Source: a virus
Reading direction: 5' to 3' (one strand)
DNA: 32,674 bases
IMG/VR virus record: IMGVR_UViG_3300042466_000518
Span: 1 to 32,674 of that record
Within the stretch, counting starts at the first letter, position 1. Each line of letters begins with the position of its first letter. The translations under genes were made by a program, and so were the position numbers. Of the stretch, positions 1-32,674 are shown piece by piece. Below the pieces are notes generated by a model. That model searched no databases, was not told the origin of the DNA, and saw nothing but the letters and a program-made list of their open reading frames with translations.

Positions 1-125
1 TTATTCACAATCTTGTCCGAAATAAAGTTGGGCAGTATCTTGATTAAATCCAAAAACAGATTTGCCCCCCACCAAGCACCAACAATCTTGAAGGTCATGT
101 CAGCGGCTTTCTGGTACTCATTCAC
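1..125 (-). CDS. Partial small hydrophobic protein, cut by the window edge
   Basis: A reading frame opens at GTG (complement of 123-125) and overlaps the TGA stop of the upstream gene as GTGA, the same coupling used through this module. It runs open for 41 codons to position 1 and reads VNEYQKAADMTFKIVGAWWG at the start, followed by a hydrophobic stretch (LFLDLIKILP). The next internal ATG is codon 10. It may be a small membrane or tail-associated protein following the other membrane protein at 122-613. A competing frame ends with a stop exactly at positions 3-1 but has no ATG start and only a TGA upstream, so I prefer the GTG frame. The function is not recognised. Confidence 0.4.
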   Translation of the reverse strand, partial: MNEYQKAADMTFKIVGAWWGANLFLDLIKILPNFISDKIVN

Positions 126-613
126 CGCCCGCACCTAACTTTAGCGCAGTGATCCATGACCTCATAGATTCCAACGTACAACATAAACAACAGGATCGCA
201 AGGCCACCCAGCATCAGGCCAAACTCCAGTTGCTCCTGCTCTTTCTGTTTACGCTTCTTTTCTTCTTCCCTCTCGCGTCTGGCATTGTGGGCATCTTCCA
301 CATCCATGGCCTGCGCTCTGGCTTTAATCTTGTTCCACACATCAATCTTGCCCGCCTGCATGAATAATATCTGCAGGTCAGCCTCAAACGTCTTGGCTTG
401 GTCAAGCGCCATTTCAATCTGAAGCGCAGTCCCCATGGAGGAACCACCCTTTTTCTTAGACTCTACAACAGCCTTAGCCGCAGTTGACTTGGCATCAAAA
501 TACTTACCCAACATTGGCCCAAGCGAGGCCACATCGTCCACGGTCTTGGAAGCCTGCTTAATCAGTTTTACTGCGGACTGAATACCGGCTAGGGCCGTGA
601 TCGGATCAATCAT
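122..613 (-). CDS. Membrane-anchored coiled-coil virion-associated protein, unknown function
   Basis: This 163-residue protein opens MIDPITALAGIQSAVKLIKQ, an amphipathic start seen in many small phage structural or injection-related proteins. A strongly charged helix rich in Arg, Glu and Lys covers about residues 105-128 and is probably a coiled coil. It is followed by one clear transmembrane segment at about residues 131-153 (GLMLGGLAILLFMLYVG). The start codon is ATG at 613, with only a weak TAGG ribosome site 7 bases upstream. It sits downstream of the fibre genes with a 20-base gap and overlaps the next leftward frame. Possible roles are an internal or ejection protein or a lysis accessory; nothing here decides between them. 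The gene is clearly real by length and composition, but the function is open. Confidence 0.7.
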   Translation of the reverse strand: MIDPITALAGIQSAVKLIKQASKTVDDVASLGPMLGKYFDAKSTAAKAVVESKKKGGSSMGTALQIEMALDQAKTFEADLQILFMQAGKIDVWNKIKARAQAMDVEDAHNARREREEEKKRKQKEQEQLEFGLMLGGLAILLFMLYVGIYEVMDHCAKVRCGR

Positions 614-633
614 GTTTAAACCTACTGCATGAC

Positions 634-1944
634 TTAAACGGGGAGTTTGTAAAACGTATTAGTCAGATTTTGAGATGATGGGGATGTTGGGGTTGCCTGC
701 GCGGTAGTTCCAGCCGCATCAGTAAATGTTGGTGTAGTTTGTGTAAACGCGCCAGCCGCATCTGTCCAACCGGGATCTGAATATGTATACGTTACTGCCG
801 GGGATGCCTGTGAATATGAACCAGTTAATGTGCCATCTATCGGAAGCTTGGCTGTCAATAAATAAGGCCCACCAGTATCTTTGCCGGAAATATAAAAATT
901 ACCGTTTGTGTTGTCAATGGAAATAGCATTACCAAAAACTTGAGGGTTGGAGCCTGAGCTTCTGTACAAAACACGAGTCCATTGCAAAGTTCCTGACGAG
1001 TTATATTTAACAATCACAGCATAGTAGTAGGTAGTTGACTGCGTATCAGTCATAGTCCCCACCGCATAAATGTTGTCAGAACTGTCTATTGTTAACTTTG
1101 AGAACGCAACACTTCTATAGGCCACTCCTGTTGCAATCGTTCGTTGCCACTGCAAGGTGCCAGAGGAATTAAATTTTTGAACACTGTTGTCGGCGCATAT
1201 GTATACGTCCCCACTGGAGTCAGTGGTAATGTCGGTTGGTTTTGTTGAAGTCATGGCAGTTTGCCACTGCAAAACCATTGAGCTGTTATATTTAAAAATA
1301 TAAGTAGCGGTGGCAAATGTGCTTAACGTACCTAGCGCATAGATATTTCCAGAGCCATCCACGGTAACTGCCCTTGAATACAATTCAGTGGCAGAAGTAA
1401 GTATTCTTGATAAAGAATAAAGTCCAGTTGATTTGGTTAAAACGCCAACGTGTACACCGTAAGTGAAGGTGCCGGTATCAAGATAATCACCGCACACAAC
1501 AATATTTGACCCTGAAACTTTTATGTCCGTATACGGCGCATATGCAACATTGTTTACATATTTAATAAGGGCAAGGTTATTTGAGGAGTCATACGCAGCG
1601 ACTAAACCAAAATAAGAAAAAGAAAAATAATTGGAGAAAAGGCCCGCTGTCCACGTATACCCGGTAGATGTGTCAACAGCAACCGCATTTGTATCGTAAC
1701 CAAAATTTCCAGACGACGAATATTTTCTGGCTCGATACCCAACAATCCCATCGTTACCTATTTTGTAAATTGGACTTTCATTATTACCAGCGTAGGTAAC
1801 ATTGACCAAATTTAAAGAGGCATCTAATTTGGAGCTGACAGAAGAAAAAGTTGCCGTCCCAAAAGTAATCCATCGGGTTTTGCTGACAGACAAAAACCCA
1901 AAGCTAAGAGCCGAAGCTGCGCCGCGTGTGATGGGGGTTGGCAT
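634..1944 (-). CDS. Beta-propeller tail fibre / host-recognition protein
   Basis: The preferred start is the ATG at 1944 (MPTPITRGAASAL), 1 base after the stop of the preceding fibre gene; the frame is open further upstream only because it overlaps that gene. This gives 436 residues. The middle holds repeated blades with the pattern D-x-S-[GD]-[ND]-[IV]-Y, then a short strand, then K[YF]NSSGTLQW. Examples are GNIYALGTL with VLQWQ, GDVYICADN with GTLQWQ, and DNIYAVGTM with GTLQWT. This is the signature of NHL/SBBP-type beta-propellers. The Thr/Ala/Pro-rich C-terminus (about the last 60 residues) has two near-repeats around TDAAG. Its position after two other fibre genes suggests a tip or receptor-binding subunit. 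It could also be a virion-bound carbohydrate-binding protein. Confidence 0.7.
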   Translation of the reverse strand: MPTPITRGAASALSFGFLSVSKTRWITFGTATFSSVSSKLDASLNLVNVTYAGNNESPIYKIGNDGIVGYRARKYSSSGNFGYDTNAVAVDTSTGYTWTAGLFSNYFSFSYFGLVAAYDSSNNLALIKYVNNVAYAPYTDIKVSGSNIVVCGDYLDTGTFTYGVHVGVLTKSTGLYSLSRILTSATELYSRAVTVDGSGNIYALGTLSTFATATYIFKYNSSMVLQWQTAMTSTKPTDITTDSSGDVYICADNSVQKFNSSGTLQWQRTIATGVAYRSVAFSKLTIDSSDNIYAVGTMTDTQSTTYYYAVIVKYNSSGTLQWTRVLYRSSGSNPQVFGNAISIDNTNGNFYISGKDTGGPYLLTAKLPIDGTLTGSYSQASPAVTYTYSDPGWTDAAGAFTQTTPTFTDAAGTTAQATPTSPSSQNLTNTFYKLPV

Positions 1945-1945
1945 A

Positions 1946-3142
1946 TTATTTAAACTGTGTAACTGAAGCCAAAACAGTGAACGCCGCAGCACCAGTCTTA
2001 ATAATGGTGTATGCGTATACGTCAATACCACTTGCGTTTCCGCTGCTAGGGGCTGATCCACCCTGCCACTTTGGAGTTACAGAAGCACCATCAATTGTTA
2101 ACGCATTGTTGTAATAGGCCGTTGTTCCTTGAGTGACCATAAACACTGCGGTCAAACTTTCGCCTGTAGCCATTGCCGTATTTAAAGAAGTGCCGCTTGA
2201 CGCTCTGAAGTTAACCGTCCAGTTGGCCGACGCATTGTTTTCGTAATACAACACTGACTGCGTTGTAATGTCGTAGTTAATTGTGCCAGTAGCCGCTGTA
2301 AAAGAAACGGTTGCTACTTCCAGCGCATTGGTCAGTGTGGTGGCCATTGTTGCCGCGCCACCTGAGAAAGTTTGTTTGGCTGTAAACGTAGTAGCTGTTC
2401 CGGGCGCTACGTAGTCTGTACCAGCAGTTGCCGCTGTAAACGCAGAAGTGCCAGAACCTTTAACCAATCCAGTCAATGTCGTTGCGCCTGTACCACCAGA
2501 GGCAACAGCCAAAGTGGCGGATAACCCTGCGGCAGTACCTGTGGTATTTTGATTAAATGTAGGCCATGTAAACGTGCCTGAACTAAAGTTACCAGACGTT
2601 GGCGTCCCAAGAAGCGGTGTAACCAATGTGGGAGACGTAGCCAAAACAACAGCCCCAGATCCTGTCGATGTAGTGCCGCCTGTACCGCCAGATGTGACGG
2701 GAAGCGCCGTGCCCAGATCTAAATTTGTCAGGTACGTAACCTGTTCCCCTACATCTGTACCGTTGTTATACACAACAGTGCGAGTACCCGCAGGGACTGC
2801 AACACCAGTCAAGCCAGAGACTTTGACGGTGACTGCATAACTACTACCGTTAATAATTAGATATGGTTTTTGAATCGCTGGGACGTTAATTGTTCCGGCG
2901 GCAGAGACTGCGCCTGCGGCAATGTTTAAACACAACGCACGGGCGTTTTGAGCTGCTGTAGTGTTGGACAGCGTCAGGGTGGCGACATTGGCTGTAAAGT
3001 CAGAAGATGTCAAGGTGGCCATGCCAACAATCGCCTGCTCAATGGCTGTTCCAATGTTAGAGTTGGTTGTAGCGCCCCATGTGCCGGACTGCTCGCCCGT
3101 GCCGATTAGCTCAAATTTAAGATTGGAAAAGCTGCTTGACAT
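1946..3142 (-). CDS. Tail fibre / collar-type structural protein with Gly-Thr-Ser repeats
   Basis: This 398-residue protein starts MSSSFSNLKFELIGTGEQSG. The following GTWG-x-T-x-N-x-N-x-G-T-A motif is one I recognise as the N-terminal virion-binding region of many uncultured aquatic-phage fibres. Residues ~145-240 carry low-complexity repeats (VTSGGTGGTTSTGSG, SPTLVTPLLGTPTSGN, VASGGTGATT) typical of trimeric fibre shafts. The C-terminal ~100 residues look like a globular beta-rich tip (ASANWTVNFRASSG, then NASGIDVYAYTIIKTG). A good AAGGA ribosome site lies 6 bases before the ATG at 3142. The stop is 1 base from the next fibre start, so the two are probably co-translated. The exact place in the tail is inferred. 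Confidence 0.8.
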   Translation of the reverse strand: MSSSFSNLKFELIGTGEQSGTWGATTNSNIGTAIEQAIVGMATLTSSDFTANVATLTLSNTTAAQNARALCLNIAAGAVSAAGTINVPAIQKPYLIINGSSYAVTVKVSGLTGVAVPAGTRTVVYNNGTDVGEQVTYLTNLDLGTALPVTSGGTGGTTSTGSGAVVLATSPTLVTPLLGTPTSGNFSSGTFTWPTFNQNTTGTAAGLSATLAVASGGTGATTLTGLVKGSGTSAFTAATAGTDYVAPGTATTFTAKQTFSGGAATMATTLTNALEVATVSFTAATGTINYDITTQSVLYYENNASANWTVNFRASSGTSLNTAMATGESLTAVFMVTQGTTAYYNNALTIDGASVTPKWQGGSAPSSGNASGIDVYAYTIIKTGAAAFTVLASVTQFK

Positions 3143-3151
3143 AGTAAATCC

Positions 3152-6100
3152 TTACGGGAGAACCGGGTTCCAGCCCGGTGTTTGGGTATCGTTTACATCT
3201 GTCCAGCCAGATGTCTGCGTGTTGTTGACATTTTGCCAGTTTGTTGTCTGGCTGTCATCTACTGCCAACCATGTTGTTGTCTGAACATTGTTTATATCAC
3301 CCCAGTTAGCCACTTGGTCATCGTTAACATCAATCCAAAGGAACCCGCCAATTAGGCTGTCTGCGATTGTTGCTGACTCTAGTACCGGCGCGTTGTAAAC
3401 ACTTCCGGGTGGGCTGACCTGATCCAGCATCTGGGCAACTGCCAGAACCACAGGGTTATAGATTGAGCCGGGAGGCGACACTTCGTCTGTGATGTAGGCC
3501 GACTCAACTGTCCGTGCCGCAAAGGCAGCCAAGGCCGATGCCGCATCCGTAATGGTCGCAGTTTCAGTAATCTGGGCGTAGGGGATAAAGGCGGCTTGGA
3601 CTGTCTCGGTTCCTGTGGCTGTCTCGTTTAAACTGACTGGGAATGTTGCTTTTGCCAGCACAGCGTCAAGCAGGGTAGCCAGCTCTACAATTGGAGCGCT
3701 GTATGTAGAACCCGGAGCATTGACTGCGTCTTGGGCTGTAGCAAGTTCTTGCAGGATGCCTTGGAAAATAGCCTTGGCCGCTACGGTGTCTGTAGTGGAT
3801 GCTGTCTCTGAGATTGCGGCAGCCAAAGCTCTTAAAGCGCTAACTTGATCGGCACCTGTGGCCAACTCGGTAATAACACCCACCGTTGTTAGGTATGCCT
3901 GAACAATATCTTGAACGGCGCTGGACTCAATGATGCTAGAGCGGAACGTGGCTCTTGCACTGGATGCGTCTATGCCGGTGGCTGTTTCTGCAATGTTTGG
4001 ACGGGTTGTATATTTAGCCGACTCTGTATCTGCGGCTGTAGCCGACTCAGCAATATTGCCGGGAAACACAATACGACCAACATCCGCGTCTGTTCCAGTT
4101 GCTGTTTCAATGACAGACGGGCGCGTGATCAACTGAGTGGTTTCAGCATCGGCTCCTGTCGCAGACTCAGCAATAATTGACTGGGCGGTGAACTGGGCTG
4201 CAACCGAATCTGCTCCAGACGCAGTTTCCAAAACTGCGGAGAAATATGATTTAAACGCAGCAACGACATCGGCAGCGGTAGTAGCCTCTACGATTTGGGC
4301 AACAAACACCGTCAGAGCAACAATGTTATCGGTAGCTGTTGCGGATTCGTTTAGGCTGGGGTTGTACGTACTGCCCGGTGCATTAATTGAATCTGTAGCG
4401 GTTACAGACTCAATGATGTAGGCAAACAGACCCTTAATGGACTCTGACAAATCAGTGATGGTGGCCGCTTCAATAACGGCAGCAAGAAGCGTTGCTCTAG
4501 CTGATGCGGCGTCCGTAATGGTGGCAAGCTCTGCGATCACAGACTGAGCGGTCATTCTTGCACTGTCGGTATCAGCCCCCGTAGCTGTTTCGCTAAGATT
4601 GGAGTTAGCAGTTAATTTGGCGCTGTCAGTATCAGAACCTGTGGCTGTTTCTGCAATCAGAGAAATTGCGTTCAAAATTGCCGACTCTACATCGGAGCCG
4701 GTGGCCGTTTCAGTGATGTTTGCTTTTGGCTGGAACGCTGCAAAGTTGGAGTCAGTTATTGTGGAGGTCTCATCAACCGAACCAACAAACAAAAAGCTGC
4801 CGAAAATTGAGTCCGTGCCAGTGCCTGTTTCGCTGATCGCGCCAAGCAGAGTTACGCTGGCGGTAATGGCATCTGTTCCCGTCCCGGTCTCGGTGATTGT
4901 GACGGCGTAAACCGTTCCGCCTGCGGCAATAAAGTACCAGCCCAACGATCCGCTGTTTGTAGAATTAGCCCCTGCGTACCACTCGTTGAGCAAGTCATAC
5001 GCCCTGACGTTGCTGATGTTCAGGTAATCCACATTAGCTGCCGTACCTGCGCCGCTGAAGATTAAAGTGCCGGGGGATGCTGCGGATGTGCCGCTAACGG
5101 TTAAAACACGGGTTGCTGCGCCTGTTGCTGTCCACGGGCTTGTCAGGGTCTGGGTTGAGGTTCCCAGAGCAATCGTTGTAGCACCCGTTGCGCTGTACGT
5201 GTTGGTGATGTCTTTTAAAATGTTGTTGGCAAAAATGGTCAATGCACCTGCACCGCCTTGGTTGAGCGTAATGCCCGAGTAACTTGCGCCCCCTCCAGAA
5301 AAACCTTTTGCCGATGCACTAACCATGTTTATGGTGGCTGTCCCGGTTACTGTTAAATTGGTGGCAGTATTTGTAGACCAAGCACTGTTGCCCGGACCAG
5401 CAATTAGCCAAGTTCCAGAACCCATTGCAAGAGTTCTTACGTTTGAGTTAACGCTTGTAAAAGTTGAATTTACCCCAGAGCACGAAACGTTGTAATTGTT
5501 TGCGTTAAAAGTTCCGTTAATAAGTTGCAACGCTGGGGTGGTTGCAGCATCTGTTGCCAATGCATCTTGTAGCGTTACCGACCCGCCTAGCGTGTTAATG
5601 AAAAGTTGTTGAGTAAACGTTTTACCCGCGCTTGTAATCGTCTGAGCACCACGCCCAGCAAACGTCATGGTTCCAGTACCCGACAGCGTTGTCCCCGTCC
5701 CGTTAATCCAGTTGCCGTAGATTTGTGGTGCGTTCGTACCCGTTGCCAACGTCAGTGTGTTGGTAGTACGAAGACTCATGTCAATCGTGCCGATGTTGTA
5801 GTTGGCATTAACCGTAGCTGTGGCCCCAGAAACAGGATACGTGGCCGCAGGAAAAATAGCGGTGTCTTGGGCCAACGGAAATTGCGTTGCGTCTGCCGAA
5901 CCGCCAGATGTGGCCGACCAAGAGCCTGAACCCGAGCTACCCCAAACTTGACTGCCAGTTGCCCGAAAATAAACCGTCTTAGCCGCATCAAACGTAATCC
6001 CGCTGTTGCCCTTGGCATCACCAAACCGTGTGCCTGTCAGCGGAGCCGCTGCGCCAGTGATGGCAATGTCCCTGAAGTCAATGTCAGCAGCGCCAGCAGT

Positions 6101-9100
6101 CAGTGTGGTGACGTTCAGTGTTCTTTGTGTGCCAATGGTGTCTGATGCCAAGAACGTGCGGTAGGCCGAAGCTGTTCCAGCGTTCAGGGTCAGTGTGCCG
6201 ATGGTTTGGTCGGCGTTGAATGTGACGGGCGTGATGCCGACAGATGTGCGGCCAGCAAACGACAGGGTGTTGAATGTGTTTGCGCCTTGGATAACAATGC
6301 TCGTGTTTGCGGCGCTTGTGAAACTGACGTTGTAAAAACTTAACCCAGTGCAGGAAATTCCAGCAGTTGTGGCTGTTAAATTTATTTGAGATGCGCCAGC
6401 GGTAAAAGTAAAATTTGTGATGTTTCCAAAACTTAACGAGTTTGATGCTGTGCCACTGCAAGTAATGGTTGATCCATTAAAGTTTATAGACCGAATGTTA
6501 CCGTTATTGGAAAAAATATTACTTGATGTTAAAGTGTAATTACTTGCTGAAGTGCTAAATGTTCCGTATGTAACAATAAATTGTGCAGTTCCGATATTTA
6601 GGGCGCTACCCAACGCCCACGTTGAATCAACACCAATAACCGTACAAGAAGAAGCCAACGTCAAACCGTTGGTCGTAAACGTGTAACTGCTATTACCAGC
6701 CCAGTTCATTGCGCCCGTGTACGTCCGTGTAATTCCCGTAGCAGCAAAACTTACATTGCCGTGAAAAGCAATACCCACCGAGCCAGCAAAAGTCACGTTG
6801 CCAGATGCTGGGCCAGCCATTGTGAACGAGGCGCATCGGGCCAGTGTTACACCAGCGTCAATTGTGGCTGTGTAGGCTGTGGCGTTGGACAGTGAGTTAA
6901 AGATAACCGCATCCAAAGATGTGGGGATGGCTGCTCCACCACCACCACCAGATGTTGTGTCCCACTTGGTTGTGGATGACCAGTTGCCTGTGCCGCCCAC
7001 CCAATACAATGTGCGAGGTGCAGGGGTAGCTGTGAAAACAACGCGAGTGTTGCCCGATACGTTTGTGCTGTTTGCGCCAACGTAAAACTCACCGGGGCTT
7101 GTGGTGGCTATGGTGCAATCACGCACGGACAGGTAGTCAATGCCGCTGTTTGCCGGACCTGCAATATTTAAAATAAAAGCAGATGTTGGATTGTTAGACT
7201 CAATGGTAACTATGTTTCCTACAGTTCCTGTAACCGCCCATTTTCCAATGGTTGTGGTTGTGGCAGACGGAAAAGTAATTGTGTGCGCCACAGTTTTGGT
7301 TGAGGTAATCTCACCAAATGTGTCGCCGTTCGCAATACTCAGCGTTGATGTTCCTGTTGCGCCGCCAATGGTTAGTTTGTTGTAATAAAGACCGCCGCCA
7401 GCAAAAGTTCTTGCGCTTGTTGCTGTGTTAGAAAGAACAATTGTGGAGGTGCTCGCTGTAATAACGGGAATAGCTGCCATGTTCCAGACCGAGCCAGTAC
7501 CAGATAACGTCCAAGTGCCAGAACCCATCTTTAAATTAAACCCAGTACTCTGACAGTTTACAAGCCCTACAGTTACGTTGTAAACGCCCGCATCAAATGT
7601 TCCACCAGCGACGCTGCCAGTGCCAATAGTTAAGGTTCTTGTTGCCCCCAAAGACAGCGCATCAGCAAGCTGAACGTTTCCAAGAGGATGGCTAATCCTT
7701 ACCGGACAGCCAAATTGAACGCCGTTACTGGTAATTATTTGTGTTGCGTTTCTAGAAAATTGAATCTCGCCTGATGAGCTGGATGATGTAACGCCTGTAC
7801 CAAACTTCCAATCTCCGTAAACAGCGAGGGTGTTTGTGCTGGTTGTTAGCGTCATTGCACTGGTACGCAACGAGGCGTCAAAAGTACCGATATTCCATGC
7901 GGCGTTAATCGTGATCGTGCCTGTCACACTGCCTGTGTCATCAAACACCGCAGTGTCTTGAGCCAGTGGAAATTGATTAATGTCAGGCGTTCCACCAGAC
8001 CCCGGAGACCACCCTGTAGAACTCCAGTTCTGCGATCCAGTAAGGTTCCAATACACCGTCTTCGCTGCAGGGAACGTGATGCCCGTGTTACCACCGCAGT
8101 CACCTGCCCGTGTAGGCGATGCGCCTGATGCTGCGCCAGCAAGGTTGATGTCGCGGAAATCGCAGTCAGTGGCAGAAATGGCGTTGACCGTCAGGGTGCG
8201 CGGAGTGCCGATAGTGCCAGATCGCAAGAAAATGCGCCTTACCGCAGATGCGCCAGCACAGGTCAGTGTGCCGTTGATGGTTTGGTTGGAGCCAATAGTA
8301 CAACCCATTAATCCCGCAGATGCTGGTGCTGTAAACGCAAGATTGTTAAATGTGTTTTCGCCAGTAATACTGTGCGTTTGCGAACCCGTATTTGTAAAAG
8401 ATAGGTTATAAAAAGTCAACCCACCACCAGCAAACGCCCCGCCAAGAGTTCCAAAGTTGTGATTTAACTGCGAGGTTCCTGCATTAAAAGCAAGGTTAGT
8501 GGAATTGGCAAATGTAAACGCATTGTTGTTTGAGAAGTTTAAAGTGCTTGCGCCAAGATTAATTGTTCTGACGTTGCTGTTGCTTGATAAAAACGTACCA
8601 CCAGTTACCGCATACCCCGCTGTAGTAAACGTGCCGTTCGTCACCGTCAGCTGTTGTGACCCAATGTTTAACGCATCAGCAAGTTGTACTGTGCCGCCGT
8701 AGGTGTCTATAGTGATGGGGCAAGTAAATGTTTTACCTGCGCTGGTGATGGTTTGGGTTGTGCCGCCGGAAAAGGTAACAGAGTTAGAACCGCTAAAAGT
8801 TACACCAGACCCCGCTACAAAATTTCCATATGCTGTAGTTGTATTGCCAAAACTAAAGGACAATGCCGTTGTACGCAAAGACATATCCAGTGTTGGAATA
8901 TAGTTAATGTTAAAGCCAATTGAAAAGCCTGAGCCCCCACTACCATTGTTTATAATGGCAGTATCTTGCGGCAAAGGGAAATTAACAAGTGAGGGAGTTC
9001 CGCCAGATGACGTTGCCCAAATGTTTTCAGAAAATGAACTCAAAACTAAGTTTGCGTAAACAATCTTAGGTGCATCAAATGTAATGCCCCTGCACTCACC

Positions 9101-10093
9101 GCGATTGCCAATGCGTGTTCCGCTAATAGGGGCTGCTGTGCCACGGACGTACAAGCCACGGAAGTCTGCGTCTGTCAGGCTTGGGGCAGAGTTGACCACC
9201 AGATCAACAGAGATGCCGTAAGTGGCTGATGCAAAGAATACGCGCCTGTTACCTGCTGTGCCTGTGGTGGACAGCGTGCCGTTAATGGTTTGTTGGGCGG
9301 AAAAATTAACTGCGGTTACACTTGCTGAATTTCTAGCGGCTACAGCAATATTATTAAATGTATTTGCGCCGTTTATGGTATGTGTACCTGCCGAAATACT
9401 TGTAAAAATAAAATTGTAATACGTTAACCCTGCGCAATCACATACTGCCCCCGTCGAGGGCGTTGTAAATGTAGACGTGCCAGCATTAAGCGTAATGCTG
9501 GTATTTGTCATGTTGAAAACACCTCCACTTACACCTACAGAAAACGTAATGGTAGAAGCGTTTAAATTTAAGGTTCTTGCTAATACTCCGTTAGAGGTAA
9601 ATGTTCCGCAAGTAATGGAGTAATTTCCAGCAGATGAAGTATCGAACGTCCCTGCTAAGATTGCAAGCGAGGATGATGTAGCCGTTGTTGTTAATGCGCT
9701 TCCAAGCGTCCACCCGCCACCAACGCCGTTAAAAATTATACGGCCCGCAATAGAGGTTCCGTTAGTTGTTACCGTCCTACCAGTGGTGGTAGACGAAAAC
9801 GTAATCACGGCTGAAGAACTCCACACCGTTCCCGCCAGCAGCGTCATGGAGCCGCGAATTTCAAGCGTAGGCGATGCTCCTGTAGCAAACGTCACCGTAC
9901 CTGCTGACACCGTGATGTCCAGACAGGCCAATGCGCCCGTCATGGTGACGGTGTAGGTTCCCGCTTGGTCAAAGAATACGCTATCCGCTACGGTCGGGAC
10001 AGACGCACCACTACCCCCGCCGGAGGTAGCAGACCAGTTTGTAGTGCTGCTTGTGTTCCAAGTACCCGCACCACCAACCCAAAATCTATCCAT
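3152..10093 (-). CDS. Giant 2,313-residue repeat fibre / adhesin
   Basis: This is the longest gene in the window. Three nested repeat zones are visible. (1) Residues 1-~1,720 form about five units of ~345 residues, with heads near residues 1, 344, 680, 1,028 and 1,373. A head reads [FY]WVGGxGxWxSxTxW or TVYxxxTGSQxWS, then PxxxDxAxF and xxLRT, followed by Thr/Ser/Gly-rich beta strands as in beta-helix adhesins. (2) Residues ~1,730-2,250 are about 26 units of 20 residues, consensus IxETATGTDxxxA. (3) The last ~60 residues are five 11-residue units, WxxVNDxQTxx. The ATG at 10093 has GGAG 7 bases upstream, inside the C-terminal codons of the preceding HNH gene (8-base overlap). It is probably a long side or tail fibre or surface adhesin; a depolymerase active site is not visible. 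Confidence 0.85.
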   Translation of the reverse strand: MDRFWVGGAGTWNTSSTTNWSATSGGGSGASVPTVADSVFFDQAGTYTVTMTGALACLDITVSAGTVTFATGASPTLEIRGSMTLLAGTVWSSSAVITFSSTTTGRTVTTNGTSIAGRIIFNGVGGGWTLGSALTTTATSSSLAILAGTFDTSSAGNYSITCGTFTSNGVLARTLNLNASTITFSVGVSGGVFNMTNTSITLNAGTSTFTTPSTGAVCDCAGLTYYNFIFTSISAGTHTINGANTFNNIAVAARNSASVTAVNFSAQQTINGTLSTTGTAGNRRVFFASATYGISVDLVVNSAPSLTDADFRGLYVRGTAAPISGTRIGNRGECRGITFDAPKIVYANLVLSSFSENIWATSSGGTPSLVNFPLPQDTAIINNGSGGSGFSIGFNINYIPTLDMSLRTTALSFSFGNTTTAYGNFVAGSGVTFSGSNSVTFSGGTTQTITSAGKTFTCPITIDTYGGTVQLADALNIGSQQLTVTNGTFTTAGYAVTGGTFLSSNSNVRTINLGASTLNFSNNNAFTFANSTNLAFNAGTSQLNHNFGTLGGAFAGGGLTFYNLSFTNTGSQTHSITGENTFNNLAFTAPASAGLMGCTIGSNQTINGTLTCAGASAVRRIFLRSGTIGTPRTLTVNAISATDCDFRDINLAGAASGASPTRAGDCGGNTGITFPAAKTVYWNLTGSQNWSSTGWSPGSGGTPDINQFPLAQDTAVFDDTGSVTGTITINAAWNIGTFDASLRTSAMTLTTSTNTLAVYGDWKFGTGVTSSSSSGEIQFSRNATQIITSNGVQFGCPVRISHPLGNVQLADALSLGATRTLTIGTGSVAGGTFDAGVYNVTVGLVNCQSTGFNLKMGSGTWTLSGTGSVWNMAAIPVITASTSTIVLSNTATSARTFAGGGLYYNKLTIGGATGTSTLSIANGDTFGEITSTKTVAHTITFPSATTTTIGKWAVTGTVGNIVTIESNNPTSAFILNIAGPANSGIDYLSVRDCTIATTSPGEFYVGANSTNVSGNTRVVFTATPAPRTLYWVGGTGNWSSTTKWDTTSGGGGGAAIPTSLDAVIFNSLSNATAYTATIDAGVTLARCASFTMAGPASGNVTFAGSVGIAFHGNVSFAATGITRTYTGAMNWAGNSSYTFTTNGLTLASSCTVIGVDSTWALGSALNIGTAQFIVTYGTFSTSASNYTLTSSNIFSNNGNIRSINFNGSTITCSGTASNSLSFGNITNFTFTAGASQINLTATTAGISCTGLSFYNVSFTSAANTSIVIQGANTFNTLSFAGRTSVGITPVTFNADQTIGTLTLNAGTASAYRTFLASDTIGTQRTLNVTTLTAGAADIDFRDIAITGAAAPLTGTRFGDAKGNSGITFDAAKTVYFRATGSQVWGSSGSGSWSATSGGSADATQFPLAQDTAIFPAATYPVSGATATVNANYNIGTIDMSLRTTNTLTLATGTNAPQIYGNWINGTGTTLSGTGTMTFAGRGAQTITSAGKTFTQQLFINTLGGSVTLQDALATDAATTPALQLINGTFNANNYNVSCSGVNSTFTSVNSNVRTLAMGSGTWLIAGPGNSAWSTNTATNLTVTGTATINMVSASAKGFSGGGASYSGITLNQGGAGALTIFANNILKDITNTYSATGATTIALGTSTQTLTSPWTATGAATRVLTVSGTSAASPGTLIFSGAGTAANVDYLNISNVRAYDLLNEWYAGANSTNSGSLGWYFIAAGGTVYAVTITETGTGTDAITASVTLLGAISETGTGTDSIFGSFLFVGSVDETSTITDSNFAAFQPKANITETATGSDVESAILNAISLIAETATGSDTDSAKLTANSNLSETATGADTDSARMTAQSVIAELATITDAASARATLLAAVIEAATITDLSESIKGLFAYIIESVTATDSINAPGSTYNPSLNESATATDNIVALTVFVAQIVEATTAADVVAAFKSYFSAVLETASGADSVAAQFTAQSIIAESATGADAETTQLITRPSVIETATGTDADVGRIVFPGNIAESATAADTESAKYTTRPNIAETATGIDASSARATFRSSIIESSAVQDIVQAYLTTVGVITELATGADQVSALRALAAAISETASTTDTVAAKAIFQGILQELATAQDAVNAPGSTYSAPIVELATLLDAVLAKATFPVSLNETATGTETVQAAFIPYAQITETATITDAASALAAFAARTVESAYITDEVSPPGSIYNPVVLAVAQMLDQVSPPGSVYNAPVLESATIADSLIGGFLWIDVNDDQVANWGDINNVQTTTWLAVDDSQTTNWQNVNNTQTSGWTDVNDTQTPGWNPVLP
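3163..3345 (-). repeat. Five 11-residue Trp repeats at the fibre C-terminus
   Basis: Read on the minus strand, the end of the giant fibre repeats W, then about three residues, then V/I, N/D, D/N, x, Q, in exact 11-residue steps: WIDVNDDQVAN, WGDINNVQTTT, WLAVDDSQTTN, WQNVNNTQTSG, WTDVNDTQTPG. The final WNPVLP closes the protein. The period is 33 bp. Confidence 0.85.
3346..4908 (-). repeat. About 26 tandem 20-residue (60-bp) repeats in the giant fibre
   Basis: In translation the unit is [IVL]-x-E-[TS]-A-T-[GIA]-[TA]-D, then about 11 variable residues; examples are NITETATGSD, NLSETATGAD, NIAETATGID and VITELATGAD. I counted 26 units of 19-21 residues. Every few units one carries the linker APGSTYN or PPGSVYN. 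The repeats are diverged at DNA level, so this is an old protein array and not a recent DNA slippage array. Confidence 0.85.
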
Positions 10094-10805
10094 TTTGCGA
10101 CTCCAAATACTTTAAAGCCTTGGGGCCGTGCGTGTCTAACTTTATGTGACAAGGACGGCAAACAGTCCGCCCATTATCCACCGCATAACGCAAATCTGGG
10201 AACGCGCACCAAGGCTTTATGTGATCGGCCTCCACATAGACTCCCCTGACGCCGCAACACTGGCAAGTCCAGTTGTCACGGGTAAATACCGCCGTTCTCC
10301 AGTCTCGGTATGGGTAGCCTTTCATTTCGCGCTTGCGTTGCTCTCTTGCGCCGCCTTGCCACAATGGGTGCTCTGGGCCGTACCGTGCATTTTTGCGGTT
10401 TACTTCCCGCATTTTTGCTTTTGTCTCTGCGCTGTGCCCACGGCTTTCTGGCGGAACCAAATCGGCATGGCCGGGTTTAAACAGACCCTTGTACTCCATG
10501 CCTGCGCGCATACAAGTTTTTGAGCAAAACTTTTTTCGTCCAACTTGGTTGGGTTCAATCCGCATATGTGCATTGCAGTTTTTGCAGTTGATATGCACAC
10601 CTTCGGTTTTGTTCCAAGATGGCTTGCCTGTTTTAACGCCTTTTAAAGGCGAAGGCTTGCCAAGTTTTGCAACCGATGATTTTTGCCCTCGGAGCACATA
10701 AGAGCACTCCTGAGAGCAAGTTGTATGGCGTCCGTGTTTTAGGCGGCTCTCATCAGCGGAATATTCTTTTCCGCAAACAGGACACCCCCTTTGAACAAGC
10801 GCCAT
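10086..10805 (-). CDS. HNH homing endonuclease with two N-terminal zinc ribbons
   Basis: The protein has 239 residues. Two zinc-ribbon-like knuckles come first: C8-x2-C11 with C30-x3-C34, and C74-x2-C77 with C94-x3-C98. A NUMOD3-like DNA-binding stretch follows at about residues 123-141 (GHSAETKAKMREVNRKNA). The C-terminal HNH nuclease holds CQCCG (181-185), the ADHIKPW catalytic motif (193-199, His195), Asn211 in VDNGRTVCRPCH, and the structural C216-x2-C219. It probably acts as a free-standing homing nuclease that cuts phage DNA lacking the gene. GAGGAG lies 5 bases before the ATG at 10805. The gene sits between a 60-residue gene and the giant fibre, and its last codons overlap the fibre start. 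A second endonuclease-type gene lies two genes upstream. Confidence 0.9.
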   Translation of the reverse strand: MALVQRGCPVCGKEYSADESRLKHGRHTTCSQECSYVLRGQKSSVAKLGKPSPLKGVKTGKPSWNKTEGVHINCKNCNAHMRIEPNQVGRKKFCSKTCMRAGMEYKGLFKPGHADLVPPESRGHSAETKAKMREVNRKNARYGPEHPLWQGGAREQRKREMKGYPYRDWRTAVFTRDNWTCQCCGVRGVYVEADHIKPWCAFPDLRYAVDNGRTVCRPCHIKLDTHGPKALKYLESQNG

Positions 10806-10807
10806 GC

Positions 10808-10990
10808 TTACTCCTCAGTTGGAGGAGTTTCTTCAGCGGGTGGTGCGTTTACGATGGCAAGCCAATTGTCCAGACGTTGCTGTTTCATGGCTTGAATCTC
10901 GTCTTCCGTCATGCCGTGATCGTCAGGCAGGTGAAGGGCGTCCCGAAAGACGCCGTGCGGGGTATCGAATTCAAAGTCAATTTTGATCAT
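10808..10990 (-). CDS. Small acidic conserved protein, unknown function
   Basis: This 60-residue protein reads MIKIDFEFDTPHGVFRDALH and then LPDDHG-MTEDEIQAMKQQRLDNWLAIV, with a Pro/Glu-rich tail. The DEIQ-x-MKQQRLDNW segment is a predicted helix. I recognise the general pattern from small genes placed among fibre genes of aquatic phages, where it has no assigned role. Its start overlaps the upstream stop as ATGA, and its stop lies within the ribosome site of the HNH gene. It may be the native gene that the two endonuclease genes have invaded on either side, possibly a fibre-assembly helper like other tiny genes next to fibre genes. That role is inferred only from location. Confidence 0.7.
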   Translation of the reverse strand: MIKIDFEFDTPHGVFRDALHLPDDHGMTEDEIQAMKQQRLDNWLAIVNAPPAEETPPTEE

Positions 10991-11541
10991 TGGACATCCT
11001 TAAAAGTTTTGCCGTGGATGATGTTGAGCACCGTTTTCTTGCTTACGCCAAGTTTAGCCGCCAATTGACTCGAAGTCATCATTGGGTAGTTTTCTTTGAC
11101 GTATCTCGCATCATCTGCGGTCAGTTTTGAATTTGGGCGCTCAGCAATTGGCGTAGTAACCGCCTGCTCCTCGGTCATCCCAGATTTAATTCTGTAGATG
11201 ATGTTGCTGGGGTTGCAGCCAATTTCCTTGGCCCACTGAGCCATCGTTTGAGTTTTGCCGTTTGCAGTGATCCAGCGGTTGTTGCGCTTGTTGTTGGCCT
11301 GCTCATCACAACTTGCCCAACGACAGTTCTCAGGGGAGTACGGGCCGTCATTGTTGATGCGATCAAGGGTTGCATTTTCTGGACGCTCCCCAAGATCGCT
11401 CAAAAAGTTTTTAAACCCGCCCTTTCCTTGCCAGCGCTCACAAACAAAAATGCCTCGACCGCCGTAGTCTTTGTACGACTTCTGGTTTTGGTTGTAGCAG
11501 CGGTTAAACATTCCTCTGTACGCACGGTAAATATTTGCCAT
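10987..11541 (-). CDS. HNH/AP2-type homing endonuclease with C-terminal helix-turn-helix
   Basis: The protein has 184 residues. Residues 6-80 match the phage endonuclease pattern YRAYRGMFNRCYN, KDYGGRGIFVCERW, then TLDRINNDGPYSPENCRWA. The DRINNDGPYSPENCRW block carries the Asp/Asn/His-type catalytic core in this family. Residues ~97-130 (TMAQWAKEIGCNPSNIIYRI) and ~140-180 (DARYVKENYP, then SQLAAKLGVSKKTVLNIIHG) are two helix-turn-helix DNA-binding units like those attached to homing nucleases. GGGAG lies upstream of the ATG at 11541. The gene is separated from the structural gene at 11581-12156 by a 39-base gap and overlaps the 60-residue gene by 4 bases. It is a mobile intronless endonuclease gene; its cutting site is unknown. 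Confidence 0.8.
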   Translation of the reverse strand: MANIYRAYRGMFNRCYNQNQKSYKDYGGRGIFVCERWQGKGGFKNFLSDLGERPENATLDRINNDGPYSPENCRWASCDEQANNKRNNRWITANGKTQTMAQWAKEIGCNPSNIIYRIKSGMTEEQAVTTPIAERPNSKLTADDARYVKENYPMMTSSQLAAKLGVSKKTVLNIIHGKTFKDVQ

Positions 11542-11580
11542 TTAACACTCCCAAGTTGATTGAGAGTGTATTGTACAACA

Positions 11581-12156
11581 TTATCCTGCAAGAGAGAAAC
11601 TATAAGTAACATTCAATGTGTCGCCAGAAACCACGTTGCGGTCGCCGGGAGACTGGAAGTCAGCAGCGGAGAACAAAGTACCTGTTGAACCACCAGCGGT
11701 GCTGTTGCTCACCAAGAAAGCCCCACCCACAGTCTGTGTTGCATTAATTGCAAAAGAGGCAGGAGATGCGCTGTTGGTCACAACTGATGGGTTGGCATTG
11801 GTAGCCGCAGCAAAGGTGGCTGTAGGACGAGCGCCAGAGTAAGGAGTAACCTCAGTCCAGCCAATGTGAGATGCCATGGTGTCACCAGCGGCAGGGGTGT
11901 TGGAAGCGCCAGCGCCGTACAAACCGATGTACCAAGTTGTGATCTGAGCTGTACTTGTCAGAGCCACGCCAGCCATGTACTGAAGACCAACGTTCACAAC
12001 GAGGTTCTGTGACTCAGCAGACCATTTGAGCAGGCCGTCCTTGTCGTAGCATTCCATGCGGAAGCGACCGGTGGCCTTAGCCACTTCTGTGTTCTTAGTA
12101 CCAGCAACCAAACCGCTATTCACGGCATCAGAGGCTTTTGCAATTTCATTTGACAT
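11581..12156 (-). CDS. Beta-rich virion structural protein, unknown position
   Basis: The protein has 191 residues. A polar N-terminus leads to GRFRMECYDKDGLLKWSAES and NLVVNVGLQYMAGVAL, then WYIGLYGAG and MASHIGWTEVTPYSGARP. The C-terminus is FLVSNSTAGGSTGTLFSAADF followed by SGDTLNVTYSFSL. I recognise this set of motifs from small structural proteins of many tailed phages, usually near connector and fibre genes. The composition (Ala/Thr/Ser/Gly) and predicted strands support a beta-sandwich, possibly a tail or decoration protein. AAGGA is placed before the ATG at 12156. It lies 9 bases after the similar-looking gene at 12166-12582, and the two may form one assembly. Confidence 0.7.
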   Translation of the reverse strand: MSNEIAKASDAVNSGLVAGTKNTEVAKATGRFRMECYDKDGLLKWSAESQNLVVNVGLQYMAGVALTSTAQITTWYIGLYGAGASNTPAAGDTMASHIGWTEVTPYSGARPTATFAAATNANPSVVTNSASPASFAINATQTVGGAFLVSNSTAGGSTGTLFSAADFQSPGDRNVVSGDTLNVTYSFSLAG

Positions 12157-12165
12157 GATATTTCC

Positions 12166-12582
12166 TTAATTTGAAGAGCGAATTAACGCGGTTGTTGCCG
12201 TATTAGATGGCATGGTTACGAGGAAGGAGCTGGATGTTTTATCTGAGCCAAAGTCCAACACCGCCACCGATCTGTTTGCCTTAGTAACATTGTAGATCAA
12301 AGCGCACCGCGCTGTCACTGCCGCACCAAAAGCTGCATTGTTAAAGTTCACGTAGGCGGTGTAGCCATCCGAATTAATGGTCACGCCAGTCAACGCAATC
12401 CCACCTGCCACATAGCCACCACCCGTCACCTCATTGGATGTCGTGTAAACAGTGGTTGCAGCGTTTAAATCAGCATTGGCCGTGTACAGAGCAATCTTGA
12501 ACGTATCTGTCGTAAAGTCATGCACGGCCTGATACAGCTCCTTTTTGAAGCTGGTGGTTTGCGTTTGGACAATAGAACTCAT
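12166..12582 (-). CDS. Small beta-rich virion protein, unknown position
   Basis: The protein has 138 residues. It opens with a helix (SFKKELYQAVHDFTTDTFKI) that continues into ALYTANADLNAATTVYTTSN, then EVTGGGYVAGGIALTG and VTINSDGYTAYVNFNNAAFG. The pattern of a short helix followed by a strand-rich domain with YTT-x-NEV-x-GGGYVAGG recurs in small phage virion proteins of unassigned place. The start overlaps the stop of the adaptor gene (12579) by 4 bases. It probably belongs to the connector/tail assembly, given its neighbours. No enzyme motif or membrane segment was seen. Confidence 0.7.
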   Translation of the reverse strand: MSSIVQTQTTSFKKELYQAVHDFTTDTFKIALYTANADLNAATTVYTTSNEVTGGGYVAGGIALTGVTINSDGYTAYVNFNNAAFGAAVTARCALIYNVTKANRSVAVLDFGSDKTSSSFLVTMPSNTATTALIRSSN

Positions 12583-13229
12583 GACACCGCCACTCGTACT
12601 TGTCCATCACGATAAGCATCCATACGCTGTTTGCCATCACCCAAGTTCTTGAGCAGAGCAATTGCCTGCACATAGCGATCTTGATACAACTTAACCATGT
12701 CTGCCTCACCCTTCATGTAGGTGACTGCCTCGCACATCGTTCCATACAACAGCGCAGAATCAAAGTTATCACCAAGCCAAGTCTGGCTAGCAGTCACAAT
12801 GGATTCTGGGTAGTAGTAAAAATGCAACTCCACACCGTAGTTGGTGTTGGGTGTAGGGCCAAGGATAAACGACAACTCTTTGGAATCAGATGTTGACGGG
12901 CCAAAGATGGCGTAGTGCTTTGGCAGACCCGTTGCAGATGAGCTTGGATAAGCTTCCCTGATGAAGTTCACATCTTTGTTGAGCAAATAAACATAGTCGC
13001 CGTTGGTGTCAATCACTGCCAAAGAATATGTAGACAGAAAATCGCCGGGAGCGGATAAATATTTATTGTTTGCTGACAAAGTACCCGTCATGTTTCTACG
13101 CAAATTGGCGATCTGAACAGTGTTGTAAATACGCTGCTCTGCCTGCCGAATGAACGTGTTCATATCCGCTGTGGGAAACGTGTTCTCACAGTAATCTGAA
13201 ACCATCGTGACGAGTTCGTTGTACGTCAT
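12579..13229 (-). CDS. Head-to-tail adaptor protein (SU10-type adaptor-like)
   Basis: The protein has 216 residues. The N-terminus MTYNELVTMVSDYCENTFPT with ADMNTFIRQAEQRIYNTVQI, the middle LSAPGDFLSTYSLAV, and the late helix SALLYGTMCEAVTYMKGEAD with MVKLYQDRYVQAIALLKNLG match the adaptor family of SU10/T7-like podoviruses. In those phages twelve copies bind under the portal and take the tail nozzle. The helical bundle with an inserted beta domain fits that family. It starts at the ATG that overlaps the stop of the 88-residue gene. The separation from the portal by many small genes is unusual but it lies in the same transcription direction. The subfamily assignment is from memory and untested. 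Confidence 0.75.
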   Translation of the reverse strand: MTYNELVTMVSDYCENTFPTADMNTFIRQAEQRIYNTVQIANLRRNMTGTLSANNKYLSAPGDFLSTYSLAVIDTNGDYVYLLNKDVNFIREAYPSSSATGLPKHYAIFGPSTSDSKELSFILGPTPNTNYGVELHFYYYPESIVTASQTWLGDNFDSALLYGTMCEAVTYMKGEADMVKLYQDRYVQAIALLKNLGDGKQRMDAYRDGQVRVAVS

Positions 13230-13492
13230 GCCATCGGGCCTCTGGCCATAACGCCTTTGGTAGCTGCGCCTGTACCGCGAATTTTGATACCAGTTGTTTT
13301 GGTGTCAGGTCTGTTTTTCGCGTTGTTGTAGTTGCCAAGACTCATGCGCATTGTATCTGTGCTGCCAATCTCAGACTCTTTGCCGGGATTGGTAGAAGCT
13401 TTAACAACCTTGCCAGTCATTGTGTGTGGAGTGGCATAGACCTTGGCGTCGCCAACTTCTTTACCCATTAATTTCTTGCTGAATGTTGCCAT
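13226..13492 (-). CDS. Small basic protein, unknown function
   Basis: The protein has 88 residues, rich in Lys, Gly, Thr and Met, with no predicted membrane segment. It begins MATFSKKLMGKEVGDAKVYA and ends in a glycine/alanine-rich tail (GTGAATKGVMARGPMA). It lies between another tiny basic gene and the adaptor gene, overlapping the latter by 4 bases (ATGA). GAGG is 6 bases before the start. Small basic, flexible proteins at this place could be packaged in the virion or help connector assembly; that is inferred from position only. It lacks the ADGIA motif of its neighbours. Confidence 0.65.
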   Translation of the reverse strand: MATFSKKLMGKEVGDAKVYATPHTMTGKVVKASTNPGKESEIGSTDTMRMSLGNYNNAKNRPDTKTTGIKIRGTGAATKGVMARGPMA

Positions 13493-13494
13493 GA

Positions 13495-13683
13495 TTAGCC
13501 TCGCTTTTGTGCTGCAATCTTAGCCAAACCACGGCCCATTGCTTTCATGTTGGCGTTGGTTTTACCGCCGCCCTTGCCTTTACCGCCAGACATTTCGCCC
13601 ACTGTAGGGCCGCTGTCACCAAGGTTTTTACCCTTGGTTTTGCCTTGCTTGGCGATGCCATCTGCTGATCGTGTGAATGCCAT
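13495..13683 (-). CDS. Tiny basic protein carrying an ADGIA-GKTKG motif (copy 1)
   Basis: The protein has 62 residues and is Gly/Lys-rich. The motif stands at the very start: MAFTRSADGIAKQGKTKGKN. A glycine/lysine stretch (MSGGKGKGGGKTN) and a helical end (MGRGLAKIAAQKRG) follow. The same motif, R-[SA]-ADGIA-x-x-GKT-[KR]-[GA]-[KR], ends three more small proteins at 15241-15516, 15520-15861 and 15861-16148. A perfect AAGGAG lies before the ATG at 13683. No known domain is recognised. The high charge suggests binding of DNA or of an acidic virion surface. Confidence 0.7.
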   Translation of the reverse strand: MAFTRSADGIAKQGKTKGKNLGDSGPTVGEMSGGKGKGGGKTNANMKAMGRGLAKIAAQKRG

Positions 13684-13694
13684 GTTTAAACTCC

Positions 13695-14078
13695 TTAAGA
13701 TATAGAGACTGTACCTACAAATGTGGTGGCTATCAAGTAGTTTGGTGTGATTCCAGCATCATTTAAACTAGCCCCACCCACCGGCTGCCACCCCCACTGG
13801 ATGTCCCGTGAACCACCTGAAAGATTGCCGTTAGCGTTTACACCAGATGTCACATAGGTTGTATCTCTGCGTGGGTTACGCAATGCCTGCGGATCATCTA
13901 CTGGGAACGTGCCGAGCATTAACTGCGGCTGGTCTGGATCCCAGCATTCTGGGCACACCAATAACTGATACTGTCGTTGCTTAATGACCTCGGTCTTAAG
14001 CTTCTTTAATTTGTACTGCTGTCCACAGCGATCACACTCAGCAATCGCAATCTTGCCGGATGCGAATCGGTTACCCAT
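13695..14078 (-). CDS. Zinc-ribbon virion or connector protein, unknown function
   Basis: The protein has 127 residues. The N-terminal half reads MGNRFASGKIAIAECDRCGQ and carries a four-cysteine ribbon, C15-x2-C18 and C42-x2-C45 (VCPECWDPDQPQLMLG). It continues FPVDDPQALRNPRRDT and a glycine/asparagine-rich segment, then a beta-rich end (WGWQPVGGASLNDAGITPNY). This arrangement recurs in aquatic phage structural clusters without assigned function. The start overlaps the upstream stop as TAATG. Its place between the two connector/nozzle candidates makes a structural joint more likely than a regulator, though a zinc ribbon could also bind nucleic acid. Confidence 0.7.
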   Translation of the reverse strand: MGNRFASGKIAIAECDRCGQQYKLKKLKTEVIKQRQYQLLVCPECWDPDQPQLMLGTFPVDDPQALRNPRRDTTYVTSGVNANGNLSGGSRDIQWGWQPVGGASLNDAGITPNYLIATTFVGTVSIS

Positions 14079-15007
14079 TACATACTCCCACCGATAAACA
14101 TCTGACGGGGTACAAATCTAACAGCGGCCTTTTCACGGTCTTCGCCAGCGGCAGTCTCAAATGTTTCGTCGTAGATCTGCTTGAGCATCTGTATGCGCGG
14201 CATTAATTCTGGCACTTTGACGGCAATGTGATACGCCAAGCCTGCGGTCAAAGCGGGTAGGAAACGGAAGTTCATATCCGACGTCTCAATACCGGAACCA
14301 GCATCCTGAACGCGGCGAAGTCTCCAGTACACAAACTGATATGGCGTAGAGTTGTCTGGAGTTGGCCAGACAGTTACAGCAGGAAGCTGGGGCACATACA
14401 CGGCAGTGCTAATCAAATGAGAGGCTGCGGTTGTGTTGTTCTGGCCACGGAACACGCCACCAAGGGTATTGCCTGTGACGTATGTGTAGTAAATATCTTC
14501 GTTGTCTAAACGAATAAATCCAGCTCCGGCTAGCCCAACCACCGAGTTAAGCGTGATCGTGGTGTCTGTGGAATTGATGGCTGACGCCAAAACAGAAGAC
14601 GTTGGGTTAACTTCGCCAGAGAGTCTTTGAATCCAGACTTGAATTGGGCGAGCTTGCTGGAGTTTGTTGGGGATGGTTGCATAAGTAGAAACACTAATAC
14701 GTGTGATGGTCAAATCAGCCTGTGTAGACGATGTATTCTGACCAGTACGGATAACCTGCTCCAACAAATCAATGGTATCTGTAGGTAATGCGTATGTAGA
14801 CAGGCCGGGAGTCAGGTTAATAACGCCCTGCTCCATGGTCCACATGTTGATACCTTTGTTCTGCCACTCAATGGTCATCAGGTTCATTGATCTGCGTGCT
14901 GTACGCAAGTCATAGCCTGAACGCATTTCACGACCGGCTCGCTCCCACGCTTCCTCGGCAATCTCCGTGAAGTCCATATTAAAGAGGGTGGATCCGGTAG
15001 TGGTCAT
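14078..15007 (-). CDS. Virion structural protein, candidate tail nozzle / connector
   Basis: The protein has 309 residues. Residues ~12-60 form helices (DFTEIAEEAWERAGREMRSG, then DLRTARRSMNLMTIEWQNKG). Next comes WTMEQGVINLTPGLSTYALP with TDTIDLLEQVIR, a pattern known from tail-tubular or connector proteins of podo-like phages. Residues ~133-210 hold an inserted beta domain (SSVLASAINSTDTTITLNSV, then GFIRLDNEDIYYTYVTGNTL) of the kind added to many phage virion proteins. The C-terminal helices (ALTAGLAYHIAVKVPELMPR, QIYDETFETAAGEDREKAAV) return to the core fold. Its stop overlaps the zinc-ribbon gene. I cannot tell adaptor from nozzle by eye. Confidence 0.7.
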   Translation of the reverse strand: MTTTGSTLFNMDFTEIAEEAWERAGREMRSGYDLRTARRSMNLMTIEWQNKGINMWTMEQGVINLTPGLSTYALPTDTIDLLEQVIRTGQNTSSTQADLTITRISVSTYATIPNKLQQARPIQVWIQRLSGEVNPTSSVLASAINSTDTTITLNSVVGLAGAGFIRLDNEDIYYTYVTGNTLGGVFRGQNNTTAASHLISTAVYVPQLPAVTVWPTPDNSTPYQFVYWRLRRVQDAGSGIETSDMNFRFLPALTAGLAYHIAVKVPELMPRIQMLKQIYDETFETAAGEDREKAAVRFVPRQMFIGGSM

Positions 15008-15237
15008 TTTTTAGCCGTCTTTGCAGAGTCAATAAAAGCCTGAGCAGTGGGCGCACCCTTCTGGCCGGGCTTACGCATCTTTTCGCCGCGAGCACGTTTA
15101 GCATGGATGTTGGCATACAAACCAACCTTACCGCCTTCAGCGTACTGCGTGAAGTCAGTATCATCCCGGCGTGCTTTTCTCACGCCTTTGGGCATTTTAC
15201 TTGGGGATATGGCCCCCATGCCACGGCTAGCTAACAT
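15004..15237 (-). CDS. Tiny basic protein with YAEGG motif
   Basis: The protein has 77 residues and is strongly basic. It reads MLASRGMGAISPSKMPKGVR and then TDFTQYAEGGKVGLYANIHA-KRARGEKMRKPGQKG, ending in a helix (AQAFIDSAKTAKK). The YAEGG element also opens the neighbour at 15241-15516 (MKKYAEGGIY) and appears as FAKGG in the gene at 15520-15861. These tiny genes therefore share modules in different combinations. It overlaps the next gene's start by 4 bases. No function is known. It is co-transcribed with virion genes. Confidence 0.65.
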   Translation of the reverse strand: MLASRGMGAISPSKMPKGVRKARRDDTDFTQYAEGGKVGLYANIHAKRARGEKMRKPGQKGAPTAQAFIDSAKTAKK

Positions 15238-15240
15238 GAT

Positions 15241-15516
15241 TTAGCACATCTTTCCGCGTGTTTTACCACGCTGGGCAATACCATCAGCTGCTCGTGTGTA
15301 GCCACCAGAAGCCATTTTCTTTTTACGGGGAGCAGAGCCGCCATCGACGTCTTGCGGGACAGGCATTCCTTCACGGAACACGGTGTCTTTTGGGACAGAC
15401 TTTTTAGGGGGCTGAGCCTTGGGCGCTGGCTTCTTAGAAGGGGGAGCACTTTCAGGATTCATGGGCGGCTGGCCCATTTCAGCAGTATAAATGCCGCCTT
15501 CAGCATATTTTTTCAT
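15241..15516 (-). CDS. Tiny Pro/Lys-rich protein ending in an ADGIA motif (copy 2)
   Basis: The protein has 91 residues. It opens MKKYAEGGIYTAEMGQPPMN, has a proline/lysine linker (PPSKKPAPKAQPPKKSVPKD), and ends GGYTRAADGIAQRGKTRGKM-C. The terminal motif is shared with three sister genes, and the last residue is cysteine, as in the sister at 15520-15861. The linker looks disordered. It starts at 15516, 3 bases after the upstream stop. Function is unknown; it could be a virion-packaged basic peptide or an assembly factor. Confidence 0.65.
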   Translation of the reverse strand: MKKYAEGGIYTAEMGQPPMNPESAPPSKKPAPKAQPPKKSVPKDTVFREGMPVPQDVDGGSAPRKKKMASGGYTRAADGIAQRGKTRGKMC

Positions 15517-15519
15517 GAC

Positions 15520-15861
15520 TCAGCACTTTCCGCCGTAGTTCATTTTGATTTGCTTGGCTTTGGTTTTGCCTTTAGAAGCAATGCCATCAGCAGAGCGTGT
15601 AAACCCACCAGAGGCAAGCTTGGTCATAGCTGAGCCTTTGTGCAAACGGCCTTCGTGTTTGTTCACGGCCTTCTGCATCATCTTTTTGTCCATCTTTACG
15701 TCTTCGTGTTTCATATCGCCACCTTTTGCAAATTTACGGCCTTTATCAGCCATGGAAAAATCTTTGCCCACAGACTGTGGGACGCCTGCTTTCTTGGCAA
15801 ACGATGGGTTGTGAGCCACCGCTTCCATGAAATTGTGTTGCTTTTTAGAGCTACTTGGCAT
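15520..15861 (-). CDS. Small basic protein with SKKQ-FM and ADGIA motifs (copy 3)
   Basis: The protein has 113 residues. The N-terminus is MPSSSKKQHNFMEAVAHNPS followed by FAKKAGVPQSVGKDFSMADK, a block I recognise from many small phage-encoded proteins of unknown role. A lysine/methionine-rich middle (MKHEDVKMDKKMMQKAVNKH) follows, and the end is SGGFTRSADGIASKGKTKAK-QIKMNYGGKC. It combines one widespread phage module with the local ADGIA module. The start at 15861 overlaps the upstream stop as TAATG. It is probably soluble and nucleic-acid- or virion-binding by charge, but that is inference. Confidence 0.7.
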   Translation of the reverse strand: MPSSSKKQHNFMEAVAHNPSFAKKAGVPQSVGKDFSMADKGRKFAKGGDMKHEDVKMDKKMMQKAVNKHEGRLHKGSAMTKLASGGFTRSADGIASKGKTKAKQIKMNYGGKC

Positions 15862-16148
15862 TACAAGTACCGACCTTTAGTTTTACCGCGCTGGGCAATG
15901 CCGTCAGCACGCTTAGAAGCAGGGCTAACTTTGCCGCCTTTATTAAAACTTTTACTCCAACGAACGCCATAGCCTTTGCCAACTTTAGCTGGCTCTAGCT
16001 TTCCGCCGCCAAGAGGAACGCTCATGGCTTCACGAAGTCTACTCCCCAATGATGAAGATTCCCCGCCAAAATTTGGAGAACCTTCGTCTCTGGATGGTGG
16101 GGGTGGTGGGGGTGGTGGGGGCGCAGGGTTACCATTTGACATAATCAT
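15861..16148 (-). CDS. Polyproline small protein ending in an ADGIA motif (copy 4)
   Basis: The protein has up to 95 residues. Two starts are possible: ATG at 16148 (3 bases after AAGGA, too close) and ATG at 16142 (MSNGNPAP, 9 bases after it), which I prefer. A run of nine prolines follows (APPPPPPPPPSRDEG), encoded by a C-rich short repeat. Next comes a helix (SSLGSRLREAMSVPLGGG), and the end SKRADGIAQRGKTKGRYL matches three sisters. The proline run may vary between relatives through slippage. Function is unknown. Confidence 0.65.
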   Translation of the reverse strand: MIMSNGNPAPPPPPPPPPSRDEGSPNFGGESSSLGSRLREAMSVPLGGGKLEPAKVGKGYGVRWSKSFNKGGKVSPASKRADGIAQRGKTKGRYL

Positions 16149-16397
16149 TTATCCTTTTTGGCGAATAAGTTGGTCAATTTTTTCTTCCAGCCTGTTAAAG
16201 CGCTGGTCAATGTGATCAGTAATCCGCTCAACTTCTGCTTGAGTAACGTTATCACGTGCGACCTCCTCGCGAGTTTTGTTCAAGAGAATGCTGATGCGAG
16301 CAAGTTCTCTGAACTTTTCGTTCATTATGTAGCCAATCAAGCCGACAAGAATTGTTAAGACTGTTGACCATACTGTATTGAGATCTAGCATTTCCAT
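16149..16397 (-). CDS. Membrane-anchored coiled-coil protein, possible lysis or envelope factor
   Basis: The protein has 82 residues. A single N-terminal transmembrane segment (VWSTVLTILVGLIGYIMNEK, residues ~9-26) is followed by a long amphipathic charged helix (RISILLNKTREEVARDNVTQ-AEVERITDHIDQRFNRLEEKIDQLI) with heptad-like spacing. The layout matches small phage membrane proteins sometimes called holin-like or spanin-like, but no family-specific motif confirms it. The start overlaps the DUF6321-like gene by 13 bases. It is the only membrane protein in this part of the virion cluster. An endolysin gene is not seen nearby, so the lysis role stays open. Confidence 0.7.
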   Translation of the reverse strand: MEMLDLNTVWSTVLTILVGLIGYIMNEKFRELARISILLNKTREEVARDNVTQAEVERITDHIDQRFNRLEEKIDQLIRQKG

Positions 16398-16630
16398 GCT
16401 CTAAGCGATTTGTTGATGCGTGAGTCTGGATCTTTGGCGGTTTTGGCGGAGGTTAGCTTCTTCTTCATGCCTTCCATCCTCGCACAGAATGAATCTTTGC
16501 GGGAGCCGCCTTCCGGCTGGGGAGGTTTCAAGTTCATGCCTTGCGCTTTCGCGGAGGCGCGACCCTTGGCGTTCAAACCACCTTTGGGGTTCTTGCCCTC
16601 TTTCCTCTGCCATGCTGGACTTTTAGCCAT
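16385..16630 (-). CDS. DUF6321-like small basic protein
   Basis: The protein has 81 residues. It begins MAKSPAWQRKEGKNPKGGLN followed by AKGRASAKAQG, the block I recognise as DUF6321 from aquatic phages. The second half carries SFCARMEGMKKKLT and ends SRINKSLRAWKC, another motif common in phage small proteins. The Lys/Arg/Gly content and small size put it with the ADGIA-motif proteins downstream, although it lacks that motif. It overlaps both neighbours (8 bases upstream, 13 downstream), so it depends on coupled translation. The biochemical role is unknown. Confidence 0.75.
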   Translation of the reverse strand: MAKSPAWQRKEGKNPKGGLNAKGRASAKAQGMNLKPPQPEGGSRKDSFCARMEGMKKKLTSAKTAKDPDSRINKSLRAWKC

Positions 16631-16913
16631 AGAAAAACGTCACTGACGCAATGTTTGTTAATGTTGCATAAACATCCGTTTCAAACAGCACCCCTTCCTG
16701 TGGTATCGCCACATAAAAAGAATTTGGGTTTGAGTTTGATGGGATGTCAATTTCAATCAATACTGTGCCACTCGCGCCGCCATCTCTTAACAATAAAGTT
16801 CCAGCAGTGCTTGCTGTGGCACAAATTGAAAAACCTTTAACACGAGTGCGGCCCACATACACAGAACCAGTTGAGTTTCTGTGTGTTGAACTTACGTCAC
16901 CTTGCATAGCCAT
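16623..16913 (-). CDS. Small beta-rich virion protein, possible decoration protein
   Basis: The preferred start is ATG at 16913 (MAMQGDVSSTHRNSTG), 7 bases after AAGGAG; the frame also offers a TTG two codons earlier. The 96 residues form strands: SVYVGRTRVKGFSICATAST, TLLLRDGGASGTVLIEIDIP, then FYVAIPQEGVLFETDVYATL and SVTFFYG. The RTRVKG, DGGxSGT and PGEGVLF-like motifs are typical of a small beta-sandwich found near capsid genes in tailed phages. A UUCG hairpin lies upstream of the ribosome site. Decoration or minor tail protein are both possible. Confidence 0.7.
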   Translation of the reverse strand: MAMQGDVSSTHRNSTGSVYVGRTRVKGFSICATASTAGTLLLRDGGASGTVLIEIDIPSNSNPNSFYVAIPQEGVLFETDVYATLTNIASVTFFYG

Positions 16914-16932
16914 AATCAATCTCCTTGTAAAT

Positions 16933-16948
16933 GGGGGCCGAAGCCCCC
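16933..16948 (-). terminator. UUCG-loop hairpin between two virion genes
   Basis: On the minus strand a perfect 6-bp GC stem (GGGGGC / GCCCCC) closes a TTCG tetraloop. It lies just after the stop of the gene at 16957-17385 and ~20 bases before the next start. The run after it (ATTTACAAGG) has no real U-tract, so it may be a leaky terminator, an attenuator or an mRNA-protecting hairpin. Confidence 0.55.
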
Positions 16949-16956
16949 TAGATCAA

Positions 16957-17385
16957 TTAAGCAGAAGCTGGGAAAGAAGAGCCGTCTGAGTTGCGTACTG
17001 TGTAAGTTACGCTCAACACCCCAGCAGAGGCTGCGGTTGCGGTGAAACTTAACTGAGCATCGGTAGCACCTACGTTAGCCATAGTGCCTACGTTGGCTGC
17101 GGTCACAACCAGATTGTTTAAACCAGCTGCTGTAGAAACAGTACCAATGATGGTTCCGCCAACAGTCACGTTAGGTGTGCCAGCAGCGCCGGTAGTCATG
17201 TAGGCTTGCACGTTGCTGATGATAGAACCTGCTGGAATCCAGCAAGTCACAGCGGAGCCAGCGACCAGAGTGATTTGTTGAGTAACTTGAGTTGCGCCGG
17301 TGTTGCGAACTGTGCCAGCAGTAGTGCCGGTTGTGTCTTTGACAGTGCCAAGCAGCCAAGGGCCGAGGTGAGTTGCGAATCCCAT
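16957..17385 (-). CDS. Beta-rich virion protein, likely capsid-associated
   Basis: The protein has 142 residues. MGFATHLGPWLLGTVKDTTG then TTAGTVRNTGATQVTQQITL is a start I recognise from small structural proteins encoded right behind the capsid gene in aquatic phages. The rest is rich in Thr, Ala, Gly and Val, with strand-turn patterns (TCWIPAGSIISNVQAYMTTG, VLSVTYTVRNSDGSS). AAGGA is 7 bases before the ATG at 17385. It is separated from the capsid gene by the strongest terminator in the late module and by an inverted-repeat leader, so its level may be set independently of the capsid protein. A decoration or cement role is plausible but unproven. Confidence 0.7.
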   Translation of the reverse strand: MGFATHLGPWLLGTVKDTTGTTAGTVRNTGATQVTQQITLVAGSAVTCWIPAGSIISNVQAYMTTGAAGTPNVTVGGTIIGTVSTAAGLNNLVVTAANVGTMANVGATDAQLSFTATAASAGVLSVTYTVRNSDGSSFPASA

Positions 17386-17410
17386 GATGTATTCCTTACA
17401 TACAAGTTAA

Positions 17411-17454
17411 GTGCATCAATCGGTATGTACGTCTGCCGGGACAGTTTGATGCAC
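17411..17454. repeat. Inverted repeat in the leader between capsid terminator and next gene
   Basis: Perfect 9-bp arms GTGCATCAA (17411-17419) and TTGATGCAC (17446-17454) are separated by 26 bases. In minus-strand RNA they would form a long hairpin ~35 bases before the start of the gene at 16957-17385. It could be an operator, an RNase processing site or a stability element. Confidence 0.6.
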
Positions 17455-17482
17455 CGGAAAGCCCGGATTGAGAACAATATAC

Positions 17483-17511
17483 AACAAAAGAAAAAGGGGC
17501 ACAAGGCCCCT
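17483..17511 (-). terminator. Intrinsic terminator after the major capsid gene
   Basis: Minus-strand reading gives the stem AGGGGC, loop CTTGT, stem GCCCCT, then a U-rich tail (TTTTCTTTTGTTG). Stem positions are 17506-17511 and 17495-17500. It lies 24 bases downstream of the capsid stop codon and has all the parts of a rho-independent terminator. Confidence 0.85.
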
Positions 17512-17516
17512 CTTCA

Positions 17517-17536
17517 AATATTTCCGAAGAAATATT
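17517..17536 (-). other. UUCG hairpin overlapping the capsid stop codon
   Basis: A perfect 8-bp stem (AATATTTC / GAAATATT) closes a TTCG loop on the minus strand, directly before the intrinsic terminator. Its 5' arm includes two bases of the capsid stop codon. Very stable loops of this kind often protect the 3' end of abundant mRNA from exonucleases. Confidence 0.7.
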
Positions 17537-18443
17537 AGGCTCCGGGTGAACCGAAGATACCCAGTGGGTCAGACACGCCGAAGCTGTAACGCTCACGGGC
17601 TTTGTAACGAACGTTGCCGGTATCAAAATCCCCGTCCATTCCAGTGCTCATAGGGGTGCGCACGAAGTGCTTCAAGCCGTTAGGCACGTCAGTCAACAAG
17701 AACCAAGCATTGGGGTCTGTCAAGAAGTGGTTAACGGTGTAACCTTCAGGAATAGAACCATTGTTTTTCAATGCGTTGATGTCGTTGTCAGTTGTACCAA
17801 CACGCAATTCAGTTTCGAGCAAGCGAGTTGCAACGAACATGTTTGCTGGAGGAACGACCAACTTCTTAGGCTTGGCAGCGATGAGCAAACCGCGCTCGTC
17901 TGTCCAAGCGGCGATTTGAATAACTGCGTTTTCCAACGAAGTTTCGTTCAAGTCAGCTGCTGTGGCAGGACGGTTGCTGTTTGTACCACCGGAAACCAAG
18001 GGGTGTGCTGTAGAGCACAACACCTGACCGTCGCCGTATGTAGGGCCGCCAGCAAAAGCGTTGTTCAGGACGTAAGCGGCCTTAACTTGCTTTGTGTAAG
18101 CCATACCACGGGCCAGAGCCTTGGTATAACGTGAAGACAGGCTGTCATACAAGTTATCTTCCACAGCTTCCTCTGTGATGGAGAAGCCCATCGCAATGGT
18201 TTCGTGGGTGTAACGTGCAGTCCATGCTTCTTGTGCATTGTCATAAGCGATGGCAGAGCCTTCATTCTTGACAGGTGCAGCAGAGAAGCCAGAAAGCTTT
18301 GTCTCTTCTTCGAAACTACGCTCAGATGACTCTGTTTCGTAGATTTCTTTGTGCTCTTCGCCGTATTTAGCGTACTCAAGACCAAACAATGCGTTCAGAC
18401 CGGGGAGCAACTCTTTCAGTAGTTGTGCGCGTGAAATAGCCAT
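17535..18443 (-). CDS. Major capsid protein, HK97-fold (Mu gpT-like)
   Basis: The protein has 302 residues. Recognisable parts run in order: a helical start MAISRAQLLKELLPGLNALF; an extended acidic arm (EIYETESSERSFEEETKLSG); GSAIAYDNAQEAWTARYTHE and AMGFSITEEAVEDNLYDSLS; DGQVLCSTAHPLVSGG; RGLLIAAKPKKLVVPPAN; and the P/A-domain end DPNAWFLLTDVPNGLKHFVR with RYKARERYSFGVSDPLGIFG. This matches gpT-type major head subunits (about 300 residues), which form the T-number shell around the scaffold. GGAG is 9 bases before the ATG. It follows the decoration-like gene closely (13 bases) and is followed by two hairpins and a terminator, as expected for the most abundant virion mRNA. Confidence 0.88.
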   Translation of the reverse strand: MAISRAQLLKELLPGLNALFGLEYAKYGEEHKEIYETESSERSFEEETKLSGFSAAPVKNEGSAIAYDNAQEAWTARYTHETIAMGFSITEEAVEDNLYDSLSSRYTKALARGMAYTKQVKAAYVLNNAFAGGPTYGDGQVLCSTAHPLVSGGTNSNRPATAADLNETSLENAVIQIAAWTDERGLLIAAKPKKLVVPPANMFVATRLLETELRVGTTDNDINALKNNGSIPEGYTVNHFLTDPNAWFLLTDVPNGLKHFVRTPMSTGMDGDFDTGNVRYKARERYSFGVSDPLGIFGSPGA

Positions 18444-18456
18444 GGTAAGTTACTCC

Positions 18457-19035
18457 TTAGATACCGGTGGTATTGTTATACGAGTGAGTGTTGATCTTAA
18501 CGATCAGCTCAACGTATGTGGTTGATGTAACAGCAGTCTCAGGCACAACATCAATGATACGAATTGGCAAGGTAGCCGTAATATCAGTAGAAGTTGTAAT
18601 TGCTTGAGTTGAATTGCCGGTGTTTGTATTACCAGAATTCAATGCCACGGGAGCGTTTTGGCCAACAGCAGCGCGGGTCAAAGTAGACATGGTGGTGCCA
18701 GAAGACACAACTGCCACTTTAAACAAAGCTGTAGGATCATCAACAACATAAGCCAACACGTTGGTTACGCCAGATGACGGAGCATACTGGGCTTGAACGG
18801 TTTGACCAGATGAGTTGGTGTACTGAACGCCAACGCAAACGCCAACGCATTGTGCAGCGGCAGTACCGCTGGCAATCACTTTGCATGAGCCGGAAGCTAG
18901 CATTTCAACGAGGTCGCCATCAAAGACAGCGCCGGAATCGACTGGGATCAGTCGAGTAGAACCCGCATAGGGATTTCCGCCAATACGATTGACTGGCTGA
19001 AAACCATAGGGCTTATCAACGGTAGGATATGCCAT
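18457..19035 (-). CDS. Capsid decoration / cement-like protein
   Basis: The protein has 192 residues. MAYPTVDKPYGFQPVNRIGG followed by NPYAGSTRLIPVDSGAVFDG and DLVEM is a start I know from proteins encoded immediately before the capsid gene in many marine and freshwater phages. The remaining sequence is strand-rich (CVGVCVGVQYTNSSGQTVQA, VLAYVVDDPTALFKVAVVSS) and ends IRIIDVVPETAVTSTTYVEL. The family is often found in virions at capsid-like abundance, so a decoration or cement role is likely. GGAG is 6 bases before the ATG. It lies between the scaffold block and the capsid gene, in the usual order. Confidence 0.75.
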   Translation of the reverse strand: MAYPTVDKPYGFQPVNRIGGNPYAGSTRLIPVDSGAVFDGDLVEMLASGSCKVIASGTAAAQCVGVCVGVQYTNSSGQTVQAQYAPSSGVTNVLAYVVDDPTALFKVAVVSSGTTMSTLTRAAVGQNAPVALNSGNTNTGNSTQAITTSTDITATLPIRIIDVVPETAVTSTTYVELIVKINTHSYNNTTGI

Positions 19036-19052
19036 TTAAGACTCCAAAAAAT

Positions 19053-19511
19053 TTAAGTACCTTTACCGAAAGTGACCGTGGACTTACGTTCTTTAAACAT
19101 AGGCATCCTCGGATCATTCTCGCGCATGTAGGTGTTATCCACAGAGTTCATCTGAGCTTCCGCTTGTTTGCGGTAGTACTCATTACGTTGCCCTGTAAAT
19201 TCCACAGGTGTTTTGCAAAGCAACAGACCGCCGACTTCAATACTGTCTGGAAACTTACCATTGGTAGAACCAAACAAACGGATTTCGGGGTGGTCAGAAG
19301 CCCTGACGGGTTCCCAGCCTTCACGTAACTTTCCAGAAATGTTCGTGGCGTCGTCTTTACCTAACGATGCAATCCTGATCCAGCGAAACGCATAACCCTC
19401 TTCCGGATTGGGATCGGGCAGAAGTTGCGGTGGCATCCATTGTTTAGGACGCTCCACTTGTTCGCGTGTATCAAGTTCGCGTGTCATACGGTTAGATTTT
19501 TCCATTTTCAT
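19053..19511 (-). CDS. Conserved head-module protein, unknown function
   Basis: The protein has up to 152 residues. Two ATGs are close: 19511 overlaps the scaffold stop, and 19505 (MEKSNRMTREL) has a better distance from GAGG. Conserved-looking blocks are ERPKQWMPPQLLPDPNPEEG, YAFRWIRIASLGKDDATNIS, GKLREGWEPVRASDHPEI and VGGLLLCKTPVEFTGQRNEY. The C-terminus is an Asn/Arg/Lys-rich helix (YYRKQAEAQMNSVDNTYMRE). I recognise this family from the same location, between scaffold and decoration genes, in other aquatic phages, but know of no assigned role. It may help scaffold or prohead assembly. Confidence 0.72.
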   Translation of the reverse strand: MKMEKSNRMTRELDTREQVERPKQWMPPQLLPDPNPEEGYAFRWIRIASLGKDDATNISGKLREGWEPVRASDHPEIRLFGSTNGKFPDSIEVGGLLLCKTPVEFTGQRNEYYRKQAEAQMNSVDNTYMRENDPRMPMFKERKSTVTFGKGT

Positions 19512-20464
19512 TTCCTCATTTCTTCAGCAACCTTACGGGCGTACAGTTCCAACGGAACCCCCAACCGCTTGGCGAGATTCACCTGTGTCTGCGTAAGCAC
19601 GATCTTTTTAGGCGCTGTGCTACGGGTTGCAGGTGCAACTATGTTGGATTTAGTGCGTTGAGGTTTCGCATCAACGGACTCTTCGGCTCCAAACTGATCC
19701 GAGAATCTTTCCCTAATGTCAGCGTTGATACGTCGATAGTATTCATCACTGCCACTCGGAATTCCTTCGCTCACTAAGTCTTCATGCAAGCCTAGGGCAT
19801 AGGCTGTCATTCGCTTGTTGCTTCCAAACCACTGATTTTGGTCTTGCCATGCAAGTAGTTTTTCATCAACGGGCGCAGCTTTAGTGGGCTGTTGGGCGAT
19901 TTGTACAGGAGTTTCTTCTTCCTGTAAAGGGGTGGGTTTAAAATTATTTACTTTATCCGCACGAATCTTCGCAATAGTCAAGGCTTCTTGGGCCTCAACT
20001 AACTTATCAGAGTCGCCAGATTCATAAGCTTCTTTGTACATGCGCTTAGCGTTTTCTACTTCGCTAGACACTACTTTTTTAGCTTGTTCCAAGAGCGCAG
20101 CTTGATTTTGGTTAACAGAACCCTTGAGCTTTTTGTTCTCTTCCAGCACGGTTTGCGCAAGTTTAAGCGCCTCTTCTCTTTCACGTTCAGCCGTTTCTTT
20201 TGCGCGACGTTCTTCGTGATAACCTTTGGTAAAGTGCTTAATACGCTTCTGTACGCTCTCGTCGTACTTGGCCAGCTCTTCGTCCGTTACCTCTTTGGGA
20301 GGTTCAGCCATGGGCTTGCGACCACGGTCTTCAGGAGGTGTATCGTCTACAACCTCAATTTCTGGTTCGCTTTCACCTTCAACTTCAAAGTCAACTTTAT
20401 CGTCGGCCTTGGCGTCTTTAGCTTCAGCTTCGTCAGGGAACTTAAATTCGTCTTTTTCAGCCAT
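19508..20464 (-). CDS. Scaffolding-like acidic coiled-coil protein
   Basis: The protein has 318 residues. The N-terminus is highly acidic and disordered (KFPDEAEAKDAKADDKVDFE, then EPEIEVVDDTPPEDRGR). Residues ~65-170 form a long coiled coil (RIKHFTKGYHEERRAKETAE, REEALKLAQTVLEENKKLKG, ENAKRMYKEAYESGDSDKLV). The C-terminal end is basic (TQVNLAKRLGVPLELYARKV-AEEMRK), the normal capsid-binding end of scaffolds. This charge layout, its size and its position between portal and capsid genes define a scaffold, though the sequence itself has no fixed motif. A strong AAGGAG precedes the ATG at 20464. Confidence 0.8.
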   Translation of the reverse strand: MAEKDEFKFPDEAEAKDAKADDKVDFEVEGESEPEIEVVDDTPPEDRGRKPMAEPPKEVTDEELAKYDESVQKRIKHFTKGYHEERRAKETAEREREEALKLAQTVLEENKKLKGSVNQNQAALLEQAKKVVSSEVENAKRMYKEAYESGDSDKLVEAQEALTIAKIRADKVNNFKPTPLQEEETPVQIAQQPTKAAPVDEKLLAWQDQNQWFGSNKRMTAYALGLHEDLVSEGIPSGSDEYYRRINADIRERFSDQFGAEESVDAKPQRTKSNIVAPATRSTAPKKIVLTQTQVNLAKRLGVPLELYARKVAEEMRK

Positions 20465-20474
20465 GATCTACTCC

Positions 20475-20879
20475 TTAGGTTGGGCGTTGGATACCACGGG
20501 GGTCTTGCACAACAGCCTGAACGGAATCGTCATTGATGAGTCGCCATTCGGTACCATGAATTTTCATGCGGGTGCCAGTGTTGGGTCTAACCAACACAAA
20601 GTCACCAACTTTGCAGCTTGGGCCAGATGGGAAACGGGCCGGATCTTTGAACGCATCAGGGCCAATCTTTGCAACAAACAACACGGGGGAAAGAAGCTCC
20701 TCGTTGTACATCATCTGCGCAGATTTAATAATCCCAGACTCGCTCAATTCTTCCTCTGCCTTGGGCAACATACACAGCAAGTGGTAAGTCGCTGGATCCG
20801 GCACTTGTTTGGCTTTTTCTTCAGCGGAGGTGTTGAGCACACCGCTTAGATCAACCGCACTAACATCAAATTCACTCAT
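20475..20879 (-). CDS. Phage GroES-like co-chaperonin
   Basis: The chosen start is ATG at 20879 (MSEFDVSAVDL), 8 bases after AAGGA; an ATG at 20885 is only 2 bases from it, and the longer frame runs into the overlapping 65-residue gene. The 134 residues include PDPATYHLLCMLPKAEEELS, a mobile-loop-like segment SESGIIKSAQMMYNEELLSP, then VLFVAKIGPDAFKDPARFPS. The end SCKVGDFVLVRPNTGTRMKI with HGTEWRLINDDSVQAVVQDP is the KVGDxVLxxxxxGxxxxxxxxEYxLxxxxxIxAVV pattern of GroES. In T4 the equivalent gp31 replaces host GroES to fold the capsid protein. Here it lies between portal and scaffold, which fits capsid folding. The GroEL-binding loop is unusual. Confidence 0.7.
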   Translation of the reverse strand: MSEFDVSAVDLSGVLNTSAEEKAKQVPDPATYHLLCMLPKAEEELSESGIIKSAQMMYNEELLSPVLFVAKIGPDAFKDPARFPSGPSCKVGDFVLVRPNTGTRMKIHGTEWRLINDDSVQAVVQDPRGIQRPT

Positions 20880-21069
20880 CTTCATATTCCTTAGTTTTTC
20901 GCACGAGGTCAGCAAGTTCATACTGCGCGGTTTGCAGACCTCGGATAGTCCCGCACAGTTCTTTGTAGTGCTCGTGGGATTTAGCTCCACCAGCACTGAC
21001 AACTTCAACCAACTGCTTGACGTGTTCCTCAAGCTTACCGTTCAACACTTCAAGCATATTGGCCATCAT
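20872..21069 (-). CDS. Small coiled-coil protein next to the co-chaperonin
   Basis: The protein has 65 residues, almost wholly helical with heptad spacing: MMANMLEVLNGKLEEHVKQL, SHEHYKELCGTIRGLQTAQY, ELADLVRKTKEYEDE. Its start overlaps the portal stop by 4 bases, and its end overlaps the co-chaperonin start by 8 bases, so it is translated in step with both. The same small gene in the same place is something I associate with aquatic phage head modules, but its function is unknown. It may bridge scaffold and portal or regulate assembly; that is inference. Confidence 0.7.
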   Translation of the reverse strand: MMANMLEVLNGKLEEHVKQLVEVVSAGGAKSHEHYKELCGTIRGLQTAQYELADLVRKTKEYEDE

Positions 21070-23597
21070 TCATCCTTTTTCGTAGGTTTGTTTGTCTGCA
21101 TTAGTTTCTGTGCATGGACCTGCCCGCCATGAGCCATCTTCTGCTGGTGCATCTGTTGCTGCATCATCATCTGTTGTTGTTGCTGAGCTTGCGCTTGCTC
21201 TAGCTCCGCCCGTTTAGCCGCCATCTCTAAGCCGTGCAACTCTTGGGCTTGAGCAATCTCCTGCTGTAGACGCATCGCGGCCATCTGTGGATCTTCACCA
21301 GACCTAGCTGCGCTTTCTTGTGCTTTAAGAGAAAGTTCTTCCGCTTTAAGTTGTAGATCACCCTTGACCTTGAGCGCCTTGATGTCAGCTTCTTGTTTCT
21401 TGATCTGCAATTCAGCCTGCTGCATCTGAATGATCGGATCTTGGGCCTGCGCCATCGCTTGCTGCTGAGCTGCTTTGGCTTTGTCCATCGCGAGGAGCTG
21501 CATAGACGCCTGCGCCACAAGTTTAGAAACTTGTACTTCAACGTCGTTATCAAGCTGTGCATCTGGTGCAGGTAGTGTTGCGCCCAACTGCTCCTGAACT
21601 TTCTGACGATATGAAAACGCCAAGTGTTCAGCGACGTGAGCCATGATCGCGCCCTGCATCTGCTGAGCCATGGGACTTTGACCAATCTGACCCATGATCA
21701 TGGGGTCCTGCATCATGCTGGTATGAACAGCGATGTGTGCATCGTGGTCTTGGTGGATGAACGCCTTAGTGGGCTTGCCAGTGAGGAACGACATATTCTC
21801 CGACACGGGGTCGCGTGGGGTCTGGTCATCATCAATGGGCACTAACTTATCTGCGTTCTTGATACCCAACACCTCAATCATCTGCCTGTGAAGTTGCGGC
21901 AAGTCATAGATCTGTGGAGCACCTTGAGCCAACTGAATCACAGCCTGATACTGCATGATGCGCTGAGCCATCGTCGCACTGTTGGGATCTGACACAGGAA
22001 TCACTGACACCATGTCGTAGTCAGCTTGCTTCGCTTTTCTATCACCTTCAACTGGATCGAAGCTGTACTCTGGCGGAGTGTGATCACGAATGATGTCACG
22101 CAGGAGCTGAAACTCTTGCTTCATGCTGTAGTGAACACGAGCCTGAACTGCAGACATTGTCTTGAGCTGACGCTCTAAGAGAGCTAGCGTTGTACCAACA
22201 GGTGCGTTAGCAGACATATCGCTGATGTTCATATCAGCAATAGAACCCAGACGACGGCCTTCTTCTGTTATGCGGTCAAGCAACCCCGCCAAAACTTGAC
22301 TTGGCTCTTTGTACGGCAGGGGCATGATGTTGTCACGCACTGAACCTGACGGCACGTCTACATCACGGAACTCACCGGGGTTGATCGGCGTGTCATCTCC
22401 CTTGATACGCAAGCCGCGTGCTTTAAGGCCGCCGGGCAAGTTACTCAGTGTGCCCGCATCAACAAGTTGTCGAATCAGGGACGTACCAGCACGGGCGTAG
22501 CCACCGATCAGGTGAATTAAACCTAGACCATAAGCACCAAAACCGGGGACGTATGTGTACTGCACAAAGTGCTGGCGCTTTAACTTGCGCTTGTCATCTT
22601 CTTCCCAGTTGCGGCGAATAGCCAGAACTGTGTTTGTGCCACGCTCGATTGTGATGATATACGGCAGAGCGATACCATCTTCATCTTCATAACCGGGCAG
22701 GTCGTAGTCGATGTGCACTTCCAAGACTTGGTAGCGGTCATCGTCCGTCAGTGAGTAACCCTGATCCTCGGCTTTCTTCTTCTCCACATCTGTGTGGATC
22801 GAGACAGGCTCACCCAAATCTTCATCAACGTAGAAGCCTGCAACCTGCAACTTCTTCATCTCATTTTTGGTCTTACGCATCACATGCGTGAGTCGTTCAG
22901 CAGTGGCCGCGCTCGATGCACCGTAAGGAATGATGATGTCTTCAGCGGGGATGAACATCGCAATCTGACGATCAAGCGATGGGTCAAAATAAACTTTCTT
23001 GAACGCCGCGCCCGCGAGACCTAGGTTGTACAACATGCGCTCATGTTCTGGGCGATACTCAGTCATCACCTCGGTGAGCTGATAGTTCATGTCATCTCTT
23101 ACACGCTCAGCCGCCTGCTCTTTAAGTTTATCAATTGCGCCGACGATCTCGGTTTTGACCGGACCCTGAGCAGGGAACGTTTCAATGATAGTCTCGCTTT
23201 GGAACCGTACAGCAGCTTCTGTGAGTACCGTTGAGAAAACACCGCAAGCACCGTTCCACGGTTCAGTACGTTCTTCATACTTCATCCCCAAAACGTCAAG
23301 ACCTTTGACATACATCTCAACCCAGTCCTTGCGACTAGAAATGTCTGCGTCCACCATCTCGATAATGTCGCTTGCTACTTTCTGTAGCTCGCCCTTATCC
23401 ATGTCTTCGGCAAGATTGGCATCAAAGTCTTCGCCCTCTTCATCGGGCATCAAGTCAATCTCCATGCCGTCTAGTCCGATGCGAACACCCTCGGGATCCT
23501 CAATCTCGATTTCAATTGCGGGCATGTCGCCCATATCTTCTAACGCATCCAAACCCAACGGGGCTTGTGACAATGAGGGGACCATATTCGTAGCCAT
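21066..23597 (-). CDS. Portal protein, large podovirus-type
   Basis: The protein has 843 residues, much longer than HK97-type portals (~400-500) and near P22/SU10-like ones. A long acidic N-terminus is followed by the portal core. Core blocks include DADISSRKDWVEMYVKGLDV, RTEPWNGACGVFSTVLTEAA, YRPEHERMLYNLGLAGAAFK, FIPAEDIIIPYGASSAATAE and HFVQYTYVPGFGAYGLGLIH. Then comes the clip/crown part, NISDMSANAPVGTTLALLER. Residues ~690-830 are a Gln/Ala/Met-rich coiled coil (barrel-like extension, with QQQQQMMMQQQMHQQK) that may reach into the capsid. AAGGA precedes the ATG at 23597. It follows the terminase with a 9-base gap. Twelve copies should form the DNA-packaging vertex. Confidence 0.9.
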   Translation of the reverse strand: MATNMVPSLSQAPLGLDALEDMGDMPAIEIEIEDPEGVRIGLDGMEIDLMPDEEGEDFDANLAEDMDKGELQKVASDIIEMVDADISSRKDWVEMYVKGLDVLGMKYEERTEPWNGACGVFSTVLTEAAVRFQSETIIETFPAQGPVKTEIVGAIDKLKEQAAERVRDDMNYQLTEVMTEYRPEHERMLYNLGLAGAAFKKVYFDPSLDRQIAMFIPAEDIIIPYGASSAATAERLTHVMRKTKNEMKKLQVAGFYVDEDLGEPVSIHTDVEKKKAEDQGYSLTDDDRYQVLEVHIDYDLPGYEDEDGIALPYIITIERGTNTVLAIRRNWEEDDKRKLKRQHFVQYTYVPGFGAYGLGLIHLIGGYARAGTSLIRQLVDAGTLSNLPGGLKARGLRIKGDDTPINPGEFRDVDVPSGSVRDNIMPLPYKEPSQVLAGLLDRITEEGRRLGSIADMNISDMSANAPVGTTLALLERQLKTMSAVQARVHYSMKQEFQLLRDIIRDHTPPEYSFDPVEGDRKAKQADYDMVSVIPVSDPNSATMAQRIMQYQAVIQLAQGAPQIYDLPQLHRQMIEVLGIKNADKLVPIDDDQTPRDPVSENMSFLTGKPTKAFIHQDHDAHIAVHTSMMQDPMIMGQIGQSPMAQQMQGAIMAHVAEHLAFSYRQKVQEQLGATLPAPDAQLDNDVEVQVSKLVAQASMQLLAMDKAKAAQQQAMAQAQDPIIQMQQAELQIKKQEADIKALKVKGDLQLKAEELSLKAQESAARSGEDPQMAAMRLQQEIAQAQELHGLEMAAKRAELEQAQAQQQQQMMMQQQMHQQKMAHGGQVHAQKLMQTNKPTKKDE

Positions 23598-23606
23598 TGT
23601 TTATCC

Positions 23607-25112
23607 TTAGTAGTACGCAGCTTTCTTGCTGCGGAAAAATCTCTCTTCTTCAGGCTCGTCGCTCGGTAAGCGAATAAACCCGCCTTGTCTGAACCGCATG
23701 AGCGCTAGTGTTGTTGAGTCAACCAAGTCATCATTTGTACCCGACGGAAAGTCGTTACATTCTTCAATAACTTCTCTAGCCCATCTGCGGTCCGGTGCAA
23801 ACACCACTCCTCCTTGGAACAGTGCAGAAACCGCGTTCACCCGTGCGATCTTATCTTGTCCTTTACCCGGAGTAAACTCTCCCACGGGCACGCCCATCCG
23901 TCTAAACTCTTGGTAAAGCGCCGAACCGTTGGACTTCTTCTCAACAATAAACACATCAGGCTCCCACTCTTTGTACTCCTCAAGCACCAAGGCTTTAAGG
24001 TCTGGGTACTCCAGTCGCTTCTTAATTGAGTTGAGCAAAATAATCGCGTAGTTGTTTGTCTCTTCGTTAAAGAACACACCCCACACAGTCAGAGCGTTAT
24101 AGTCAGCCCTGTTGTTAGATTCCTGCGCCGCGTCAAGACTCATAATCGTAAACTCGCACTGAGGCGGGTCGTCCTTTTCCCAAATCTGCCACCATTCGCG
24201 CTTAATAAGAGCGCCTTCCTCAGAGACGGGGTTCTGCATGTACTGGGCCTGCCAGTACCGTGGGTCCATACCCGCTTTTTTACCCAACAATTCTTCAATA
24301 GACCAGAACTCACCCCACAGCGGTTTGTCATTCAATATGGCAGGAAACTCAACAATCTCCCACTGGTCCACATCTTCCTCGCGGCCCATCTGGTTCACGA
24401 TCATTCCGGTCAAATCAAGTTTTGACCACCTTGTCATCACTATAATGATAGAGCCACCCGGCATAAGACGCTGCAAAGGGCCAGACTGAAACCACTCCCA
24501 AGCAGGAAGGAAAACGTCCGGTCGCCCAGTCTTAGCTTCTTGTTCAGAATGAGGGTCGTCAATGATAAATAAATCAGCGCCACGACCAGCAAGAGCACCT
24601 CCGACACCAATAGCAAAGTATTCTCCGTTGAAATTTGTACCCCAACGTGACGCAGACTTACTGTCAGCTTGCAATTCGATCTGCGGAAACACGTCCCGAT
24701 AGGCTTCAGAACCCACCAAATTACGCACTCTACGGCCAAAATTCACCGCCAAATCGGCAGTGTGGGAGGCCATAATGATCTTTTTATTAGGGTATTTACC
24801 TAGAAACCACGCTGGTGCAAGGTAAGAAATCATCTCAGACTTGCCGTGACGGGGAGCAATGTTCACAATAACCCGTCTTTTCTTGCCGTTGGCTATATCT
24901 TCAAAGATTTTGGCCAGTCTTTTGTGGTGTGGACCCACTTTATAGCCCGGATATACGTGGTCAATGAAGGTTAAGAAGTCATCTTTACCCACTTCCTGCA
25001 CAGATTCACTGTCGTACGTCCTCAAAAGCTCCAAAGTATGGATTTTTTGCTCCAACGGCATCGTTGGAAGCGCGTCTTTGATGGCTTTTAGCTGTTCAGG
25101 CGTTATCTTCAC
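23607..25112 (-). CDS. terL: Terminase large subunit (packaging ATPase-nuclease)
   Basis: The protein has 501 residues and a GTG start at 25112, with AAGG 9 bases upstream; the first internal Met (18) would leave a shorter N-terminus. The ATPase half carries a Walker A-like APRHGKS (86-92), Walker B LFIIDDPHSE (181-190, acidic pair 185-186), and the coupling motif MTRW (226-229). The nuclease half has D327 in MSLDAAQ, E391 in VEKKSNG and D461/D462/D465 in NDDLVDSTTLAL, the acidic residues of the RNase H-like terminase nuclease. It drives DNA translocation into the prohead and cuts the concatemer. It overlaps the small-subunit candidate by 17 bases and precedes the portal gene. Confidence 0.95.
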   Translation of the reverse strand: MKITPEQLKAIKDALPTMPLEQKIHTLELLRTYDSESVQEVGKDDFLTFIDHVYPGYKVGPHHKRLAKIFEDIANGKKRRVIVNIAPRHGKSEMISYLAPAWFLGKYPNKKIIMASHTADLAVNFGRRVRNLVGSEAYRDVFPQIELQADSKSASRWGTNFNGEYFAIGVGGALAGRGADLFIIDDPHSEQEAKTGRPDVFLPAWEWFQSGPLQRLMPGGSIIIVMTRWSKLDLTGMIVNQMGREEDVDQWEIVEFPAILNDKPLWGEFWSIEELLGKKAGMDPRYWQAQYMQNPVSEEGALIKREWWQIWEKDDPPQCEFTIMSLDAAQESNNRADYNALTVWGVFFNEETNNYAIILLNSIKKRLEYPDLKALVLEEYKEWEPDVFIVEKKSNGSALYQEFRRMGVPVGEFTPGKGQDKIARVNAVSALFQGGVVFAPDRRWAREVIEECNDFPSGTNDDLVDSTTLALMRFRQGGFIRLPSDEPEEERFFRSKKAAYY

Positions 25113-25665
25113 TGCGTATTACCTTGGCCTGTACATCAATTGTGCGTTTTTCCAGCTTAGCAAGCGTTTCAAGCAGCTCTTTTTCCACTTCTTCAAGGGA
25201 TTGCTGCTTATGAGTGACCTCAGTGCGCTTTTTAAATGCATCAACACCGTCAACATCACCCAACGCCTTGATTGCACCAAGCCTGACAGTACTGTTTGGG
25301 TTCTCTGTTTCGGCAACAAGCTTGTTTACCACGTACAGTTTAAAGTCTGCCAGCTCCCGCACAATCATGTGGTCGTACTCAGCCACCATACCGGCAAGAT
25401 ATGCAATGGTTTCGTTGGGGTAGTTAGCTAAATCAGGTGTTGTTTTATTAGCAACAACCTTTTCCATCAACTCAAGGGCTTGGCCTCGGTTCTCAGGGCT
25501 AGGCTCAATTGGTTTTCCGTTCAAATCAGAGATCATTTTGACCGTGCGTGCACGCATCTCAATCTCTTCCTTTGGGGAAAGAGGGGGCATAGCCTCGGTG
25601 GCTGAGGCTGGTAGCGGAATATCCGCTTCGACATTAGGCATCATCTGCATAAGAGGGAATCGCAC
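25096..25665 (-). CDS. Putative terminase small subunit
   Basis: The protein has up to 189 residues and is the first gene of the leftward module. The GTG at 25665 directly touches its AGGA, so internal ATGs at 25650, 25644 or 25641 are more likely starts. The sequence is helical: MPPLSPKEEIEMRARTVKMI, PSPENRGQALELMEKVVANK, YDHMIVRELADFKLYVVNKL, and STVRLGAIKALGDVDGVDAF followed by a charged coiled-coil end (KKRTEVTHKQQSLEEVEKEL). No helix-turn-helix is obvious. The call rests mainly on the position directly before terL with a 17-base overlap, and on size and helicity. Confidence 0.55.
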   Translation of the reverse strand: MRFPLMQMMPNVEADIPLPASATEAMPPLSPKEEIEMRARTVKMISDLNGKPIEPSPENRGQALELMEKVVANKTTPDLANYPNETIAYLAGMVAEYDHMIVRELADFKLYVVNKLVAETENPNSTVRLGAIKALGDVDGVDAFKKRTEVTHKQQSLEEVEKELLETLAKLEKRTIDVQAKVIRSEDNA

Positions 25666-25985
25666 TCCTATAAAAGTCAGGTACTAGCCGCTTAATCGCT
25701 AGCTTTCGAAAAAAGTCTTTGCACAGCTTTCCCTGAGAAATAAATATACCACATATTTGTAAAGGGTGGTAGGAATCCTACCCGGGGGGTGTTCCTATAT
25801 TGAGGGGGTGGGGTAAACCCTAGACGCTTTTATTTTTACTTGGCGTTGGCTTAGAAATGCTTGGGGTACTTGGAATGGTTGGAGAAATACGTGGTGGTTT
25901 GTGTAAGTCTTAGAGTATAGGGGAACACGGGAGTCCCAAAGTCTCTTGTGGGGGTCGGGTATGGGTGGGTCGACCCCGCCAGAAC

Positions 25986-26015
25986 TTTACTTTTAACCAT
26001 GGGATCAGCTATAAC
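25986..26015 (+). promoter_or_regulatory. Early sigma70-like promoter, type A copy 1
   Basis: TTTACT (25986-25991) and TATAAC (26010-26015) are 18 bp apart. The block GAACTTTACTTTTAA and GATCAGCTATAAC matches two further copies at 26596 and 27439. Transcription would start at about 26,022, leaving a ~40-base leader for the gene at 26061. Confidence 0.8.
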
Positions 26016-26023
26016 AGAACCAT

Positions 26024-26043
26024 GCAGAGCAATAGTGCTGTGC
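26024..26043 (+). other. Leader hairpin of early unit 1
   Basis: GCA-G-AGCA, loop ATAG, TGCT-G-TGC form a 7-bp stem with one G-G mismatch, directly after the predicted start of transcription. The other two type A leaders also carry hairpins at the same place. Confidence 0.45.
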
Positions 26044-26060
26044 TGTAACAGGAGAGATAA

Positions 26061-26249
26061 ATGTTTAAAGCATTATGGGTTTGGTTGACGCATTACAAGG
26101 TTGTAGTGCAGTGGGAAGACAAGTTGTGTGTTCACTATGCATACACAATGAACGAAGCGCTGAGTTGGTCAGCTCAGTATCGTACCGACAACACGACAGT
26201 GCTGATCGGCATCAGGGGCAAGCTAGTCGCGGCACGCGGCCAGTGGTAA
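26061..26249 (+). CDS. Small early protein, unknown function
   Basis: The protein has 62 residues. It begins MFKALWVWLTHYKVVVQWED, continues AYTMNEALSWSAQYRTDNTT, and ends VLIGIRGKLVAARGQW. It is mixed alpha/beta with many aromatic residues; the first 14 residues are hydrophobic but short for a membrane helix. AGGAGA is 6 bases before the ATG. It is the first gene of the rightward module, has its own promoter ~45 bases upstream and its own terminator 3 bases after the stop. Early position and small size fit a host-takeover protein, but nothing in the sequence shows this. Confidence 0.7.
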   Translation: MFKALWVWLTHYKVVVQWEDKLCVHYAYTMNEALSWSAQYRTDNTTVLIGIRGKLVAARGQW

Positions 26250-26252
26250 ACC

Positions 26253-26276
26253 GAGGGGCTTCGGCCCCTCTTCTTT
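26253..26276 (+). terminator. Intrinsic terminator of early unit 1
   Basis: GAGGGGC, loop TTCG, GCCCCTC, then TTCTTT. This 7-bp perfect GC-rich stem starts 3 bases after the stop of the first early gene. The next gene at 26293 has no visible promoter of its own, so this terminator is probably leaky. Confidence 0.85.
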
Positions 26277-26292
26277 AACTAAGGAGAGAAAC

Positions 26293-26493
26293 ATGAGAGC
26301 AACGAATGAAGCTTTGCGCACTGTGCGTCAGCATGGTGTAGAGCACACACTTTGGTGTATGAGTTTGAAATCCGCTGAAGTAGCGCAGTTGCGTGTGAGT
26401 GATCCCGATTTGCATGAACAAGTGAAGCGGGTACGTAACGCGATGAACCGACAACTTGCGATCAACACGCGCAATGTTAGCCGGGAGGATTAA
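26293..26493 (+). CDS. Small basic early protein, unknown function
   Basis: The protein has 66 residues, almost wholly helical: MRATNEALRTVRQHGVEHTL, WCMSLKSAEVAQLRVSDPDL, HEQVKRVRNAMNRQLAINTR. It is strongly basic and may bind nucleic acid. AAGGAGAG precedes the ATG at the right distance. It sits between two terminators (26253-26276 and 26496-26515) without a promoter in the 16-base gap, so it must depend on readthrough from the promoter at 25986. No family was recognised. Confidence 0.7.
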   Translation: MRATNEALRTVRQHGVEHTLWCMSLKSAEVAQLRVSDPDLHEQVKRVRNAMNRQLAINTRNVSRED

Positions 26494-26495
26494 CC

Positions 26496-26515
26496 AAAAG
26501 GGCCTCGGCCCTTTT
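26496..26515 (+). terminator. Intrinsic terminator after the second early gene
   Basis: AAAAGGGC, loop CTCG, GCCCTTTT form an 8-bp perfect stem whose own 3' arm supplies the U-run. By symmetry it would also work on the opposite strand. The three-copy intergenic element starts inside its T-run. Confidence 0.8.
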
Positions 26516-26594
26516 GATACCAGTTATTTGTCGTCGCGGGCGTTAAGCGTGCGCGAGTCAAGCGGATCACCTAGCGATTCACACCCCGCTGAAA
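26513..26594 (+). repeat. Intergenic element copy 1 (TTTGATACCAGTTAT family)
   Basis: The 15-base block TTTGATACCAGTTAT is followed by a GC-rich arm with the pattern GTC-x-xCGCG-x-GCGT-x-AAG-x-GCGT, then a degenerate inverted repeat (TTCA, TGAA) that touches the type A promoter. The element is 82 bp; element plus promoter is 113 bp, exactly as in copy 2. Confidence 0.8.
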
Positions 26595-26595
26595 C

Positions 26596-26625
26596 TTTAC
26601 TTTAAGGCCTAGGGTCAGCTATAAC
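26596..26625 (+). promoter_or_regulatory. Early sigma70-like promoter, type A copy 2
   Basis: TTTACT (26596-26601), 18-bp spacer, TATAAC (26620-26625). The surrounding GAAACTTTACTTTAAGG and GGGTCAGCTATAAC are nearly identical to copy 3. It drives the first paralogue gene at 26688. Confidence 0.85.
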
Positions 26626-26631
26626 TATTAC

Positions 26632-26659
26632 ATCAGGTAGACAATTCGGTCTGTCTGAT
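26632..26659 (+). other. Leader hairpin of the first paralogue gene
   Basis: ATCAGGTAGAC (26632-26642) pairs with GTCTGTCTGAT (26649-26659) over 11 positions with two G-U pairs, closing a 6-base loop. It stands at the predicted 5' end of the transcript, like the hairpin before the second paralogue, although the sequences differ. Confidence 0.7.
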
Positions 26660-26687
26660 ATTTCAAAATGCTTTATTAGGAGATATT

Positions 26688-27299
26688 ATGTCTAAAGCAA
26701 AAAACCAAGCCGCCCCTTCATTGGGTTCTGTCAACGTCACTTCAATGAAGGACGCGGGTTATCAGTCAGCTATCAGCGACGAACGCAAAGATAGCGTTGC
26801 CCGTTATGTCTATTCACAATGCCCTAACTTCACCAACGAAGTTAGCGACGAAGTTAAAACCCAGCTTCGTGCGGGTTGGGCGCTTCGTTGGCAAGAACTG
26901 AACCCCGCTGTCAGCTATAACGATAGTTGGGTTCCAGTAGAGAACGGCTCTTATGTAATGACTGTTGACGTTTGCTTCAGCTACAGTCAGCAAGCCTTCG
27001 GTCAGTTAAAAGAAGCTGACCCAGTCAAGCACGGCGTTATTAAGGGTATTCGTGATGCCTTTAATAAGTATGCTTCTAATCGAATGGCTGACTTGAAAAC
27101 GGCTGTTCGTAAGGTAGAGAACGAAGGCAAGCCTAAAGTGAAAGCGCCTACCAAGGGTTTCATTCAGTACATTGATGAAACATTCAAGGCTGTCAAGGCC
27201 AGAGCTAAGACAGCGAAAGCAAGGGGTGATGATTCAGCCCCCGATGAAGTTAAATTGCGCATGGCCATCGATGCCTTTCACAATACTCTAAGCAAGTAA
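26688..27299 (+). CDS. Early protein of unknown family, paralogue A
   Basis: The protein has 203 residues. The start follows AGGAG by a few bases (MSKAKNQAAPSLGSVNV). It is about 60% identical by eye to the next gene. The most conserved blocks are DEVKTQLRAGWALRWQELNP (residues ~54-73), SYSQQAFGQLKEADPVKHGV and IKGIRDAFNKYASNRMADLK, then VENEGKPKVKAPTK; the C-terminal helix is EVKLRMAIDAFHNTLSK. It is mainly helical, basic at the end, with no signal peptide, membrane segment or catalytic motif that I recognise. It has its own promoter, leader hairpin and strong terminator, so high early expression is likely. Possible roles are DNA binding or host modification; neither is shown. Confidence 0.8.
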   Translation: MSKAKNQAAPSLGSVNVTSMKDAGYQSAISDERKDSVARYVYSQCPNFTNEVSDEVKTQLRAGWALRWQELNPAVSYNDSWVPVENGSYVMTVDVCFSYSQQAFGQLKEADPVKHGVIKGIRDAFNKYASNRMADLKTAVRKVENEGKPKVKAPTKGFIQYIDETFKAVKARAKTAKARGDDSAPDEVKLRMAIDAFHNTLSK

Positions 27300-27310
27300 C
27301 ATTGCACCGA

Positions 27311-27344
27311 CCTAGTCAGCCGAAAGGTTGGCTAGGTTTTTTTT
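27311..27344 (+). terminator. Strong intrinsic terminator after paralogue A
   Basis: CCTAGTCAGCC, loop GAAA, GGTTGGCTAGG (11 pairs, two G-U), followed by eight T. It is the strongest terminator by eye in the window. Confidence 0.92.
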
Positions 27345-27355
27345 CGCCTGTAGCT

Positions 27356-27437
27356 TTTGATACCAGTTATGTGTCCCCGCGCGCGTCAAGGGCGTACATG
27401 CCAAGCGCACTGTTTACCGTTTCAGGCCACGCTGAAA
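27356..27437 (+). repeat. Intergenic element copy 2 (TTTGATACCAGTTAT family)
   Basis: Same order as copy 1: TTTGATACCAGTTAT, a GC-rich arm (GTCCCCGCGCGCGTCAAG), then a perfect inverted repeat TTTCAG (27420-27425), 6 bp, CTGAAA (27432-27437) one base before the -35 element of the promoter. Length is 82 bp. Confidence 0.85.
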
Positions 27438-27438
27438 C

Positions 27439-27468
27439 TTTACTTTAAGGTCTAGGGTCGGCTATAAC
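27439..27468 (+). promoter_or_regulatory. Early sigma70-like promoter, type A copy 3
   Basis: TTTACT (27439-27444), 18-bp spacer, TATAAC (27463-27468). The inverted repeat TTTCAG/CTGAAA abuts the -35 element, a good place for a repressor or activator. It drives the second paralogue. Confidence 0.85.
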
Positions 27469-27475
27469 TTAAACA

Positions 27476-27498
27476 CCAGATGACGAGGTGTTGTCTGG
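27476..27498 (+). other. Leader hairpin of the second paralogue gene
   Basis: CCAGATGAC (27476-27484) pairs with GTTGTCTGG (27490-27498) over nine positions with two G-U pairs and a 5-base loop, near the predicted transcript 5' end. Confidence 0.65.
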
Positions 27499-27521
27499 AT
27501 TAACGCTTACTTGGAGATACC

Positions 27522-28115
27522 ATGAGCAAAGCAACAAAACCCCAAGAGACAATCGTCTCATCTTTCAAAGATGCCGCATATCAATCGGCAAGGTCTAGCG
27601 AAACAATGGCCACCATTGCTCGTTTCGTTTATGCGCAGTGCCCTACATTCTGCGAATCACAACCAGATGAGGTCAAAACTCAACTGCGCATGGGATGGGC
27701 TTTGAGATGGCAAGAGTTAAACCCTGCCACTACATTCGACAATGAATGGAAACCAAACCCCAAGGGAGGTTTTAACAATAGCATTGATTACTGCTTGTCA
27801 TACTCTCAACAAGCATTTGGACAACTCAAAGAGGCAGACCCCATCAAGCACGGTGTCATCAAAGCCGTGCGTGATAACTTTAACAAGTATTGCTCTAATC
27901 GTCTGGCAGACCTCAAAGTCGCTGTGCGCAGAGTTGAAAACGAGGATAAGCCCAAGGTCAAAGCCCCTACAAAACAATTCGAGGATTTCGCCAAAGAGTT
28001 GTTTATCACAATGAAAGCCCGAGCAAAGACTGCCATCGCTCGAGGCGACACAACTGCACCAAACGAGATCAAATTGCGCCAAGCAATTGATGCGTTTAAC
28101 AATGCTTTGAAGTAA
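27522..28115 (+). CDS. Early protein of unknown family, paralogue B
   Basis: The protein has 197 residues and is the tandem sister of the gene at 26688-27299. It keeps DEVKTQLRMGWALRWQELNP, LSYSQQAFGQLKEADPIKHG, VIKAVRDNFNKYCSNRLADL and VENEDKPKVKAPTK. It differs in the N-terminus and in the segment before SYSQQ (NPKGGFNNSIDYC), and gains extra cysteines. GGAG lies 6-7 bases before the ATG. Codons differ widely between the sisters, so the duplication is not recent. Each copy has a private promoter, leader hairpin and terminator, meaning the whole expression unit was duplicated. The two proteins may form a hetero-oligomer or have split roles. Confidence 0.8.
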   Translation: MSKATKPQETIVSSFKDAAYQSARSSETMATIARFVYAQCPTFCESQPDEVKTQLRMGWALRWQELNPATTFDNEWKPNPKGGFNNSIDYCLSYSQQAFGQLKEADPIKHGVIKAVRDNFNKYCSNRLADLKVAVRRVENEDKPKVKAPTKQFEDFAKELFITMKARAKTAIARGDTTAPNEIKLRQAIDAFNNALK

Positions 28116-28122
28116 GCAGACC

Positions 28123-28154
28123 ATGCACCGTCAGTTTAGGCTGGCGGTGCATTT
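28123..28154 (+). terminator. Terminator-like hairpin after paralogue B
   Basis: ATGCACCGTCAG, loop TTTAGG, CTGGCGGTGCAT (12 pairs, one G-U), followed by only TTTGA. The stem is strong but the U-tract is short. The third intergenic element begins in that tract. Confidence 0.8.
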
Positions 28155-28237
28155 GATACCAGTTATAAGTCCCCGCGTGCGTGAAGTGCGTGCGCGCGAG
28201 CCAAGGCGATCAACTACCGTTTCAGGGGTGCGTGAAA
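28152..28237 (+). repeat. Intergenic element copy 3, without promoter
   Basis: TTTGATACCAGTTAT is again followed by the GC-rich arm (GTCCCCGCGTGCGTGAAG) and by the inverted repeat TTTCA (28220-28224), 8 bp, TGAAA (28233-28237). The type A promoter does not follow; the DnaA box and the TTCCAA array start ~45 bp further on. Confidence 0.85.
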
Positions 28238-28282
28238 TGCATAAACAAACAACAGCCATTACCTATCTCAAGCAACGCGTCC

Positions 28283-28291
28283 TGTGGATAA
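28283..28291 (-). promoter_or_regulatory. Perfect DnaA box
   Basis: The plus strand reads TGTGGATAA, the exact complement of the bacterial DnaA consensus TTATCCACA. It stands at the left border of the TTCCAA array in non-coding DNA. One more exact match exists at 19135-19143, inside a gene, so one match alone is not proof. Confidence 0.55.
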
Positions 28292-28300
28292 CTTTATTTG

Positions 28301-28817
28301 TTCCAAAATTCCAATTAGCGATTCCAAAGTTCCAGCCCAGTTGGAATCTTGGAATCTGACCAAAAAGCAAATTCCAATTTGGAATTCCAGTATTTGCCTC
28401 TTATGTAAAGTTGTTCCAATCTGGAACACAAAATTGGAATCTTGTAAGTGCTTGATTTTAAACAAGAAAACACCACTTTTGACCTAAAAATTCCAAAATT
28501 CCAGTTTTTTAAAATAGGACAACCGGTTGGAGAAATAATTTGGAAGAGCAAGACTGTGTCAGCAAGTGCAACGCATAGCAATATGTGGTTTTTCAGCTAT
28601 TTTCTCATTTTGCCCGACGTCCCTGCAAATCGCTGGAATCTTGGAATTTTGGAATAAATATAATTTTTTTTTTTTTTTACTACTACTACTACTCTACTCT
28701 TTATATTCATTTCATAACCTTAGTAGTACTTTTCCAGATTCCAATTCACCCCAATTTGTTCCAAAAACCCGTTCCAATAACCCCCCAAAAAGTCTAACTG
28801 TACATATCCAATTCCAA
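28301..28817. repeat. TTCCAA/TTGGAA hexamer array, candidate replication origin
   Basis: Ten TTCCAA (28301, 28309, 28322, 28372, 28414, 28491, 28739, 28759, 28772, 28812), seven TTGGAA (28341, 28349, 28379, 28434, 28540, 28641, 28649) and six TTCCAG/CTGGAA (28330, 28385, 28421, 28499, 28633, 28732) fall within ~520 bp. Neighbouring starts are 8 bp apart in six cases. Well under one exact TTCCAA/TTGGAA copy would be expected by chance. The stretch has no credible gene, is AT-rich, and contains the T-run and TAC repeats. This looks like an iteron-type binding array, most simply a replication origin. Confidence 0.6.
28664..28692 (+). repeat. T15 run and (TAC)5 microsatellite
   Basis: Fifteen T (28664-28678) run directly into five TAC units (28678-28692). 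An AGTAGTA at 28722-28728 can pair back with the TACTACT units. It stands inside the hexamer array and could be an easily melted DNA-unwinding site. Confidence 0.75.
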
Positions 28818-28871
28818 TCCCTGTACACTACGCCCCAAGCCCCGCACCTCAACAAAGTCACCCCACACCCC

Positions 28872-28900
28872 TATGTTTATAAGTAAAGTTATGTTACAAT
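28872..28900 (+). promoter_or_regulatory. Promoter type B copy 1 (extended -10)
   Basis: The extended -10 TGTTACAAT ends at 28900; a weak TATGTT (28872-28877) lies 17 bp upstream. About 50 bases around it, including GTAAAGTTATG, TACAAT and GTCGGGGA, are shared with the second copy at 30247-30275. It drives the operon starting at 29038. Confidence 0.75.
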
Positions 28901-28978
28901 TGAGTCTGAGTCGGGGAATAAGCGCCTGCAAACCTCTCCAACTCAAGCCTTTGCCAACCCCAAGACGACCAACAATCG

Positions 28979-28996
28979 TTTCACGGGTGGGTGAAA
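28979..28996. promoter_or_regulatory. Inverted-repeat candidate operator in the type B leader, copy 1
   Basis: TTTCAC (28979-28984), GGGTGG, GTGAAA (28991-28996), 18 bp in all, preceded by CG. The same element occurs at 27420, 28220 and 30320. It is in the 5' leader, 40 bases before the start codon. Confidence 0.65.
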
Positions 28997-29037
28997 TCAA
29001 GTTAGTTCAATTCAGTTCAATTTAGTTAGGAGTCATC

Positions 29038-29382
29038 ATGAAAGCTAAGTTTGTCGTCTCTCCCTCCCTCGTTGCCAAAATGCAACGTGAGATGCTCGAC
29101 CATCTCCCCCGTTCTATCCGCAAGACATTGCGCATTACAACCCCCAAGGCACAACCCATTGCCAAAACACCCATCGACACAGACCAAATCGTGTCTGACT
29201 GGTTAGCGATTCACGACCCCCTGAACGACAGAGACTATCTCTGCACAAACACAGTCGACCCCGATATGGACATAACCTCCCACCAAGAATTTGGTGACAT
29301 CGACAACGAGTACGAGGGTCTGACAGTTGTCAGTATGGGCAAAGACACCCGCCGTTGGCTCAAGGGTTACAACATCCTCTGA
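29038..29382 (+). CDS. Early protein, unknown function
   Basis: The protein has 114 residues. A basic N-terminal half (MKAKFVVSPSLVAKMQREML, DHLPRSIRKTLRITTPKAQP) is followed by an acidic half (DRDYLCTNTVDPDMDITSHQ, EFGDIDNEYEGLTVVSMGKD) and a short end TRRWLKGYNIL. AGGAG is 5 bases before the ATG. It is the first gene of the operon 29038-30222, behind promoter type B, and lies just after the candidate origin. I do not recognise a family. A replication role would fit the location but has no motif support. Confidence 0.7.
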   Translation: MKAKFVVSPSLVAKMQREMLDHLPRSIRKTLRITTPKAQPIAKTPIDTDQIVSDWLAIHDPLNDRDYLCTNTVDPDMDITSHQEFGDIDNEYEGLTVVSMGKDTRRWLKGYNIL

Positions 29383-29403
29383 ACAAACAACAAAGGAAAC
29401 ATC

Positions 29404-29553
29404 ATGAAGATTGAATTCAAAGATGTGCCAGTCGGTGCATCATTCATCAGCAACGGAAACTTCTGCACAAAGGTATCAACACGCACAGCAGTGCTTGTCC
29501 AGTACATGCGGACTTTCCATTTCAAATCTAACGAAATAGTGGAGGTAGCGTAA
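29404..29553 (+). CDS. Tiny early protein (49 residues), beta-rich
   Basis: A 49-codon frame starts at ATG 29404 after AAGGAAA and ends with TAATG overlapping the next start. It reads MKIEFKDVPVGASFISNGNF, then CTKVSTRTAVLVQYMRTFHF, then KSNEIVEVA. The pattern FKD-x-PxGxxFxxNGxxxxKxSTRTA resembles tiny phage proteins with an SH3-like strand set that I know from other aquatic phages, with no assigned role. Coupling with the next gene and good codon structure make it real despite its size. Confidence 0.75.
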   Translation: MKIEFKDVPVGASFISNGNFCTKVSTRTAVLVQYMRTFHFKSNEIVEVA

Positions 29554-29816
29554 TGAAACATTACATTGGTGAAGTCGAGACTTACTTCGGTGAAAGCGAG
29601 GTCAGTACGATGATTAAGTTCAAGACTGATTCACACCCCGATGAATACCTAGATAAAGTTGCTTCAGACTTCTGGGGCATCGACGGTTCGGAGGCCGGTG
29701 ACGGCACAGTCAGCATGTATGACTTCGGTGATCGCATGACAAGCGCGGGTCGTTGGCAAGAGATTGATGCCGACATGTTCAACAAACTAACTTTAATTGT
29801 GGAGATAGTAAGATGA
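29553..29816 (+). CDS. Small acidic early protein, unknown function
   Basis: The protein has 87 residues. It opens MKHYIGEVETYFGESEVSTM, continues FKTDSHPDEYLDKVASDFWG, TVSMYDFGDRMTSAGRWQEI and ends NKLTLIVEIVR. It is acidic, mixed alpha/beta and soluble. The start shares one base with the stop of the 49-codon gene, and its own end overlaps the next ATG as ATGA. No family is recognised. It is part of the type B operon of small proteins. Confidence 0.7.
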   Translation: MKHYIGEVETYFGESEVSTMIKFKTDSHPDEYLDKVASDFWGIDGSEAGDGTVSMYDFGDRMTSAGRWQEIDADMFNKLTLIVEIVR

Positions 29817-30016
29817 AAGTAAGAGACATACGCAAGCGCAGGGCAAAGAGCAAGTACCAATCCAATGGTGCGTTCAGCTTCTTACGCCTGAGTCAGACTA
29901 AGCGTTGCCGTACCTACGAGGAGGGATGCTTTATCTGTGACCCATGGCACTTCTACGACACGCACAAGCGGTTCCCCACATGGCACGAATTGATGGATGA
30001 AGGAGTAATGAAATGA
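29813..30016 (+). CDS. Small basic Cys-containing early protein
   Basis: The protein has 67 residues. The N-terminus is very basic (MKVRDIRKRRAKSKYQSNGA). The middle holds C32, C39 and C42 with nearby His (CRTYEEGCFICDPWHFYDTH), which could form a small metal site, though it is not a standard zinc finger. The end is TWHELMDEGVMK. It overlaps both neighbours by 4 bases. The charge suggests nucleic-acid binding; the function is unknown. Confidence 0.68.
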   Translation: MKVRDIRKRRAKSKYQSNGAFSFLRLSQTKRCRTYEEGCFICDPWHFYDTHKRFPTWHELMDEGVMK

Positions 30017-30222
30017 CTGACCAACAGCAATGTTATTCGATCCATGTGCGCGTGATGGATGTGTATGGCAGAAGAGTTGCTTACCCTGTGTGCGACAAGG
30101 CGAAGGTGTTTGCCGCTATTGCAGGGACAACGTCTCTTACTGAGACAACGCTCAAATGTATACGCAAGCTCGGGTTCGACATACATGTTGTGCCACAAGA
30201 ACCTTTAACGCTAGACCTGTGA
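30013..30222 (+). CDS. Small early protein, unknown function
   Basis: The protein has 69 residues. It reads MTDQQQCYSIHVRVMDVYGR, RVAYPVCDKAKVFAAIAGTT, SLTETTLKCIRKLGFDIHVV. It appears to be a small alpha/beta protein (strand, helix, helix, strand). It starts in an ATGA overlap with the preceding gene and is the last of this operon; promoter type B copy 2 follows within 30 bases. No terminator was seen after it. Confidence 0.68.
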   Translation: MTDQQQCYSIHVRVMDVYGRRVAYPVCDKAKVFAAIAGTTSLTETTLKCIRKLGFDIHVVPQEPLTLDL

Positions 30223-30246
30223 CTTAACAAAGTTGGGGTAAATCCC

Positions 30247-30275
30247 TATGTTTATATGTAAAGTTATGGTACAAT
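30247..30275 (+). promoter_or_regulatory. Promoter type B copy 2 (extended -10)
   Basis: TATGTT (30247-30252), 17-bp spacer, extended -10 TGGTACAAT ending at 30275. The flanks, GTAAAGTTATG before and GTCGGGGA after, match copy 1. It drives the operon from 30370. Confidence 0.75.
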
Positions 30276-30319
30276 GGAATCTGTGTCGGGGAGTAACTCG
30301 ACACAGCCATCACTTACCG

Positions 30320-30337
30320 TTTCACGGTACGGTGAAA
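30320..30337. promoter_or_regulatory. Inverted-repeat candidate operator, perfect copy in the type B leader
   Basis: TTTCAC, GGTACG, GTGAAA: arms of 6 bp around a 6-bp spacer, preceded by ACCG as in the copies at 27420 and 28220. It lies between the promoter and the ribosome site of the gene at 30370. Confidence 0.68.
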
Positions 30338-30369
30338 TTCAATTCAGTTTTATTCAGTCAGGAGATAGT

Positions 30370-30651
30370 ATGGGACAGTTCAAAAACATTGGCATTGTTC
30401 TGCGTCAAATCGCAGACGACACCAACGTACATCCATCCATCCGCGATGCGATGCGCAACACATCCGTAAAGCAAGCACCTGTCGACAAAGTGTATTTGCT
30501 TCTGTGCGACGGCAATGTGACCGACGTATTCACCGACAAAGACATGGCGATGTACGACCTGCATACATGCATCAAGGCAGACGAGGCAGAGGGTCTTGAC
30601 CATGAGTGGAAAGTCATTGTCCGTCAGCTCACAACCACAACCCTTCCATGA
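30370..30651 (+). CDS. Early protein, unknown function
   Basis: The start is ATG 30370, 5-6 bases after AGGAGA; the frame is open further upstream but that part is the promoter and leader. The 93 residues read MGQFKNIGIVLRQIADDTNV, HPSIRDAMRNTSVKQAPVDK, VYLLLCDGNVTDVFTDKDMA, then a helix and VIVRQLTTTTLP. The middle VYLLLCDGNVTDVF and DMAMYDLHTCIKADEA form strand-helix elements, as in small phage proteins of unassigned role. Its stop overlaps the zinc protein start by 4 bases (ATGA). First gene of the operon leading to the AAA+ ATPase. Confidence 0.7.
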   Translation: MGQFKNIGIVLRQIADDTNVHPSIRDAMRNTSVKQAPVDKVYLLLCDGNVTDVFTDKDMAMYDLHTCIKADEAEGLDHEWKVIVRQLTTTTLP

Positions 30652-30851
30652 TACCTAGCTGTTCAGCCTGTGGTGAACTTTACTCTGCACAACGCCATCG
30701 CATGGGATATACATTGTGTATGCCATGTGGCGAGAAACACGCGCGTAGTACCAAACACACTATCGTGCCGATGCCCAAGTCCAACTACATCGTTGTGACT
30801 GATCGTTCTCTATTACTTAATCTCAACTCAAGCCACAAGGGAGGCCGTTAA
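30648..30851 (+). CDS. Small zinc-ribbon protein
   Basis: The start is ATG 30648, in ATGA overlap with the upstream stop. The 67 residues hold C5-x2-C8 and C24-x2-C27 (PSCSACGELYSAQRHRMGYT, LCMPCGEKHARSTKH), a classic four-cysteine zinc ribbon. The second half, TIVPMPKSNYIVVTDRSLLL with NLNSSHKGGR, is a block I associate with early genes of aquatic phages. It may bind DNA or host RNA polymerase. It precedes the DUF3150-like gene by 1 base. Confidence 0.75.
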   Translation: MIPSCSACGELYSAQRHRMGYTLCMPCGEKHARSTKHTIVPMPKSNYIVVTDRSLLLNLNSSHKGGR

Positions 30852-30852
30852 C

Positions 30853-31761
30853 ATGAACTTTGAACTTCAACAACCCAACCACATCATCTCACTTGCAACG
30901 TCAGCACTTGTCGTATGCGTGGATGTCAACGTGTGGACTGCAACGAAACAGGATCGCGCCATCTCTAACGAGGTGACAACATCTAAGAAAGCCTCTGCTG
31001 ATGCAGGCAAGTTCACCAAGAACTTACTCTCCGATTCACCCGACCACAAGGCGCTACTGAACTATCGGCAGACCGTGTATAACTGGCTTCAGAGGTCGAC
31101 ATACGACTGGGCGGGCTCAATGCGTTTGCTTCCAACGATCAACCTTGAGAAGTTCAAGAAAGAGTACGCCCAACATGAGGCCGACTTCAAAGCTCTGCTC
31201 GAGAAGTTCATTACTGCATACCCGCAGATTGTCAGCGATGCGGCGTTCAAGCAAGGCGATATGTTTAATCGTTCAGAGTACCCTGAACCTGAAGAAGTTC
31301 GCACCAAGTTCCGCATGCGTCTGCATGTACAGAAAGTACCGCAGGCCGACTTTCGTTCGTCTGTGAGCGAAGCATTGGCAGAAGATTTGAAGAACCACTA
31401 CGAGCGTCAAACGCAAGAGATCATCAACGCTGTGATGGACGATGCATCCGAGCGTCTTGTAGAGATTGCTTCACGGTTAGCCAACGCATGTACCGAGGCA
31501 ACGCCCGATGAAGATGGCAAGGTAAGGCGCAAGAAGATCTACGACAGTACTGTGAGCCAAGCCAAGGAGATTTGCAAGACCATCGAGAACTTCAACCTGA
31601 CAAACAACAAGGCATTGTCACAAGCAGTAGTAGACCTTAGCTTTGCGCTTGACGGTATCAGCACAGAGGATTTGCGTGAGAGTTCTTATACCCGAAGCGT
31701 AGTCAAAGAGAATGTCGATGACATGTTATCTAAATTTAAACCCATAAGGAGTTTTGTATGA
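30853..31761 (+). CDS. DUF3150-like helical protein, partner of the AAA+ ATPase
   Basis: The protein has 302 residues. The N-terminal strand region ALVVCVDVNVWTATKQDRAI is followed by KKASADAGKFTKNLLSDSPD and YRQTVYNWLQRSTYDWAGSM. Then come long helices (INLEKFKKEYAQHEADFKAL), a central RTKFRMRLHVQKVPQ, and a coiled coil (ALAEDLKNHYERQTQEIINA). This layout and its place beside a MoxR-type ATPase fit DUF3150, a family known from phages and plasmids without an assigned function. The family name is from memory. GGGAGG precedes the ATG. The end overlaps the next gene by 4 bases. Confidence 0.7.
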   Translation: MNFELQQPNHIISLATSALVVCVDVNVWTATKQDRAISNEVTTSKKASADAGKFTKNLLSDSPDHKALLNYRQTVYNWLQRSTYDWAGSMRLLPTINLEKFKKEYAQHEADFKALLEKFITAYPQIVSDAAFKQGDMFNRSEYPEPEEVRTKFRMRLHVQKVPQADFRSSVSEALAEDLKNHYERQTQEIINAVMDDASERLVEIASRLANACTEATPDEDGKVRRKKIYDSTVSQAKEICKTIENFNLTNNKALSQAVVDLSFALDGISTEDLRESSYTRSVVKENVDDMLSKFKPIRSFV

Positions 31762-31943
31762 CCGACCTAGAGATCGTATTGTTGATTGCGTTAGCGGTTA
31801 TAACGGTAATGTACGACAGAGAACGCCGCCGTGCCGTGTACTTATCTTGTATGTTGGTCGCAGTTGGCTTGAAGGAAGCCACAGTTGAGGTTGACATGGA
31901 AGATAAGACATTCAGCGTCAAGCACATCAAACCCAGTAAGTAA
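31758..31943 (+). CDS. Small membrane protein in the AAA+ operon
   Basis: The protein has 61 residues. One N-terminal membrane segment (LEIVLLIALAVITVMY, residues 3-18) is followed by RERR, matching the positive-inside rule with the C-terminus in the cytoplasm. A second weaker hydrophobic stretch is YLSCMLVAVG. The end is charged (EVDMEDKTFSVKHIKPSK). AAGGAG lies 6 bases before the ATG, which overlaps the preceding stop. It might tether the AAA+/DUF3150 pair to the membrane, which would be unusual; this is inference. Confidence 0.65.
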   Translation: MTDLEIVLLIALAVITVMYDRERRRAVYLSCMLVAVGLKEATVEVDMEDKTFSVKHIKPSK

Positions 31944-31983
31944 TCATTCACCCATCCCTGAAACATTAACCAAAGGAAACACT

Positions 31984-32674
31984 ATGTCCAAAATTAACTT
32001 CAACCTGAACATCACTATCGATGACTGCGCAAACGTCATCAAGACAATCGGTAATTCAATTACTCCCATCATTGTGTCCGAGCCCGGTTGCGGCAAGTCA
32101 TCAATCCTTAAGATGCTTGAGGCTGATCTCGGTACTGATGAGTATGACTTTATCTATGTCGACTGTCCTGTTAAAGACATGATGGATGTCGCGGCATCAA
32201 TCCCCAACCATGCAAGCAAGACTCTTGAGTACTATGTGTCGTCTCTCTTCAAGCTAGGCAACGGCAAGAAGAAAGTCATCATGCTTGACGAGTTCATGAA
32301 GTCCCCCACGCTATTGCAGATTATCTTCACCCGACTCATGCTTGAGCGTAGTGTTGGCGATGAACCCCTGCCCAAGGGTAGCATCGTGTTCGGCACAAGT
32401 AACAATGCAAGCGATGGCGTAGGCGACAGCATGTTGGCTCACGTTGGTAATCGTGTGTGTATCTTGCACATGAGCAAGCCCAATGCAGAATTGTGGAACA
32501 TTTGGGCGACTAAGCACAAGGTAGCTAGACCGATTCGTGCATGGGTGGCGATGACTCCCAAGGCCATGCGTAGCTATCTGGACGGTGATGAGAGCGACAA
32601 CCCATATATCTTTAAACCATCATCTCCCGCACGTTCATTCGTGTCGCCTCGTTCATTGGCGAAAGCATCTCCCA
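31984..32674 (+). CDS. MoxR-type AAA+ ATPase, cut by the right edge
   Basis: The visible 230 residues start MSKINFNLNITIDDCANVIK after AAGGAAA. Walker A is EPGCGKSS (33-40), Walker B is VIMLDEF (98-104), and sensor 1 is FGTSNN (136-141). The segment LLQIIFTRLMLERSVGDEPL with KGSIVFGTSN is typical of MoxR-type AAA+ proteins, which remodel partner proteins. The C-terminal lid and any arginine finger beyond residue 230 are outside the window. In related operons a von Willebrand-type (CobT-like) gene follows; here it would lie to the right. The operon pairing with a DUF3150-like gene supports a chaperone-like machine in early phage functions. Confidence 0.85.
   Translation, partial: MSKINFNLNITIDDCANVIKTIGNSITPIIVSEPGCGKSSILKMLEADLGTDEYDFIYVDCPVKDMMDVAASIPNHASKTLEYYVSSLFKLGNGKKKVIMLDEFMKSPTLLQIIFTRLMLERSVGDEPLPKGSIVFGTSNNASDGVGDSMLAHVGNRVCILHMSKPNAELWNIWATKHKVARPIRAWVAMTPKAMRSYLDGDESDNPYIFKPSSPARSFVSPRSLAKASP

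Follow-up and report, generated by a model that had tools for sequence, protein, structure and literature searches.

Two described systems come closest to the tag presented here. The capsid targeting sequence (CTS) of T-even phage internal proteins is a short conserved address on phage proteins that are highly diverse and have nothing else in common (PMC3012670); it is an N-terminal propeptide of 10–20 residues that is removed by the prohead protease (PMC5694885). The encapsulin cargo-loading peptide (CLP) is a short peptide, usually C-terminal and sometimes N-terminal, found on unrelated cargo proteins encoded beside the gene of an HK97-fold shell (PMC7355545).

The present tag, called tag 1, resembles the T4 CTS in that one address is carried by otherwise unrelated phage proteins, with variable cargo and in a phage structural setting. 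It is set apart from the CTS by description and not by sequence comparison: the CTS is N-terminal, whereas tag 1 is basic and, among the matches listed, C-terminal in 252 of 361 complete ORFs and N-terminal in 12. No protease was recognised among the ten proteins of the virion operon that were scanned. Like the encapsulin CLP, tag 1 is a short terminal peptide on unrelated cargo encoded beside a shell or capsid gene, and in placement the CLP is its closest parallel. However, the shell is an encapsulin in one case and a phage capsid (Mu gpT/Phage_capsid_4), encoded in an operon with portal and terminase, in the other; tag 1 is basic, unlike the CLP, and its binding to a shell is putative. On the best reading, tag 1 would work like the CTS or the encapsulin CLP and yet belong to neither.

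Two small modules of the same operon, DUF6321 (PF19846) and phrog_16759, occur alone or as the ends of larger phage proteins. They are sometimes joined to tag 1, yet are separate sequence families. Tags 2 and 3 of sister clades are, like tag 1, C-terminal tails encoded in the same operon, and tag 2 is found on the same body family; however, they differ from tag 1 in sequence and have no profile similarity to it. The motif strings are not printed in any paper found in the literature searched, and looking more broadly for C-terminal motifs of this sort was likewise fruitless; as far as this literature goes, the tag is undescribed.

Four motif-bearing ORFs in one virion operon

The window, that is the whole stretch of 32,674 bases analysed, is the uncultivated tailed-phage contig IMGVR_UViG_3300042466_000518 of IMG/VR. 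Its minus strand carries a tailed-phage virion operon (table 1). Four minus-strand ORFs have ADGIAxxGKT[KR] in common, one near its N terminus and three near the C terminus, with ADG encoded at 13657–13665, 15280–15288, 15583–15591 and 15900–15908. As the original prediction had stated, the motif is present in these four ORFs; the corresponding DNA pattern matches exactly four places in the whole record, and the reversed control gives zero matches. Synonymous third-base changes distinguish the four copies.

Some details of that prediction need adjustment. The preceding R[SA] is found in three copies, whereas the fourth reads KRADGIA. The motif lies at the very end of tagged proteins 1 and 3, as claimed, but about a dozen residues trail it in tagged protein 2. 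The shared YAEGG/FAKGG element exists (YAEGG in the untagged small protein and at the start of tagged protein 3, FAKGG in tagged protein 2) but looks less like a clean second module than like the variable, GG-rich sequence often present just before the tag.

Table 1. Features of the virion operon and of its motif-bearing ORFs.
Feature	Coordinates	Strand	Remarks
Terminase large subunit	23607–25112	minus	
Portal	21066–23597	minus	
Major capsid protein	17535–18443	minus	Mu gpT/Phage_capsid_4 family
Cement-like protein	16957–17385	minus	homologue annotated as cement in DSL-LC04
DUF6321 protein	16385–16630	minus	ends RAWKC; PF19846, E 1e-19; marks upstream side of tag slot
Tagged protein 1	15861–16148	minus	95 aa; Pro-rich start; type A tag at exact C terminus
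Type A tag of tagged protein 1	15864–15947	minus	last 28 aa, FNKGGKVSPASKRADGIAQRGKTKGRYL
Tagged protein 2	15520–15861	minus	113 aa; N-terminal phrog_16759 module and type B tag (motif, then ...KMNYGGKC)
phrog_16759-type module of tagged protein 2	15733–15861	minus	N-terminal, residues 1–43; phrog_16759, E 4e-19
Motif core of tagged protein 2	15559–15597	minus	RSADGIASKGKTK
Tagged protein 3	15241–15516	minus	91 aa; starts MKKYAEGG; type A tag at exact C terminus
Type A tag of tagged protein 3	15244–15327	minus	last 28 aa, ending RAADGIAQRGKTRGKMC
Untagged small protein	15004–15237	minus	phrog_16028 type; downstream of slot; holds YAEGG
SU10-adaptor-like protein	14078–15007	minus	PF24175, E 1e-6, and synteny; marks downstream side of slot
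62-aa protein	13495–13683	minus	motif near N terminus (MAFTRSADGIAKQGKTKGKNLG)
N-terminal motif of 62-aa protein	13633–13671	minus	RSADGIAKQGKTK
Second SU10-adaptor-like protein	12579–13229	minus	

In an alignment of 11 orthologues of tagged protein 1, both tag and body are conserved within the family. The structural model of this protein is mostly unsure, with pLDDT under 50 at residues 75–84 and 92–95, i.e. within the tag region. Residues 1–43 of tagged protein 2 are 74% identical to phiKZ 165.1. A module of this type also opens the 847-aa CBB_322 of phage CBB, annotated as a structural protein, which lends weak support to a virion location. The body of tagged protein 3 belongs to a cluster of nine members. 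Orthologues of the 62-aa protein keep the rest of the protein, and the N-terminal motif is missing in about half of them. PHROG and Pfam gave nothing significant for the 62-aa protein or for tagged proteins 1 and 3. Several small proteins adjoining the tagged ones are basic too.

A single gene order is found in the 20 regions compared: terminase, portal, four genes, capsid, cement, DUF6321, a holin-like gene, the variable tag slot, a phrog_16028-type gene, adaptor and a Zn-ribbon gene. The tags always lie between the capsid and adaptor genes in these regions.

Anatomy, portability and conservation of the tag

Scanning 2.9 million viral contigs (IMG/VR) with the motif pattern yielded at least 120 loci, and a protein-guided scan contributed the best 80 of 536 relatives. 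The resulting 197 loci hold 389 distinct motif instances, of which 361 are in complete ORFs. The consensus of tag 1 is GGxV-SASxR-ADG[IC]A-x-[RK]GKT[KR]G[RK], followed by two hydrophobic or Cys residues and the carboxyl end. Judged from these sequences, the shared motif forms the central part of a portable, mostly C-terminal tag of about 20–28 residues. In type A, comprising the 252 ORFs mentioned above, the stop falls exactly four residues past GKT[KR]; type B ORFs (85 of 361 among the matches listed) end 10–20 residues past it, often in ...GGKC. One protein (in locus L094) carries a tandem pair of tags, and copies of the motif are also found at internal places. The N-terminal and internal copies show that the motif can in some cases do without a free C terminus.

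Conservation extends beyond the search pattern: among the matches listed, the residues S-A-S are conserved at 71–87% and the following R at 90%, and the closing pair of hydrophobic or Cys residues is conserved although the pattern does not set it. That D, G, G, K and T never vary is in part an effect of the pattern and is not to be counted. A GG pair stands about 23 residues before the end in a little over half of the tags listed. The tag has a charge of +0.24 per residue, against +0.05 for the bodies, or a net charge of about +7 in 28 residues. In an AlphaFold2 model of the shared tagged body, the helical body is predicted with moderate confidence and the tag is unstructured, with pLDDT below 50 at residues 74–100.

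The bodies are highly diverse. In random pairs of tagged proteins the last 20 residues are 70% identical, whereas the bodies are 24% identical, compared with 22% after shuffling. Among the matches listed, the tagged bodies fall into 136 clusters by BLAST and 83 by phmmer single linkage, and the tagged proteins reach 394 aa. A strongly hydrophobic segment is present in two of the 83 clusters, and only two domains were recognised when 141 tagged proteins were compared with PHROG and Pfam. The DUF6321 proteins illustrate how the tag is joined: they normally finish in RAW[KN]C, and in four loci (L203, L217, L224 and L230) the tag is added directly behind that end. The original prediction is partly supported: the motif is a separate module on many unrelated bodies in the virion operon of related phages, which fits the suggested common partner and a role of the tag in docking or packaging. 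The description of the carriers as very short basic proteins was too narrow, given their size range and the near-neutral charge of the bodies.

Selection acts on the protein, since silent sites are nearly randomised while codon positions 1 and 2 are conserved. Four-fold degenerate sites are identical between tags at a frequency of 0.38 between genomes and 0.43 within a genome (expected 0.33), compared with 0.75–0.79 for positions 1 and 2. Recent copying of the tags is rejected by this divergence and by the fact that only one of 117 within-genome tag pairs reaches 95% DNA identity; a DNA- or RNA-level role as the main or sole cause of conservation is likewise rejected, the four-fold sites being near random expectation. 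The frames had to be translated for the original prediction to hold, and the silent third-base changes, Shine–Dalgarno-like sites and stop/start overlaps all speak for translation: such sites precede 70% of tagged ORFs, versus 18% of control ATGs, and the ATG of the next gene usually overlaps the stop of the tagged ORF.

Outside the conserved families, 62 of the 69 slot ORFs in 20 records have the tag core within their last 45 residues (42 of 49 after removal of one per record, since all 20 records were picked for at least one tag). About 0.03 occurrences of DGxxxxGKT would be expected by chance in 69 slot proteins of that composition.

Carriers of the tag and their sister clades

The carriers are a large group of mostly uncultured aquatic phages, common in IMG/VR. 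There are one to six motif matches in each of 25 long records, on a single strand and mostly within about 4 kb, and zero in the reversed control. One record (G015) has an opposite-strand match, probably due to chance; this match aside, there are no tags among the early genes of the 25 long records. Of the loci found by the pattern scan (at least 120), 117 of 120 hold other genes of the same operon and the remaining three are shorter than 1.7 kb; the capsid proteins of the pattern-scan loci are 77–92% identical to that of the window among the matches listed. The motif is found in many related phages, and its absence from all of them, which would have counted against the original prediction, is ruled out. 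In 84,980 prokaryote genomes, three MAG contigs match; two of them carry the virion genes of this group and the third looks chimeric. The operon context and this near absence indicate that the tag belongs to one clade of phages, which are not seen integrated in sequenced genomes.

When annotated phages were searched by short-query tblastn with the tag, any matches were weak and attributable to chance. MinM2, an annotated carrier, came to light by way of its capsid gene; it has one diverged tag, GRDGCAKRGRTKGRFI. The capsid relatives include MinM2, Pag-Yong1 and Pra-JY27 (74%), DSL-LC04 (66%), the pelagiphages HTVC027P and HTVC023P, CRP-901/902, Caulobacter RW and Alcaligenes QDWS535. Tag 1 was not seen in HTVC027P, HTVC023P or CRP-902.

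DSL-LC04, a metagenome-assembled phage (PMC10611076), is also without tag 1, and its orthologue of a tag-1 cargo ends in KGGLVTSKGQGRVIRSKKTRIC. This is an instance of tag 2, with the pattern RGQG[KR]V[MI]RxK[KQ]T[RK]I[CIY], for which a pattern scan of IMG/VR gave 60 loci. Together with DSL-LC04 there are 61 instances, all of which stop one residue past the core, and they are carried by five body clusters. The capsid proteins of tag-2 phages are mostly 62–67% identical to that of the window. One tag-2 body matches tag-1 bodies, with identity reaching 64% and E values as low as 1e-30, so that a shared body family bears tag 1 or tag 2 at the same place, its end. With the strict pattern, 25 tag-1 records are without tag 2 and 22 tag-2 records without tag 1. 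Tag 3, RGCGxVMxNRRKKTK, has at least 120 loci, and a single body family accounts for most of its occurrences. By profile comparison, tags 2 and 3 are related (hhalign probability 94%) whereas no relation of tag 1 to them is detectable (0.6% with tag 2, 2.4% with tag 3); common descent of tags 1 and 2 thus received no support from this comparison.

A branch of the capsid tree with support 98/99 has 72 of the 73 tag-1 rows on the same side, and the tag type tracks the tree with a single exception, L155/L159. These are near-identical contigs from two metagenomes. Three of their proteins are closest to the tag-2 clade, the capsid protein at 92%, the cement protein at 87% and the scaffold-like protein at 50%, but two of their slot proteins end in tag 1; L159 also encodes a portal-side protein with a diverged tag-2-like tail. 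This combination indicates that the capsid, cement and scaffold genes do not dictate the tag type, and it breaks a strict tie between tag type and capsid clade. Either the reader of the tag lies elsewhere, or both tails fit one site.

A candidate address and competing readings

The tag might be an address by which a range of small proteins is recruited to a single partner in virion assembly, probably within the head, a reading to which we give about even chances. The disordered basic tag, mostly C-terminal, would act as the address on two to six unrelated small proteins encoded in one slot, and a single partner in particle assembly (capsid interior, scaffold, portal or adaptor) would read it. 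Varied cargo would thereby reach a common destination, in all likelihood the head interior, and the cargo bodies would be free to change while the tag stays. Protein-level conservation, portability, C-terminal placement, operon position and clade-specific tails are established at the level of sequence. From them we infer a protein partner that reads the tag, the presence of the cargo in the virion and its location inside the head. Weighing against this reading are the L155/L159 lineage, the capsid relatives in which tag 1 was not seen, the N-terminal and internal copies of the motif and the scarcity of recognised domains in the tagged proteins.

A wider proposal is tentative and, in our estimation, rather doubtful: tag 1 and tags 2/3 could form a C-terminal loading code that differs between clades and is distinct from the T4 route, in which any protein provided with the tail is carried by the particle and the code switches on the same bodies. 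The L155/L159 lineage counts against a simple capsid-matched code.

If these proposals are true, the small proteins carried in the particle of an uncultured phage could be listed from sequence alone. The group concerned is common in IMG/VR, and there is almost no annotation for its tagged proteins. There would be a C-terminal loading route beside that of T4, a viral counterpart of encapsulin cargo loading, and a natural experiment on the joint change of address tags and their readers. The tag would also be a short sequence to try for packaging proteins into phage heads.

The strong positive charge of the tag on near-neutral bodies, together with the basic nature of neighbouring small proteins, would also be expected of a K/R/G-rich tail that binds phage DNA, the tagged proteins riding on the genome or helping to condense it. 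We consider this unlikely: the constraint is stronger than charge needs, given the fixed stop and the conservation of D, G, A and the hydrophobic pair at the end (although the search pattern partly set D, G, G, K and T), and a clade-specific switch of sequence on the same body is not expected of simple charge binding.

The tag could also be a host- or membrane-directed signal working after injection or during infection, for example by docking to a host factor. Against this, every tag lies in the virion operon and none among the early genes of the 25 long records, one probable chance match aside. The rarity of strongly hydrophobic segments among the body clusters also argues against such a signal, which appears improbable even though tag 1 amid tag-2-clade capsid genes in L155/L159 is what would be expected if the reader were no phage head protein.

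In its constant spacing from the stop and in the hydrophobic or Cys pair with which it ends, tag 1 resembles C-terminal recognition signals in general. It might be recognised and cut off during maturation, or might mark the protein for a protease; with no protease recognised in the scanned operon proteins and with the motif also N-terminal and in tandem, this seems very improbable.

Finally, it is hardly credible that conservation of the shared 3' end serves to provide a ribosome-binding site for the next gene or a recombination anchor for body swapping, as the divergence at four-fold sites, the conserved codon positions 1 and 2 and the single tag pair at 95% identity all oppose it, and the Shine–Dalgarno overlap that would favour it is limited to the last few codons. 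A DNA-level role is nevertheless layered on this stretch: GGA or GGG encodes the Gly at three residues from the end in 66% of tags, versus 7% at other tag glycines, a choice that forms a Shine–Dalgarno site for the next gene.

Overlap of type A tags with the Shine–Dalgarno site

In type A tags, the form of tag 1 (the basic tail with the core ADG[IC]A-x-[RK]GKT[KR]) in which the stop codon follows exactly four residues after GKT[KR], the 3' end of the tag sequence, that is its last codons (e.g. 15864–15880), is also the Shine–Dalgarno site of the next gene. The glycine codon is GGA or GGG in 66 per cent of cases at the Shine–Dalgarno position of these tags, versus 7 per cent elsewhere in the tag.

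Other C-terminal tails and mixed genomes

A third C-terminal tail, RGCGxVMxNRRKKTK (L293–L412), is common in IMG/VR. It is carried mostly by small proteins with a KVYPSAYAN-like sequence, and the phages concerned have the same virion operon as the tag-1 group.

Another strongly conserved C-terminal tail, [KR][IVM]RG[TA]GAATKGxMxRGPMA, is present in gene 13226–13492, the neighbour of gene 13495–13683, and in its orthologues from loci L216–L232.

Two relatives, L155 and L159, have tag 1 on their slot proteins (the variable genes preceding the adaptor), yet their capsid, cement and scaffold-like genes are those of the sister clade carrying tag 2 (RGQG[KR]V[MI]RxK[KQ]T[RK]I[CIY]). In L159, a diverged tag-2-like tail closes one portal-side protein. 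This combination is helpful in the search for the reader, the presumed partner recognizing the tag.

Database records

A short phage piece lies at the start of a Patulibacter MAG contig (L204, 1–260); the tag that it carries shares a reading frame with a bacterial membrane protein. The contig is probably a chimeric assembly. The GenBank phage records OQ594354, OL906435 and PP438419 are each exactly 65 014 bases long and score identically in the capsid and portal matches, and they are assigned to three different cyanobacterial hosts; these host labels may be unreliable.

Other ORFs of the window

Additional ORFs of the window.
Position	Strand	Feature	Remarks
3152–10093		single ORF, 2313 aa	apparent sequence repetition, TITSAGKTFT recurring; product probably fibre-like
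10086–10805		HNH/homing-endonuclease-type appearance	within virion operon; judged by eye
10987–11541		HNH/homing-endonuclease-type appearance	within virion operon; judged by eye
26688–27299	plus	apparent duplicate of 27522–28115	common ...QLR.GWALRWQELNPA...
27522–28115	plus	apparent duplicate of 26688–27299	same common sequence

Follow-up and report, generated by a model that had tools for sequence, protein, structure and literature searches.

A short-iteron array as the probable replication origin of a family of uncultured phages, with a DUF927 primase-helicase as candidate initiator

We find that a half-kilobase array of short repeated sites in an uncultured freshwater phage is very probably a replication origin, and that its reader is probably a DUF927 protein encoded by the phage. 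The array lies in IMG/VR phage record IMGVR_UViG_3300042466_000518, a fragment of 32,674 bases that is taken here over its full length and that we call the window. The sequence-only reading of this region had suggested either the phage origin or the loading site of a phage-encoded binding protein. That proposal gains support from the presence of the array in all 31 relatives that have the corresponding stretch, from site counts far above those of shuffled sequence, and from a nearby GC-skew minimum, the last being confounded by gene direction.

In the mechanism that we propose, the array region would serve as the replication origin of a phage of ~62-65 kb, with an initiator in which a PrimPol is joined to an MCM-like DUF927 helicase of the type known from SaPIbov1 Rep and SCCmec Cch. 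We infer that this initiator would bind TTCCA sites through a C-terminal winged helix and that tandem sites on an 8-bp step, facing each other across a spacer of ~130 bp, would assemble the helicase, perhaps as two rings. IHF would bend the origin DNA, with DnaA as a possible further host factor, and melting would occur in the AT-rich tract next to the inverted tandem sites; the primase and the phage family-A polymerase would then begin synthesis. The missing part of the window's own genome presumably encodes the initiator.

A conserved array between early genes

The late genes of the window occupy the minus strand and begin with terminase and portal (terminase large subunit, 23607-25112), and the late arm also holds a very long ORF of 2,313 aa at 3152-10093. 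The early genes lie on the plus strand, and the array sits between two of them that have no assigned family: one of 197 aa on its left (27522-28115), with homologues beside the array in relatives, and one of 114 aa on its right (29038-29382). A weakly DUF3150-like protein is encoded further along the same strand (30853-31761). Three longer relatives measure 62,438 bases (G007), 64,506 bases (G008), and 70,742 bases (G003); the end of G003 repeats its own first part, giving a unit of ~63.9 kb. A DNA similarity search with 27500-29500 against annotated phages gave no match, an RNA family search over 25600-30500 returned none at E<=0.1, and a literature search showed no paper on the array or the phage family among the titles and abstracts listed.

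Several other repeats occur in this early region. The genes at 26688-27299 and 27522-28115 are tandem paralogues with 71% DNA identity over 182 nt; they have the same repeated leader, and ~200-aa homologues flank the array in relatives. The leader, which contains a TTTCA...TGAAA stem-loop, is found at 28206-28241, 28965-29000, and 30306-30341, upstream of early genes and on both sides of the array. A promoter-like block at 28848-28921 is 80% identical to one at 30223-30296, and each precedes an early gene.

Between positions 28283 and 28817, there are 17 exact TTCCAA/TTGGAA hexamers, whereas shuffling these 535 bases 2,000 times with dinucleotides preserved yields 1.17 on average and never more than 7; chance cannot account for the 17. 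The same half-kilobase contains 17 of the 46 hexamers in the 32.7-kb record. As the sequence-only reading had claimed, six one-base variants add to the exact copies, yielding 23 TTCCA pentamers in all, and six direct 8-bp steps can be located (28301-28309, 28322-28330, 28342-28350, 28491-28499, 28634-28642, and 28642-28650). The array proper spans 28301-28817 with a core that is mostly RTTCCA(R); its 23 pentamer sites lie in both orientations, many of them on a single 8-bp grid. Its left cluster (28301-28439), which we aligned with 10 relatives, combines direct and inverted sites, several on the 8-bp grid, and its right cluster lies at 28732-28817 (plus strand). In an unbiased hexamer scan, the array is the strongest cluster of the window and of G003, and the strongest clusters of G007 (AGAACA) and G008 (ATTCCA) fall at the corresponding place; at the mixed locus L076, a different hexamer cluster ranks above the array. 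An alignment of the window with 10 close relatives shows no sign of a conserved gene in this stretch because indels there have lengths not divisible by three, in agreement with the earlier remark that it holds no credible gene.

We also looked for the array in related contigs. All 11 close relatives that include the stretch keep 15-18 hexamers, a T14-T16 run, and (TAC)5; three further matches in this search fall short of the array stretch. Beyond these close kin, we examined 52 of 80 terminase loci, omitting the 28 in which the terminase match starts within 1.8 kb of the locus start. In 31 relatives, the sequence extends more than 4.3 kb upstream of the terminase, and every one of them has an array at the same place, its 700-bp stretch starting 3.0-4.7 kb from the terminase; an array was also seen in 4 of the 21 shorter loci (<=4.3 kb upstream). 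The 31 arrays contain 9-21 sites per 700 bp; outside the arrays, the motif does not exceed 7 in these loci, and when read backwards it does not exceed 6. At least 10 sites are present in 29 of them; the remaining two, L058 and L080, have 9 and were typed T by hand.

The core of the array differs by lineage. Group logos give (A/G)TTCCA(A/G) in 15 arrays (C type), TGTTCTA in 14 (T type), TGTTCCA in four, and TGTTCYA, a mixed form, in two. When 41 further DUF927 records were scanned for TTCYANNNTTCYA, 15 had the pattern and 26 lacked it; seven of these 26 were inspected. G062 lacks the pattern and does hold a T-type array, and G029 and G064 were read over their first 40,000 bases only. Four records (G030, G039, G040, and G047) end within the interval between terminase and DUF3150, so that the array stretch is missing; repeats perhaps stop assembly there.

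Architecture of the presumed origin

The two main array types have the same skeleton: a same-direction pair of sites ~8 bp apart, a spacer of 95-175 bp (often 122-146 bp), two or three opposed sites ~8 bp apart that abut an AT-rich tract, and a right cluster. In the window, the first half of the skeleton is the tandem pair TTCCAAAATTCCA on the plus strand (28491-28503, 8-bp step), and the second half is a set of three inverted tandem sites on the minus strand (28634-28654, 8-bp steps) that directly adjoin the AT tract. The core skeleton is found in 21 of 25 representatives compared to 0.0 expected from shuffles, the representatives having been chosen by hand to avoid near-copies and still including kin. 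By group, it is present in 15/15 RTTCCA arrays, 11/14 TGTTCTA arrays, 3/4 TGTTCCA arrays, and 0/2 mixed arrays.

The least stable 80 bp of the whole record lie at 28653-28732, which we take as the presumed unwinding element. In all four records analyzed for duplex stability (the window, G003, G007, and G008), the least stable 80 bp fall in the AT tract, the window and G003 being close kin and the four therefore not independent. Two simple repeats noted earlier, a T15 tract (28664-28678) and (TAC)5 (28678-28692), are indeed present on the plus strand of this element and conserved in all 11 close relatives; (TAC)3 or longer occurs in 5 of the 25 representatives. The DnaA-trios of oriC are a trinucleotide repeat adjoining a DnaA box. 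We rejected this reading of (TAC)5: the repeat lies ~390 bp from the DnaA box and is absent in 20 of 25 representatives.

Sites resembling those of two host proteins accompany the array. The IHF-like site (WATCARNNNNTTR) lies on the minus strand at 28445-28457, and TAAGTNNTTGATTT occurs here and nowhere else in the record; in G003, G007, and G008, it likewise has a single copy, located at the array. The IHF-like site is found in 18/25 representatives compared to 3.0 expected, and a tighter pattern, GTAAGTNNTTG, also in 18/25 compared to 0.25 expected. Within the spacer of the skeleton, a block at 28560-28569 (plus strand) reads CAGCAAGTGC, and CAGCNAGTGC occurs in 10 of 25 representatives. AAGTG, the letters reported for the SCCmec Cch2 iteron, is part of both this block and the IHF-like one, which may be coincidence.

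The perfect 9-bp DnaA box that had been reported is present (TGTGGATAA, 28283-28291, minus strand), but it makes a weak origin element, since it moves or is absent among relatives. It belongs to a lineage-specific segment of ~59 bp that 3 of 10 aligned relatives share and 7 lack; among the close relatives, 3 of 11 have no perfect DnaA box and four have one elsewhere. A perfect box is found in 9 of 25 representative arrays, compared to 0.25 expected, and is missing from the other 16. From this distribution, we read the DnaA box as an optional host helper that is probably accessory at most. The cumulative GC skew has its minimum ~2-3.3 kb from the array in all three long relatives, near the place anticipated for an origin; this agreement proves little because the genes diverge from the same place.

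A candidate initiator and alternative readings

The early arm of G003 encodes a family-A DNA polymerase (PolA), an SNF2-type helicase, a PD-(D/E)XK exonuclease, and a DUF927 protein that matches primase/helicase PHROGs. A DnaB_C domain was found in none of 12 records, some of them fragments, while all 14 control genomes gave a signal, 10 of them above the cut-off. The DUF927 protein is present in 15 of the 25 records searched, the other ten being fragments of at most 33 kb. The window fragment itself has no DUF927 gene and its close relatives carry one, among them G001, whose early gene beside the array is 100% identical to that of the window. The DUF927 gene and the array are ~17-20 kb apart in G001, G003, G007, and G008, the distance in G003 being counted across its repeated end.

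Profile searches matched the DUF927 protein to SCCmec Cch (5dgk, E 7.5e-17, residues 505-930, including the C-terminal part) and to the SaPIbov1 initiator (8tch, E 2.5e-12, residues 506-824). Its predicted structure (mean pLDDT 83) aligns to 5dgk over residues 380-946 (Z 29.3, rmsd 7.2, 480 aligned) and to 8tch over residues 385-951 (Z 26.6, rmsd 6.6, 466 aligned), and residues 1-196 of the model align to the phage PrimPol 6zp9 (Z 18.9, rmsd 2.5, 171 aligned). In the model, the secondary structure of residues 839-939 reads with moderate confidence as a winged helix; a helix-turn-helix and hairpin predicted at 885-939 (block pLDDT 62-87) align to the Cch C-terminus. A distant homologue with 24% identity is encoded at 42239-45322 of MN988472.1, where the label 'putative integrase' is apparently a misannotation.

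We compared the array type of each genome with trees of its proteins. Counting changes between C and T arrays, with mixed arrays excluded, the matched records require one change on the DUF927 tree (15 rows) and one on the DUF3150 tree (14 rows) compared to three on the terminase and four on the portal tree (15 rows each, the portal rows of G007 and G018 being filled only 43% and 18%). Both array groups are supported in the DUF927 tree (100/99) and, with values of 76/83 and 88/83, in the DUF3150 tree; G010, with its mixed array, is placed next to the C group. Larger row sets, which differ between genes, give six changes for the terminase (42 rows), six for the portal (35), four for the presumed small terminase (41), four for the 200-aa early protein (39, with long branches), and two for DUF3150 (30). 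In these larger sets, L083, L085-L088, L090, and L091 were typed C by hand and L041 was labeled C by count; one of the two DUF3150 changes corresponds to TGTTCCA sites in a T-side lineage, seen on later reading. The DUF927 and DUF3150 trees thus need fewer changes than the terminase and portal trees, and the array appears to be linked more closely to the replication arm than to the packaging arm.

Within the DUF927 protein, the region that differs most between array types includes the predicted DNA-binding segment. Among 9 C and 8 T proteins, residues 880-940 are 60% identical within C, 54% within T, and 28% between types, and other parts drop less. These residues were chosen from the model, and the divergence test was run after the per-domain table had been seen; in this sliding-window test (one near-duplicate dropped, mixed and TGTTCCA rows excluded), they rank 2 of 898 for excess between-type divergence, rank 1 being the segment that starts one residue further on. 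Type-specific columns make up 5 of 61 in this region compared to 15 of 885 elsewhere (Fisher p 0.007, uncorrected for phylogeny). In the wing, the residues are QM in the RTTCCA group (9/9 proteins) and RL in the T, TGTTCCA, and mixed groups (11/11), the latter including G062, whose T-type array is known only from a hexamer count. The match between array and DUF927 could reflect inheritance of the early arm as a unit, because C and T separate only once, deep in the DUF927 tree.

The same comparisons bear on other readings of the array. It could be an origin whose iterons are bound not by the helicase but by a 111-aa XRE-type HTH protein that recruits it, in the way of an accessory initiator. 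The gene for this protein lies just upstream of DUF927 in all 15 typed records (for example L128:1110-1442), and the protein is present in 99 of 102 sequences searched, a set that includes duplicate records and pieces without that flank. Its model (pLDDT 90) contains an HTH, and 23 of 50 family members give weak matches to a DNA-binding PHROG (best E 6.2e-05). However, its structure matches are generic (best Z 7.2), and its HTH barely separates the array types, with 64% identity within C, 66% within T, and 55% between, whereas DUF927 residues 880-940 do separate them. We set this protein aside as the type-specific reader on the basis of this weaker separation, and consider a role of this kind unlikely. 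A multi-site operator for early transcription, in place of an origin, seems to us improbable. The position between early genes, the palindromic site pairs, and the promoter-like repeat that follows the array would suit an operator, but where that repeat recurs there are no iterons nearby, and an operator does not account for the easily melted duplex, the IHF-like site, or the opposed tandem sets. A sigma-70 consensus scan found 1 site compared to 1.9 in shuffles, which says nothing for a promoter.

Two further readings are very improbable. The distance of the array from the terminase in all 31 relatives would fit a packaging (pac) site bound by the small terminase, here the gene next to the terminase, assigned by position and lacking a family match. 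Yet array type conflicts with the terminase and portal trees, on which ground we rejected this reading: changes number six on the terminase and four on the neighboring gene compared to two on DUF3150 in the larger sets, and three on the terminase compared to one on either DUF3150 or DUF927 in the matched records. A centromere-like partition site bound by a ribbon-helix-helix protein, which we give equally little credence, would suit the 8-bp grid and the two orientations; 8-bp repeats are known for ribbon-helix-helix proteins. We rejected it since a partial scan of early proteins against Pfam gave no match to ParA or ribbon-helix-helix families.

Against the reading of the array by DUF927 itself stand the distance of the initiator gene from the array, the four changes needed for the 200-aa gene adjoining the array, and the absence of the skeleton in 4 of 25 representatives. 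A wider reading is possible, and we advance it tentatively and with more doubt than belief: the whole family of free phages would share a movable-code origin, in which an MCM-like, PrimPol-fused initiator of the SaPI type reads pentamers on an 8-bp step and two tandem sets, facing each other across a fixed spacer, load a pair of helicase rings. Changes in the wing of the winged helix at the C-terminus would have altered the code (RTTCCA, TGTTCTA, TGTTCCA) on at least two occasions, and sites for the host proteins IHF and DnaA would stand in for one another as helpers.

Cultured relatives and comparison with known origins

Pseudomonas phage Rollin, a distant cultured relative, encodes a DUF927 protein that is 27% identical. 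Its unannotated first 1.4 kb contain 8 of the genome's 9 TTGCATA sites, three of them in 9-bp steps beside AT-rich DNA; these sites were picked by eye, and 8 copies compare to 7 for the best 7-mer of shuffles. AAGGTAG palindromes are found there too and are commoner than TTGCATA (9 copies). The same 1.4 kb include the two least stable 80-bp stretches and the genome's only GTAAGTNNTTGAT, which matches the IHF-like motif. Rhizobium phage RHph_TM3_14A has a similar gene order, and its two least stable stretches lie in the unannotated interval 19355-20125, where k-mer counts revealed no array. Together, the two phages support the place and the melting element, and the iterons only partly.

If this reading is right, a group of uncultured phages gains a concrete origin with a named candidate for its initiator, a helicase type of staphylococcal islands is connected to free phages, and there is a pointer to where the origins of Rollin and RHph_TM3_14A may lie. 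The reading would also offer a natural series of iteron codes with their probable readers, opening origin recognition by self-loading helicases to domain swaps.

How does this presumed origin compare with known ones? Iteron plasmid origins such as those of pSC101 and R6K combine iterons of ~17-22 bp with an IHF site, a DnaA box, and an AT-rich tract. The phage region has iterons, an IHF-like site, and an AT-rich tract, with a perfect DnaA box in the window and in 9 of 25 representatives. Unlike in iteron plasmid origins of the Rep_3 type, the core of its sites is 5-7 bp on an 8-bp step, not 17-22 bp, and no Rep of the iteron-plasmid type was matched among the proteins scanned. The alpha protein of phage P4 is a primase-helicase that binds short iterons in both orientations, and the proposed initiator here, compared with it by description only, would resemble it in both respects. 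In SV40 T antigen and papillomavirus E1, the helicase itself reads short sites by an AT tract through an N-terminal DNA-binding domain. The phage initiator would likewise be a helicase reading short sites adjoining an AT tract, whereas its putative DNA-binding domain is C-terminal and its sites are others.

PMC7581432 names SV40 T antigen and papillomavirus E1 as a functional parallel, and states that the C-terminal domain of SaPI Rep recognizes iterons, that Cch, a relative of SaPIbov1 Rep, includes DUF927, and that Cch2, from another helicase family, needs AAGTG iterons. Our closest comparison is with SaPIbov1 Rep and its ori together with SCCmec Cch: the DUF927 initiator is homologous (to Cch in the helicase and C-terminal part, to Rep in the helicase), its predicted fold matches both, and multiple short iterons are found here too. 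SaPI origins, too, have an AT-rich region. An initiator helicase of the same family in relatives (15 of 25 records) and short iterons are both features of a SaPI-type DUF927 replicon. In contrast to SaPIs, the phages are free phages of ~62-65 kb with an initiator fused to PrimPol, their sites point both ways and are accompanied by IHF-like and, in some cases, DnaA sites, and their presumed origin lies 17-20 kb from the initiator gene as opposed to beside the rep gene. The phage origin would work in the manner of a SaPI replicon, yet we do not class it as one, because it does not lie directly downstream of the rep gene.
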